DNA of 48,112 bases, from assembly GCA_003249935.1 (NCBI GenBank), contig QKHT01000152.1, positions 1 through 48,112 of the forward strand, written 5' to 3'. The notes beneath the pieces were generated by a model, which had not been told where the DNA came from, searched no databases, and was given only the letters and a program-made list of their open reading frames with translations. Every line of letters starts with the position of its first letter. Positions within the stretch are counted from its first letter, which is position 1. Positions 1 through 48,112 of the stretch are shown here, one piece after another. This stretch comes from Bacteroidota bacterium. Lineage in GTDB: Bacteria > Bacteroidota > Bacteroidia > Bacteroidales > UBA5342. A program made the position numbers and the translations under genes.

Positions 1-1182
1 CCGTTTGTCTTCGGGATACGAAAATGAAACCTTGTTGAAGCTGATTGATTCGATTGTTTCGAGCGGTTCTTTATCGCTGTTTCCGGGGGATATTTGCTCT
101 TCCGACTCGTCGAGCAGGTCGAAAATTTTGTTGGTACTCACCAATGCAATATGCAGGGTTCCCCATGCTTCGGCTACTTTTTTAACCGGTTTGAACAAGG
201 TATTCATCAGGTACAGAAAGAATACAATGTCGCCGACATTTGTTTGGCCGTGTGTAACCTGATAACTGAAAAACAGATACACCACAGCCACTGCCAGCAT
301 ACTCAAAAAGTCGTTCGACGGGTTGAGTGAATATTTCAGCATAATGAGCCGCAGGTTGAATTTGTAGTTCTTTTTTACCAATCGGTCGAATTCTTCACCT
401 TCGCTTTCCTCTTTTGAATACGATTTTACCAGTTTGTAATGATTGATCTTTTCTTCGAGAAAGGCCGTGTAATCACCCACATTGTCCGAAATACTACGGC
501 TTACTTTCTTTATATAACGCGTGATATAAACGATTAGGGCAATTGAAACCGGGAAGAAGAGCAACGTGAAACAGGTAAGTTTCCAGCTGATGGTAAACAT
601 AAACGGAATAAAAACCAAAATGTAAACGCTCACCCGCGCCAGTTCGATAAACAAATCGATAATCTCATTCAGGGTATTCACATCGTAGGTTACGCGCGAA
701 ACGACATCGCCGGTTTTATTCTTCGAAAAGAACGAAAACGGAAGCTTGAGTATCTTTTGGTAAATATCTGATTTGAAGTCGAGCAAGATGCGCTGGGTGG
801 CGGCATTCATAAATACCCGCCTGCCGTAATTGAACAGGCTTTCGAGAAAAAACAGTGATACAAACAAAGCGCAAATGCTGAGTAATCCGTTAAATATCTG
901 TTCGTTACCCTGAAGGGTTTTGTCGATGATGTTAATTTTCAGACCAAGTTCTTCGATTTTAATATTGTAGTGCAGCGGAAAACTGATGTCGTTCGAAAAT
1001 CCTTCGGCATAAGCATCCGTGAATTTCTGAATCAGGTTGGTGAGGTATTTCAGGGTCGAACCGGTAAACAGCTCGACTAAGCTCAGCAACAGGGTCGAAA
1101 GCACACCAAGCAGAATCAGCTTTTTTTGCCTGATGACATAGCTGTACAAACTGTTATTTTTCTTTTTTGTTGTTGAATTCAT
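1..1182 (-). CDS. ABC transporter, fused permease/ATPase (MsbA-type exporter), C-terminus beyond the window
   Basis: Reading the minus strand from the ATG at 1182 gives an uninterrupted frame of 394 codons that runs off the left edge. It begins MNSTTKKKNNSLYSYVIRQ and shows a first hydrophobic segment near residues 20-40, an extracytoplasmic loop, and further membrane segments. There are exporter-like stretches such as FSFFSKNKTGDVVSRV and a coupling region with LEEKINHYKLVKSYSKE. The last visible residues, VSFSYPEDKR, are the usual start of the nucleotide-binding domain just before Walker A, so only the permease half is inside the window. The layout fits a homodimeric lipid or drug exporter of the inner membrane. 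The substrate cannot be told from sequence. The gene starts 21 bases after the FDD-protein gene and is probably the tail of the same long minus-strand run. Confidence 0.88.
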   Translation of the reverse strand, partial: MNSTTKKKNNSLYSYVIRQKKLILLGVLSTLLLSLVELFTGSTLKYLTNLIQKFTDAYAEGFSNDISFPLHYNIKIEELGLKINIIDKTLQGNEQIFNGLLSICALFVSLFFLESLFNYGRRVFMNAATQRILLDFKSDIYQKILKLPFSFFSKNKTGDVVSRVTYDVNTLNEIIDLFIELARVSVYILVFIPFMFTISWKLTCFTLLFFPVSIALIVYITRYIKKVSRSISDNVGDYTAFLEEKINHYKLVKSYSKEESEGEEFDRLVKKNYKFNLRLIMLKYSLNPSNDFLSMLAVAVVYLFFSYQVTHGQTNVGDIVFFLYLMNTLFKPVKKVAEAWGTLHIALVSTNKIFDLLDESEEQISPGNSDKEPLETIESISFNKVSFSYPEDKR

Positions 1183-1203
1183 CGTGTGCTTTGTGTTTGT
1201 TGG

Positions 1204-1965
1204 TTAGTCATTTCCTAGCATTTCGTTCTGGTTAAGTCCCGGATTGCAGCTCTCTGTTTTCTTGATTCTTATAATTTCCCAGCTGTCGGCACCAGTTGAA
1301 AGCACCGGGATTATGAGTCGTTTACCCGATAAATGGGGGCGTAACGAACCGCAGGTGTCAATGGTGTGGTTGTCCGGGATGTATTCGGCATGTCGGTTCA
1401 CCGAGATGGGGGTGATGGCCCGTTGACGAAGTTCGCCGGCAGTTACAATCTGCGGTAAATCGCGAATGTCGCGGTACGATACCAGTCGCCCCGATTCGCC
1501 GAGATGGGTCAGCCCAACAGCAGCCACAGCACCGATAACACCATCGTTGGTTCCGCCATGACCCGATAAATGCACATGCTTTGCCGCTTCGAAGGCTTCT
1601 GCCTGGCTCACTTTGGTGTGTGTACATTTGATGCCGAATTCAATCATCTGGTCCATTCCGGGATCATCGGCCGATGCCACACAAAGTCCCGGATCACTTC
1701 CTTCAAAAAAATTTGCTTGAATATGTGCAATTGCTTTTTGAGTAAGCATCCCGCGGTCGCTTGCGAAGGGTGTTTCGAGCACCACGCAAAGCGAACTGTT
1801 GTGCGATGTCATGGGAACCGAAGGGTGGTGAAGTAGTTGTTGGCGAACAACACCCCACACTTTGCAATGCCCGGGTAAACTCTCGGCATACCAGCGCGCC
1901 AGTTTGCCGGTTCCACGACCACAATCCAGTGTGTCGGTATCATCAAAAGCCACATAAAATTTCAT
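1204..1965 (-). CDS. TiaS-like FDD-domain protein of unknown function
   Basis: The 253-residue protein opens with a motif resembling the N-terminal domain of archaeal TiaS (tRNA-Ile2 agmatinylcytidine synthetase): FDDTD at residues 7-11 followed by a glycine-rich GRGTGKLAR. It also carries HGGTNDGVIGAVAAVGL near residues 136-152, matching the glycine-rich GxIGALAAIG segment of that family. It lacks the OB-fold and zinc-ribbon half of TiaS, so the archaeal tRNA function should not be transferred. No signal peptide or membrane segment is visible, so it should be cytosolic. It lies 19 bases after the TonB-receptor gene and 21 before the ABC exporter, inside a run of molybdopterin genes. The family resemblance is from remembered motifs; any cofactor-related role is inference. 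Confidence 0.6.
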   Translation of the reverse strand: MKFYVAFDDTDTLDCGRGTGKLARWYAESLPGHCKVWGVVRQQLLHHPSVPMTSHNSSLCVVLETPFASDRGMLTQKAIAHIQANFFEGSDPGLCVASADDPGMDQMIEFGIKCTHTKVSQAEAFEAAKHVHLSGHGGTNDGVIGAVAAVGLTHLGESGRLVSYRDIRDLPQIVTAGELRQRAITPISVNRHAEYIPDNHTIDTCGSLRPHLSGKRLIIPVLSTGADSWEIIRIKKTESCNPGLNQNEMLGND

Positions 1966-1984
1966 ATCGTATTTTTTTGTTTTA

Positions 1985-4090
1985 TTAAAATATCATGCTG
2001 ATCCCCACCCTAATGTCGCGTCCAACAGTCTCTGATTCACGTACATCACCTTGCGAAATCTTCAGGTGTTGGTCGAATATATTACAGGCATTCAGGTAAA
2101 TCGAAGCATAGGGTTTGAAAAAGTATTTGATTCGTGCATCCCACTGCATGTACGGTTCGTACACCAGCGTATTCACGAGTGTTCCTTCGTCGGTTCCACC
2201 CGCCAAAAAACGTTTGTCGATGTAATTCATCTGTAATTTCAGGATCGAATTAAAGTAATCCACCGAGTTGTTGGTTATCCACCGCGGCTGCTCGTTCAGG
2301 CGACGCATGTTTCCTGAAGTGGCATCTCTTACTTCGGATCCTAAGTATGAGAAATTACTGTTCAGGCTAAGTTTGTTTGTTACGGATTTCAGAAACTCAA
2401 TGTGTGCATCCACATCGGCACCGTAAACCAAACCACTGTCCACGTTTATTGCCTGAATGATCCGATACCCGGTTCCACCAATGGTTTTATCATCAAAGCC
2501 CACCTGGCGGCTTTCTATTAAGTCGCGCATGATACTGTAAAATCCACGGACGGTGAGGTACGAATTATTACCGAAATACTTTTCAGTTCCCAAGCTAATC
2601 GTTTGCAAACGAGCCGGTTTCAGGTTTTTATTACCGCGCTCGATGGTTTCTTTTTTATTTTTGATTTTATCTACCGGAACTTGTTGGTTAAACGGCGGAC
2701 GGCTGATCTGGCGGGCAAGGTCGGCTTTTAGGAATAAATCCTTTGCGGCACTGTATTTTATGTGCAGTGAAGGATTCAGCGAAATGTATTCATAGTTGCC
2801 TTTGTCGCTGGTAGTCTCGTACCTGCGCGTGTCGTAATCGAGTCGGAGAGCAGGTTCAGCCTCCAGATTTCCGATACAAAATTCATCGGCTACATATCCA
2901 CCGAAGCGATTTTCCCATAAATCATACGATCCATCCACCACTTCGCTCCAAAACATGGCACCACCGGGTTTGGTGTAGGTTAAACGGTTGTAGATGCGGC
3001 GGAAATCGGATGCCCGCAGTCCGGTTTTAATGCGGTGTTTCTTTAGAAAGCAGGTAAAGGCACTGTTCAAAATGGCCTCGTTGTTGTGTTGAATCTCATT
3101 CTCAAGCGTAACTTCCGAACCTATGGATTTTAACTGATTCTGTTCGCGTATTTTCGAATCGTAGTTTTGCCCGTAACTCACGGTGTTTGTCCATTTCCAA
3201 TGGTTGCCGGAGGTGCTTAGTTGTAGCAAATGTGATTGAAGTCGCCGCACAATGTTGTTGGTTGAGGTGTCGGCGGTTAGGCTTAGTCCGCCTTGTGTGC
3301 GCAGCTTGATATTGGCCAGTAACGATTGATCTTCTGCGTAATCACTAAAAAAGTATTTGTATTTCAATATGCTCCGATCGCTGATAAGGTAGTTGATTGT
3401 TCCGGTAAAACCCTGAATGTGCACTTTTATATTTTCGTCCTCCGAACCCGAAATTTTGCCGTTGGTAATGGCATTGTAGTTTTCGCGGTTGAACCGGTTG
3501 TAGCTGTAGGCGGTAACGAACGATATTTTTTTGAGTTTGTCGCCATACGAAGCATTGAATTCCGGATTAACACCGGTATGTGTAGACGTATTGGCCATGG
3601 CTATGTTCGCCGAATAACTTCTTTTTTCGGGTGTTTCTTTCAGTTTAATATTAATGACTCCAGCCGCTGCATCGCCGCCGTATTCAACCGAAGGATTGTA
3701 AATGATTTCGATTTCGTCGATCATATCAACCGGAATACGGTCGAGTTTAAGGTCGCGGTAATCTTCGCCACCTGCAGGCCGGTTGCCATCCACAAGCACG
3801 CTTTGAAACTGCTTGTCGAGTCCGGCAATCATGATGTTACGGTTAAACGAAGGCGGTCCCTGTACAAAAATGCGTGGCATGCGTTTTAGTACGTCGCCGG
3901 CTGTATGGTTGCCAAAATTGCTGATGTCTTTTTTGCTGATGACAATTTTCGACGGTATGGCCTCTTTTTGCAACTCGATGGCGTTTTGCAGTGCGTTGCC
4001 TTCCACAATTATTTCTTTTATCACAATGGTGTCCTGCGCCTGAACGTTATTCAGGAGAAAAAACATGGTGCCGATTGTACATGATGACAT
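1985..4090 (-). CDS. TonB-dependent outer-membrane receptor
   Basis: The 701-residue protein has a plug domain at about residues 45-155 (ISNFGNHTAGDVLKRMPRI, IAGLDKQFQSVLVDGNRP, then IDEIEIIYNPSVEYGGDAAAGVINI) followed by a beta-barrel that ends in the aromatic terminus VGISMIF. This is the classic architecture of TonB-dependent receptors importing metal chelates, cofactors or glycans. It lacks the long N-terminal carboxypeptidase-like domain of SusC proteins and has no SusD partner. The ATG start gives MSSCTIGTMFFLLNNVQA as signal peptide, which has no basic residues. In-frame codons upstream back to the TAA near 4139 would add basic residues but contain no ATG, GTG or TTG, so the start is uncertain. 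It lies directly downstream of the cofactor genes and a lipoprotein, so metal or cofactor uptake is a reasonable inference. Confidence 0.88.
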   Translation of the reverse strand: MSSCTIGTMFFLLNNVQAQDTIVIKEIIVEGNALQNAIELQKEAIPSKIVISKKDISNFGNHTAGDVLKRMPRIFVQGPPSFNRNIMIAGLDKQFQSVLVDGNRPAGGEDYRDLKLDRIPVDMIDEIEIIYNPSVEYGGDAAAGVINIKLKETPEKRSYSANIAMANTSTHTGVNPEFNASYGDKLKKISFVTAYSYNRFNRENYNAITNGKISGSEDENIKVHIQGFTGTINYLISDRSILKYKYFFSDYAEDQSLLANIKLRTQGGLSLTADTSTNNIVRRLQSHLLQLSTSGNHWKWTNTVSYGQNYDSKIREQNQLKSIGSEVTLENEIQHNNEAILNSAFTCFLKKHRIKTGLRASDFRRIYNRLTYTKPGGAMFWSEVVDGSYDLWENRFGGYVADEFCIGNLEAEPALRLDYDTRRYETTSDKGNYEYISLNPSLHIKYSAAKDLFLKADLARQISRPPFNQQVPVDKIKNKKETIERGNKNLKPARLQTISLGTEKYFGNNSYLTVRGFYSIMRDLIESRQVGFDDKTIGGTGYRIIQAINVDSGLVYGADVDAHIEFLKSVTNKLSLNSNFSYLGSEVRDATSGNMRRLNEQPRWITNNSVDYFNSILKLQMNYIDKRFLAGGTDEGTLVNTLVYEPYMQWDARIKYFFKPYASIYLNACNIFDQHLKISQGDVRESETVGRDIRVGISMIF

Positions 4091-4149
4091 TGTAGAAATG
4101 AGCCGGTTCGATCCCTTCCGGGATTTCGATCCGGCACATTAGTTGGTAT
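4091..4149 (-). other. Short stem-loop between lipoprotein and TonB-receptor genes
   Basis: On the minus strand the 59-base gap holds ATCCC-GGAA-GGGAT, a five-base-pair stem with a GGAA loop, about 20 bases before the receptor start codon. There is no T-tract, so it is not a terminator. It could influence translation of the receptor, or the GGAAGGG could serve as a ribosome-binding element for a non-ATG start. The evidence is only the short inverted repeat. Confidence 0.3.
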
Positions 4150-4977
4150 TTAATTATATGCACTTACAACTTTTAGCGCGTAAGTTCCGGGTTTGGTGTT
4201 TACCTCAATAATTACCTTGATCTTTTTCTCAGTTTTATCAACATACACCATTTTCGGATTGTCGCTCCAGCTGTTGGTTTTCATTACAATGTCCTTATTG
4301 TTGGCCACATCCTTGTATGGGGTGGTTCCATCCATTTTGTATACCGATCCCATAATTTCGGCGGTAAAGCCTGATTCAGGACTTCCTTCCTCTGCCCACA
4401 TGATTTTTACTTTCGTAAGGGTGTCGCAGTCGAAGGTAAAGCCCATTTTTTGTCCGGCAGCGATTGTTCCGGATATCCAGTTTGAGCCGATGGCTGCATT
4501 CGAGAAGAGTATCCCGCCATTGTCCGTAAAACTTACGAAGCGGATGGCATAGGTTCCCACAGAAGCAGGCGTGGCGAGTTCAACCTTAACCAATACATTT
4601 TTTTCGGTGGTAAGGTCAAATTTTTTAGCATCGGTGGCATAGCCCAAATCCTCATTTTCGAAATAGGCTGTTTTCCCATCCAGTTTATAGGCCGAAACCT
4701 TAATGTCGCCGGTATATTTTCTGTTCGAGCCACTGTGGTTCAACTCCGACCATTCGATTTGCATCAGTGTGGCGGTTTCCGAAGCGGTAAGCCGATACCA
4801 TTTTACGGTGTTCGTTTTGAGTGAATCTACCGTCCAGATGTTTTCTGTGGTTACGGGTGTTGGAATCACCGGTTCAGCCACCGGCTTTTCCTCTTTTTCG
4901 CACGATTGAAATAACCCGGCTGAAATGAACACAAGGTTCAATAATGTTACTGTTGTCCTTTTCATTTTTTTAATCAT
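4150..4977 (-). CDS. Lipoprotein with two tandem repeat domains
   Basis: I take the start at the ATG at 4977, giving 275 residues beginning MIKKMKRTTVTLLNLVF and leading to a lipobox at GLFQSC; an ATG four codons later is equally possible. After a proline-rich linker the protein contains two similar halves. The first (about residues 45-155 of this model) has WYRLTASETATLMQIEW, DIKVSAYKLDGKTAYFE and VLVKVELATPASVGTYAIRF. The second has MGFTFDCDTLTKVKIMW, MGSVYKMDGTTPYKD and IKVIIEVNTKPGTYALKV. This is an internal duplication of a beta-sandwich-like domain. I recognise no named family. It sits between the MOSC-Mog gene and the TonB receptor on one strand, so it may be the receptor's surface lipoprotein partner, by analogy with other receptor-lipoprotein pairs. 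Confidence 0.8.
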   Translation of the reverse strand: MIKKMKRTTVTLLNLVFISAGLFQSCEKEEKPVAEPVIPTPVTTENIWTVDSLKTNTVKWYRLTASETATLMQIEWSELNHSGSNRKYTGDIKVSAYKLDGKTAYFENEDLGYATDAKKFDLTTEKNVLVKVELATPASVGTYAIRFVSFTDNGGILFSNAAIGSNWISGTIAAGQKMGFTFDCDTLTKVKIMWAEEGSPESGFTAEIMGSVYKMDGTTPYKDVANNKDIVMKTNSWSDNPKMVYVDKTEKKIKVIIEVNTKPGTYALKVVSAYN

Positions 4978-5085
4978 ATTCGATTGTTTATCTATATATA
5001 GCTCAAATTTGTATGGCATATTTTTGCCGATCGATATGTACTAATGGGTTATTTCCTGTTGGCGTATTGTATTGTTCCTATTTCA

Positions 5086-6015
5086 CTAATGGTTGTCTAT
5101 CGAGTGGATCATTCGAAACGAGTGTTCCAGTGTTTGGTTTATTTCATTGAGGTATTCCACCACCGCTTTGGTGCTGCCCGGAATGGCATAAACCAGTGTT
5201 TCGTTCATTACTCCGGCAATGCTCCGGCTAATGAGTGCATTGGGTGTCGAGGCACCGTACTTTAGTCGAATGTGTTCCATGATTCCCGGAATTTCAACAT
5301 CGAGCACTTCTTTTACCACTTGTGGCGTAAAATCGCGTTTGCCAATTCCGGTGCCACCGGTAGTAATTACGATATCGGTTTTTTCTTTGCCCGCATTCAA
5401 GAGTGCTTCTTTCAATAGCGCGGGGTCATCAGGCAATATGCGTTGTTTTATTTCTACTTTGCGATTTTTATCATCGAAAAAGGTTTGCATTATGGATGCC
5501 GCCATCGGGCCGCTTTTATCTTCGTAAATGCCATTAAAAGCGCGATCGCTGAGGGTAATCACCTCTATTTTAATAATCCGCGGACGGTATTCCAGCACAT
5601 CACCCACTTCCAGTTTTCCTTGCTGAATGACTTTGCAAAAGATGCCTTCTTTTGGCATCACACAATCGCCGATTTGTTTCATGATTTCGCAACCATGGTG
5701 GCATTTCTTTCCGATTTGCGTCACTTCCAAAATCAAATCTTTTCCGACAAAACGGTCGAAGACATTGGTTTTGTGAAGCTCCAGACCTTCGGTGGTAATG
5801 TTCTCGGCAAACACGCCGTAATCGAGCGTCACATCTTTTCCTTCTGTCATTTTGCGGAAGCTTTCCACGCCAAGTAAACTTACCTGTCGGTGCCAGTCGC
5901 CCGCATGTGCGTCACCTTCAATGCCTTGCTTGTTAATCGTGACCGAAGGGACCTGATGTTTAATGGTACCTTTTACTTCTGAAATATTGAGCGAAATTAC
6001 TTTTATGGTGGTCAT
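5086..6015 (-). CDS. MOSC domain-molybdopterin adenylyltransferase (Mog/MoaB-type) fusion
   Basis: The 309-residue protein joins two domains. Residues about 1-145 are a MOSC-like domain (VTINKQGIEGDAHAGDWHRQ, then a Cys-containing HHGCEIMKQIGDCVMP), a fold used for sulfur or molybdopterin handling. Residues about 150-305 are a MogA/MoaB domain, with EVITLSDRAFNGIYEDKSGP, the ITTGGTGIGKRDFTP signature and a GIMEHIRLKYG segment. Mog adenylylates molybdopterin before metal insertion by MoeA. The gene is eight bases after moaC and clearly part of the cofactor operon. Fusions of these two domains are known in other bacteria, so the fusion itself is not novel. It would act in the cytosol in making the Mo- or W-pterin cofactor for AOR. 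Confidence 0.92.
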   Translation of the reverse strand: MTTIKVISLNISEVKGTIKHQVPSVTINKQGIEGDAHAGDWHRQVSLLGVESFRKMTEGKDVTLDYGVFAENITTEGLELHKTNVFDRFVGKDLILEVTQIGKKCHHGCEIMKQIGDCVMPKEGIFCKVIQQGKLEVGDVLEYRPRIIKIEVITLSDRAFNGIYEDKSGPMAASIMQTFFDDKNRKVEIKQRILPDDPALLKEALLNAGKEKTDIVITTGGTGIGKRDFTPQVVKEVLDVEIPGIMEHIRLKYGASTPNALISRSIAGVMNETLVYAIPGSTKAVVEYLNEINQTLEHSFRMIHSIDNH

Positions 6016-6022
6016 ATCCGGT

Positions 6023-6469
6023 TTATTCTTTTGTTTTACTTATCAGTTTGATACTGCGCATAACCATGTTTTTATCCACTGCTTTGCACATGTCGTAAAT
6101 GGTGAGAAGCGCCACGTTTGCAGCAGTGAGAGCTTCCATTTCAACGCCTGTTTTGCCAATGCATTTGGCCATGGTATTTACCTGAATGCCGTCTTCGGTC
6201 ACGTCGAAATCAACTTCAACCTTCGACAGTTGAAGCGGATGACACAGCGGAATCAGGTTGGAAGTTTGTTTGGCTGCCATGATTCCTGCAATACGCGCAG
6301 TGGCAAGCACATCGCCTTTTTTAAGCGTATTTTCGTTCACTTGTTTCAGTGTCTCTGCCGACAAAGTAATGAACCCTGTGGCTTTGGCAATCCGTGTTTG
6401 ATCGGGTTTTGCCGATACATCCACCATGTTCGCTTCGCCTTTTTCGTTGATATGCGATAGATTACTCAT
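6023..6469 (-). CDS. moaC: Cyclic pyranopterin monophosphate synthase MoaC
   Basis: The start at 6469 gives 148 residues beginning [19 protein letters not shown], which aligns with the normal MoaC N-terminus. A longer in-frame start at 6499 would overlap moaA and adds residues not seen in the family. Signatures visible are [22 protein letters not shown] and [25 protein letters not shown], which hold the catalytic Lys/His/Glu region. MoaC converts the MoaA product to cyclic pyranopterin monophosphate, the second step of molybdopterin synthesis. It follows moaA by four bases and precedes the MOSC-Mog gene by seven, so translation is probably coupled. The length is normal for the family. Confidence 0.97.
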
Positions 6470-6473
6470 ACAT

Positions 6474-7277
6474 TTATCCTCCAATATTATAAAACCCATG
6501 CTGATTGCTGGATTCGCCCTTTTCGGGTTTGTTGGTCAGTGCCGCTTCAAAGGCTTTTGTGATGCCCATGGTGCGGGTGCTGTAACTTTGGTTGCTGAAC
6601 AGGCATGGTTTCAAATGTCCGTCGGCCGTTAACCGGAGTCGGTTGCACAAGCTGCAATTGCCGCCTTCGCCTCCTTCAACTCTCGAAAAAGTGCCGGTTT
6701 CGAGATCCATTTGCCTGATATATTGAATCTTCAGATTTTCTTCGATGCAAAATGCCTTTAAATCCTCTATTTCGTGATTGAACTGAGAATCCAGTTTTAC
6801 GACATTGATTTTTATTGGTGTGAGACCTGCTAGTTTTGCGGCCTTAATACCTTCTATAACTTCTTGAATATTGCCACCCCGCGTAATGGTTTTGTATTTT
6901 TCGGGCGATAAGGTGTCCAGGCTGATGTTTACCCGTTTCAAACCGGCTTTTTTAAGGTCGGCCGCAAATTGAGGCAGTAAGGTGCCGTTGGTGGTCATGC
7001 TCACCTCTTCGATTTGTTCGATATCTGCAATCATCCTTACAAGGTCTACAATGCCTTTGCGAACCAATGGTTCGCCTCCCGTGAGCCGGATTTTTCGTAT
7101 ACCAAATCGGGTTGCTCCTGTTTGAACCACTTTGGCTATCTGCTCCAGCGTTAGAATGGACTCATGGGGCATGAGGTTTATACCTTCGGCCGGCATGCAA
7201 TAGGTACAACGCAGGTTACAACGGTCGGTAACCGATATGCGGAGGTAGTCGATATTTCGGTTAAAAGCGTCTAACAT
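6474..7277 (-). CDS. moaA: GTP 3',8-cyclase MoaA, compact form
   Basis: Radical-SAM enzyme that starts molybdopterin synthesis from GTP. The N-terminal cluster motif is C20-x3-C24-x2-C27 in [14 protein letters not shown], followed by [11 protein letters not shown]. The C-terminal cluster cysteines are C208, C211 and C225 in [20 protein letters not shown], and the protein ends in the MoaA-type IGG tail. The length of 267 residues is about 60 short of a typical MoaA. The missing part is mainly the stretch between the radical-SAM barrel (IQYIRQMD) and the second cluster, where typical MoaA has its GPAR segment. All six cluster cysteines are present, so it looks functional rather than broken. The start overlaps the moeA end by 17 bases, implying translational coupling. 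Confidence 0.93.
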
Positions 7278-8436
7278 CTACCTGTTCTCCTTTTTTAAAT
7301 TCGGTAATGCCGATAGGCATCATTATCATACTGTTGCTGTTTATAAGTGCATTGATGTGTGCCGCACCGTGATAGGCGACTGGAGTTACTTCCAGGTCTT
7401 CTTCCAGATAGGCGGGAATAAATTGAAGTCGATCGGCCTTTTTACGGGTGTAGTTTTTACTTATAATGCCTTTGGTAATTTTTGGCTTTAATTCGTAACC
7501 CATTAGTTTATAAATAAATGGCTTTAAATAAAGTTCAAATTGAATGAATGATGAGGCCGGGTTACCAGCCAATCCAAAGCAATATTTTTTACCTTTTCTA
7601 GCAAAAAGTACGGGTTTTCCGGGTTGAACCGCAATGCGGGTAAGCAGGGTGGTAAATCCAAGTTCGGCAATCACCGCTGGAATAAAGTCGAAATCGCCTT
7701 CGGATACCCCTCCCGAAAGCACTACCACGTCGCTTTTTTCGAAGGCATAGGCGATTTTTTGTTTGGTCTCTTCAAATTGGTCGCTGATAATGCCGCCGTA
7801 TTTGCCTTTTAATCCCAATTCCTCAAGTTGCGCCATCATTTGCGAGGCATTGGAGTTACGAATTTGGAATGGTTGCGGTATGGCTTCCGGTTCAACCAAT
7901 TCGCTGCCGGTGGCAAATACCGTAACCCGTGGCCGACGATAAACCAACGGTTCGGTTATACCGGCTCCGGCCAAAATGGGGATATGTCGTGCGGTAAGCA
8001 GGCTTCTTTCGCGTAGGGCCAAATCGCCAACTTTTACATCCTCGCCGGTAGTACAGATGTTTGTTTTTGTTTTGGTTATGGTAAAAGTAACCTTGCTTTT
8101 GCCTGTTTCTTCGGCATATTCGCGCATCACTACACAATCGGCACCTTCGGGCACCACTGCACCGGTCATAATTTTCGCACATTGGTTCGGCCCGATGACC
8201 TTTTCGGGTTTTTTCCCTGCCGAAATTACTTCAATAATGTCGAGTGTACCGTTCATATCCTGCATGCGGCAAGCATAACCATCCATGGCCGATTTGTTGA
8301 AGGGGGGAAGTGCAATGTCGTAGTAGGTATCCAAAGCCAAAATGCGCCGGTGCGCATGTTTCAGTTTCACGTGTTCGTGTCCCAACTCTGTTGTGTTCGA
8401 CAGAATGATATCAAGTGCAATTGGATATTCAACCAT
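7261..8436 (-). CDS. moeA: Molybdopterin molybdenumtransferase MoeA
   Basis: The 391-residue protein matches MoeA over its whole length. It has PPFNKSAMDGYACR near residue 44, the domain carrying TGAVVPEGADCVVMRE, the MPT-binding VLSGGVSEGDFDFIP segment, and FGLAGNPASSFIQFELY followed by the C-terminal beta-barrel. MoeA inserts molybdate, or tungstate in tungsten-using organisms, into adenylylated molybdopterin made by Mog. The gene lies between modE and moaA in the minus-strand cofactor run, overlapping moaA by 17 bases. A gap of 146 bases upstream may carry an internal regulatory site. Only one moeA is in the window, so whether it prefers Mo or W cannot be told; the nearby AOR suggests W. 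Confidence 0.96.
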   Translation of the reverse strand: MVEYPIALDIILSNTTELGHEHVKLKHAHRRILALDTYYDIALPPFNKSAMDGYACRMQDMNGTLDIIEVISAGKKPEKVIGPNQCAKIMTGAVVPEGADCVVMREYAEETGKSKVTFTITKTKTNICTTGEDVKVGDLALRERSLLTARHIPILAGAGITEPLVYRRPRVTVFATGSELVEPEAIPQPFQIRNSNASQMMAQLEELGLKGKYGGIISDQFEETKQKIAYAFEKSDVVVLSGGVSEGDFDFIPAVIAELGFTTLLTRIAVQPGKPVLFARKGKKYCFGLAGNPASSFIQFELYLKPFIYKLMGYELKPKITKGIISKNYTRKKADRLQFIPAYLEEDLEVTPVAYHGAAHINALINSNSMIMMPIGITEFKKGEQVDVRRF

Positions 8437-8582
8437 TTCCTATTCTCCTTACCGCTATGTTACACCTTGGGCGTGAACCCATTTTTAAAGGTGGCAAAAA
8501 TAGTGGAATTGCAACAAAATGCCATTCGCCGGGTGCAATTTATATTGAAAACAAATTAATTAAATTCGGCGAAGTGCGTGGC
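8437..8582 (-). other. modE-moeA intergenic region with long-spaced inverted repeat
   Basis: The 146-base gap contains a perfect seven-base inverted repeat, TTCGCCG at 8525-8531 and CGGCGAA at 8567-8573, separated by 35 mostly A+T bases. On the minus strand a TATTTTTG hexamer-like box lies further downstream and resembles a Bacteroidota -7 element, although I find no -33 box at the right spacing. The arrangement could be an operator for the adjacent ModE-like regulator or an RNA hairpin with a large loop. No gene is visible in the gap. Confidence 0.3.
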
Positions 8583-8960
8583 TTACTGATTTATTTCGCG
8601 AAAGAATTTTTTGGTCATGTCGTGGATGGCCTTATCGAACGCTACGCGGAGTTCTTTATGGGCCTGGATCAGTTTTAATCCGTCGTCGGTAAGCGTGGTT
8701 CTGCCGCCATGGCTTCCACCCCGTTGACGAATTACAAGGCTAAAACCCAAAATGTCCTCCATGCGCTGAATGATGCCCCAGGCATTGCGGTAGCTGATAC
8801 CCAGTTTTTCGGCTGCTTCCTTAATGGAGTTTATTTCGTGTATTACATTTAAAAGCTCAAAATGGCTGCTGTTCATTATATCGCCATCCTGCTTGTGTTT
8901 CAGTTGAATCGAATAATCGAGAAAAATATCATAATATTTTGAACCTACTGAGCCTGCCAT
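8583..8960 (-). CDS. modE: ModE-type DNA-binding regulator (LysR-like winged helix only)
   Basis: With the start at 8960 the protein is 125 residues beginning MAGSVGSKYYDIFLDYSIQL. It shows the ModE N-terminal winged helix: HFELLNVIHEINSIKEAAEK, the recognition helix GISYRNAWGIIQRMEDILG, then a wing with RQRGGSHGGRTTLTDDGLKLI. The conserved GG(S/R)xGGxxxLT pattern is typical of ModE. The molybdate-binding TOBE domains found in E. coli ModE are absent, so metal sensing must occur in another way or not at all. A longer start at 9068 would overlap moeB and adds unrelated residues. It lies 13 bases after moeB and probably regulates the cofactor or AOR promoters. Confidence 0.88.
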   Translation of the reverse strand: MAGSVGSKYYDIFLDYSIQLKHKQDGDIMNSSHFELLNVIHEINSIKEAAEKLGISYRNAWGIIQRMEDILGFSLVIRQRGGSHGGRTTLTDDGLKLIQAHKELRVAFDKAIHDMTKKFFREINQ

Positions 8961-8973
8961 AATCTGAATATTT

Positions 8974-9711
8974 TTAGTTGTTACTGCCGCAAACGGTACA
9001 TGCTTTGTTTCGTTCGATGGATATTCGCGTCCATTGGAGTGAACCTGCATCGAAATACATGAGGCCATTGCCGCCGGAATGATCGCCGATAAGATGTTTT
9101 ATGGTAAGGAGTGCCTGCATGGTGCCAACGATACCGGGTACAACGCCCAATACGGGTTTGGGTTCGGTGGTATCTTTCGCCTCGCCAAAAAGGCACTTTA
9201 TGCAAGGAGTTTTTTGGGGAATCAGTAATGCCAGTTGTGCATGCCAACCATCGATACCGGCATGAACCAATGGCGTGCCGGTTCGAACCGAATACCAGTT
9301 CAATACATGCCTTGTGGCAATATTGTCGAGACAGTCCACCATTATGTCGGCCCCATTGGCCAGTTCGGCAATGGTGATATCGTCGATGGTGATGTTGTGC
9401 GTTTTAATGGTAATGTCGGGGTTGAGGTTTGATAAGGTGCGGTAGGCCGAATCGGCTTTTGCCTCGCCAATATCTTTTGTTCCATGCAAGATTTGGCGGT
9501 TCAGGTTCGACAATTCGACTTTATCGCGGTCGCAAACCACCAAATGACCTATGCCTGCTGCCGCCAGATAGTAACATACGGGGCCGCCAAGCCCGCCTGC
9601 GCCAGCTACAAATACCCTGGCTTTTTTTAGCTTTTGCTGAGCCTCTTCGCCAAAGCGCGGAAGGATAAGTTGCCTTTGATACCTGATTTGTTCATTTTCG
9701 CTCATCATCAC
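8974..9711 (-). CDS. moeB: MoeB/ThiF/HesA-family adenylyltransferase (E1-like)
   Basis: The 245-residue protein has the E1-like nucleotide site AGAGGLGGPVCYYLAAAGIG, the metal/ATP loop CDRDKVELSNLNRQILH and the DCLDN motif. Zinc ligands are in CIKCLF and CTVCGS near the C-terminus. There is no rhodanese domain. MoeB adenylates the C-terminal glycine of MoaD so that sulfur can be added for molybdopterin synthase. A MoaD-like partner is encoded on the other side of the divergent aor gene. Three ATG codons in a row open the frame, so the exact first residue is uncertain by two. This is the first gene of the long minus-strand cofactor run. Confidence 0.92.
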   Translation of the reverse strand: MMMSENEQIRYQRQLILPRFGEEAQQKLKKARVFVAGAGGLGGPVCYYLAAAGIGHLVVCDRDKVELSNLNRQILHGTKDIGEAKADSAYRTLSNLNPDITIKTHNITIDDITIAELANGADIMVDCLDNIATRHVLNWYSVRTGTPLVHAGIDGWHAQLALLIPQKTPCIKCLFGEAKDTTEPKPVLGVVPGIVGTMQALLTIKHLIGDHSGGNGLMYFDAGSLQWTRISIERNKACTVCGSNN

Positions 9712-9991
9712 CTGCTTGTTTTGGCGTGCAATTTAAAAAAAAAAGTGATAACCCATGCTGTTTCCGATACCTCCCCTTACATTCTTCGGGGCATGATTCC
9801 AAACGTGCAGCAACAGGTTCAACCCGAAAAAGAAAGATTGAGAAGGCATTGGCCATTTTATAAAGCGAATGTAGTAGTTGGTTGGTATTACTGTTACAAA
9901 TTAGTGTGTTAATGTTCAAATTATTACGATATGCAAAAAAATACATATAGAAAATATTCATTTTCAGTCTGTTAAATATATGGTGTGATTC
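9712..9991 (-). promoter_or_regulatory. Putative structured 5' leader of the moeB operon
   Basis: The minus strand upstream of moeB (roughly 9745-9835) can fold into an extended structure. An outer stem pairs AACC and TGCTG with CAGCA and GGTT. An inner stem-loop pairs CCCC with GGGG around GAAGAATGTAA, and an alternative pairing joins ATGCC with GGTAT. A run of ten A bases in the plus strand follows close to moeB. The leader of a molybdopterin operon is a typical place for a Moco-type riboswitch, but I could not match the known consensus. It is therefore only a candidate cis-regulatory RNA. I found no convincing minus-strand promoter upstream. An overlapping frame at 9692-10036 has no gene-like features. 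Confidence 0.3.
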
Positions 9992-10020
9992 TTTGTTTTT
10001 TAAAATTAGAGCTATATTTG
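9992..10020 (+). promoter_or_regulatory. Bacteroidota-type promoter of aor
   Basis: TTTG at 9992-9995 and TATATTTG at 10013-10020 are separated by 17 bases, matching the -33/-7 consensus TTTG and TAnnTTTG used by the primary sigma factor of this phylum. Transcription would start near 10026, about 35 bases before the aor ATG at 10062. Confidence 0.72.
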
Positions 10021-10061
10021 AAGCGGTAACTAACAATCATTATTCTTAAAATATTTTAGCA

Positions 10062-11981
10062 ATGTCATTTGGATTTCGGAACAAGATCTTACGGATCAAT
10101 CTTACGGATTCTTCAATAAAAATTGAAAGTCCGGGTGGGGATTTTTTTAAACAGTATATTGGTGGAACCAACATTATTGGCTACTACCTTAACAAGGAGG
10201 TTTCGGGCGATGCCGACCCGCTGGGCCCCGAGAATAAAATTATTGTGGCACCCAGTGTAATTACGGGTTCACCCGTACCGGGTACTTCGCGGTTTTCGGT
10301 TGGAGCCAAAAGTCCGTTGACCGAAGGCTTCGGAAAATCGGAAGCAGGTGGTTTTTTTGGTCCCGAATTGAAATTTGCAGGGTACGATGCCATTATTGTG
10401 GAAGGAAAATCGGCTGAACCATGCTATATCGCCATCCATAATGACAAAGTAGAGATAAAAAGTGCCAAACACCTGTGGGGTAAAGATACCGGTCCGGTAC
10501 AGGATGCCATTCGCGAAGAGATGGGCGAAAGCAAAGCCCGCGTTTTGCAAACCGGCCCCGGAGGCGAAAACCTGATACGATTTGCCGCGTTATGTAACGA
10601 GCTGAAACACTGGAATGGTCGTGGTGGTATGGGTGCAGTATTCGGATCGAAAAATTTGCGGGCCATTGCCGTTAAAGGCGATAACCGCGAGTTTATGAAA
10701 GAAGCCGAAGCTATTAAGGAATATGCATCGTGGTTTGGGAAAAACTGGAAAAACCACGAAAGTCTCGATGGTTTTGGAAAGGTCGGCACCATGTGTTTGC
10801 CAACCATTCTTAGCGGTATGGGTATTCTTCCCACACACAACTTCCAAATGGGCGAATTTGCACATGCCGAAGGCATCGATCGCATAAGCATTGCCAAAGA
10901 GATGGAAGTAAAACGCGAAGGATGTTTTGCTTGTCCTGTGCGTTGCAAACAGGTGGTTAAAAACGAATCATCCGATCCCGATAAAAACATCAACCCTGCA
11001 TACGGTGCGCCGGAGTACGAAACTTTGGGCTCAATCGGGTCAAACTGCGGTATTCCGAATGCGGTGGCTGTTTGTAAAGGAAATGAGTTGATTGCCCGAT
11101 ATGGGTTGGATTCGGTTGGTACAGGTATGACGATTGCCTTTGCAATGGAGTGTTTCGAAAAAGGAATTATTACGAAGGAAGATACCGGTGGTCTCGAACT
11201 GGTGTTTGGAAACGAAAAAGCGTTCCTCGAAATTATTCGTCAGATTGCGTTTCGCGAAGGATTTGGTAATGTGCTGGCCGAAGGTTCGTACCGTGCCGCG
11301 CGCATTATCGGAGGCGATGCACCAAAATATGTGATGGCATCAAAAAAAATGGAGTTTGCCGCACACGAAGGTCGTGGAAAATGGAATGTAGCCCTCGGTT
11401 ATGCTGTATCGCCCAACGGTGGCGACCACGTGGTGGTCGAACACGACCACTGCTTCATGGGTCAACCAAACGAAGATCCTAAGGCTTTGGTAGATGGTAA
11501 TGTATATACGCTCTTTAACTGGGGTATTCGTAAACCATTGGATCCTTGTTCATTGGATCACGATAAAGTTCGTGCATTTGTTATTCTTCAAAAATTGTGG
11601 GGAATTATGGATATGCTCGATATCTGTATTTTCCTTGCCGAACCGAGCCGCCGCATGATTCTTCTCGAACATTTGCCCGACTTGGTGAATAATATTACCG
11701 GCTGGGATTTGAGCCTGAACGAGCTGTTGATGGCTGCCGAACGAAGTGTGGTAATGGGCCGGTTGTTTAATGCCAAATGTGGCATTACTGCAAAAGACGA
11801 AGATTTGCCCGAACGTGTATTTACACCAATGACTAATGGCGCAATTAAAGGTGTGGCTATCGACAGAGCTCAATTCGAAGAAGCCAAGGAATTGTACTAC
11901 CATATGACCGGAATGGATGCCGAAGGTGCACCACTTAAGGGAAAATTGGTGGAACTCCGTCTGGAAGAGCTGATGGCATAA
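10062..11981 (+). CDS. aor: Tungsten-type aldehyde:ferredoxin oxidoreductase (AOR family)
   Basis: The 639-residue protein is full length for AOR. The N-terminal domain has PGTSRFSVGAKSPLT and GGFFGPELKFAGYD, then RGGMGAVFGSKNLRAI, which bind the bis-pterin tungsten cofactor. The [4Fe-4S] cluster cysteines are C288, C291 and C295 (CFACPVRC), with C522 in LDICIFL as the likely fourth ligand. A SPNGGDH motif is near residue 450. AOR oxidises aldehydes to acids, or runs in reverse, with ferredoxin. Some relatives act on aromatic substrates or as class II benzoyl-CoA reductase subunits (BamB), so substrate is open. No ferredoxin subunit gene is adjacent. The gene is divergent from the cofactor operon and is followed by a terminator and moaD. 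Confidence 0.94.
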   Translation: MSFGFRNKILRINLTDSSIKIESPGGDFFKQYIGGTNIIGYYLNKEVSGDADPLGPENKIIVAPSVITGSPVPGTSRFSVGAKSPLTEGFGKSEAGGFFGPELKFAGYDAIIVEGKSAEPCYIAIHNDKVEIKSAKHLWGKDTGPVQDAIREEMGESKARVLQTGPGGENLIRFAALCNELKHWNGRGGMGAVFGSKNLRAIAVKGDNREFMKEAEAIKEYASWFGKNWKNHESLDGFGKVGTMCLPTILSGMGILPTHNFQMGEFAHAEGIDRISIAKEMEVKREGCFACPVRCKQVVKNESSDPDKNINPAYGAPEYETLGSIGSNCGIPNAVAVCKGNELIARYGLDSVGTGMTIAFAMECFEKGIITKEDTGGLELVFGNEKAFLEIIRQIAFREGFGNVLAEGSYRAARIIGGDAPKYVMASKKMEFAAHEGRGKWNVALGYAVSPNGGDHVVVEHDHCFMGQPNEDPKALVDGNVYTLFNWGIRKPLDPCSLDHDKVRAFVILQKLWGIMDMLDICIFLAEPSRRMILLEHLPDLVNNITGWDLSLNELLMAAERSVVMGRLFNAKCGITAKDEDLPERVFTPMTNGAIKGVAIDRAQFEEAKELYYHMTGMDAEGAPLKGKLVELRLEELMA

Positions 11982-12004
11982 TTTTTTATAATCATATTGT
12001 AAAG

Positions 12005-12043
12005 TGGAGATATGAGATTTATTTCTTGTATCTCCATTTTTTT
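12005..12043 (+). terminator. Rho-independent terminator after aor
   Basis: TGGAGATA at 12005-12012 pairs with TATCTCCA at 12029-12036, an eight-base-pair stem with a 16-base loop, followed by seven T. It sits 23 bases after the aor stop codon and would separate aor from moaD. Confidence 0.75.
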
Positions 12044-12049
12044 ATTTTC

Positions 12050-12057
12050 TATTTTTG
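12050..12057 (+). promoter_or_regulatory. Possible -7 box of moaD
   Basis: TATTTTTG fits TAnnTTTG and lies just after the aor terminator and 46 bases before the moaD start. The matching -33 element is poor (CTTG at 12025-12028, spacing 21). It would allow moaD to be transcribed independently of aor. Confidence 0.4.
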
Positions 12058-12103
12058 CAAACGGTTGGTTACAATCATACATGCAATTAAAAACGATTAT
12101 GCC

Positions 12104-12343
12104 ATGATGTATAAGGTTAAGATTTCGGCTTTGGGCGCATTACGCGAACGCATTCCTTCGGAACTGGAAGTGGATGTGGCACAACACGAATTAAGTGCAT
12201 TCGAATTTCTGGAAGAAAATTTCAATATTCCCCGCACCGAATCGCGGTTGTGTTTCGTTATCAACGGCCGTATCCAAAAGGGCACTTACCTCTTACAACC
12301 CAACGACAGTATCGTTATTCTAAAAATGGGTGGCGCGGGATAA
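12104..12343 (+). CDS. moaD: MoaD/ThiS-family sulfur carrier with GGAG tail
   Basis: Starting at 12104 (or the next codon, 12107) gives 79 residues beginning MMYKVKISALGALRERIPSE. The pattern of a beta-grasp fold is clear: ELEVDVAQHELSAFEFLEE, then LCFVINGRIQKGTYLLQPND, then SIVILKMGGAG. This is the ubiquitin-like small subunit of molybdopterin synthase. Family members normally end exactly in Gly-Gly, whose carboxylate becomes a thiocarboxylate. Here two extra residues, Ala-Gly, follow the pair, so either the last Gly is used or the tail must be trimmed. A longer start at 12026 adds a hydrophobic stretch not expected in this family. moeB across the divergent promoter is the expected activating partner. 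Confidence 0.85.
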   Translation: MMYKVKISALGALRERIPSELEVDVAQHELSAFEFLEENFNIPRTESRLCFVINGRIQKGTYLLQPNDSIVILKMGGAG

Positions 12344-12652
12344 TCACCCGGTACAATATTCATGTAACACAGGATTGGGGTTTGCATGCCAAATGCATCC
12401 ATCAGGTCAAAACAAGGAGAAATGGTAAGCCCGTAACCATAGGGAATGCTGTTTCTCCTTATTTTGTTTTTGGCTCAACCGTTAAATTCTCTTTTTGCCT
12501 TCTTCGGTTTCTTTCCATTCTTCATATCCCAGACCAATCTTTCCATCCCTTTTTTGCAATTCCAATTTGTTAAAAAATAAGGTGTAAATGCCTTATAAAT
12601 TCCGTCGATACATAAAAAGTGTGTATGCATGTTAAAATATTGGATTTTTTTA
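12344..12652. other. Intergenic region between moaD and rhaT
   Basis: About 310 bases without a convincing gene. It contains the moaD terminator at 12414-12466 and a palindrome-like TGCAT-gccaa-ATGCA near 12383-12397. The rest is T-rich and no reading frame here resembles a protein. The rhaT promoter begins at its right end. Confidence 0.5.
12414..12466 (+). terminator. Terminator after moaD
   Basis: AAGGAGAAA at 12414-12422 pairs with TTTCTCCTT at 12452-12460. An inner stem ATGGT/ACCAT caps the hairpin, and ATTTTGTTTTT follows. It separates the cofactor/AOR region from the downstream transporter cluster. Confidence 0.65.
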
Positions 12653-12682
12653 TTTGAGATAGTCGATTTGTATTTATATTTA
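12653..12682 (+). promoter_or_regulatory. Probable promoter of the rhaT cluster
   Basis: TTTG at 12653-12656 and TATATTTA at 12675-12682 are spaced by 18 bases. The second box differs from TAnnTTTG only in its last base. The start of transcription would be near 12689, about 27 bases before the rhaT ATG. Confidence 0.45.
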
Positions 12683-12715
12683 CATCCATTATTCATATAT
12701 AAAAATAATAAACAA

Positions 12716-13750
12716 ATGGGAATAGGTATTTTTTGGGTACTGATGGCAGCGATTATGCTTGGTTTTTACGCCCTTCCAAGCAAATATATGAAGCACTTCT
12801 CTGTCGATAATATTTGGGGCGGATTTTGGCTTTTAGCCATGTTTGTGGTGCCTGTAATTGCCACCAACCTCTTGGTGAAAAATTTAGGCGATACCTATGC
12901 ACAAGTTTCAACCGGCGTAATGGCATCGGTTGTTTTGCTCAGTATCCTTTGGGGTGTGGGCAATCTGTTGTGGGGCATCAGCATCTCCAAAATTGGCATG
13001 GCACTCGGTTTTTCGTTGCTTATTGGTATCACCACTTTAGTGGGTTCAATACTCCCGTTTTTAATGGGTGGCATGGATAAATTGTCAACCACGGGCGGCA
13101 TGGTTATTATGGCCGGTATTTTTGTTATTATGCTGGGTATTATTGCCAATGGTAAGGCCGGACTGATGCGCGAAAAGCACGAATCAGAACTGGCACCTCA
13201 ATCATCCAAAGACCGTTCCGATATGAAAGCCGGTATTATAATGTGTGTAATTGGTGGTTTGTGTGCCGCAGGATTCAACCTGTCGTACCATGTTGCCGAT
13301 AACATTGGGCATATTGGTGCCATTTCGCAAGATCAGTATGGCAACTCACCATGGATTGCCCGTTTGGCCGTAATGTTACCTTCATTTATAGGTAGTGGTA
13401 TTGCCACAGTGGGTTATTTTGTATTTCGGTTGAGCCAAAGCCACAGCTGGGGAGGTTTTGTGGTCAAAGGCAGTGCAAAAAACTGGATGCTGCTGTTGGT
13501 AATGGCATTGGTTTATTGTGCCTCACTAATTATATACGGATTGGGAGCATACAAGCTTGGTGCCATGGGTACTTCGGTAGGTTTTGCCATCTTTCAGTCG
13601 GGTTGCATTATGGTGGCCAATCTTTTAGGCATTTTTACCGGCGAATGGGAGAAAGCCGGTGCTAAGTCGCGTACCTGGTTATTCTCGGGTTTGGCGGTAA
13701 TGTGCGTGGGCATCATTATTATTGCCGTTGGTAATAGCTTGCTTGTATAA
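12716..13750 (+). CDS. rhaT: RhaT-family sugar/H+ symporter
   Basis: From the ATG at 12716 the protein has 344 residues, the same length as E. coli RhaT. It begins MGIGIFWVLMAAIMLGFYAL, and about ten hydrophobic helices can be counted, with typical glycine-rich turns such as ILWGVGNLLWGISISKIG. A longer start at 12629 would add a non-family extension and overlap the promoter. RhaT proteins import L-rhamnose with protons, but in this neighbourhood no rhamnose isomerase or kinase is present, so the substrate may be a different sugar or sugar acid. It is the only transporter in the cluster and heads the apparent operon that continues with the GH2 gene 44 bases downstream. The family assignment is firm, the substrate is not. 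Confidence 0.85.
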   Translation: MGIGIFWVLMAAIMLGFYALPSKYMKHFSVDNIWGGFWLLAMFVVPVIATNLLVKNLGDTYAQVSTGVMASVVLLSILWGVGNLLWGISISKIGMALGFSLLIGITTLVGSILPFLMGGMDKLSTTGGMVIMAGIFVIMLGIIANGKAGLMREKHESELAPQSSKDRSDMKAGIIMCVIGGLCAAGFNLSYHVADNIGHIGAISQDQYGNSPWIARLAVMLPSFIGSGIATVGYFVFRLSQSHSWGGFVVKGSAKNWMLLLVMALVYCASLIIYGLGAYKLGAMGTSVGFAIFQSGCIMVANLLGIFTGEWEKAGAKSRTWLFSGLAVMCVGIIIIAVGNSLLV

Positions 13751-13794
13751 AATCTGGTAGAATTTATTTTAGAACATCTATAAACTATTTTCGA

Positions 13795-16344
13795 GTGAAT
13801 ACAAAACAAAAACTTTTAGCACTGCTTATTATGGGGTGCTCATTAGGTGTTATGGCTCAGCCCAATACCACCTATTCGCATCAGCAAAAAGATGGTACTG
13901 TTCGCATATTCAACAGTATGGATTGGCGAATGAAAATGATGTTGCCCGGTGAAGGGGTAAAAAAAGGATTGCCGAAACTTCCGCCGGAAGACATTGAGAC
14001 TTTGGTATGGAATGCGGCAACCGTACCCGGCGATGTGTATACCGATTTGTGGCATAACGGCGTAATCGAAGATCCTTATTTTGGCCGTAATAGTGTAAAG
14101 GCACAATGGGTACAGCAGTACGAATGGTGGTATGCCTACCAGTTTAATGTAAAGGAAGATATCAAAGATCAGGTGGTTGACATTGTTTTCGAAGGTGTGG
14201 ATTTTAGTTGCGAAGTGTGGCTCAATGGTCATTATCTTGGCAGGCACGAAGGTGCATTCACCAAATTCAGTTTTAATGTAAACGAATACCTTCGTATTCA
14301 TCGTTATAAACATCTCGAAAGCTGCAACATGCTTATCGTAAAACTCGACCCGCCACCGGCAGTAAATTCATTAGTGGCCGGACGCAAAACGCCATGGTTC
14401 GGCGATTACTGGCGCGATCTTACGCCGTTTGGTATTTATAAATCGGTTAAAATGGTACGAACCGGAAACGTTCGTTTCACCGATGTGTTTGCAAATCATA
14501 AGATTAACAAGGATGGTTCGGCCGACATAAGCATGGAATATACCGTGCAAAACACCACCAATCAGCCACACGAGATGACCTTTATGACCACCCTCGATGG
14601 CAAAAACTTCGACATGAAGGAGATGGAATATACCTTTAAACAGGTTGTAAATCCGGGCATTCATAAGGTGATTAAAAACATCCATCTTAACAATCCAAAA
14701 CTCTGGTGGCCCTGGGATATGGGCGATCCGAATTTGTATGTTGCCAAAACATCGATTGGTGAGGGGAAGGCCTTCCATGATTTTAACGAAACGACATTTG
14801 GTATTCGCGAAATTACTTCGCAATGGAATCCCGGATTTAAAAAGGATGTGGATGTAACCTATCCGCGTTCGACCTACATCAATGGTAAGTTTATTTTCAT
14901 TCGATCGGCGTGTTGGGGTGGACCGCCGGATATTTTCACCGGCCGTTCGGGTGTAGAGAAATACAAGAAACTTATACAAATGGCCAAGGATGCCAACATG
15001 AACAACATCCGTATTTTTGGATGGCATCAGCCCGAAATTGCCGAATTTTACCAGTATTGCGACGAAATGGGCATTACCATATGGCAGGATATGATTCCGA
15101 TGGGTACCGGTAATATTCCCACCGAACGGGAAAAAATCAACGAAATTCTAAATACAGCCGTGGCTGTAACCAAAGAGCGTCGCAACCATCCGTCGTTTAT
15201 TCAATGCGAAGGTGGCGAAGAGATGATGTTGCGTACACGCGACGCGCACTTTGGCCGTGCATTCCTCGAAGAATTGGGCGATTCAATTACCAAGTACTTC
15301 CATATTCCGTATGTGCCCGATTCGCCACTCACCTGCGAAAAATCGCTGGAAGCCGGGTTCAAACCCAAAGAAGCGGTTCATGCCTTACGCTATTTTTACG
15401 AAATGGGTCGCTGGTTACACGAAGATTGGTACCAAACCAATGCCAATGGTTTCCCCATTGTGCCCGAGTTTGCAGTCACTTCGGTACCCTCTGTCGAAAG
15501 TCTGAAAAAATTCATTCCCGAAAACGAAATGTGGCCTCCCGGCTTGAGCTGGGGGCATCACTGGGCCGACCTTATTCGTTTGCGCATGCAAAACTGGGAT
15601 GTATTTGGTAACGAAATGAAAGATAACCTCGAACAATTTGTAAATGCCACACAGGATGCACAAGGGATTATTTTCCAGAATGGAATTGAGCATTTCCGTC
15701 GTGCAAAACCAAGTTTGAGTGGCATCTCGCTATGCCATTTTATTACTTACTGGCCCGATATGAAATGGGGTATTGTGGATAATTATACCCAACCTAAACG
15801 GTCGTACGATTTCGTAAAGAAAGCGTATCAGCCGTTGCTCGTTAATTTTGAATTTAAAAAACGCCGCTGGCACAACGACGAACCATTTGTTGGTAATATC
15901 TGGATAATCAACGATTTATATAAGAGCTACGCCAACTGCAAAGTAAAATTCGAAATGAAGGACGATTGGGGTAAAGTGCTTGTATCCAAATCTTTCGATG
16001 TTAAAAAAATCGACGAAAACAGCGCCAGATCCTTTTTTCCGATCAACGAAAAAGTGCTTGGTTCATCCAAACAAAAATTCTTCGTAAACCTCGAACTCAC
16101 CGATGCTGCAGGTAAGGTTATTTCGCACAACGACTATTTCTTCCTTATCGGCGACCAAACTGAGGCTACCGCTTATTTCAATAAATGGAAAGATAAACGA
16201 CTCGAAATCGAAAATGGCAACGGTCATGGGGGTTATGGAACCTATTTCTTCGAATTTAAAGCACTAACCGGCGAAGATGGCGAATCGTATGAAAGTGATA
16301 TGCAAATTCCACGCGCACGTGGTTTTGGCAACGAAAAAGAGTAA
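13795..16344 (+). CDS. Secreted glycoside hydrolase family 2 protein (beta-mannosidase-like)
   Basis: The 849-residue protein starts with GTG and a clear signal peptide, MNTKQKLLALLIMGCSLGVMA. Residues about 70-225 form the sugar-binding jelly-roll (VPGDVYTDLWHNG, FEGVDFSCEVWLNGHYLGRH), followed by an immunoglobulin-like domain and the TIM barrel from about 360. Barrel landmarks are NMNNIRIFGWHQPE and GITIWQDM. The acid/base site, usually GNE or GNNE, reads CEGGEE at residues 471-476, and the nucleophile is likely E558 in PEFAVTS. The changed acid/base context suggests an unusual substrate. It is probably periplasmic and releases the sugar handled by the downstream genes. It lies 44 bases after rhaT and 22 bases before the first solute-binding gene. 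Confidence 0.87.
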   Translation: MNTKQKLLALLIMGCSLGVMAQPNTTYSHQQKDGTVRIFNSMDWRMKMMLPGEGVKKGLPKLPPEDIETLVWNAATVPGDVYTDLWHNGVIEDPYFGRNSVKAQWVQQYEWWYAYQFNVKEDIKDQVVDIVFEGVDFSCEVWLNGHYLGRHEGAFTKFSFNVNEYLRIHRYKHLESCNMLIVKLDPPPAVNSLVAGRKTPWFGDYWRDLTPFGIYKSVKMVRTGNVRFTDVFANHKINKDGSADISMEYTVQNTTNQPHEMTFMTTLDGKNFDMKEMEYTFKQVVNPGIHKVIKNIHLNNPKLWWPWDMGDPNLYVAKTSIGEGKAFHDFNETTFGIREITSQWNPGFKKDVDVTYPRSTYINGKFIFIRSACWGGPPDIFTGRSGVEKYKKLIQMAKDANMNNIRIFGWHQPEIAEFYQYCDEMGITIWQDMIPMGTGNIPTEREKINEILNTAVAVTKERRNHPSFIQCEGGEEMMLRTRDAHFGRAFLEELGDSITKYFHIPYVPDSPLTCEKSLEAGFKPKEAVHALRYFYEMGRWLHEDWYQTNANGFPIVPEFAVTSVPSVESLKKFIPENEMWPPGLSWGHHWADLIRLRMQNWDVFGNEMKDNLEQFVNATQDAQGIIFQNGIEHFRRAKPSLSGISLCHFITYWPDMKWGIVDNYTQPKRSYDFVKKAYQPLLVNFEFKKRRWHNDEPFVGNIWIINDLYKSYANCKVKFEMKDDWGKVLVSKSFDVKKIDENSARSFFPINEKVLGSSKQKFFVNLELTDAAGKVISHNDYFFLIGDQTEATAYFNKWKDKRLEIENGNGHGGYGTYFFEFKALTGEDGESYESDMQIPRARGFGNEKE

Positions 16345-16366
16345 TAATAAAGAGTAATACAAATAT

Positions 16367-17521
16367 ATGAGTAACGAAGTGAAATTAAAGGGAATTACAT
16401 GGAATCACAGCCGTGGTTTTACCTCTATTGTGGCTTGTGCACAACGTTTTGGTGAGTTGAACCCCGGAGTCGAAATTTCGTGGGAAAAACGGTCGTTGCA
16501 GGCTTTTGCCGACGAACCGATTAATAAATTGGCCGAACGATTCGATTTTCTGATCATAGATCACCCATGGGCGGGTTTTGCAGCCCGTACCAAGGTTATT
16601 TTGCCACTCGACACCATGTTGCCTGCCGAATACATGGATAATCAGGCCGAAAATACCGTGGGCCGCTCGCACGAAAGCTATTCGTACGAAGGACATCAAT
16701 GGGCTTTGGCCATCGATGCAGCCACGCCGGTTGCTGCCAGTCGACCCGATTTGCTCGATAAACACGGCCTCGTGTTACCCAAAACTTTCAAAGAGCTTAT
16801 CGGGTTTTCTAAAAACGGCATGGTTGCCATTCCGGGCATCCCTCAGGATACACTCATGAGTTTCTACATGATTTGCTCCACCATGGGCGAAGATGTAGCA
16901 TCGACTCCAACGCATTTTATCTCCGAAAAGATGGGGCTTACCGCACTCGAGATGCTTCGCGAATTGGGCAAAAACATCCGTCGCGAAAGTTACGACTGGA
17001 ATCCTATTAAAGTATATGAGGCCATGACACTAACCGACGATTATGTGTACAGCCCGTTTGCTTATGGTTATACCAACTACTCGCGTTTGGGATATGCCCG
17101 TAAATTCCTGAAATTTCACGACATGGTCGAAATCGATGGGCAAAAACTTATTACTACCCTGGGTGGTACAGGTTTGGCTATTTCGGCCAATTGCAAACAC
17201 CTCGATGTGGCTGCAAAATTTGTGGAGTTTGCAGGCAGCGAAGCAATACAAAAAACACTCTTCTTCGATAATGGCGGTCAGCCGGGCCACCGGCAAGCCT
17301 GGTTGGATACACACACCAACCATGTAACAACCGACTATTTCAAAGATACGCTTCCGGCACTCGACCGTGCATTTTTACGTCCGCGTTACCACGGACACAT
17401 GTATTTTCAGGACCGTGGCGGTGCGCCAATTCGCGAATACATGATGAATGGCGGCGATCCGCATCAGCTCCTCAAACATTTGAACGATGTTTATCTCCAA
17501 TCGCTCAAAGAAAAGGAGTAA
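16367..17521 (+). CDS. UgpB-like extracellular-type solute-binding protein without signal peptide (1)
   Basis: The 384-residue protein has the two-lobed solute-binding pattern of carbohydrate ABC transporters: PGVEISWEKRSLQAFADEP, FDFLIIDHPWAGFA, a hinge region WALAIDAATPVAASRPDLLD, and TTLGGTGLAISANCKHLDVA near the C-terminal third. It begins MSNEVKLKGITWNHSRGFTS, with no signal peptide or lipobox. An in-frame TAA lies only 12 bases upstream, so a missed N-terminal export signal is excluded. No ABC permease or ATPase gene is present in the cluster. It may be a cytosolic binding protein, chaperone or sensor for the pathway's small molecule. A second such protein lies downstream. The gene is followed by a hairpin and then the CoA-transferase pair. 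Confidence 0.83.
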   Translation: MSNEVKLKGITWNHSRGFTSIVACAQRFGELNPGVEISWEKRSLQAFADEPINKLAERFDFLIIDHPWAGFAARTKVILPLDTMLPAEYMDNQAENTVGRSHESYSYEGHQWALAIDAATPVAASRPDLLDKHGLVLPKTFKELIGFSKNGMVAIPGIPQDTLMSFYMICSTMGEDVASTPTHFISEKMGLTALEMLRELGKNIRRESYDWNPIKVYEAMTLTDDYVYSPFAYGYTNYSRLGYARKFLKFHDMVEIDGQKLITTLGGTGLAISANCKHLDVAAKFVEFAGSEAIQKTLFFDNGGQPGHRQAWLDTHTNHVTTDYFKDTLPALDRAFLRPRYHGHMYFQDRGGAPIREYMMNGGDPHQLLKHLNDVYLQSLKEKE

Positions 17522-17561
17522 CAAAAAACTTATAAACAGAGATTTTGTTATTATGGTTGAA

Positions 17562-17586
17562 CCTCAGGGCCGTTGTGCCTCTGAGG
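17562..17586 (+). other. Intercistronic hairpin
   Basis: CCTCAG-GGC at 17562-17570 pairs with GCC-T-CTGAGG at 17577-17586, a nine-base-pair stem with one bulged T and a six-base loop, in the 103-base gap between the first solute-binding gene and the CoA-transferase pair. There is no T-tract, so it is more likely a processing or stability element than a terminator. Confidence 0.5.
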
Positions 17587-17624
17587 ATCAATTGTTTAAA
17601 AACATACAGATAAAATTGTAAAAT

Positions 17625-18770
17625 ATGAAACGTCCATTAGAAGGCATTTTGGTTCTCGAATTTTGCCAGTTTATGGCCGGCCCTTCTGCCGGATTAAAAT
17701 TGGCCGATATGGGGGCTCGCGTCATTAAAATAGAGCGCCCGGTTCATGGCGAAGGGGGTCGACAGATTGCCTTGAAAAACATTTTTTACGACGGAAGCGG
17801 CATCGTTTTCCATACGGCCAACCGCAACAAGGAGTCGTTTGCGGCCGACTTAAAAAATCCCGAAGATTTGGCAATTGTTAAAAAACTCATAGGACAGGCC
17901 GATGTAATGACCCATAACTTCCGTCCCGGAGTAATGGAAAAAATCGGTCTCGATTACGAAACCGCAAAGGCCTTAAATCCGAAACTCATTTATGCAACCG
18001 TTACCGGATATGGCACTACCGGCCCATGGGTTGGAAAACCCGGACAGGATTTGCTGGCGCAAAGTATTTCGGGTTTGAACCACTTAACCGGCGATTGTAA
18101 CGATACGCCAACACCCATGGCATTGGCGATATCCGATATGTATTGCGGTACGCATCTTACTCAGGGTATTTTGGCCGCATTGGTAAAACGTGGCAAAACC
18201 GGCCGGGGGTCGTGGGTTGAGGTAAGTTTGCTCGAATCTACACTCGACCTTCAGTTCGAAGTGCTTACCACCTGGCTCAACAGTGGAAAACAAAAACCAC
18301 AACGCGCAAAACAAGGCGCCGCACATGCATTTTTAAAAGCACCTTATGGTGTGTATGAAACCAAAAACGGACATCTTGTACTGGGAATTTCCAATATAGT
18401 TGAGTTGGCGGGGCTTTTAGGCAACGATAAACTCGGTAAATTTACAACGCCCGAGCAGTGCTTCAACGAACGCGACGAAATTATGGATATTCTTCGCCAA
18501 CAGTTTATCACCAATACCACCGAACATTGGTTGGGCATACTCGAACCGGCAGGTGTGTGGTGCTCGCAGGTTATGGGATTCAAAGAGTTAACCTCACACG
18601 AAGCGTTTAAAACCCTACGGTTCATGCAGGATATCACCATGAAAGATGGCTCATGCTTTACCACCGTTCGCTGCCCGATTCGGTTCAACAACGAACGGCT
18701 TTTCTCGGCCAAAGGGGCACCACGTGTGGGCGAAGACAACGATAAAATCAAACAAGAATTTAATCTCTGA
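17625..18770 (+). CDS. CaiB/BaiF family CoA-transferase (1)
   Basis: The 381-residue protein is a class III CoA-transferase. It shows the opening LVLEFCQFMAGPSAGLKLAD, MGARVIKIERP, the ANRNKESFAADLKNPE segment, HNFRPGVMEKIGLDYE and the GYGTTGPWVGKPGQDLLAQ stretch. The expected catalytic aspartate is D171 in ISDMYCG. These enzymes move CoA from one acyl-CoA to a carboxylic acid via an aspartyl-CoA thioester. Its neighbour 5 bases downstream is a paralogue, about half identical by eye over the N-terminal 150 residues. The two may be a pair with different substrates or a heteromer. The context implies that the sugar-derived product is a carboxylic acid activated with CoA. Confidence 0.92.
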   Translation: MKRPLEGILVLEFCQFMAGPSAGLKLADMGARVIKIERPVHGEGGRQIALKNIFYDGSGIVFHTANRNKESFAADLKNPEDLAIVKKLIGQADVMTHNFRPGVMEKIGLDYETAKALNPKLIYATVTGYGTTGPWVGKPGQDLLAQSISGLNHLTGDCNDTPTPMALAISDMYCGTHLTQGILAALVKRGKTGRGSWVEVSLLESTLDLQFEVLTTWLNSGKQKPQRAKQGAAHAFLKAPYGVYETKNGHLVLGISNIVELAGLLGNDKLGKFTTPEQCFNERDEIMDILRQQFITNTTEHWLGILEPAGVWCSQVMGFKELTSHEAFKTLRFMQDITMKDGSCFTTVRCPIRFNNERLFSAKGAPRVGEDNDKIKQEFNL

Positions 18771-18775
18771 GAATT

Positions 18776-19918
18776 ATGAAACCGCTACAGGATATTTTAG
18801 TCATCGATTTTAGTCAATATCTTTCGGGGCCGGCTGCCAGTCTCAAACTGGCCGATATGGGCGCCCGTGTAATTAAAGTGGAGCAGCCCAACGGCGGCGA
18901 TCCCTGCCGCGATTTATTGATGGCCAACGTGCGCCTCGATGGCACTTCTTCCATGTTTTCGGCCATCAACCGTAATAAGGAAAGTATCGTGGTCGACCTC
19001 AAAAACGCCGACGAAAAGGCGCGGATCATGCAGCTTATCGCAAAAGCCGATGTACTTATTCAGAATTTCAGACCCGGCGTTCCCGAACGTTTGGGCATCG
19101 ACTACGAAAGTGTGAAGGCCATTAATCCGGGTATTGTATATGGTACCATTTCGGGTTATAGCATCGAAGGGCCATGGGCAAAACGACCGGGACAGGATTT
19201 GCTGGTTCAGGCCGTATCGGGCGTTACATTATTAAGTGGCAATGCAAATAAAGGTCCGGTGCCGTTGGGTATTGCCGTAGCCGATCTTATGGCAGGTGCA
19301 CATTTGGTTCAAGGTATTCTGGCCGGTCTGGTTCAAAAATCAATTACTGGCGAAGGGTGCAAGGTGTCGGTAAACATGCTCGAATCGATGCTCGATTTGC
19401 AGTTCGAAGCTGTTACGCTCTTTCATAACGATGGTGGTCAACCGGTACAACGTACCGCATCGAATAATGCACAACCTTTTCTTGGTGCACCATATGGCGT
19501 GTACCAAACCGCCGATGGCTTTATGGCTCTGGCTATGGGTTCGGTTACCAAATTAGGCGAACTGATCGGGTGTAAAACCTTAACAGAATATGCCGATCCG
19601 GCAAGCTGGTTCACCTCACGCGATGTGCTGAAACAGGCTTTGGCCGACCATCTCAAAACCAATTCCACCGCACATTGGCTCTCTATTCTCGAACCAGCCG
19701 ATTTTTGGTGCGCCGAAGTAATGGATTGGGATACACTCATTGAACACGATGGGTTTAAAGTGATCGAGATGTTGCAGGATGTAACTACTAACAGTGGGTT
19801 TACCTATCAAACTACACGCTGCCCCATTCGTTTCGATGGTAAAACGCTGACATCGCCGGTTGGATTTCCGAAAATGGGCGAGCATACCGTATCGGTGTTT
19901 AACGAATTTTTAAACTAA
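18776..19918 (+). CDS. CaiB/BaiF family CoA-transferase (2)
   Basis: A second 380-residue class III CoA-transferase, five bases after the first. It has the same landmarks: VIDFSQYLSGPAASLKLADM, RVIKVEQPNGGDPCRD, INRNKESIVVDLKNADE, QNFRPGVPERLGIDYESV and GYSIEGPWAKRPGQDLLVQ. The catalytic aspartate is expected at D170 in AVADLMAG. Both copies keep the residues expected for activity and neither looks degenerate, so a duplication followed by specialisation is likely. The following solute-binding gene begins 4 bases after the stop codon, pointing to tight translational coupling. Substrate specificity cannot be judged from sequence. Confidence 0.92.
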   Translation: MKPLQDILVIDFSQYLSGPAASLKLADMGARVIKVEQPNGGDPCRDLLMANVRLDGTSSMFSAINRNKESIVVDLKNADEKARIMQLIAKADVLIQNFRPGVPERLGIDYESVKAINPGIVYGTISGYSIEGPWAKRPGQDLLVQAVSGVTLLSGNANKGPVPLGIAVADLMAGAHLVQGILAGLVQKSITGEGCKVSVNMLESMLDLQFEAVTLFHNDGGQPVQRTASNNAQPFLGAPYGVYQTADGFMALAMGSVTKLGELIGCKTLTEYADPASWFTSRDVLKQALADHLKTNSTAHWLSILEPADFWCAEVMDWDTLIEHDGFKVIEMLQDVTTNSGFTYQTTRCPIRFDGKTLTSPVGFPKMGEHTVSVFNEFLN

Positions 19919-19922
19919 GTGC

Positions 19923-21155
19923 ATGTCGGGTAATATATTCAGGATAGCCGTTCGAAAATTCGACCCATTCGAAAAAGCAATTCAACTGTTTTGGGAAAAT
20001 TTTTGTCGCGAAACAGGTTGCATGCTTCAACTCGAAATGGTGCCAATGGATTTGCATCCGTTGTATCACAGTATTTTAAAGGATGGCGGCTTGCAAAACG
20101 GGCAATGGGATGTGGCCCATATCAATACCGACTGGTTGGCCGAAGCGGTTGAAAAAGGCGCTTTGGAAGAGTTGTCGGCTTGGATAGGTGCTTCGCCTCC
20201 TGAAAATTTTCCCAACGGATGGTCGGCATCGTTGCTGGGAATGCAACGGTTCGAAAATCGTGTGTATGGATTGCCGTTTCACAACGGGCCGGAGTGTTTC
20301 ATTTATCGCAAAGACCTTTTTGAATCGGAAGAAGAGCAAAAGGCATTTGCCGCATTGTACGGTAAACGGTTGGTTGTACCCCAAACCTGGGACGATTTAA
20401 TGGAAGTGGCTGCCTTTTTCAATCGGCCCGAACAGGGTTTGTATGGCACCGCCTTTGCTGGTTTTCCCGATGGACACAATACGGTATTCGATTTTTGCCT
20501 TCAGGTGTGGACACGTGGAGGCGATATTCTCGATGCACAAAACCGGGTTCAACTCTACTCTCCGCAAGCAGTGGAAGGCATGCAGTTTTATCGCGAAGCC
20601 TTGCGCAATACACGTGCCATCCATCCCGAATCGCCCGTCTTCGATTCGGTTCAGCTGGGTATGGCATTTGCCAACGGCAACGTGGCCATGATGGTCAACT
20701 GGTTTGGGTTTGCATCCATGAGCGATGTGTACGAAAAATCGAACGTAAAAGGCAAGGTCGATATCGCCAATGTGCCAATGGGTATGGGGGGTGAACCGGT
20801 ATCGTTAAATGCCTACTGGATGTATAGTCTGGGTAGTGGTTCGGTGCATAAACAAACGGCTTACGACTTTATACGCTATGCGACCACCGCACAAAACGAT
20901 AAGTTACTTACCCTTTGCGGGGGCATCGGTTGCCGAAAATCGACCTGGAGCGATGATGAAATCAACAGCATGGTGCCTTATTACCATAAGCTCGATATTT
21001 TACACCGCAATGCAAAATCGTTGCCTCGAATGGCCAACTGGTCATCGATAGCCGATGTGGTTGATGCGCTGGTTCTGGAGGTTATGAATTCGGATAAGGA
21101 TATTGAAACGCTTTTGATTCAGGCGCAACAAAAAGTGGATGTCTTACTCCGATAA
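19923..21155 (+). CDS. UgpB-like solute-binding protein without signal peptide (2)
   Basis: The 410-residue protein has the fold pattern of sugar-type solute-binding proteins: HPLYHSILKDGGLQNGQWD, DVAHINTDWLAEAVEKGALE, LPFHNGPECFIYRKDLFE, WDDLMEVAAFFNRPEQGLYG and a late KQTAYDFIRYATTAQNDKLL. It starts MSGNIFRIAVRKFDPFEKAI, with neither signal peptide nor lipobox, and an in-frame TAA lies 12 bases before the ATG, so no export signal has been missed. It is only distantly similar to the first such protein in the cluster. It is embedded between the second CoA-transferase (4-base gap) and the Gfo/Idh gene (40-base gap), without any permease. A cytosolic role linked to the pathway's intermediates is inferred. 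Confidence 0.83.
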   Translation: MSGNIFRIAVRKFDPFEKAIQLFWENFCRETGCMLQLEMVPMDLHPLYHSILKDGGLQNGQWDVAHINTDWLAEAVEKGALEELSAWIGASPPENFPNGWSASLLGMQRFENRVYGLPFHNGPECFIYRKDLFESEEEQKAFAALYGKRLVVPQTWDDLMEVAAFFNRPEQGLYGTAFAGFPDGHNTVFDFCLQVWTRGGDILDAQNRVQLYSPQAVEGMQFYREALRNTRAIHPESPVFDSVQLGMAFANGNVAMMVNWFGFASMSDVYEKSNVKGKVDIANVPMGMGGEPVSLNAYWMYSLGSGSVHKQTAYDFIRYATTAQNDKLLTLCGGIGCRKSTWSDDEINSMVPYYHKLDILHRNAKSLPRMANWSSIADVVDALVLEVMNSDKDIETLLIQAQQKVDVLLR

Positions 21156-21195
21156 TATTATTTGCACTTTTTTTTTGATTAGACAACAGGAATTT

Positions 21196-22275
21196 ATGAA
21201 TATCGACTACGCATATATTTTACCCAAAACCAAACAACCCATTGTAATTATCGGCGCCGGTGGAATCGTTCGCGATGCCCATTTACCTGCATACCGCAAA
21301 GCGGGGTTTGAGGTTTTTGGTATTGTGAACCGAACCGTGGAACGGGCGAAAAAACTGGCTGAGGAGTACCATATTCCGCATGTTTTTGCCACCGTGGACG
21401 ATGCGGTGGCCATGGCGCCTACAAATGCAGTTTACGATTTAACGCTGATGCCCGATCAGTTTGTCGAAACGCTCGAAAAGCTGCCCGATGGTTCACCCGT
21501 ACTCATACAAAAGCCGCTTGGCGACTATTTCGAACAAACCAAAGCCATTGTAGCGGTTTGCAAACGGAAAAAACTGATAGCGGCAGTAAATTGCCAGTTG
21601 CGGTTTGCCCCATTTATTATGGCGGCCCGAAACTTAATAGATAAGGGTGCTATTGGCGAGGTTTACGACATGGAGGTGCGGGTTACGGTTTATACCCCCT
21701 GGGAAATTTTCCCGCATGTGGTTAATCATCCAAGACTCGAAATTCAGCAGCACTCCATACATCATATCGATCTTGTGCGCTCGTTTTTGGGCGATCCGAA
21801 AGGGATTATGGCTCATACCGTAAAACATCCGGCAAAACCAATGTCCAGCACCCGCACCAATGTCATCATGGTATACAACGATTGTTTGCGCGCACTGGTA
21901 AGCACCAATCACGACCATAATTTTGGTCCCGATCATCAGGAGAGTTACGTAAAGTGGGAAGGAACCAAAGGTGCGGTATACGCCAAAATGGGCTTGCTCA
22001 TGAACTATCCGAAGGGTGTTCCCGATTTGTTCGAATATTGTGTGGTGGAAGATGGTAAACACCCCGAATGGGTTAGAGTACCCATCGAAGGCACCTGGTT
22101 TCCCGATGCTTTTATCGGCTCCATGTCGTCGCTCATGCGGTATGTCGAAGGTTCGACCGAAATACTCGAAACCTCTGTGGACGATGTAATGAAAACCATG
22201 TTGCTGGTGGAAGCTGCGTATGCTTCGAGCGATATGGGGGGATTGGCTCCCGATTATCATTCGGTTCAGCCATAA
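21196..22275 (+). CDS. Gfo/Idh/MocA family NAD(P)-dependent oxidoreductase
   Basis: The ATG at 21196 gives 359 residues beginning [20 protein letters not shown], so the nucleotide-binding GAGGIV sits at residues 20-25. A longer start at 21139 would overlap the previous gene. The EKP-like motif is IQKP (K106), and the sugar-binding HHID is at 189-192 in [14 protein letters not shown]. These enzymes oxidise or reduce sugars, sugar acids or inositols with NAD(P). Its place after the CoA-transferases suggests it forms the oxidised acid or keto intermediate. The gene is followed 28 bases later by the MaoC gene. Substrate unknown. The family is certain from the Rossmann motif, the lysine and the histidine pair. 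Confidence 0.92.
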
Positions 22276-22303
22276 GAATGAAAATAGTTTAAAAGATAAA
22301 GAT

Positions 22304-22753
22304 ATGTTTGTACGTTCGCAATTTTACGAAGATTATGTATTGGGGCATTACCGCGAAACATTGGGTAGAACCATTACCGAAACCGATTTTGTGATTCATG
22401 CCGGCCAAACCGGCGATTTCTTCCCGCATCATATGGATGCTGAATGGTGTAAGACACAGCCATTTAAGCAACGTATTGCTCATGGTACGCTTACGTTTAG
22501 TGTGGCAATTGGTATGACGGCAACCGAAATTAATCCGGAGGCATTTTCGAAGGGTTACGACAAACTTCGGTTTGTAAAACCGGTGTACATCGGCGATACC
22601 ATACATGTAAAAGTAACGATTTCCGAGAAGTCGGCTTCGAACAAGCCGGGCTTGGGAACTGTGGTAGAGCATGTGGAAGTAATAAACCAGCGCGATGAAT
22701 TGGTGTTGGTTTGCGACCATATTTTATTGGCCAAAATGAAAGCGGGTGTTTAA
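22304..22753 (+). CDS. MaoC-type hotdog-fold dehydratase/hydratase
   Basis: Starting at ATG 22304 gives 149 residues beginning [21 protein letters not shown] longer frame from 22220 overlaps the previous gene and is not needed. The region [20 protein letters not shown] followed by D45 and [10 protein letters not shown] is the R-specific enoyl-CoA hydratase signature. The catalytic pair would be D38 and H43. The family normally has Asn-Pro-Ile/Leu-His there; this protein has Phe-Pro-His-His, so the Asn is replaced. This suggests a substrate different from crotonyl-type acyl-CoA. It is the last gene of the cluster and probably hydrates or dehydrates the CoA ester made by the CoA-transferases. 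A terminator follows, shared with iclR. Confidence 0.9.
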
Positions 22754-22786
22754 AAGGATATGGTGATTCAGGAATTAATAAAAGAT

Positions 22787-22830
22787 GTCGCCGGGTTGTT
22801 TTTTAACAAATACCCAGCGACGTTCTTATT
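22787..22830. terminator. Bidirectional terminator between maoC-type gene and iclR
   Basis: GTCGC-C-GGGT at 22787-22796 pairs with ACCC-A-GCGAC at 22812-22821, a nine-base-pair stem with one mismatch, followed on the plus strand by a T-rich tail to about 22831. The right arm lies inside the last codons of the convergent iclR gene, so one hairpin ends both transcripts. Confidence 0.65.
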
Positions 22831-23567
22831 TTTGAAACTGTTTCAACTAATTCTGTTTCAATTACTTCGGCTCCAACCAGTTTGCGCATTTGCGACGTAA
22901 GAGTCGACACGGCCAACACGGCAATTATCTCGCTCTGCATGTTGTATATCGGCGACGAAAAGTCGGTAACCCCTTCGGTAAGCAAACTTTTGCTTACATT
23001 ACACGCCTTGCCTCTCAATTCGTTGAGTTCGGCCATAAACTGCGCTTTTTCTTCATCATTCATCGCAATATAAGTGTCGCAACTGCTTAGCACATGTGCA
23101 CACCGTTCGGCATCGAGATTGGCCAGAATAACTTTGCCCGAGTTGGTTTTTTCGAGGGGAAAAAGGCTGCCGATTTCAACCGATAGTGTAACCGGTGTGC
23201 GGCTCTTAGCCTGCCCGATAACCATTAGTTTGTTATGATAAAGTACGCTAAGGTGAACCGACTGGTTGATGACCTGAGCCAGATTTTCCATGTGTATTTC
23301 CGAACCTTTTACCAGAATTTCCACCGGCGAATGGTGATGGGCCAACTGAAACAGCCGTAGCGTAAGGCTGTATTTTCCCGAGAGCGGATCCTTGGCGATA
23401 TACCCACGTTTTTCGAGGCTTACCAGCATCCGGTATATTTCGTTTTGTGTTTTTTCTATGCCTGTGGCTATTTCCAGTTGCGATTGTGGAAACGATTGTG
23501 CCGAGAGAAACTCCAGAATATCCAAGCCTTTATCGAGGGCAGGCGCATAATATTTGGTTGTTGTCAT
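22803..23567 (-). CDS. IclR-family transcriptional regulator
   Basis: The start at 23567 gives 254 residues beginning MTTTKYYAPALDKGLDILEF. The N-terminal winged helix includes FPQSQLEIATGIEKTQNEIY and RMLVSLEKRGYIAKD, as in IclR proteins. The C-terminal effector domain has VGQAKSRTPVTLSVEIGSLF and LEKTNSGKVILANLDAERC, near the usual small-molecule site. A GTG/ATG further upstream (23603) would add residues not in the family. It is convergent with the catabolic cluster and a good candidate for its regulator, since IclR proteins often sense aromatic or carboxylic pathway intermediates. A pair of CCGGTAA repeats lies upstream of its start. Confidence 0.93.
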   Translation of the reverse strand: MTTTKYYAPALDKGLDILEFLSAQSFPQSQLEIATGIEKTQNEIYRMLVSLEKRGYIAKDPLSGKYSLTLRLFQLAHHHSPVEILVKGSEIHMENLAQVINQSVHLSVLYHNKLMVIGQAKSRTPVTLSVEIGSLFPLEKTNSGKVILANLDAERCAHVLSSCDTYIAMNDEEKAQFMAELNELRGKACNVSKSLLTEGVTDFSSPIYNMQSEIIAVLAVSTLTSQMRKLVGAEVIETELVETVSKIRTSLGIC

Positions 23568-23616
23568 ATTTGTTTTCTTTTGTTCGAACCTTTTACTTCC
23601 CATCGGGGCAGATTCT

Positions 23617-23632
23617 CCGGTAAGCCCGGTAA
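23617..23632. repeat. Direct repeat CCGGTAA upstream of iclR
   Basis: CCGGTAA occurs at 23617-23623 and again at 23626-23632, nine bases apart, about 50-65 bases upstream of the iclR start at 23567. Such tandem half-sites could bind IclR itself, but there is no second site elsewhere in the cluster that I can recognise. Confidence 0.35.
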
Positions 23633-23734
23633 TGCAAAAGTAACACTACCTGTGTAATATCCAATGCATTATAATGGTTTGATCCTCAATATAAATTAAT
23701 AGTTGGCATATGATGCACGATGCGGTGGTTTGGG

Positions 23735-24559
23735 TTATTTCGACCGAAGCCCAATTACATTGGGTATCCGCCAGTAGTGGCTATTGGTGTCGTTTTCGTA
23801 CGATCGGGCCACATAGCTGCCAAATTTTATAATGGTGGTGTCTTGCGTTTTTATGTACAAACTGGCTTCGGGCCCTCCTTCGAGATACACCGTGGTGCGC
23901 AATTTAAGGGGCAAACCCAGCAAAAAGCCAATCATTTGTTTATGTGTGTATGGCGACCGGCTAAAGAAATAGTAAATGATCCCATTGGTATCGGTACTGC
24001 ACAATAACATACTGCACGATTGCCAGGGCTTTTTGTCCCACGCCATTGGGTTTCCTTCAAAGTCAATCATTCGCATCCCCTGGCTAAACGACTGATATTT
24101 TGGTTTGATATGCTGCCACGGTGTTTGTGTAAGGTCGTAAAGCTTAAAAGCCGGTTCATCCTTTTTTTTAGGATTCATTGCAGCCATTACATTGTACCCG
24201 CCAATTAGTTTCGAGCTGTTTATATGGCTGTAATTTTGCATGTATCCTTTGTTCGGATGGCTTTTGCCATAACCATACATGCCGGCATTTAAAACGACAT
24301 TCACGCCGAATTCATCGGCCCATTCGGGGGCTGTTCGCGTAAGTTTGTCGTGCTGCGATGCACATAATAAATTGAATGTTACCGCATTGGGTTCAATCCG
24401 TAATATAAATAATTTCGAATCGCCCACAAACGACGGTTCAGGCGCATCTATTTCACAAAAACTCATGCCCGGATTCAAACGTTGCCAGCTAAGCTCCGGT
24501 TGCCCAAATAGCTGCGTGCACGCACTGATTAAAACGAAAAATAGAATGACCTGCTTCAT
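23735..24559 (-). CDS. Phosphodiester glycosidase-like protein (NAGPA/DUF2233 family)
   Basis: With the start at 24559 the protein is 274 residues. Its N-terminus MKQVILFFVLISACTQLFGQ looks like a signal peptide; a lipobox around LISAC is possible but not convincing. The motif VVLNAGMYGYG near residue 90 and the C-terminal YLEGGPEASLYIK are the hallmarks of phosphodiester glycosidases of the uncovering-enzyme fold. The protein is probably periplasmic or surface-anchored and cleaves a phosphodiester glycosidic link, but the substrate is unknown. It lies two bases after the lysozyme-like gene, and the two are probably co-transcribed and may work on envelope glycopolymers. Confidence 0.82.
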   Translation of the reverse strand: MKQVILFFVLISACTQLFGQPELSWQRLNPGMSFCEIDAPEPSFVGDSKLFILRIEPNAVTFNLLCASQHDKLTRTAPEWADEFGVNVVLNAGMYGYGKSHPNKGYMQNYSHINSSKLIGGYNVMAAMNPKKKDEPAFKLYDLTQTPWQHIKPKYQSFSQGMRMIDFEGNPMAWDKKPWQSCSMLLCSTDTNGIIYYFFSRSPYTHKQMIGFLLGLPLKLRTTVYLEGGPEASLYIKTQDTTIIKFGSYVARSYENDTNSHYWRIPNVIGLRSK

Positions 24560-24561
24560 TA

Positions 24562-25707
24562 TTAATTTTTTGCGGTAAGTGTGGGTTGAACCGGCCGGGT
24601 AAAGCGCGAAGGCCAAAATGGAAACAAATCGAATAATTCGCCCGAATAATAAAATTCGTAGGCTACTGAACCAAAGGTGTATCGTTTATTTCTGATGTTG
24701 ATGCCCGAACCACCAACTACCGGATTTGCTTTGGGTACCGAAACTTCGAAGCCGATGTTGAACAATGTGGCTAAAATTTCGGGGCGGTTGTCGATCGGAA
24801 ATCCGGCGCGTTCCCACTGCTTGTTTATCTGTTTTATATTCAGTGCGGCATACATATACGAATAGGTATGATCCTTGTACGAGGTTAGTCGCTGAAACCG
24901 TTCGCTCTCCTTTGCTGCTGTTTTAAAATCGAGCAAGTGCTCGTATTCGGGTCCCAGATAAAAAGGCGATGCCGTATCTTTAAGGTTGCGTTCAATGGTT
25001 TGAGCGGTAAAAGGTTTTATACCGGTTACGCCAAGCGAAAAGGTGGTCTCTACCGATAGTATTTTAAGTGGCCCGATCCATTTTTTGTACGCCTCGCGCG
25101 AGGAGTTAAACAGGCGGATTTGCTCGCCCACAAGTACCGAAACAATCAATCGTGGTTCAACCCCGGTCAGTGCAGCCACCGAATCAATCAGGTGTTTGTC
25201 CTTTTTTACCGCCAGTTTAAAATCACCCCACTCACGTATGTTCATCCATTCGTACACACTTCCCTTGTTGGTCAGGCTCTTGGCTTTTTTAGCGTTGAAA
25301 CTGTTCATGGCCTGTAAAAATGGCTTGTTGTCGGCCATGTGCAGGTTCACAGCATCTACCATCCTGAATGCCTCGTGTAAATTCTGCGTTTGATAATAGG
25401 CATTAAAAATATTTACGGCATTTTCGGGATAATAGTGGCTTATCACCATAATTTTGTGCATCAGTTCGGCTTCCGAAAAATCGATGGTTGCCGAGTCGGT
25501 TTTTCCCGATTTTCCGTACTTATCGGCAATATCCTGAAAGTAACGGTCGTTAAAATCTACCGTACCCGAACTGTCGGTAAGGTGTAGTTTCATGGCCACA
25601 AATGCACTGGTTAACACAAAGCCAATCAGAGCATTAATCAATATTGCGGCAAGGACAAAATACCTCCAGAATTTGTGCTTTTTAAAAAAGCTCAATATAG
25701 CGTTCAT
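24562..25707 (-). CDS. Membrane-anchored lysozyme-like protein (DUF1402-like)
   Basis: Starting at 25707 gives 381 residues. An N-terminal membrane anchor follows basic residues: FFKKHKFWRYFVLAAILINA, continuing hydrophobic to about residue 40. The middle region has TGVEPRLIVSVLVGEQIRLF followed by TFSLGVTGIKPFTAQTIERN and then RPEILATLFNIG. This set resembles DUF1402 proteins and, more loosely, the lysozyme/lytic transglycosylase fold, where the glutamate in GEQ would be catalytic. I assign this from remembered motifs, so the family is moderately sure and the activity is inference. The protein would act on peptidoglycan in the periplasm. The downstream phosphodiester glycosidase gene starts two bases after its stop codon. 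Confidence 0.65.
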   Translation of the reverse strand: MNAILSFFKKHKFWRYFVLAAILINALIGFVLTSAFVAMKLHLTDSSGTVDFNDRYFQDIADKYGKSGKTDSATIDFSEAELMHKIMVISHYYPENAVNIFNAYYQTQNLHEAFRMVDAVNLHMADNKPFLQAMNSFNAKKAKSLTNKGSVYEWMNIREWGDFKLAVKKDKHLIDSVAALTGVEPRLIVSVLVGEQIRLFNSSREAYKKWIGPLKILSVETTFSLGVTGIKPFTAQTIERNLKDTASPFYLGPEYEHLLDFKTAAKESERFQRLTSYKDHTYSYMYAALNIKQINKQWERAGFPIDNRPEILATLFNIGFEVSVPKANPVVGGSGINIRNKRYTFGSVAYEFYYSGELFDLFPFWPSRFTRPVQPTLTAKN

Positions 25708-25856
25708 AACTGGTTTTAAAATAAAACGCAAAAGTATAAAACTTACTTCAATATTTTGTATGTGCGTATAAGCTGATGTAAATTAGTTTAGTTAATTATG
25801 TGAAATTCAGTAAATAAAGTTACCTGTATTGTTTGAACCGGAATGTTTGGGTTTGA

Positions 25857-25893
25857 ATAAAAAAAATACCGCAACATTAACTGCTGCGGTATT
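25857..25893 (-). terminator. Rho-independent terminator of the serine-palmitoyltransferase-like gene
   Basis: On the minus strand AATACCGCA pairs with TGCGGTATT (25893-25885 and 25873-25865), a nine-base-pair perfect stem with an 11-base loop, followed by eight T. It lies 20 bases after the stop codon at 25913. Confidence 0.85.
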
Positions 25894-25912
25894 CCTAAAT
25901 GTTTTTATTGTT

Positions 25913-27157
25913 TTATTTCCACTGTGCAAATCCTTCGCCAACATATTTGCCGGCAGCCAAATTATCGCGAACGGCTTTAAACGAGGCAATGGTATACTCT
26001 ACGTCTTCGATGGTGTGAACCGCCGTAGGTATTAATCGAAGTAACAACTGCCCTTTAGGTATAACCGGATAAATTACAATCGAACAGAACAGATTGTAAT
26101 TTTCGCGTAAATCCATAACCAAATTTGTGGCTTCCGGAACCGAGCCCGAAAGATATACCGGTGTTACAGGCGATTCTGTTTTGCCAAGGTCAAATCCCTG
26201 CGCCTTCAAACCTGCCTGAAGTGTATTTACCACATCCCACAATTTCGAGCGAAGTTCGGGATGGTTGCGAATAAGTTCCAAACGTTTCAATGAACCCTCT
26301 ACAATTGGCATTGGCAGCGATTTGGCATAAATCTGCGAGCGCAAATTGTAACGCAAATAGTTTACGATATCTTCGTCTGCTGCAACAAATGCACCAATTG
26401 TGGCCATCGCTTTTGCGAATGTGCAAAAGAGCACATCTACCTGATCCATTACACCAAAATGCTCGGGCGTTCCGGCACCGGTTGCACCCATTGTTCCAAA
26501 ACCGTGCGCATCGTCCACCAATAATCTGAAGGGATATTGTTTTTTAAATGCCACAATCTCGTCAAGTTTACCAAGGTCGCCGGCCATACCAAATACGCCC
26601 TCGGTTATAACCAACACTCCACCATTCTGTTTTTCTGCAAGTACGGTGGCACGTTTTAATTGTTTTTCGAAGTTTTCCATGTCGTTGTGCTGGTACACAA
26701 AACGTTTACCGATATGTAAACGCATGCCGTCGAGTATGCACGCATGGGCTTCCGAATCGTACACAATTACATCGTTACGGCTACACAACGAATCAATTAT
26801 TGATACCATTCCCTGATAACCGAAGTTGAGAAGGTACGAATCTTCCTTGCCTACAAAATCGGCAAGTTCCGACTCCAATTGTTCGTGTAAACTGGTTTGC
26901 CCACTCATCATACGTGCACCCATCGGATAGGCTAAGCCCCATTTGGCTGCGGCTTCCGCATCGGCCTTACGTACTTCGGGATGATTTGCCAAACCAATAT
27001 AATTGTTAAGGCTCCAGTTCAAAACCTCTTTACCTCTGAACACCATTCTTGGTTTAATCTCGCCTTCGAGTTTGGGGAACATGAAATATCCATGTGCCTG
27101 CTTACTGTATTGACCTAAGTCACCTTGATTTGCTCTTATTTTATTAAAAATATCCAC
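25913..27157 (-). CDS. PLP-dependent alpha-oxoamine synthase, probable serine palmitoyltransferase
   Basis: The 414-residue protein belongs to the alpha-oxoamine synthase family. Its PLP residues are visible: H138 in SEAHAC, D215-D216 and H218 in VDDAHGFG, and the Schiff-base lysine K249 in CTFAKAMATIG. Substrate-binding motifs include NNYIGLANHP and the ARMMSGQTSLHEQLE segment. In Bacteroidota such a gene, often named 2-amino-3-ketobutyrate CoA ligase, is the serine palmitoyltransferase making sphingolipid bases; glycine C-acetyltransferase is the main alternative. The start is GTG at 27157, the first in-frame start after a stop codon, and it has a promoter with the consensus boxes. Monocistronic, ended by a terminator. 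Confidence 0.85.
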   Translation of the reverse strand: MDIFNKIRANQGDLGQYSKQAHGYFMFPKLEGEIKPRMVFRGKEVLNWSLNNYIGLANHPEVRKADAEAAAKWGLAYPMGARMMSGQTSLHEQLESELADFVGKEDSYLLNFGYQGMVSIIDSLCSRNDVIVYDSEAHACILDGMRLHIGKRFVYQHNDMENFEKQLKRATVLAEKQNGGVLVITEGVFGMAGDLGKLDEIVAFKKQYPFRLLVDDAHGFGTMGATGAGTPEHFGVMDQVDVLFCTFAKAMATIGAFVAADEDIVNYLRYNLRSQIYAKSLPMPIVEGSLKRLELIRNHPELRSKLWDVVNTLQAGLKAQGFDLGKTESPVTPVYLSGSVPEATNLVMDLRENYNLFCSIVIYPVIPKGQLLLRLIPTAVHTIEDVEYTIASFKAVRDNLAAGKYVGEGFAQWK

Positions 27158-27183
27158 TTTAGTAAGTTTTTAATAACAACGTG

Positions 27184-27214
27184 CAAATGTAACTGTTTTA
27201 GTTCATGTTACAAA
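27184..27214 (-). promoter_or_regulatory. Promoter of the serine-palmitoyltransferase-like gene
   Basis: On the minus strand TTTG (27214-27211), 19 bases, then TACATTTG (27191-27184) match the phylum's -33/-7 consensus exactly. The transcript would start near 27178, about 20 bases before the GTG at 27157. Confidence 0.78.
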
Positions 27215-27521
27215 TCGTAATAATCAAAGAATTGTATCAAAACTGTTGTCTTATCCGTTTTTGGTCGGTTGTTTGGTATAAGCATTGTGTTAAATCATGC
27301 TATTGGGCTTAAAAACTGTACTTTATAACTTAAAGTAAGTTGAATGAATGGGTTTTTGCAAAAATTCTTAAAAGTGAAATATCCCCATTTTACCTTATGG
27401 TTTGAACATTTTTGAACCGTTATAGCATTGTTTTCCATTTCGGTCGAACCTTTTATACACCGGTTCTGCCCAAAATTAAAGTAAGGGAATGGATAAAAGA
27501 ATATAAAAGATATGTTTACTG
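27215..27521. other. Non-coding gap between divergent promoters
   Basis: About 300 A+T-rich bases between the minus-strand sphingolipid-gene promoter and the plus-strand bamD promoter. I see no gene, no strong hairpin and no repeat beyond short A/T runs. Confidence 0.5.
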
Positions 27522-27552
27522 TTTTAAAATTGAATAGAATAACCTAATTTTG
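27522..27552 (+). promoter_or_regulatory. bamD promoter placed next to the start codon
   Basis: TTTT at 27522-27525, a 19-base spacer, then TAATTTTG at 27545-27552 fits the -33/-7 pattern with one mismatch in the first box. The predicted transcription start, 4-7 bases downstream, is only a few bases before the ATG at 27562, so the bamD mRNA would be nearly leaderless. Confidence 0.6.
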
Positions 27553-27561
27553 CAGGGTTTT

Positions 27562-28383
27562 ATGAAAATGAACAAGATACTTACAATAGTAGCCTCGGCA
27601 GTTATTTTGGCCGGTTGCAGCGAATATCAGAAGGTATTGAAAAGTACCGATCGCGATTATCGTTATCTCAAAGCCAAGGAGTACTACCAAAAAGGCGATT
27701 TCGTAAAAGCAACATCGTTGCTGGACGATATGGTGCCCTATTTTAAAGGAACCGACAAGGCCGAAGAAGCATTGTATATTCAGGCAGAATGCTATTTTGG
27801 TCAGAAAGATTACGAAATGTCGGCCCACTATTTCAGGCAACTGGCCAAAATGTATCCGGGGAGCAGTTATGTCGAAGATTGTTATTATATGGAGGCATTG
27901 TCGTATTACAAAAGTTCTCCAAAACCCAGGCTCGATCAGGCTAATACACAACAGGCAATAGATGCCTTTCTAACGTATATCGAACTTTATCCCGAAACAT
28001 CAAAAGCCAAGGAAGTTGAAGGATATATACAGGATTTACAGGATAAACTGGCCTATAAGTCGTATTTAAATGCGAAGTTGTACTTCGATTTAGGAAACTA
28101 TTTGGGCAATAATTATAAAGCCGCAGTGATAGAGGCACAAAACAGTCTTAAAAAATATCCCGGGTCCAAACATGCCGAAGATCTTTCGTTTTTAATTCTG
28201 AAATCGAAATATATTCAGGCCATCAATAGTATCGAAGAAAAAGTGGCCGAGCGATTCCGCGATACCATTGATGAATACTATTCATTTAAAAACGATTTTC
28301 CGAATAGTAAGTATTTGTCCGATGCAGAAAAAATGTTTCGGGAAAGTGAGAAAGTAATCAAATCTTTCGAAAGTAAAAAGTAA
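27562..28383 (+). CDS. bamD: Outer-membrane assembly lipoprotein BamD
   Basis: From ATG 27562 the 273-residue protein has a lipoprotein signal, with the lipobox ending at LAGC within the first 20 residues. A second ATG lies two codons later. TPR-like repeats follow: YLKAKEYYQKGDFVKATSLL, EEALYIQAECYFGQKDYEMS, and AIDAFLTYIELYPETSKAKE, then the C-terminal NNYKAAVIEAQNSLKKYP. BamD is the essential TPR lipoprotein of the Bam complex, which inserts beta-barrel proteins into the outer membrane. The gene is followed 19 bases later by rpoZ and then coaBC, an order conserved across Bacteroidota. The promoter sits just before the start codon. Confidence 0.93.
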   Translation: MKMNKILTIVASAVILAGCSEYQKVLKSTDRDYRYLKAKEYYQKGDFVKATSLLDDMVPYFKGTDKAEEALYIQAECYFGQKDYEMSAHYFRQLAKMYPGSSYVEDCYYMEALSYYKSSPKPRLDQANTQQAIDAFLTYIELYPETSKAKEVEGYIQDLQDKLAYKSYLNAKLYFDLGNYLGNNYKAAVIEAQNSLKKYPGSKHAEDLSFLILKSKYIQAINSIEEKVAERFRDTIDEYYSFKNDFPNSKYLSDAEKMFRESEKVIKSFESKK

Positions 28384-28402
28384 CGACATAAATAACAGCG
28401 AT

Positions 28403-28738
28403 ATGGATTTCAAAAAAGTGAAAGCACCAGGCAACACCATTACACGTGATATGAACGAGTTTGCCAATAAAACCGGTAATGTGTACGAAAGTGTGTCGAT
28501 TATCAGCAAACGATCGAACCAAATTTCGGTTGAAATTAAGCAGGAACTCGACCGTAAATTGCAGGAATTTGCTTCTTATACCGATAATCTCGATGAGGTT
28601 TTCGAGAATCGTGAACAAATAGAGATTTCGAAATACTACGAAAAACTTCCTAAGCCTACTTTGGTTGCGACCGAAGAGTTTTTGGCCGACGAAGTATATT
28701 TTCGTAATCATTCGAACGATCGCAAATTAAAACGGTAG
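28403..28738 (+). CDS. rpoZ: RNA polymerase omega subunit (RpoZ-like)
   Basis: The 111-residue protein is of the Bacteroidota omega type. It contains TGNVYESVSIISKRSNQISV near residue 25, which matches the N-terminal conserved helix of omega (the TxNRYELVxxxxKRARQL-like pattern), followed by KQELDRKLQEFASYTDNLDE. The omega subunit promotes assembly of RNA polymerase. Its position between bamD and coaBC is the family context for this phylum. It begins 19 bases after bamD, so it is expected to be co-transcribed. The identification rests on the helix pattern and on gene order. Confidence 0.85.
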   Translation: MDFKKVKAPGNTITRDMNEFANKTGNVYESVSIISKRSNQISVEIKQELDRKLQEFASYTDNLDEVFENREQIEISKYYEKLPKPTLVATEEFLADEVYFRNHSNDRKLKR

Positions 28739-28809
28739 TAACAAGTGTTTTAACGAAATAGTTGCCGGTAGCCTTTCGGGTTATCCGGCATTTATTGTTT
28801 TATAATTCC

Positions 28810-30012
28810 ATGAGACTGAAAGGGAAGAACATTGTATTAGGGATAACGGGAAGTATTGCAGCCTACAAAGCCGCTTATCTTTTGCGTGCCTTAAAAAAGG
28901 AGGGTGCCGATGTACAGGTTATAATTACTCCGGCCGGTAAAGAGTTTATTACGCCGGTAACCCTTTCTGCCTTATCCAATCGTCCGGTTATCAGCGAGTT
29001 CTTTTCGGCCAATTCGGGCAGTTGGAACAGTCATGTCGATCTGGGGCTTTGGGCCGATTTGTTTGTTGTGGCACCTGCATCTGCAAGTACTATTGCAAAA
29101 ATGGCCCATGGGTTGGCCGATAATATGCTTATAACAAGCTATTTGTCTACCCGTGCCAAAGTTATGGTAGCACCGGCGATGGACCTCGATATGTTTTCGC
29201 ATCCCACCACGGTACAAAACATTGGCATACTCAAAGCCAATGGTCATATTATTATTGAACCGGCCAGTGGCGAATTGGCCAGTGGTCTTATCGGAAAGGG
29301 CCGGATGGAAGAACCTGAGGTCATTCTCGAACATATAGTGGCTCACTTTGCAGCGTCGCAAATACTTGCCGGCAAAACTGTGCTTATAACAGCAGGCCCA
29401 ACTTACGAACGCATCGATCCGGTGCGGTTTATCGGCAATCACTCTTCGGGTAAAATGGGGTTTGCCATAGCAGAGCAATGTGCACAACTGGGTGCAAAAG
29501 TGGTTCTTGTAGCCGGTCCGGTTAGTTTGCCAACACCTCAGGGGCATATCGAACGCATCAATGTCGTTTCGGCCGGCGAAATGTACGAAGCCGCAGTTTC
29601 ACGGTTCAACCAATGCCATTTTGCAATTATGTCGGCTGCTGTGGCCGATTTTACCCCTGCACATTCTGCCGATGAAAAGATAAAACGCGGTGATGCCGAT
29701 TTATCGGTTCAGCTAAAACCTACAAAAGATATTGCCGCACAATTGGGAAGTCTGAAACGAAACGATCAGATTTTGGTTGGTTTTGCGCTCGAAACGCAAG
29801 ATGAAACAAATAATGCGTTGAACAAACTTTCGAGAAAAAATCTCGATTTTATTGTGCTCAACAGCCTTAATGATACAGGGGCTGGCTTTGGGGGTGATAC
29901 CAATAAAGTTACTATTTGGCACAAGAGTGGAAAAATGTGGCCTTTCGAACTTAAATCAAAAACATTAGTAGCCAGAGATATCATTTCGGTTTTGGTTGAA
30001 AATATGCAATAA
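28810..30012 (+). CDS. coaBC: Bifunctional phosphopantothenoylcysteine decarboxylase/phosphopantothenate-cysteine ligase CoaBC
   Basis: The start at 28810 gives 400 residues beginning MRLKGKNIVLGITGSIAAYK. The FMN-binding decarboxylase half has the SHVDLGLWADLFVVAPASAS segment with the active histidine and VMVAPAMDLDMFSHPTT. The usual Asn of the PxMNxxM motif is Asp here, as I recall for Bacteroidota relatives. The ligase half begins at AGKTVLITAGPTYERIDPVR, then FIGNHSSGKMGFAIAEQCAQ and the KLKPTKDI-like segment QLKPTKDIAAQL. CoaBC performs two steps of coenzyme A synthesis from phosphopantothenate. An upstream start at 28762 adds residues not in the family. It closes the bamD-rpoZ-coaBC operon. 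Confidence 0.94.
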   Translation: MRLKGKNIVLGITGSIAAYKAAYLLRALKKEGADVQVIITPAGKEFITPVTLSALSNRPVISEFFSANSGSWNSHVDLGLWADLFVVAPASASTIAKMAHGLADNMLITSYLSTRAKVMVAPAMDLDMFSHPTTVQNIGILKANGHIIIEPASGELASGLIGKGRMEEPEVILEHIVAHFAASQILAGKTVLITAGPTYERIDPVRFIGNHSSGKMGFAIAEQCAQLGAKVVLVAGPVSLPTPQGHIERINVVSAGEMYEAAVSRFNQCHFAIMSAAVADFTPAHSADEKIKRGDADLSVQLKPTKDIAAQLGSLKRNDQILVGFALETQDETNNALNKLSRKNLDFIVLNSLNDTGAGFGGDTNKVTIWHKSGKMWPFELKSKTLVARDIISVLVENMQ

Positions 30013-30055
30013 AATGAATAAGATATTTGTAAGGTCTTCTCTTTTTATGTTATTT

Positions 30056-30080
30056 TGCACAGAATCTTATATTTTGTGCA
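30056..30080. promoter_or_regulatory. Palindrome overlapping the tetR start region
   Basis: TGCACA at 30056-30061 and TGTGCA at 30075-30080 are a perfect six-base inverted repeat with a 13-base spacer, ending eight bases before the tetR ATG. The size and place suit a TetR-family operator for self-repression. Confidence 0.5.
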
Positions 30081-30087
30081 GTATACG

Positions 30088-30702
30088 ATGAATACATCAC
30101 GCGATACCCGCTCCAAAATAGTAAATGTAGCACGTAAAGTGTTTGCTCAACTTAGTGTGCATCGAACCACTATGGATGATATAGCGGTGGCTTCGCAACT
30201 GGGGCGGCGTACATTATATACCTATTTCAAAAGCAAGGAGGAGCTTTACGAGGCCGTTGTAAATAAGGAGATTACAAAAATAATCGATAAACTTACCTCA
30301 GTAGCCGAATCTGAATTACCACCAAAGCAAAAGTTTGTGAAGTTTGCTTACCAACGAAAAAAATCGTTACGCGATTTAACTTTAGGAAATTCGGCCGTAC
30401 AGGATGATTTTATAACAAATTATAACCGGGTTGAGTTATTGCGTAGTGAGCTGGACGAACGCGAAATTGCACTTTTGCGCCGTATTCTCGAAGAGGGGAA
30501 CGAGGCCGGTGTTTTTGCGGTGCCACGTCCGGAATTGTTGAGTATTACGTTACAGTCTACTTTTAAATCGTTGGAAATAAGGTTCATAAAAGAAAATTTT
30601 AGTCGACAATGCGATATTCTACTATCAAATTTCATCTCTTCATTACTTAGAGGTATCGAAATACGAAAGGCCGAACAGGCAGAAAATCCTATTACAAATT
30701 AG
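30088..30702 (+). CDS. TetR-family transcriptional regulator
   Basis: The ATG at 30088 gives 204 residues beginning MNTSRDTRSKIVNVARKVFA. The TetR helix-turn-helix covers HRTTMDDIAVASQLGRRTLY and the following TYFKSKEELYEAVV, the diagnostic segment. The C-terminal ligand-binding half has no recognised signature. It is followed 56 bases later by a ketoacyl synthase III gene and probably regulates it, by analogy with lipid-responsive TetR regulators; the ligand is unknown. A palindrome just upstream of the start codon is the likely operator. An earlier frame start at 30055 would overlap that palindrome. Confidence 0.92.
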   Translation: MNTSRDTRSKIVNVARKVFAQLSVHRTTMDDIAVASQLGRRTLYTYFKSKEELYEAVVNKEITKIIDKLTSVAESELPPKQKFVKFAYQRKKSLRDLTLGNSAVQDDFITNYNRVELLRSELDEREIALLRRILEEGNEAGVFAVPRPELLSITLQSTFKSLEIRFIKENFSRQCDILLSNFISSLLRGIEIRKAEQAENPITN

Positions 30703-30758
30703 TTCAAAAACAGAAATTCAGAATATTCATAGTAAAAAATTAATACTGATTCGTAAAA

Positions 30759-31700
30759 ATGAAAATGTATATCACCGATTTGGCACATTACGTGTCCGAT
30801 CAACTGCTCCCTAATGCCTACTTCGAACAACTCAACGGATTAACCGATGAATGGATTTTTTCGCGTACGGGTATAAAAACACGTTCGCGCGCACCCGAAG
30901 GCGAAACAACCAATACAATGGCAATACGCGCAGTAGAAGGCTTGAAAACTACCGATTTCAGTGATATTGATTTGGTTGTAGGGTCAAGTTATTCGCCATT
31001 CGATACGGTGTACAGCCATGCGCATGCCGTTCAACGCTCATTTGCAATTGTAAACGCTCAGGTACTTTCCTTAACTTCTGCCTGCTCATCATTTATTAAT
31101 GCATTAGAAGTGGTACAAGGCTATTTTGCCATGGGAAAGGCTAAAAAAGCCATCGTCGTAGCTTCGGAACATAATTCTTATTATGGTCACGACGATTGCG
31201 AGAAAAGCGGACATTTATGGGGCGACGGGGCTTTTGCTTGCATTATTACAGGGTGCGATGAACCAATGGATGCACCTGAAATTACCGATATCTATACTAA
31301 GGGACTTGGTCACATTGGCGCAGCAAACGAATCGGTATATCTGTATCCAAAAACCGAAGGTTTAAAAATGCCAAATGGTCGCGATGTATTTATTTTTGCA
31401 ACCACATATATGGAAGAGGCTTTGATCGAATTGATGAAGCGTAATCATTACGACCTCACAGATCTTAATTATATTATTCCACATCAGGCCAATAACCGTA
31501 TTATAACCAATTTGGCTTCGCGAATGAAGTTGCCGGTCGAAAAAGTGTTTACCAACATCGAAAAGTACGGAAACACAGGCAGTGCCAGTACGGGGATCTG
31601 TTTGTCGGAAAACTTCGACACAATCGAAAAAGGTAGTCTTGTCGGATTCACAGTATTTGGCGGCGGATATTCCTGCGGTTCAATGCTGGTTCAGTTTTAA
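30759..31700 (+). CDS. 3-oxoacyl-ACP synthase III-type enzyme
   Basis: The 313-residue protein is a thiolase-fold condensing enzyme of the KAS III type. The catalytic triad is C109 in LTSACSSF, H242 in IPHQANNRI and N272 in YGNTGSAS. An EWIFSRTGIKTRSR segment near residue 31 is the typical FabH N-terminal motif. It could initiate fatty acid synthesis or serve a specialised pathway, such as a lipid head group or pigment; no acyl carrier or ketoreductase gene is adjacent. The ATGAAAATG opening allows a start two codons later. It lies 56 bases after the tetR gene and is followed by a strong terminator. Confidence 0.9.
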   Translation: MKMYITDLAHYVSDQLLPNAYFEQLNGLTDEWIFSRTGIKTRSRAPEGETTNTMAIRAVEGLKTTDFSDIDLVVGSSYSPFDTVYSHAHAVQRSFAIVNAQVLSLTSACSSFINALEVVQGYFAMGKAKKAIVVASEHNSYYGHDDCEKSGHLWGDGAFACIITGCDEPMDAPEITDIYTKGLGHIGAANESVYLYPKTEGLKMPNGRDVFIFATTYMEEALIELMKRNHYDLTDLNYIIPHQANNRIITNLASRMKLPVEKVFTNIEKYGNTGSASTGICLSENFDTIEKGSLVGFTVFGGGYSCGSMLVQF

Positions 31701-31726
31701 AAAAAAATAAGTCACCAACAAATACG

Positions 31727-31765
31727 CGGGCTAATCTTATAACAGGTTAGTCCGCTTTTGTTTTG
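31727..31765 (+). terminator. Terminator after the KAS III gene
   Basis: GCGGGCTAAT at 31727-31736 pairs with GTTAGTCCGC at 31747-31756, ten base pairs including G-T wobbles, followed by TTTTGTTTT. It lies 26 bases after the stop codon. Confidence 0.8.
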
Positions 31766-31841
31766 TAATATTAATGTAATATATTTTTCAATTGATTGAA
31801 ATCGTATATTTGTTGTATCGTAATATCTAAGGCGTAATATT
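31766..31841. repeat. Four copies of GTAATAT around the promoter before the response-regulator leader
   Basis: GTAATAT occurs at 31766-31772, 31777-31783, 31821-31827 and 31835-31841. The first two are 11 bases apart, one helical turn, and the second pair is 14 apart. They flank the probable promoter at 31785-31813. Tandem direct repeats of this kind are typical for OmpR-family regulators, so self-regulation by the downstream gene is possible. Confidence 0.45.
31785..31813 (+). promoter_or_regulatory. Probable promoter of the response-regulator leader
   Basis: TATATTTG at 31806-31813 fits the -7 consensus. TTTT at 31785-31788 serves as a weak -33 box with a 17-base spacer. The transcript would start near 31819 and run through the small ORF to the hairpin at 32000-32039. 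Confidence 0.5.
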
Positions 31842-31911
31842 GCACTACTTAATAGCAACATTGGTTCAGTTATATTAAGGCGTTTAAGGCATTATTGGAA
31901 GGAGTAAAGTG

Positions 31912-31968
31912 ATGCTGAAAAGTCCGTCTGCTTTTAAAGAATTGCTGTTCAATTCATTGTTGTTTTAA
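31912..31968 (+). CDS. Possible 18-residue leader peptide
   Basis: ATG at 31912 opens MLKSPSAFKELLFNSLLF, ending in TAA at 31966-31968. A strong Shine-Dalgarno-like AAGGAG (31899-31904) lies seven bases before the ATG, which is unusual for this phylum. Eight of 18 residues are Leu or Phe. It is followed by a small stem and then a strong terminator hairpin upstream of the response-regulator gene. This is the layout of a transcription-attenuation leader. It may also be a small membrane-active peptide or chance. Too short for family comparison. Confidence 0.4.
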   Translation: MLKSPSAFKELLFNSLLF

Positions 31969-31979
31969 GTACAGAAGTC

Positions 31980-32001
31980 GTTCCGGCGGGAATGGCGGAA
32001 C
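31980..32001 (+). other. Small stem-loop overlapping the terminator arm
   Basis: GTTCCG (31980-31985) pairs with CGGAAC (31996-32001) around a ten-base loop. Its last two bases are also the first two of the left arm of the terminator hairpin at 32000, so the two structures compete slightly. Confidence 0.35.
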
Positions 32002-32039
32002 ATCTCCCCTTTTTGTGGGAGATGTTTTCGATTTTTTTT
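32000..32039 (+). terminator. Strong terminator hairpin upstream of the response regulator
   Basis: ACATCTCCC at 32000-32008 pairs perfectly with GGGAGATGT at 32017-32025, followed by TTTTCGATTTTTTTT. It stands only 28 bases before the ATG of the response-regulator gene, in the direction of transcription, so it either ends a short leader RNA or attenuates the gene. Confidence 0.82.
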
Positions 32040-32066
32040 GAAAAACAAGGTTAACTTAAAAACAGA

Positions 32067-32756
32067 ATGGACGAAGCAAAAATTTTAGTAGTCGACGATG
32101 AACAGGATTTGTGCGAAATTGTACAATTTAACCTCGAGAGTGAGGGGTATACCGTTGACACTGCAAACTCAGCCGAAGAAGCATTGGAAATGGACTTGTC
32201 GAAATACAATTTGTTACTGTTGGATGTAATGATGGGCAAAATGTCCGGTTTCAAAATGGCCAGTGTGTTACGTAAAGATCCTAAAACCAAAGGCATTCCT
32301 ATTATCTTTATTACGGCAAAGGATAGTGAAAACGATACCCTTACGGGGTTCACACTTGGTGCCGACGATTATATCTCGAAGCCGTTTTCAATCCGCGAGT
32401 TGGTCGCACGGGTTAAAGTGGTACTGAGACGGACCTTGTTGAAAGATAGTGAAGGAGCATTAGAAGTATTGTCGTACGAAGATTTACACATATTTTTAGT
32501 GGAAAAAAAAGTGCGGCTTCACAACGAGATTATTAAACTTACCAAAAAAGAGTTCGAAATTCTTCAACTGTTTATCGAAAATCAGGGTAGAGTATTCTCG
32601 CGCGACGAAATTCTTGAGCGTGTGTGGAAAGGTGAGGCTTATGTCCTGGACCGAACGATTGACGTAAATATTACGCGATTGAGAAAAAAAATTGGTGAAT
32701 ATGGAAAAAATATTGTGACCCGACTGGGTTACGGCTACTGTTTCGAAGTAAACTAA
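32067..32756 (+). CDS. OmpR/PhoB-family response regulator (orphan)
   Basis: The 229-residue protein has a receiver domain with the acidic pocket at VVDDEQD, phospho-acceptor D53 in LLLLDVMMG, T83 in FITAK and K105 in SKPFS. The C-terminal winged helix has the OmpR signature: KLTKKEFEILQLFIENQGRV, SRDEILERVWKGEAYVLDRT, then RTIDVNITRLRKKIG and the LGYGYCFE wing. It binds DNA when phosphorylated. No histidine kinase gene lies next to it; the neighbour downstream is convergent, so the partner kinase is elsewhere. The region upstream holds an unusual leader with a small ORF, a terminator hairpin and repeated GTAATAT sites. Confidence 0.95.
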   Translation: MDEAKILVVDDEQDLCEIVQFNLESEGYTVDTANSAEEALEMDLSKYNLLLLDVMMGKMSGFKMASVLRKDPKTKGIPIIFITAKDSENDTLTGFTLGADDYISKPFSIRELVARVKVVLRRTLLKDSEGALEVLSYEDLHIFLVEKKVRLHNEIIKLTKKEFEILQLFIENQGRVFSRDEILERVWKGEAYVLDRTIDVNITRLRKKIGEYGKNIVTRLGYGYCFEVN

Positions 32757-32777
32757 TCCATTTTCCGCAAAAAAATT

Positions 32778-32826
32778 AAGGCCATAAAGCCGGATTCTTT
32801 AATCCCGTGCTTTATGGCCTTTTTAT
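32778..32826. terminator. Bidirectional terminator between response regulator and xylE
   Basis: AAGGCCATAAAGC at 32778-32790 pairs perfectly with GCTTTATGGCCTT at 32809-32821. T runs follow on the plus strand and A runs precede it, so it ends both the convergent transcripts. Confidence 0.88.
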
Positions 32827-32849
32827 TTTTGGTTGAACCGGTGGTTAAC

Positions 32850-34271
32850 CTATTTTTTCCAGAGTTGCGTCATGTCTTCCAGTGTTTTACCTTTGGTTTC
32901 CGGAACCATTTTCCAAACAAATAAAATTGATAGCACCGACATGATACCATAAAGTACATAGGTAAATGTGATGCTGAAATGTTCTAATACCGGGAATGTT
33001 GAAGATACAACAAAGTTGGCAATCCATTGTGCTGCTACGGCAATGGCAACTGCCTTGCCACGTATTGTGTTGGGAAATATTTCGGAAATAAGCACCCAAC
33101 AAACCGGCCCCCACGACATCATAAATGCGGCGGTATAAATAACAATAAAAATTAGTGTACTAATGCCGATAATTTCGAAATGGGCAAGTGCCCCAATAGC
33201 AAACATGCCAATAGCCATTGCAATAGATCCTATAATTAGTAATGGTTTTCGGCCAAATTTATCGACTGTAAAAATGGCAACCAACGTAAATATAATGTTT
33301 ATAATACCCATTATTACCGTTTGATACATGGCGGCATCGTTCCCAAATCCAAGTCCTTTGAAAATGGTTGGTGCATAATATAGTACAACATTAATACCTA
33401 CTGCTTGTTGAAAAACAGAAAGAAGTACCCCAATTATTAAAACTTTCCATCCATAAGTAAGTACTTTTTCTACTTTTTCGTGAACTGTTTCCTTAATTTC
33501 GGCAAGAATTGTTTTTGCCTTCTCTGTACCGTTTATCCTTGAAAGAATTTTGAATGCTTTCTCGTCGTTATGCATTAATGCCAGATATCTCGGCGTTTCG
33601 GGTACCAGAAAAAGTAAAATGCCAAAGGTAGCTGCAACAAACGATTCCGACAAAAACATCAATCGCCAGCCTTCCCGATTTATCCAGTCTGCTTCCTTAC
33701 CAAAAACAATAAAATAGTTTACAAAATAAACGACCAGCATCCCAAAAATAATGGCAAACTGATTCCACGAAACTAATTTTCCACGTATTTCGGCCGGCGA
33801 CATTTCTGCAATATACATTGGCGTAATTGCAGAGGCTAATCCCACGCCGATACCACCAATAATACGATATATATTAAAGGACACAAGCAATGTTGAGATA
33901 GGGGTGCTACTGTTAAAAAACAGCATTTCGGGATAGCCGGAACCCACCGCCGATATGAAAAACAGGATAGAGGCAACGATTAATGATTTTTTACGACCAT
34001 ATTTCTGCGCAAATAATCCCGAGATCATACCTCCTATAATACAACCAATGAGCGCGCTCGAAACTGTTGCACCATGATAAAAAGTTGCTGCATCGCCATA
34101 ATTTTCGGCAGTTAGTTTAAAAAATACTTTTATTGGCTCAACTGCACCCGAAATAACAGCCGTGTCGTATCCGAAAAGCAAACCTCCAAGTGTCGCTACC
34201 AGGGTCAATAACCCCAGATACATTGGATTACCATTGTCCAAAGGGTTCGATTTTTTTTGAGAATTAGTCAT
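32850..34271 (-). CDS. xylE: D-xylose/H+ symporter XylE (MFS sugar porter)
   Basis: The 473-residue protein has twelve membrane segments and the sugar-porter motifs: GGLLFGYDTAVISGA in TM1, GRKKSL after TM2, IAEMSPAEIRGKLVSWNQ, PETPRYL at the central loop, QQAVGINVVLYYAPTIF in TM7, FGRKPLLI, and PETKGKTLE at the C-terminus. XylE brings xylose in with protons. The gene is the last of the xylB-xylA-xylE operon, separated from xylA by a gap that holds a perfect hairpin. The glutamine-rich TM7 motif agrees with a pentose or hexose carrier. Glucose or arabinose transport cannot be excluded, but the operon context makes xylose the best choice. Confidence 0.93.
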   Translation of the reverse strand: MTNSQKKSNPLDNGNPMYLGLLTLVATLGGLLFGYDTAVISGAVEPIKVFFKLTAENYGDAATFYHGATVSSALIGCIIGGMISGLFAQKYGRKKSLIVASILFFISAVGSGYPEMLFFNSSTPISTLLVSFNIYRIIGGIGVGLASAITPMYIAEMSPAEIRGKLVSWNQFAIIFGMLVVYFVNYFIVFGKEADWINREGWRLMFLSESFVAATFGILLFLVPETPRYLALMHNDEKAFKILSRINGTEKAKTILAEIKETVHEKVEKVLTYGWKVLIIGVLLSVFQQAVGINVVLYYAPTIFKGLGFGNDAAMYQTVIMGIINIIFTLVAIFTVDKFGRKPLLIIGSIAMAIGMFAIGALAHFEIIGISTLIFIVIYTAAFMMSWGPVCWVLISEIFPNTIRGKAVAIAVAAQWIANFVVSSTFPVLEHFSITFTYVLYGIMSVLSILFVWKMVPETKGKTLEDMTQLWKK

Positions 34272-34299
34272 GTTTTGTATGATTTTGTTAGATATGAAA

Positions 34300-34333
34300 A
34301 TTCCTCTCTGCCTTTCTTTTGGCAGAGAGGAAT
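34300..34333 (-). other. Perfect intercistronic hairpin between xylA and xylE
   Basis: ATTCCTCTCTGCC and GGCAGAGAGGAAT are 13-base-pair perfect complements with an eight-base loop, in the 82-base gap between xylA and xylE. On the minus strand it is followed by TTTTC only, a weak T-tract, so it may lower xylE expression by partial termination or protect the upstream xylB-xylA mRNA end. Confidence 0.75.
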
Positions 34334-34353
34334 ATCTTATTTATAGTTTTAAA

Positions 34354-35658
34354 TTAAATGAACCGGTTAATGAGTTGCTCAAGTAACTCTTGTTTTCCAC
34401 TGGTTACTTTTGGCTCACCTACCTCTTTTGCATACGCGTTGAGATCTTCGAGTGTTAGTTTGCCTGCTTCAAATTCGGCCCCCTTGCCAGCGTCGAACGA
34501 TGCATAGCGGGCCGCTTTGCGTGCGTTATAATCGCTGTTGGTAAGAATGTCGTCGGCAGTTACCAATGCACGGGCAAAAGTATCCATACCACTTACGTGT
34601 GCAATAAATATATCCTCGAGATCGGTAGAGTTACGACGGGTTTTGGCATCGAAGTTAATACCTCCGTTGGTGAAACCACCATTAGCCAGAATAATCATCA
34701 TCGCCTGGGTTACTTCGGTAATGTTTGTCGGAAACTCGTCCGTATCCCAACCGTTCTGCGAATCACCTTTGTTTGCGTCAATACTTCCAAGCATGCCCGC
34801 GTCGGCAGCACATTGCAATTCGTGTTCAAATGAGTGGCCGGCCAAAGTGGCATGGTTTACCTCAATATTGAGTTTGAAATCGTCGGCCAAACCATAGTGG
34901 CGGAGGAAACCGATTACCGTTTCACTATCCACATCGTACTGATGTTTAGATGGTTCCATTGGTTTTGGTTCAATCAGGAATGTGCCTTTAAAACCTTGTT
35001 TACGGGCATAATCGCGTGCCATACCCAAGAACTTTGCCATGTGTTCTTTTTCGCGTTTCATATCGGTATTCAAAAGGCTCATGTAACCTTCGCGACCTCC
35101 CCAAAATACATAGTTTTGTCCGCCAAGCGCAATGGTGGCATCAATGGCATTTTTTACCTGAACCGCTGCATTAGACACCACCGAAAAATCGGGATTAGTA
35201 GATGCACCATTCATGTATCTGCGGTTCGAGAATACATTGGCCGTACCCCAAAGCAGTTGAACGCCGGTTGCGGCTTGTAATTTTTGTGCCGAAGGAATGA
35301 TGTTAGCTAAGCGTTTTTCGATTTCGAAAACTGAACCGTCACCAACAACATCGGTATCGTGGAAGCAATAGAAGGGTGCACCAATTTTGGTGAAAAATTC
35401 GAAAGCCGCTTCGAGTTTTGTTTCGGGTGAACCCCATGGGTACTCTTTGGTTCCGGGGCCGAACGGGTCGCCACCATCGCCACAGAACGTGTGCCAGTAT
35501 GCAATGGCAAAGCGCAAATGCTCTTTCATTGTTTTACCTGCTACGATACGGTTTTCGTCGTACCATTTAAATGCCAGTGGGTTTGAAGATTCTTTGCCTT
35601 CGAAACCAATTTTTCCGATTCCCGGAAAATACTCTTTGTTTCCTACGAAATAGCTCAT
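34354..35658 (-). CDS. xylA: D-xylose isomerase
   Basis: The 434-residue length is the class II xylose isomerase length. It has FHDTDVV near residue 100, the sugar/metal segments [52 protein letters not shown]-like [19 protein letters not shown], and [18 protein letters not shown] near residue 295, which carry the metal-binding Glu, His and Asp ligands. XylA converts xylose to xylulose with divalent metals. It starts seven bases downstream of the xylB stop codon and is followed by xylE. It is one of the most confidently identified genes in the window. Confidence 0.97.
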
Positions 35659-35665
35659 AATTATT

Positions 35666-37150
35666 TTATAATGATTTATTTAACAATACTAACCAATTTT
35701 GATATGCTTCTTTATATTTTGTTGCCTTAGCCGAATTTGGTTCTTGAATATCTACCACTTGTAATCCTTCGAACGCCTCTTTTGCCGATGCGTAAAACCC
35801 ACAACCAATACCTGCGCCGCGTGCTGCACCTTGTGCCCCATCGGTGTTGTAAAGCTGAATTGGGGTGTCGGATACTGTGGCCAAACATTCGCGAAACAGC
35901 GGACTCAGGAACATGTTGGCCTTGCCGGCACGGATCACCTTGGGTTCAATACCCGTTTGTTTCATAATATCCATCCCATATTTAAAGGAGTAAACAATAC
36001 CTTCCTGTGCCGCACGATACAAATGTGCCGAACTATGTGTGTTAAAATTGAGACCTGCAACCCATGCGCCGGTTTCCTTATTGCGCAACACCCGCTCTGC
36101 ACCGTTGCCAAATGGCAAAACCGACAAGCCTTCCGCACCCGGTTCAACCGACATGGCCATTTTATCCATATCCTGATAACTAACAGTGCCACCTCCCACG
36201 TTTTTGTGTAGCCACGAATTCAAAATACCTGTGCCGTTGATACACAAAAGTACACCTAAACGATTTTGTTCGGTTGTGTGGTTTACGTGGGCAAAGGTGT
36301 TTACGCGCGATTCGGGATCGTAACGCACCACATCGCTTACCCCATACACTACACCCGAGGTTCCTCCGGTTGCTGCTACATCGCCTGCTTCGAGCACGTT
36401 AAGCGACAAAGCATTATTGGGTTGATCGCCGGCGCGATACGAAACGGGAATCCCCGGTTCAATACCAAGTTCCGCAGCGGCTTTTGGTGTAACGAGGCCC
36501 TGGACTGCAAATGTAGGTACAATGGCCGGAATGAGAGATTTGTCGAAACCGTAATGGTTCATGACCATTTCAGAGAGCGAATTGGTCGAGAAATCCCAAA
36601 ACATACCTTCGGAAAGGCCGCTAACGGTGGTGTTTATTTCGTCGGTGAGTTTCATGGCAATGTAATCGCCGGGAAGCATGATTTTATCTATTTTGGCGTA
36701 AACTTCGGGTTGATTGTCTTTTACCCATTTCAATTTCGAAGCCGTAAAATTCCCCGGGGTGTTAAGTAATGAACCGAGGCATTTATCGTGTCCAAGCGTG
36801 TCGAACGCATTCTGTCCGATCGTGGCAGCGCGACTGTCGCACCAGATAATGGAAGGACGTAATACATTGCGGTCCTTGTCGACCACTACCAATCCGTGCA
36901 TTTGGTACGAGATCCCGATTGCGCCAACTTTTACCGAACCCGCTTTTTGCGAAGAGAGTACTTCGGCTACGGCCAGCTTAAGGTTTTCCCACCACAGTTC
37001 GGGCGATTGCTCCGCCCAACCTGCCTGAGGCGCATCAATACGCATTTCGTGTTTCGGATAAAATGCCGAACCGAGACATTCGCCCGTAGAGCCCTCAATC
37101 AACGATGCTTTTACCGACGAACTACCTATATCTAATCCTAATAATTGCAT
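35666..37150 (-). CDS. xylB: Xylulokinase
   Basis: The ATG at 37150 gives 494 residues beginning [20 protein letters not shown], the phosphate-1 motif of FGGY kinases. Other signatures are [27 protein letters not shown], the [11 protein letters not shown] segment and [20 protein letters not shown] near the C-terminus, where the FGGY kinase motif usually has GGGAKS. XylB phosphorylates xylulose to xylulose 5-phosphate, which enters the pentose phosphate pathway. A longer start at 37213 would place the initiation codon upstream of the predicted transcription start, so I prefer 37150. It is the first gene of the operon, seven bases before xylA. Confidence 0.95.
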
Positions 37151-37164
37151 AAAAAATATGTTTA

Positions 37165-37187
37165 CTGTTCTGTGCTGTTCTGTGCTG
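37165..37187 (-). repeat. Tandem 10-base repeat at the xylB transcription start
   Basis: CTGTTCTGTG occurs twice back to back (37165-37174 and 37175-37184), with CTG as a partial third copy. It overlaps the predicted start of the xylB transcript, so it is a likely operator for XylR or another regulator. Confidence 0.6.
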
Positions 37188-37214
37188 CAAATATAATGGA
37201 AATATCTAATCAAA
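37188..37214 (-). promoter_or_regulatory. xylB promoter
   Basis: On the minus strand TTTG (37214-37211) precedes TATATTTG (37195-37188) by 15 bases, shorter than usual but within a T run that lets the first box slide. The transcript would start near 37182, inside the tandem repeats and about 32 bases before the xylB ATG. Confidence 0.6.
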
Positions 37215-37289
37215 AAAACAATTTAAAAATTATTCAGATGATTGATCGATATTGGGTATGAAAACTAAAGATGTTGAATATAAGGCAAT

Positions 37290-38279
37290 CTAAACCGAAT
37301 GCCTCTTTATGAATTTGGTTGGAACCGTAATCTGCATTTTATCGTTGCCAGCAACAAACTGTGCCGCAAGTTTTCCCATCTCTTCAAAATCGGTAGATAT
37401 TACGGTTATCCCTTGGTGAACATATTTTTTCATTGGCGTTTCGTTGTACGAAATGAGGCCGATATCCTCGCCTATTTTTAAACTGTTGGAATTTGCTTTG
37501 TCGATAATTTTTACCAACATACGGTCGCTTACGGTAAGGTAGCAATAGCCTTTTTGTACTTCAAATTTTTTTGGGTCGGTAATAATGCTGTGTTTTATTT
37601 TGTGGTCGAGGCAAAACCGTTTAAAATAGTCAATCGAAACTGATGGGTGATAGGTGTAATCGGGATAAATGTATACCAAATGTTCGTACCATTCAATACT
37701 TTCCCATCCGCTTTCAAGCGCATCGTACATCGATTGCCCAAAGTCCTGAATCAACTGTGAGCAGTTTTCGGGCGAATTCACATTCCAGTCAATAACCAGT
37801 AATTTGTCGGGTTCGCACAACGCCAGTATCTCCTTTACGCGGGGGTGGTTGAACCCCATGACCACATATTTGGCGTATTTGCCTATGCTATTGGTTATTA
37901 CATCCTCAAAATGATGAATGTCGTAATGATGAAATTGCAAATCGAGCTGATAGCCTTCGGGCAGATTGTCGTAAAAAGAATGATACAATACCTCCTTGTA
38001 GGCTTTGAAGGTATCAATAAAAAATAGGATTGAACCACTGTTTCCCTTTACAAAATAACCTTTTTGAGGAATTGCATCAATTAAGCCTTTTTTTTTGAGC
38101 AGGTTGTAGGCTTTTACTACTGTATCGCGCGAAAGTGCACTGCTCTCAATAATTTGATTTACTGAAGGCAACGCATCACCTGCTATTAAGCTACGGTTTT
38201 TAACCGCAATCATGATCTGATCGGCCAACTGCCTGAACTTTGGGACAGGAGAATCATTATCTATCGAAATGCTGAGCAT
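37290..38279 (-). CDS. xylR: XylR-type regulator: GntR winged helix plus periplasmic-binding-protein domain
   Basis: With the start at 38279 the protein is 329 residues beginning MLSISIDNDSPVPKFRQLAD. Residues about 1-70 are a GntR winged helix (PSVNQIIESSALSRDTVVKA, YNLLKKKGLIDAIPQKGYFV). The rest is a LacI/periplasmic-binding-like effector domain with SILFFIDTFKAYKEVLYHSF, VMGFNHPRVKEILALCEPDK and IGLISYNETPMKKYV near the C-terminus. Bacteroidota xylose regulators have this architecture. It is transcribed in the same direction as xylBAE, 139 bases upstream of xylB, and has its own promoter. It probably senses xylose and acts on the xylB and its own promoter. Confidence 0.88.
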   Translation of the reverse strand: MLSISIDNDSPVPKFRQLADQIMIAVKNRSLIAGDALPSVNQIIESSALSRDTVVKAYNLLKKKGLIDAIPQKGYFVKGNSGSILFFIDTFKAYKEVLYHSFYDNLPEGYQLDLQFHHYDIHHFEDVITNSIGKYAKYVVMGFNHPRVKEILALCEPDKLLVIDWNVNSPENCSQLIQDFGQSMYDALESGWESIEWYEHLVYIYPDYTYHPSVSIDYFKRFCLDHKIKHSIITDPKKFEVQKGYCYLTVSDRMLVKIIDKANSNSLKIGEDIGLISYNETPMKKYVHQGITVISTDFEEMGKLAAQFVAGNDKMQITVPTKFIKRHSV

Positions 38280-38280
38280 C

Positions 38281-38298
38281 GCACCGTTTGTTTGGTGC
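38281..38298. promoter_or_regulatory. Palindrome between the xylR -7 box and start codon
   Basis: GCACC at 38281-38285 and GGTGC at 38294-38298 are an inverted repeat with an eight-base spacer, immediately next to the xylR start codon and its -7 box. Candidate operator for self-repression by XylR. Confidence 0.4.
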
Positions 38299-38305
38299 AA
38301 ATGTA
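38298..38305 (-). promoter_or_regulatory. xylR -7 box
   Basis: On the minus strand TACATTTG fits TAnnTTTG. The best upstream box is ATTG at 38323-38320 with only a 14-base spacer, so the -33 element is poor. The leader would be about 14 bases. Confidence 0.45.
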
Positions 38306-38763
38306 TTAAAAATGCGGTTCAATTTTAGTTATTTGTATTTTGCTGCAAAACCAAACATGTTTTTTTTATTAATTGGACTTGCTTTTGATGCGTTTCAAAA
38401 TTAGAATTGACAATCAATAATACCTTTTTTTATAGGGTAATCGTAATGTTATGGCCCTGAATTATATAGGCATAAGAGGTAATAATTTGAAGTTTGTAAC
38501 CTGTGGAAATATTAGTATAAGTGGTCTGAAAATGGGCATAAATGGTCAATTTCAAGGCATATTTGGATTGCATGTGTTTTTTGTAATTCCGTAATTGTTG
38601 ACTATTGTTGATAACAAAAATTGATAAATGAAGCTACTTTACGGTCCTTTAATGTTAAAAGCTACCGATGGCGTTAAAAAGTCTGTTTGTTATTTAAATA
38701 TAATAATGGTATCAAAATGTTTGTATATTTGCATGATTAGAACCTTTTAAATTATTGTAGAAA
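38306..38763. other. Intergenic region upstream of the envelope operon
   Basis: About 450 A+T-rich bases without a convincing gene. I see one -7-like box at 38724-38731, the only feature I can name. There are no long repeats or hairpins with T-tracts. Confidence 0.5.
38724..38731 (+). promoter_or_regulatory. -7 box of the envelope operon
   Basis: TATATTTG, an exact TAnnTTTG match, lies 32 bases before the first gene of the run. No TTTG is found at the expected distance upstream, so the -33 element is missing or divergent. The leader would be about 26 bases. Confidence 0.5.
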
Positions 38764-39324
38764 ATGAGATTCAGACTATTATTTATTCCGGTGTTGGTGG
38801 CTGCGGCTGCTATGACTTCGTGCAGTTCGAAAAAAACAATTGCTGCAGGAAGTGGTGAGGTTGTTGTTGAACAGTATTGTTCAGGACCCGATTATTTTAC
38901 GAATAAAGAATTTTTCAGAGCCAATGCAATTGGAGAAAGCATGGATCAGATGTTGGCCCGAAAAAAAGCGATGGCAAATGCCCGCGAACAAATGGCCGCA
39001 GATATCTCAACCACTGTAAAATCTGTTGTCGACAACTATTACAGCTCTAAAGATGTAAACAATGTTGAAGAAGCCAAAAACCGCTTCGAGGGCATTTCCC
39101 GTCAGGTTGTAAACCAAAAATTGCAAGGTATTCGTACGATTTGCGAAAAGTTTACGAAAACTAAGGAAGGGACCTACAAATGTTACATTGCTATTGAGTT
39201 GTCTGGTGCCGATGTGCTGGCCGGCCTGAAGGAAAAACTATCGACCGATGACGTAACTCGCCTCGATTTTGAGTACGAGAAATTTAAAGGCGAACTTGAA
39301 AAAGAGATGCAGAATGCCAAATAG
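38764..39324 (+). CDS. LPP20-like lipoprotein
   Basis: The 186-residue protein begins MRFRLLFIPVLVAAAAMTSC, with a clear lipobox at MTSC. The segment FFRANAIGESMDQMLARKKA and the following MANAREQMAADISTTVKSVV are an alpha-helical stretch like the LPP20 family, in which a small residue-rich helix precedes a beta-strand core; the rest includes CEKFTKTKEGTYKCYIAIE. LPP20-type proteins occur at flagellar and other envelope assemblies. Function here is unknown. It is the first of a run of secreted proteins on the plus strand and has a -7 box upstream. The gap to the next gene is 46 bases. Confidence 0.75.
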   Translation: MRFRLLFIPVLVAAAAMTSCSSKKTIAAGSGEVVVEQYCSGPDYFTNKEFFRANAIGESMDQMLARKKAMANAREQMAADISTTVKSVVDNYYSSKDVNNVEEAKNRFEGISRQVVNQKLQGIRTICEKFTKTKEGTYKCYIAIELSGADVLAGLKEKLSTDDVTRLDFEYEKFKGELEKEMQNAK

Positions 39325-39370
39325 GAATTCTGACCATTTATAAAAATTAAATCACTAAAATTTGCCTTTA

Positions 39371-40324
39371 ATGCAAATCATTAATCGGGCAAAGGTTCGT
39401 TCAATGGGCATACCGATTGTCGTTATAAGTGTAGTATTTACTATGTTTGGCAATGGGTATGCCTTCTCTTTTAATAATAATGCGGCTACTTATGGTTTTA
39501 CCCGCCAAAATGATAGTATAATTAGGATTGATGAGTCCGGTTGCATGTTGCCGGGAGTATCGGATATTGGATTGTGTGATAGTACTTCGTTAATTCAGGC
39601 CCGAATGCGTGCACAGTTTCTTTGTCAGCTTGCAAAAGGTGTTCGGTTGTCGTCCGTTTCCGATTTTTTTTCTGCATCCCAATCCGAAACTAAATCAGAT
39701 CAATATCAGTTGATTAACTGTCTTAGTGGTCGAATGCCCTTTTTCAGAAATTTAAAAGACTCTGTGCAATACCAGAATGGAGAGTGTCTGGTTTTTACTG
39801 AACCGGTTCAACAAGACTCCACAATTTACTGCACCGATAGTGTGGATTTTAAGTTCTGGTTCTTTGCGAAAGAGAGACGGGTACGCAGGGCCGACTATTT
39901 AACCGATTTGGAATTATATCGGATTTTAAACGGCACTGATACTGTTGAACAGTGGCGTTACCGGCTTTATAAAGTAGGCCGTGCATTGGAAATTTCCAGT
40001 AAATTAAACGATGAGAAGTTATCGCAGGGGTCGCGCCGTTTAAAACAATTGACCAATCAAACGGCCTATGGTTCAATCCAAAACCCAAAAGTATATTCGG
40101 TTAAAAACGGTTTGTGGGTTGCGCTGATATGCGCCATTACCGAAACGGTTTCAGAAGCTACTTCCGGTAGTTCTGTAATGAGCAAAAACCTTACCGAAAG
40201 CTATGAGAACAGGTTCAATTCGCTTAATCGCGAAGTATTGCAAAACAATATTGCCATAAGATGCAACGGCTGGCAATTGTCTCACGATTCGTTGTATATC
40301 GACTTACACTACATGGTCTTATAA
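39371..40324 (+). CDS. Secreted protein of unknown function
   Basis: The ATG at 39371 gives 317 residues with an N-terminal hydrophobic segment, MGIPIVVISVVFTMFGNGYA, preceded by basic residues, acting as a signal peptide or anchor. A segment IQARMRAQFLCQLAKGVRLS resembles the helix of LPP20-like domains, and Cys residues at 61, 72 and 87 may form disulphides. I recognise no named family. The product lies between an LPP20-like lipoprotein and a transglutaminase-like protein, with nine bases before the next gene. It is likely periplasmic and a partner of those proteins. Its helical C-terminus SYENRFNSLNREVLQNNIAI is compatible with protein-protein contact. Confidence 0.6.
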   Translation: MQIINRAKVRSMGIPIVVISVVFTMFGNGYAFSFNNNAATYGFTRQNDSIIRIDESGCMLPGVSDIGLCDSTSLIQARMRAQFLCQLAKGVRLSSVSDFFSASQSETKSDQYQLINCLSGRMPFFRNLKDSVQYQNGECLVFTEPVQQDSTIYCTDSVDFKFWFFAKERRVRRADYLTDLELYRILNGTDTVEQWRYRLYKVGRALEISSKLNDEKLSQGSRRLKQLTNQTAYGSIQNPKVYSVKNGLWVALICAITETVSEATSGSSVMSKNLTESYENRFNSLNREVLQNNIAIRCNGWQLSHDSLYIDLHYMVL

Positions 40325-40333
40325 ACCTTTAAA

Positions 40334-42991
40334 ATGCACAAAATGAGAAAAAATATTGTTTCAATTCTGGCCTTTATGGTGGCACTACCCATAATGGCAC
40401 AGGTTGGTTCGTACCAGGATTACGTAAAAAAGCAAAAAGAAGCGTACGCCAAATATAAAGAAGATCAGGAAAAAGGCATTGCAGCACTTAAAAAGGAGTA
40501 TTCCGATTTTGTTGAAAAACGGAATAAAGAGTATGCCGACTACCTCGAAAAAAATTGGAAAGCTTTCGAAACATTTAAAGGGATTAAGCGTTCCGATGCC
40601 CCAAAACCGATTGAATTGCCGAAATATACCCCTCCGGCACAGGACACCTCGCGTGCTCCAATTATTCCGGGAATAGCTCTTAAGCCAATCGAAAAGCCGG
40701 TTATTGTGGTCGATGTACCCACCATTGATCCTAAAATTGCACCCCGTATAAAAAAAATAACCGAAGTACCGGTGACATCGGTAAAACGCAATATCGACTT
40801 TTTCGGCCAAAGAATGTTTATTTCGGTAGACAAAAAATTGGTAGAAATACCGTTGGTTGAACCCAATGAAAAAGGTGTGGCGGCGTTTTGGCGCAAGGTA
40901 TCCGATGGCGATTACGACCCCATGGTTGATGAAATGAACGAAGCGGCACGCGATATGAACCTTAACGACTGGGGTTACTATCAATTGTGTCTCGCGCTGG
41001 GCAAATCGCTGTATCCGGCCGAAGATAATATGGCGATGCTTACAACCTGGTTTGTAATGAATATTTCGGGTTACGAAACCCGTATTGCTTATGCAAAAGG
41101 CGATACGAAACTATATCTGCTTCCGGCAATTAGTGGCAAAGTATACGGTTTACCATACCTAACCATCGAAAACCACCAATATTATTTTGTAAATGCCGAT
41201 AATAAGCAGGTTCCGGCGGTAATGTGTTACGAAAACAGTTTCGACAAATACAGCAAGCCATTAAGTCTCGAACTCAATGGTTGTCTTAATTTCGAAGAAA
41301 AATATAAAGATCGAACCATTACTTTCGATAAAAAACTGCCTGCCGTTAAGGTAAGAATTCCGGTAAATACCGTGGCTTTTTACAACACTTATCCACAGGC
41401 CGATTTAAGCGTATATCTCTCGGCATCCATGTCTCCCTCGGTAAAAGACAGCATGTTTGCCTACTTTAAACCGTTGATGCAAGGTAAGACCGATAAGGAA
41501 TCGGTGGGATTGTTGATGCGGTTCATCCATAATGGCTTTGAATACCAGACCGATCAACAACAATTTAATCGCGAAAAATGGTTTTTTCCCGACGAGGTAT
41601 TTTACTATCCGGCATGCGATTGCGAGGACCGTTCGGCGTTATTGTCGTGGTTGGTTCGTAACCTTGTGGGGCGCGAAGTGGTTGGGCTCAATTACCCTGG
41701 TCATGTGGCTTTGGCGGTGGACTTTGGGGCAGAACCGGCCGGCGATTATGTGGTTAGCGGCACACACAAATACACGGTGTGCGACCCTACATATATTGGA
41801 GCACCAGTGGGTGAAACGATGCCGCAATGCCGCGAACTGATGCCCAAAATTGTGGCTGTGGTTGATCAGGCATCGCAACGCAATTTAACCGAACAACTGT
41901 GGGCTAAGGTTGAACAAGCCGGTGGTTATCCCGGCGATGGCGATTGTATGGTAACATTGCCCGATGGAAAAGTGGTGCTGGCCGGTTGTTTCGACACGTC
42001 GCTGAAGTTAGGGCAGGGTTATGTTTCGCGTGGGGCGCGCGACTGTTTTGTGGCCGCCTTTGATAGTAAACAGGTGTTGCAATGGGTAAAGGCTATCGGC
42101 TCTGAAGGTGCCGATTTTATGCAGGCTATTTCGCTCGATGCTCAAAACAATATTATACTAACCGGAAATTTTGCCGGGACGCTTTCCGATGGCATTTACA
42201 GAATTCCCGCAGGTAAAAGCGTGTCGGTTTATGCCGGATCCATCAACCCGGCTGGTTCCATGTTGTGGCTCAAAAACCTCGATCTGGGTACCCTTAACGA
42301 TAGCTTGTATTACATTGCACGGTTCAAACCAAATGGCGAAATTGTTGAAAAGAAGCTGATTCCACAAACCGATGAGGAGTGGACAACCGGCCTGTTCCGT
42401 AAAAACGATGAATTTGTTGCACAAGGTTCGGTGCTGTTTACGCCGGGTATGCAAGCGATAAAAAAAAGTGTAACCCATTTCGAAGCAACCTTCGATGTGG
42501 CCGAAGAACTGAAATCGGAAAGCGATAAACTTGTGTCGCAAAGTACCGAAAGCAATATTGCATCGCTGTATGCCTTGTTGAATATACTGAACCGGTTCGA
42601 AAATGAACTGCCCGGTGATGCGGCCCAACGTTGCCTCGATAAGTATAATCCCGATTTTAAAAATCGGAGTGCTTTGGTCTACGAATCAATCGGAAAGGTA
42701 GATTTTATTAAAAACGCACAGGGGATCATTACAATAAAGAGTCGCGATGAAAGCGAATTGAACTTTAAAACGCTAAGAATTAAAAACGGCACCCGGTTAA
42801 AAGTGCTGGCCATGGGAAATGGTAACATCAGGCTCGAAATAATTAGTGGTATAAAAGTCGGCAAGCCACTCATGTGGTTTCCTTTGAACTATGTTATGTT
42901 ACTAAAGCGCGATGGGAATCTGCTTTTTGACTACGACAGTGACCATGTAAAGGTGACCATGAATTTGAAAAAGGATATTTTGGATATTTAA
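40334..42991 (+). CDS. Large secreted transglutaminase-like protein
   Basis: The 885-residue protein has a signal peptide (residues 4-22, MRKNIVSILAFMVALPIMA) and a coiled-coil-like stretch KKQKEAYAKYKEDQEKGIAA at 32-75. The middle has the transglutaminase/cysteine-peptidase triad: C430 in YPACDCEDRSALLSWL, H457 in YPGHVALAVDF and D484 in CDPTYIGAPVGE. The C-terminal part includes a repetitive beta region with GGYPGDGDCMVTLPDGKVVL and LDAQNNIILTGNFAGT, as in beta-propeller-like lipoproteins. It may process or cross-link envelope proteins. It lies nine bases after the preceding gene. Activity is inferred from the triad only; no substrate is known. The start could also be the ATG three codons later. 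Confidence 0.75.
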   Translation: MHKMRKNIVSILAFMVALPIMAQVGSYQDYVKKQKEAYAKYKEDQEKGIAALKKEYSDFVEKRNKEYADYLEKNWKAFETFKGIKRSDAPKPIELPKYTPPAQDTSRAPIIPGIALKPIEKPVIVVDVPTIDPKIAPRIKKITEVPVTSVKRNIDFFGQRMFISVDKKLVEIPLVEPNEKGVAAFWRKVSDGDYDPMVDEMNEAARDMNLNDWGYYQLCLALGKSLYPAEDNMAMLTTWFVMNISGYETRIAYAKGDTKLYLLPAISGKVYGLPYLTIENHQYYFVNADNKQVPAVMCYENSFDKYSKPLSLELNGCLNFEEKYKDRTITFDKKLPAVKVRIPVNTVAFYNTYPQADLSVYLSASMSPSVKDSMFAYFKPLMQGKTDKESVGLLMRFIHNGFEYQTDQQQFNREKWFFPDEVFYYPACDCEDRSALLSWLVRNLVGREVVGLNYPGHVALAVDFGAEPAGDYVVSGTHKYTVCDPTYIGAPVGETMPQCRELMPKIVAVVDQASQRNLTEQLWAKVEQAGGYPGDGDCMVTLPDGKVVLAGCFDTSLKLGQGYVSRGARDCFVAAFDSKQVLQWVKAIGSEGADFMQAISLDAQNNIILTGNFAGTLSDGIYRIPAGKSVSVYAGSINPAGSMLWLKNLDLGTLNDSLYYIARFKPNGEIVEKKLIPQTDEEWTTGLFRKNDEFVAQGSVLFTPGMQAIKKSVTHFEATFDVAEELKSESDKLVSQSTESNIASLYALLNILNRFENELPGDAAQRCLDKYNPDFKNRSALVYESIGKVDFIKNAQGIITIKSRDESELNFKTLRIKNGTRLKVLAMGNGNIRLEIISGIKVGKPLMWFPLNYVMLLKRDGNLLFDYDSDHVKVTMNLKKDILDI

Positions 42992-43004
42992 TAACTGAAT
43001 AATT

Positions 43005-43781
43005 ATGAATAAGATAAAGTTGTTTCTGGTTTTTGCGATAGGGTTTATGTTCGCAATGAGTGCGTGGGCACAAACCGACGAATCGCGCATGAAAGAGATT
43101 CTCGACGACGAGATGGCGATTGAAGAATCGGGCGTTTATACACTTCGTTTTTTCGATGCGGTTACCGGAAACCCGGTTGAGGGCGGCGTGGTCGATGTGG
43201 ATCATCTGGCCAAATTTACAACAGATATGTCGGGTAAAGTTACTTTTGATGCAACCACACCCGATGGGGCTTATGTTGCGAAGTTTACAAAAAACGGCTA
43301 TATCACGGCAAATTACAATTTTGAAATTTTGGCCGGAACCATTATGTACAACCGCTTTTCGGTATGTCCATCGTTAAAGTTTGGCGAAATGCGGGTGGTA
43401 CTCGAGTGGGGTAAGCGACCAAAGGACCTCGATGCGCATCTTGTAAAACAGGGCGGATACCATATTTCGTTCAGAGATATGGCTGTGGCACAGGATGGTT
43501 CGGCACGTCTCGACCGGGATGATACCAATGGCGAAGGTCCCGAAACCATTACCATATTAAAGGTGGACCCAAAAGCTTCATATACATTTTTTGTACACGA
43601 CTTTAGCAATGGCTCCTCCGTCAAGTCGAAACAACTAAGTGAATCGGGCGCCGTGGTTCGGGTATATGGCGATAATAAACTGATGAATAATTTTTACATT
43701 AAAGCGGATCAAAAAGGCACAAAGTGGCTCGTATTCGAGCTTAAAAACGGTGTGGTGAAGGAGTGGAACCGCATTGAGTAG
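43005..43781 (+). CDS. Secreted DUF2135-like protein with carboxypeptidase-regulatory-like domain
   Basis: The 258-residue protein has a signal peptide (MNKIKLFLVFAIGFMFAMSA). A beta-sandwich of the carboxypeptidase-regulatory type spans about residues 44-115: YTLRFFDAVTGNPVEGGVVD and VTFDATTPDGAYVAKFTKNG. A second domain from about 128 matches the DUF2135 pattern: MRVVLEWGKRPKDLDAHLVK, then ARLDRDDTNGEGPETITILK near 167-186. DUF2135 proteins are found at cell surfaces, often next to peptidases. It follows the transglutaminase-like gene by 13 bases, pointing to joint expression. The structure suggests a binding or scaffold role at the envelope. Confidence 0.75.
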   Translation: MNKIKLFLVFAIGFMFAMSAWAQTDESRMKEILDDEMAIEESGVYTLRFFDAVTGNPVEGGVVDVDHLAKFTTDMSGKVTFDATTPDGAYVAKFTKNGYITANYNFEILAGTIMYNRFSVCPSLKFGEMRVVLEWGKRPKDLDAHLVKQGGYHISFRDMAVAQDGSARLDRDDTNGEGPETITILKVDPKASYTFFVHDFSNGSSVKSKQLSESGAVVRVYGDNKLMNNFYIKADQKGTKWLVFELKNGVVKEWNRIE

Positions 43782-43829
43782 ACAATTAAAGAAGAACTGA
43801 TTAACAACTGAATGATGAGAGAGATTATA

Positions 43830-45722
43830 ATGAAACGTTTTATTGGTGTGTGCAGGAGTGTGGCCGTTTTTGCCATGCTTTTCGCCACATACTCTGAAGC
43901 CATATCCCAAACGGTGGATGAAATAAAGGCCAATAACGAATTTATTTGGGGAGAGGGAAAAGGGAATACACTTTCGGAAGCCGATCGCGAGGCCATCGAC
44001 CAGATTGTGAGCCAGATTTCGGTAACGGTAGATTCAAAATTCAAAAAAACCATCGAAGAAAATGCGTCAAAAGAGGTCACCGAAAAGGTGGTTTTTGTTA
44101 TGGAGACCTATTCGAATACCACGCTCGATAGCACTGTGCGTGTAGTCATTCAGAATGAACCCGATGCGCATGTTTTACGGTACATTAAACGGGCTGATGT
44201 TTACAAAATATTTACCCAACGGGCCAACAAAATTCAGGATTTTGTGCGTTCGGCAGTTAATGCCGAAAAAGATTTGCGGGTGGCCGATGCACTCAAATAC
44301 TATTACTGGTCGCTGATATTACTAAAAAGCCATCCCGACGGCAACGAACTCACCACCGATGGTTCAAACGGACCGAAAACCGCCCTTGCCGTCTGGATTC
44401 CCGAGCAAATCAACCGGGTGCTGAGCAAAATATCGTTCGAAGCCGAGAAAATGAAGACATCGGAAACGGAAGTGTTATGTAAGGTTACGGCCAAATTAGA
44501 TGGCAAAACCGTTACCAATCTCGATTATTCGTATTGGCAGGGTAACGATTGGTCGAACCTTATTTCGTGCCGCGACGGCGTGGGGATGCTCGAATATAAT
44601 GGGGCGGCAGCAACCGATGTGTCCAGAGCCAAATTGCGCGTGGAATACGTATTTCGTAGCGAAACCCGCATCGACAAAGAGCTTGAATCGGTCATGGAGC
44701 GCATTAAGGATATTCCATTCAGAACCAGTTATGTTGACGTAGAGGTGAAAGAAAACCCGGCAGCAACAGCACCGGTTGCACTGCCTGTGGCAGCACCTAC
44801 AGTTTCAATACCCGCTGCAATGGCCGCATTAACCACCAACGAAACAAATACCGCAGCAACTTATACGAGCAAAAAGCCCGAAATGTCTTCAATTGTTATC
44901 ACGAATCCCGATGTAGAAATTGCAGCAAACGTAAATACAATACTCAATGCTATAAAAACACGGAAATATGTCGATGCCTACCCATGTTTCACCCCGGAAG
45001 GTCTCGAAATGTACAAGCAATTGGTTCATTACGGCGATGCCAGACTGATGGATACCACCGGAATGAAATATTTTAATTACATGGGAAAAGAAATTGTGGT
45101 TCGACCGTTTAAGATGGCATTTTCTTTTAAAACCAATACCCGAAAATTTATTGAAAATGTGGTACTGCATTTCGATCCGGCCACTAAAAAGGCTACCGAA
45201 GTTTCGCTTGGACTCACCGATGTGGCTGTAAAAAGCATTTGGGACAATACAGCGTGGTCGGTGTACGACCGGTTAATTATCAGCGAATTTCTCGAAGGAT
45301 ACCAAACCGCTTATGCGCTTAAGAGGCTGGGGTATATTGAGTCGATATTTGCCGACGATGCCTTAATTATTACCGGGAATTATACCGTAGTGGTCGATCC
45401 CGAATCGCCGTTTAAAGAGAGTCGTGTGCTGCAATACAACCGTTATTCGAAAGAAGAGTACATCAAAAAGCTCAGGCAATCGTTTACCAGTAAGGAGTTT
45501 ATTAATCTCAAATTTGAGGATAGTTACATCCGTCGGTCGGCCGAAGATTCGGTGTATGGTATTCAGATAAAACAGAACTATTTTTCGTCGAATTACGGCG
45601 ATGTGGGTTACCTGTTTTTATTGGTCGATTTACGCGACCCGGTAAAGCCAATCATTCATGTTCGTACATGGCAACCCGATCGCGACAAGGATGGACACAT
45701 ATATGGCCTCGAAGATTTTTAA
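43830..45722 (+). CDS. LPP20/NTF2-like secreted protein
   Basis: Starting at 43830 gives 630 residues with signal sequence MKRFIGVCRSVAVFAMLFAT. The N-terminal region, EFIWGEGKGNTLSEADREAI, with the following IDQIVSQISVTVDSKFKKTI, resembles the LPP20 helix and beta-strand. An Ala/Pro/Thr-rich linker (AATAPVALPVAAPTVSIPAA) separates it from a C-terminal half with NTF2-like features: LNAIKTRKYVDAYPCFTPEG and, later, YIESIFADDALIITGNYTVV. The partly encoded gene at the right edge has the same opening, QSIDEVKADPTLLWG, so it is a paralogue. The product is probably periplasmic and part of the same assembly. I know no function. A start at 43812 is possible and adds six residues. Confidence 0.7.
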   Translation: MKRFIGVCRSVAVFAMLFATYSEAISQTVDEIKANNEFIWGEGKGNTLSEADREAIDQIVSQISVTVDSKFKKTIEENASKEVTEKVVFVMETYSNTTLDSTVRVVIQNEPDAHVLRYIKRADVYKIFTQRANKIQDFVRSAVNAEKDLRVADALKYYYWSLILLKSHPDGNELTTDGSNGPKTALAVWIPEQINRVLSKISFEAEKMKTSETEVLCKVTAKLDGKTVTNLDYSYWQGNDWSNLISCRDGVGMLEYNGAAATDVSRAKLRVEYVFRSETRIDKELESVMERIKDIPFRTSYVDVEVKENPAATAPVALPVAAPTVSIPAAMAALTTNETNTAATYTSKKPEMSSIVITNPDVEIAANVNTILNAIKTRKYVDAYPCFTPEGLEMYKQLVHYGDARLMDTTGMKYFNYMGKEIVVRPFKMAFSFKTNTRKFIENVVLHFDPATKKATEVSLGLTDVAVKSIWDNTAWSVYDRLIISEFLEGYQTAYALKRLGYIESIFADDALIITGNYTVVVDPESPFKESRVLQYNRYSKEEYIKKLRQSFTSKEFINLKFEDSYIRRSAEDSVYGIQIKQNYFSSNYGDVGYLFLLVDLRDPVKPIIHVRTWQPDRDKDGHIYGLEDF

Positions 45723-45755
45723 TTGTTTATAAATGATGAAAAGCATATTATACGT

Positions 45756-47975
45756 ATGAAGCTAAAAACTAAAACTTACCGGAGAATAATCGCAACGGCT
45801 ATTCTTGGGTTCATTACCATGCTGTCGGCATGGAGCCAAACCATGAAAGTTCAATCGTTCCGGGCCTTACCAACCGACCTTACCGCCCGGGTAACGGCCC
45901 CTGTGGAAGATCAGAATGGCGAAAAAGCGGCTTTGTTGAAAATCGTAACCATCGAATCGGGGTTCGTGTTCGATGGCGGTATCCTCGGAATTGTAAAAAC
46001 AGTGCAAAAAGAGGGTGAAATTTGGGTGTATTTACCGCCTAAAGCACGCAAAATTACGATTAAGCACCAGCGTTTCGGTGTATTACGTGATTATGCATTC
46101 CCGATTAGTGTGCAAGGGGCTGCCACATACGAAATGGTTTTGAGTATCGATATTCCCGACGAAAAAGCGACCGAAGTGGATTATCAGTGGTTAACTATCG
46201 ACTCCGAGCCGCAGGGCGCTACGGTATATCTCAACGGTAAAGCATCGGGTATTACTCCGGTTAATCGCAAATTTCGTCGCGGTGTATATACCATGACCCT
46301 CAATAAGCCATTTTACGAAGTGGATACTTCGCGGTTTGTTCTCAATATCGAAAAGGTGATTCAAAAACGTAAACTGAACCCCAACTTCGGTTCATTAAAA
46401 ATAACCTCGCCGCTTAAAGAAGGATTTAACGTGATGGTCGATGGCAATCAGGTCGATTCCATGGTGCCATCGTTTATAAAACCTCTGGCTCCGGGTAAAC
46501 ACCGGTTGGATTTGGTGAGTAAATGGTTTGAACCACGATCGTACGACTTCGAACTGAAACGCAACGATACGGCTGTGTATCATCTCGATCCGGTGAAGGT
46601 TTACACCACTTTAAAGGTTGATGCAATGGCCGGTGCACAAATTTATTCCGATGGCGAGTACCTTGGTTCAGCTCCGTTCAATGGCCGTATTTTGCGTGGA
46701 ATTTATACCATCGAAGCAAGGATGCCAAAATTCCATACCGCCACAAAGCAAATAGAAGTCGATTCGCTAATACCACAGTCTATAAAACTCGAAATGCGCC
46801 CTATTCTGGCCAATGTGGATATTACTTCCGATCCGTACGAGGCCACCGTGTGGGTCGATGGAAAGAACATGGGAACCACGCCACTTTCTCTCGAGAAACT
46901 TCCTCTTAAAAGTTATCATTTTAAACTCGACAAAGCCCATTTTGGGGTAGCCGATACCACGATTGAAATTGACCGGGATACCATGCAGTTTAATTTCAGA
47001 CTCGAACAGTTTCAGGAGTTAACCGTAAAATCGGATGTAGATTCGGTAAGCATTTATCAGGATGGCAAATTTGAAGGGGTTACGCCAATTACTTTTTGGG
47101 TTAAACCGGGCATACACAAAATTGCGTTTGCCAAGAATGGTTACGTGGGCGTTGAGAAAACATTTGCAGGTAAGGACCGCGGTGAGGCCGAAACCATTGA
47201 GTCGTCGCTCGATAAAATGACCTATCATGTGCAATTTCTTGCTTCCGAAGCGGGTGCGCCTGTAAACCTCAATGGTGTAAATGCCGGCGTTACGCCTTTT
47301 GAAATCGACCTGGCAACCGGCCGCTACAAAACCACCATTGGTAAAGGTCCGGCAAAAAGACAGTGGTCCAAAACATTTAGCCTGCCTGGTGCAGATACTG
47401 TTTTTTATGCTAATCTCGACGAACTGAAACGTAAACGCAAGGGCGAAGCACCAATTGGGTTATCGTACGCCCAATTTGTGGGAAGTGACTTTATAAAGGG
47501 AAAAACCTATACCGCCGATATTTACAATGTTATTTATTTCAGTATGCACGATTTCGACGACCCGTTTGCTTCGATGTATGAACCGGGGGCAATGTACGAA
47601 AGCAAGTTTATGGAAGGTGGGTTTAAGATCTTTTTCCATATTGCCAATGCTGCTGCGCTGAGTTTTAATATTGCCGGTGGACAGGAAACTGCAGAATTAC
47701 TCAATAATAATATCTTCGGAGGTGCGGCTACGATTCAAACCGTTAAAACGCTCGTCTTCTTTCCGGGGGCTGAGTTCCGAATCAATCTGTTTACCATGCA
47801 CCTTCAGGCATTTGCAAAAGCAAATTATTTTCTCCCGATTCAGGATCCTGAATTGGAAGCGGGCAACACGTTTGCCACTATGCCGGCACTTAAATACAAC
47901 GAAATATTTGCCGACAAAAAAATAATGACATCAGTGGGTATTCGATTGGGTATTGGGAATATTGTCAAAAGATAA
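45756..47975 (+). CDS. PEGA-repeat secreted protein
   Basis: The ATG at 45756 gives 739 residues with a signal peptide, RRIIATAILGFITMLSAWSQ. At least six PEGA-like beta repeats follow, at about residues 145-200, 213-275, 284-345, 353-417, 421-485 and 490-545. Each has the pattern V-x-Dx-G-x-x-x-G-x-(T/S)-P and a following G-x-Y/H strand, such as ATVYLNGKASGITPV and ATVWVDGKNMGTTPLS. PEGA domains occur in surface and envelope proteins and are thought to bind peptidoglycan or other polymers. The C-terminus may form a beta structure. The gene follows the LPP20/NTF2 gene by 33 bases and precedes its paralogue by five bases. Confidence 0.83.
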   Translation: MKLKTKTYRRIIATAILGFITMLSAWSQTMKVQSFRALPTDLTARVTAPVEDQNGEKAALLKIVTIESGFVFDGGILGIVKTVQKEGEIWVYLPPKARKITIKHQRFGVLRDYAFPISVQGAATYEMVLSIDIPDEKATEVDYQWLTIDSEPQGATVYLNGKASGITPVNRKFRRGVYTMTLNKPFYEVDTSRFVLNIEKVIQKRKLNPNFGSLKITSPLKEGFNVMVDGNQVDSMVPSFIKPLAPGKHRLDLVSKWFEPRSYDFELKRNDTAVYHLDPVKVYTTLKVDAMAGAQIYSDGEYLGSAPFNGRILRGIYTIEARMPKFHTATKQIEVDSLIPQSIKLEMRPILANVDITSDPYEATVWVDGKNMGTTPLSLEKLPLKSYHFKLDKAHFGVADTTIEIDRDTMQFNFRLEQFQELTVKSDVDSVSIYQDGKFEGVTPITFWVKPGIHKIAFAKNGYVGVEKTFAGKDRGEAETIESSLDKMTYHVQFLASEAGAPVNLNGVNAGVTPFEIDLATGRYKTTIGKGPAKRQWSKTFSLPGADTVFYANLDELKRKRKGEAPIGLSYAQFVGSDFIKGKTYTADIYNVIYFSMHDFDDPFASMYEPGAMYESKFMEGGFKIFFHIANAAALSFNIAGGQETAELLNNNIFGGAATIQTVKTLVFFPGAEFRINLFTMHLQAFAKANYFLPIQDPELEAGNTFATMPALKYNEIFADKKIMTSVGIRLGIGNIVKR

Positions 47976-47980
47976 ACGCT

Positions 47981-48112
47981 ATGTTTCGAGTGAAAAAAAT
48001 TGTTGTTTTGTTGTTGACCATACTGTTTTATAGTCATGCTTTCGGGCAATCGATAGACGAAGTGAAGGCAGACCCCACACTTTTGTGGGGTTATGCCGAA
48101 GCCTCGTCGTTG
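47981..48112 (+). CDS. LPP20/NTF2-like paralogue, start only
   Basis: ATG at 47981 opens a frame with no stop to the window end, giving 44 residues. It has a signal peptide, MFRVKKIVVLLLTILFYSHA, followed by QSIDEVKADPTLLWGYAEAS, which matches the opening TVDEIKANNEFIWGEGKGNT of the protein encoded at 43830. It is therefore a second copy of the same family, starting five bases after the PEGA gene. The rest is outside the window. Confidence 0.65.
   Translation, partial: MFRVKKIVVLLLTILFYSHAFGQSIDEVKADPTLLWGYAEASSL

What the first reader, a model, noticed from the sequence alone, without database searches (positions are those of the whole stretch)
12716..22753. CoA-linked glycoside catabolic cluster with two signal-less solute-binding proteins and no ABC transporter
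Seen: RhaT-type transporter, secreted GH2, two UgpB-like proteins with in-frame stops directly upstream that exclude an export signal, a pair of CaiB/BaiF CoA-transferases, a Gfo/Idh/MocA enzyme and a MaoC-type hydratase, tightly packed on one strand, with a convergent IclR regulator. Known: UgpB-type proteins are normally exported partners of ABC permeases. Inference: GH2 releases a sugar, RhaT imports it, Gfo/Idh oxidises it, the CoA-transferases activate the acid, MaoC dehydrates the CoA ester, and the binding proteins act in the cytosol as carriers, sensors or scaffolds. I know of no described pathway with this composition.
Basis: partly seen in the sequence, partly recalled or inferred. 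Interest (0 to 1): 0.8.

Follow-up and report, generated by a model that had tools for sequence, protein, structure and literature searches.

The report
Cytosolic binding proteins paired with CoA-transferases
A sugar-degradation gene cluster pairs CoA-transferase enzymes with two proteins that look like nutrient-uptake receptors but stay inside the cell, and the same partnership recurs in distantly related bacteria, which points to an undescribed way of breaking down sugar acids.

Summary
RhaT-type transporter, secreted GH2, SBP1, CoAT1, CoAT2, SBP2, Gfo/Idh/MocA and MaoC lie on one strand with a convergent IclR; both binding proteins start three codons after an in-frame stop. The linkage is not accidental. 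In 74 of 80 named loci SBP1 is followed directly by CoAT1-CoAT2. In 296 phylum genomes the 16 with a strong SBP1 are exactly the 16 with this CoA-transferase type, two copies each. SBP1-CoA-transferase linkage spans six phyla; SBP2 reaches a haloarchaeon. MaoC (47 loci) and an unrelated enoyl-CoA hydratase (22) never co-occur in 74 loci, which argues that a CoA ester really is dehydrated. SBP2 goes with the Gfo-type dehydrogenase, is absent where an aldehyde dehydrogenase is used, and in four genomes its slot holds a sugar-lactonase homologue. Best reading: a CoA-dependent aldonate-to-2-keto-3-deoxyaldonate route for L-fucose/L-galactose-like sugars. SBP1 would be an obligate cytosolic partner of the CoA-transferases, and SBP2 would do a lactonase's job. 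Functional coupling is well supported; the chemistry is inferred. The paper searches run found no description. Outside Bacteroidota, orthologous clusters often carry ABC permeases, mostly with a separate exported binding protein.

The parts
12716..13750 (+). RhaT-type DMT-family transporter, probable importer of the released sugar
   Evidence: Pfam PF06379 79.5 bits; 65% identical to RhaT in the Zobellia uliginosa cluster L052
13795..16344 (+). Secreted GH2 glycosidase (beta-mannosidase-like architecture)
   Evidence: Pfam GH2 domains and Mannosidase_ig; best PDB relatives are beta-mannosidases; 68-71% identical to GH2 next to SBP1 in L049, L052-L054; N-terminus reads as a signal peptide (sequence, judged by eye)
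16367..17521 (+). SBP1: signal-less solute-binding-protein-fold protein, genomic partner of the CoA-transferases
   Evidence: Pfam SBP_bac_1; no signal; 41 invariant columns over 26 sequences from several phyla; AlphaFold2 pLDDT 94.3, SBP fold
17625..18770 (+). CoAT1: family III (CaiB/BaiF) CoA-transferase
   Evidence: PF02515 319.9 bits; Asp 171 conserved in 74 of 74 orthologues
18776..19918 (+). CoAT2: second family III CoA-transferase, old paralogue of CoAT1
   Evidence: PF02515 317.7 bits; tree; Asp 170 conserved in 74 of 74 orthologues
19923..21155 (+). SBP2: second signal-less SBP-fold protein of another subfamily; its slot is used by a lactonase homologue in four genomes
   Evidence: Pfam SBP_bac_1 95.8 bits; no signal; conserved motifs; model pLDDT 93.3, SBP fold; slot analysis
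21196..22275 (+). Gfo/Idh/MocA-type NAD(P) sugar dehydrogenase
   Evidence: PF01408 and PF22725; 75% identical in L021, L038, L041
22307..22753 (+). MaoC-type enoyl-CoA hydratase/dehydratase
   Evidence: PF01575 80.8 bits; 85-88% identical in L021, L038, L041
22803..23603 (-). IclR-family regulator, convergent
   Evidence: PF01614 and PF09339; relative found in 36 of 74 paired loci at E 1e-20

Best explanation
This is a widespread, probably mobile sugar-acid module. GH2 frees a sugar, RhaT imports it (inferred), the Gfo enzyme oxidises it to an aldonolactone (inferred), and SBP2 handles that lactone in place of a lactonase (inferred from gene content). The aldonate is then charged with CoA by CoAT1/CoAT2 working with SBP1, which stays in the cytosol as their obligate partner (linkage shown, complex inferred). 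MaoC removes the 3-hydroxyl from the CoA ester, giving a 2-keto-3-deoxy-acyl-CoA whose CoA is handed to the next aldonate, as CaiB/CaiD do for carnitine (inferred; the carnitine scheme is recalled). The likely substrate class is L-fucose, L-rhamnose or L-galactose-like sugars.
For: Linkage: SBP1-CoAT1-CoAT2 adjacent on the same strand in 74 of 80 loci. Strong SBP1 set equals CoA-transferase set, 16 of 296 genomes (Fisher p 9e-27 without phylogenetic correction). Five genomes where SBP1 has no adjacent CoA-transferase were queried (G286 and those of L081, L083, L093, L116); all five hold a 56-57% CoAT2. SBP1 stop to CoAT1 start 20 nt or less in 64 of 74. CoAT1 and CoAT2 are one open frame in three Hymenobacter loci. 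CoA chemistry: MaoC 47, crotonase 22, both 0, neither 5 of 74 loci; the Asp is kept in 74 of 74 CoAT1 and 74 of 74 CoAT2. SBP2: with MaoC in 46 of 74 loci, with ALDH in none (ALDH is in 21); Gfo-positive loci n=70: SBP2 only 47, lactonase homologue only 10, both 9, neither 4; lactonase homologue directly behind CoAT2 in L127, L128, L150, L151; a 52-100% relative of the L127 lactonase in 4 of 6 SBP2-lacking and 0 of 10 SBP2-bearing genomes, none of any kind at E 0.001 in the window's own genome. Output: an alcohol dehydrogenase and a KduD-like SDR sit between Gfo and MaoC in L021, L038, L041, L047; PMC10163077 (passages) gives 2-keto-3-deoxy-L-galactonate 5-dehydrogenase and a KduD-type enzyme as consecutive steps from 2-keto-3-deoxy-L-galactonate. 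A relative of 2,4-didehydro-3-deoxy-L-rhamnonate hydrolase is in 7 of 74 loci.
Against: Enolase-superfamily enzymes that could dehydrate sugar acids occur beside the module in some loci (L026, L027, L032, L034, L036, L056, L062, L072, L106, L116) and elsewhere in the window's genome, so the CoA route is not simply a stand-in for them. Nine SBP2 loci also have a lactonase homologue. The lactonase, FAH, KduD and alcohol dehydrogenase relatives score below the NCBIfam cut-offs of those names, and they were not compared with the Aquimarina enzymes. No good KduD relative was found in the window's genome (best 37%). The 50 fold matches shown for SBP1 and for SBP2 are binding proteins or MBP fusions, none an SBP-derived enzyme. 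The sugar is not fixed: GH78, GH106, GH29, agarase and porphyranase neighbours differ between loci. A MaoC could also hydrate rather than dehydrate.
Confidence: 0.5

Rival explanations
1. SBP1 and SBP2 are enzymes: binding-protein folds that became catalytic, as cyclohexadienyl dehydratase did. SBP2 would be an aldonolactonase; SBP1 a hydrolase, isomerase or acyl-transfer subunit acting on the sugar acid or its CoA ester.
For: Deeply conserved polar motifs over several phyla (SBP1 TWxHxRG, DHP, DAA, GGTG, RPR; SBP2 HxGPE, DGHN, RxSTW); SBP2 and lactonase-homologue gene content are largely complementary. Precedent for SBP-to-dehydratase evolution: PMC7683729 (abstract).
Against: The closest folds are non-catalytic transport proteins; strict conservation would also follow from one fixed ligand such as CoA; nine loci have both SBP2 and a lactonase homologue.
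Confidence: 0.3
2. SBP1 and SBP2 are cytosolic sensors or carriers: they bind the sugar or its acid and signal to IclR or deliver substrate, without being part of the CoA-transferase.
For: IclR relative in 36 of 74 paired loci; in G286 SBP1 lies next to IclR and an alpha-L-fucosidase, about 60 kb from the CoA-transferases.
Against: The perfect co-occurrence is with the CoA-transferases, and in 38 of 74 loci no IclR relative was found in the stretch; a sensor would not explain why the SBP2 slot can hold a lactonase homologue.
Confidence: 0.2
3. The binding proteins are relics: former ABC-transporter components that lost signal and permeases, carried along by operon structure.
For: Binding-protein fold and homology to exported sugar-binding proteins.
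Against: Intact frames of 378-399 aa in 80 of 80 SBP1 loci, 91 invariant columns in 51 sequences, the same signal-less start across phyla, and persistence in G286 although unlinked.
Confidence: 0.03

Closest known systems
CaiB/CaiD carnitine dehydration (CoA-transferase plus crotonase, CoA handed from product to substrate)
   Same: Family III CoA-transferase together with an enoyl-CoA hydratase; a CoA-catalytic dehydration is the simplest reading
   Different: Two CoA-transferases, two SBP-fold proteins, sugar dehydrogenase and glycosidases; MaoC or crotonase; substrate inferred to be an aldonate (CaiB/CaiD scheme recalled)
ABC-transporter sugar-binding proteins (UgpB/MalE/SmoF type)
   Same: Fold: SBP1 best matches SmoF (TM 0.83) and TMBP (Z 37.7), SBP2 MalE3
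   Different: No export signal, no permease in the window cluster and in few Bacteroidota loci, co-occurrence with CoA-transferases
Non-phosphorylative L-fucose/L-rhamnose pathway (dehydrogenase, lactonase, enolase-type dehydratase, 2,4-diketo hydrolase; scheme recalled)
   Same: Gfo-type dehydrogenase, lactonase relatives, mutarotase relatives and FAH relatives in orthologous clusters
   Different: Adds the CoA-transferases, SBP1 and MaoC; SBP2 instead of the lactonase in most of the Bacteroidota loci seen
Cyclohexadienyl dehydratase and other enzymes evolved from binding proteins
   Same: Precedent for an SBP fold working as an enzyme (PMC7683729, abstract)
   Different: Different SBP subfamily; activity of SBP1/SBP2 untested
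Benzylsuccinate CoA-transferase (PDB 9fn0, 'subunit of')
   Same: Family III CoA-transferase described as having subunits (heteromer recalled)
   Different: No binding protein known to me; the present pair is fused in three Hymenobacter loci

Membership tests
ABC-transporter solute-binding protein | SBP fold / Pfam SBP_bac_1 | tested here: met
ABC-transporter solute-binding protein | N-terminal export signal | tested here: not met
   Stop codon three codons upstream in the window; 78 of 80 SBP1 and 50 of 50 SBP2 orthologues have no strongly hydrophobic N-terminal stretch; frame and hydropathy only, no signal-peptide program
ABC-transporter solute-binding protein | Partner ABC permease in the operon | tested here: not met
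   None in the window cluster; permease relatives in 3 of 74 paired loci: L069 (Bacteroidota MAG), L082, L114; none in L021, L022, L025 at E 1e-10. They are frequent in clusters outside Bacteroidota
Family III CoA-transferase | PF02515 domain | tested here: met
Family III CoA-transferase | Catalytic aspartate | tested here: met
   Asp in 74 of 74 CoAT1 and 74 of 74 CoAT2, aligned for CoAT1 to a D in two solved relatives; that this D is the catalytic one is recalled
Family III CoA-transferase | CoA transfer activity | not testable with these tools
   needs enzyme assay
CaiB/CaiD-like CoA-cycling dehydration | CoA-transferase plus enoyl-CoA hydratase in one unit | tested here: met
   MaoC 47 or crotonase 22 of 74 loci, never both, neither in 5
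CaiB/CaiD-like CoA-cycling dehydration | CoA passed from product to substrate | not testable with these tools
   needs assay
L-rhamnose/proton symporter RhaT | NCBIfam equivalog cut-off | tested here: not met
   227.7 bits against 369
L-fucono-1,5-lactonase (slot-replacing gene in relatives) | NCBIfam equivalog cut-off | tested here: not met
   L127 159.9, L128 144.6, L114 203.6 bits against 400; it is the only family listed for each at E 1e-10

The most novel reading that the evidence does not exclude
Two families of periplasmic-binding-protein fold have moved into the cytosol and become enzymes: SBP2 an aldonolactonase, and SBP1 an essential catalytic or substrate-binding subunit of a family III CoA-transferase. 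Together they run a CoA-dependent dehydration of sugar acids found in six bacterial phyla (SBP1) and also in a haloarchaeon (SBP2).
Probability: 0.3. Interest if true: 0.88.

Novelty: new variant of a known kind. Interest (0 to 1): 0.75.

Why it matters
Genes are routinely labelled 'extracellular solute-binding protein' by fold alone; here a conserved set is neither extracellular nor, it seems, for transport. If the reading holds, it gives CoA-transferases of unknown substrate a pathway, adds a CoA-dependent route to sugar-acid catabolism in degraders of algal and plant polysaccharides, and offers new natural cases of binding proteins turned into enzymes or enzyme subunits. It is directly testable, for instance on the CoA-transferase/SBP pair of Sinorhizobium meliloti pSymB.

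Tried and rejected
Operon accident: rejected by the 16-of-296 co-occurrence and by the unlinked G286, L083 and L093 cases.

Tungsten-type aldehyde oxidoreductase upstream (10062-11981) as part of the module: no relative of it was labelled in the 96 loci compared, so left out.

Agar only: no Agarase_CBM match in the own genome, but the control genomes did not ring either, so absence is not shown. Agarase or porphyranase neighbours belong mostly to the crotonase/ALDH variant.

KduD-like partner in the own genome: best match only 37%, so that downstream step is not shown for this organism; a relative of the module's alcohol dehydrogenase is (72%).

SBP-CoA-transferase fusions as proof of a complex: none found in 80 loci; only CoAT1-CoAT2 fusions. 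L107 in that list is one CoA-transferase hit by both queries and was dropped.

ABC partner for SBP1 in L083: two permease genes lie downstream, but an exported binding protein (417-codon frame) lies between.

Structures of the complex could not be predicted with these tools. The lists of fold matches hold no SBP-derived enzyme; that is not evidence that none exists.

Literature: searches gave no paper that joins these proteins; the library holds open papers only. I saw the listings of 32, 48, 54, 55, 68, 97 and 99 (54 shows 15 of 802), passages of PMC5698469 and PMC10163077, and the abstract and section list of PMC7683729.

One search lists 18 genomes; two weak hits (G009 E 7e-7, G070 E 6e-4; exported-looking relatives) were left out of the 16. 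One search counted SBP2 only at 200 bits or more, to leave out exported relatives. The four 'neither' loci are L031, L032, L034, L093; L032 and L034 carry annotated SMP-30/gluconolactonase genes. The junction count (65 of 75) included L107, where the CoA-transferase lies upstream; recounted as 64 of 74. The 10-versus-4 Fisher test assumed Gfo in all 14 genomes; that was checked in seven, so the report uses plain counts.


Full report
OBSERVATION. The cluster is as described. ORFs and Pfam give RhaT 12716-13750, GH2 13795-16344, SBP1 16367-17521, CoAT1 17625-18770, CoAT2 18776-19918, SBP2 19923-21155, Gfo/Idh/MocA 21196-22275, MaoC 22307-22753 on the plus strand, and IclR 22803-23603 on the minus strand. 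TAA stops three codons upstream of both binding proteins exclude a signal peptide. These are the only two PF02515 matches in the 4.27-Mb assembly.

CONSERVATION. A tblastn search of plasmids found 146 records with SBP1 relatives. Persicobacter psychrovividus pPP8, Rufibacter tibetensis and Persicobacter sp. JZB09 carry SBP1-CoAT1-CoAT2-SBP2-Gfo-MaoC with RhaT and IclR; four ABC-transporter queries found nothing in those stretches at E 1e-10. A scan of one genome per species found at least 534 relatives, of which the best 80 were kept. In 74 of 80, CoAT1 and CoAT2 follow SBP1 at once on the same strand (in L102 both score best to CoAT2); the six exceptions are all Chloroflexota assemblies. Of these six, four (L081, L106, L107, L116) have a CoA-transferase 2.9-4.4 kb from SBP1 and two (L083, L093) have none in the stretch. 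Searching the genomes of L081, L083, L093 and L116 found a 56-57% CoAT2 in each. In 296 genomes of the phylum, strong SBP1 hits (48% identity or more) occur in 16 (two weak hits left out) and CoA-transferases of 45% or more, full length, in the same 16, exactly two each. The next CoA-transferase by E-value has 36%, and no other hit exceeds 39%. SBP2 occurs in 10 of the 16 and in none of the other 280 at E 1e-40. In G286 SBP1 is about 60 kb away from CoAT1-CoAT2-SBP2-Gfo-MaoC on the same contig, yet both are kept, which argues for function rather than hitch-hiking. These counts are not corrected for shared ancestry.

SPREAD. SBP1 next to or near CoA-transferases is seen in Bacteroidota, Pseudomonadota (alpha, beta, gamma), Planctomycetota (Rhodopirellula, L103), Chloroflexota, Bacillota (Cohnella, L114) and Actinomycetota (Streptomyces, L028). 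SBP2 is also in Croceibacterium (44% identity) and in the haloarchaeon Halostagnicola larsenii (36%), beside CoA-transferase, MaoC, Gfo and alpha-L-fucosidase. In the tree, CoAT1 and CoAT2 of Bacteroidota, Gammaproteobacteria and Planctomycetota form two groups (support 96/98 and 89/98, the second below the tool's mark), while the Cohnella pair lies outside both; so they look like old paralogues that travelled together.

CYTOSOLIC. Of 80 SBP1 orthologues, 78 lack any strongly hydrophobic N-terminal stretch even with the longest possible start. L104 and L105 have one only in an upstream extension of the frame. All 50 SBP2 orthologues lack one. The conserved core begins within about 15 residues of the likely start. 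Twelve other binding proteins in the same records begin with signal peptides recognisable by eye. Hydropathy values of the two sets overlap slightly (controls 1.57-3.53, CoA-linked 0.24-1.72), so the argument rests on the start position; no signal-peptide program was available.

ABC TRANSPORTERS. Of 13 annotated or named non-Bacteroidota plasmid loci queried (L024, L026-L036 and the S. meliloti L024 counted once), L026, L027, L028, L031-L036 hold ABC permease relatives, L024 and L029 only an ATPase relative, L030 none at E 1e-10 although a permease is annotated at its edge. An exported binding protein is visible in L026, L027, L030, L032-L036 and, among Chloroflexota with permeases, in L083, L106 and L116; in L028 and L031 the stretch ends first. 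In the 74 paired loci permease relatives were found in 3: L069, L082, L114.

FOLD AND RESIDUES. SBP1 (pLDDT 94.3) and SBP2 (93.3) are complete binding-protein folds; nearest structures are SmoF, TMBP and MalE3. SBP1 keeps 41 invariant columns over 26 sequences from several phyla, among them T11, W12, H14, R16, D65, H66, D117, G266-G269, R338 and R340. SBP2 keeps H120, G122-E124, D183-N186 and R338/S340-W342 over 26 sequences from Bacteroidota to a haloarchaeon. That these line the cleft is inferred from their place after strands; it was not measured.

COA-TRANSFERASES. The Asp at 171 (CoAT1) and 170 (CoAT2) is kept in 74 of 74 orthologues each. In three Hymenobacter loci (L066, L070, L096) CoAT1 and CoAT2 are one open frame, which suggests a heterodimer. 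SBP1 stop to CoAT1 start is 20 nt or less in 64 of 74; in the window it is 103 nt.

GENE-CONTENT RULES. (i) MaoC 47, crotonase 22, both 0, neither 5 of 74 loci (L042, L044, L050, L057, L073); in four of the five the stretch ends 1.1-7.7 kb behind CoAT2. Two unrelated enoyl-CoA hydratase folds excluding each other is the best evidence that a CoA ester is (de)hydrated. One plasmid locus, L029, has relatives of both. (ii) SBP2 50, ALDH 21, both 0 of 74. (iii) Of 70 Gfo-positive loci, 47 have SBP2 only, 10 a lactonase homologue only, 9 both, 4 neither. Of the 25 loci with crotonase but no Gfo or MaoC none has SBP2 or the lactonase homologue. (iv) Of 93 loci with a CoAT2 the gene directly behind it is SBP2 in 56, crotonase in 14, MaoC in 5, the lactonase homologue in 4 (L127, L128, L150, L151); SBP1 in 2, nothing recognised in 9, something further off in 3. 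(v) Of the 16 genomes, a 52-100% lactonase relative is in the four just named (G033, G269, G214, G150) and in none of the 10 with SBP2. Nine of those 10 have only a distant relative (27-30%) and the window's genome has none at E 0.001. The other two SBP2-lacking genomes are G107 (no match; crotonase/ALDH variant) and G182 (32% relative; variant not checked). A pyranose dehydrogenase makes a lactone, an aldehyde dehydrogenase makes the acid directly (established chemistry), so SBP2 looks like the lactone-handling part. Against this stand the nine loci with both: eight Flavobacteriaceae, where the lactonase gene is on the opposite strand (cluster c16), and Halostagnicola.

SUBSTRATE. Among the 74 loci are relatives of a FucP-type permease (40), GH106 (26), GH78 (23), a GH29 fucosidase (3), the lactonase (9) and FAH (7) (E 1e-20). 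Of the proteins scanned, FucP passes its cut-off (367 against 280 bits); FAH (376 against 500), lactonase (269 against 400) and KduD (325 against 339) do not. Agarase-domain proteins are near four crotonase loci (L037, L039, L045, L061) and one SBP2 locus (L044), a porphyranase near L048. An alcohol dehydrogenase and a KduD-like enzyme lie between Gfo and MaoC in L021, L038, L041 and L047. PMC10163077 names enzymes of these two types as the steps after 2-keto-3-deoxy-L-galactonate (passages); I did not compare the sequences. All this fits L-galacto-configured sugars and a 2-keto-3-deoxy product, without proving either. The window carries the GH2 (68-71%) and RhaT (65%) of the crotonase variant but the SBP2-Gfo-MaoC half of the other. 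Its genome has a crotonase (53%) and ALDH (70%) pair at the end of another contig, behind a Pfam-confirmed sulfatase, GH36, GH2 and GLAA-B-type beta-helix protein and further sulfatase-like frames. A third contig has an alcohol dehydrogenase, ALDH, enolase-superfamily and RhaT cluster. So the organism probably eats sulfated galactans, and has an enolase-type enzyme besides the CoA module, which weakens the idea that one replaces the other.

MECHANISM. Shown: linkage, signal-less start, conserved folds and motifs, gene replacement rules. Inferred: import by RhaT, lactone formation by Gfo, CoA charging by SBP1/CoAT1/CoAT2, dehydration by MaoC, CoA recycling as in CaiB/CaiD, SBP2 as lactonase. 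Confidence in functional coupling of SBP1 with the CoA-transferases is about 0.9; in the full chemistry about 0.5.

LITERATURE. Searches of the open PMC library returned no description of this module in the listings seen. The Zobellia carrageenan paper PMC5698469 (passages) has no occurrence of 'CoA' as a whole word in its main text. Subscription papers were not searchable.

Noticed in passing
window 10062-11981 (+), 8974-9711 (-), 5086-8436 (-): Aldehyde:ferredoxin oxidoreductase (AFOR domains) beside a MoeB/ThiF-like gene (by eye), MoeA, a MoaA-like radical SAM gene, MoaC, a MOSC/MoCF gene and a LysR-type HTH gene: a molybdo/tungstopterin maturation island just upstream of the cluster; not seen with it in the loci compared.
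   Followed up: partly
L122 (G000:C310) 15430-17647: Crotonase and aldehyde dehydrogenase of the alternative module variant at a contig end in the window's own genome, behind a sulfatase, GH36, GH2, a GLAA-B-type beta-helix protein and further sulfatase-like and GH2-like frames.
   Followed up: yes
L162 (G000:C83) 9392-16468: Alcohol dehydrogenase (72% to the one inside the Flammeovirga module), ALDH over the PRK10090 cut-off, enolase-superfamily enzyme, aldose-1-epimerase-like protein (by eye), second RhaT-type transporter and a GH43-clan protein: looks like an anhydrogalactose-type pathway.
   Followed up: partly
L066, L070, L096: CoAT1 and CoAT2 read as one open frame in three Hymenobacter species.
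   Followed up: partly
L028, L031, L033, L034: A second, distant CoA-transferase clade paired with SBP1-like proteins, crotonase and, in L028, L031 and L033, an FAH-family hydrolase in Streptomyces, Pseudosulfitobacter, Variovorax and Sinorhizobium; substrate unknown.
   Followed up: no
L126 (G286:C11): SBP1 next to IclR, an alpha-L-fucosidase (Pfam), a SusCD-like pair and sugar isomerase/kinase-like genes (by eye), with its CoA-transferases about 60 kb away.
   Followed up: partly
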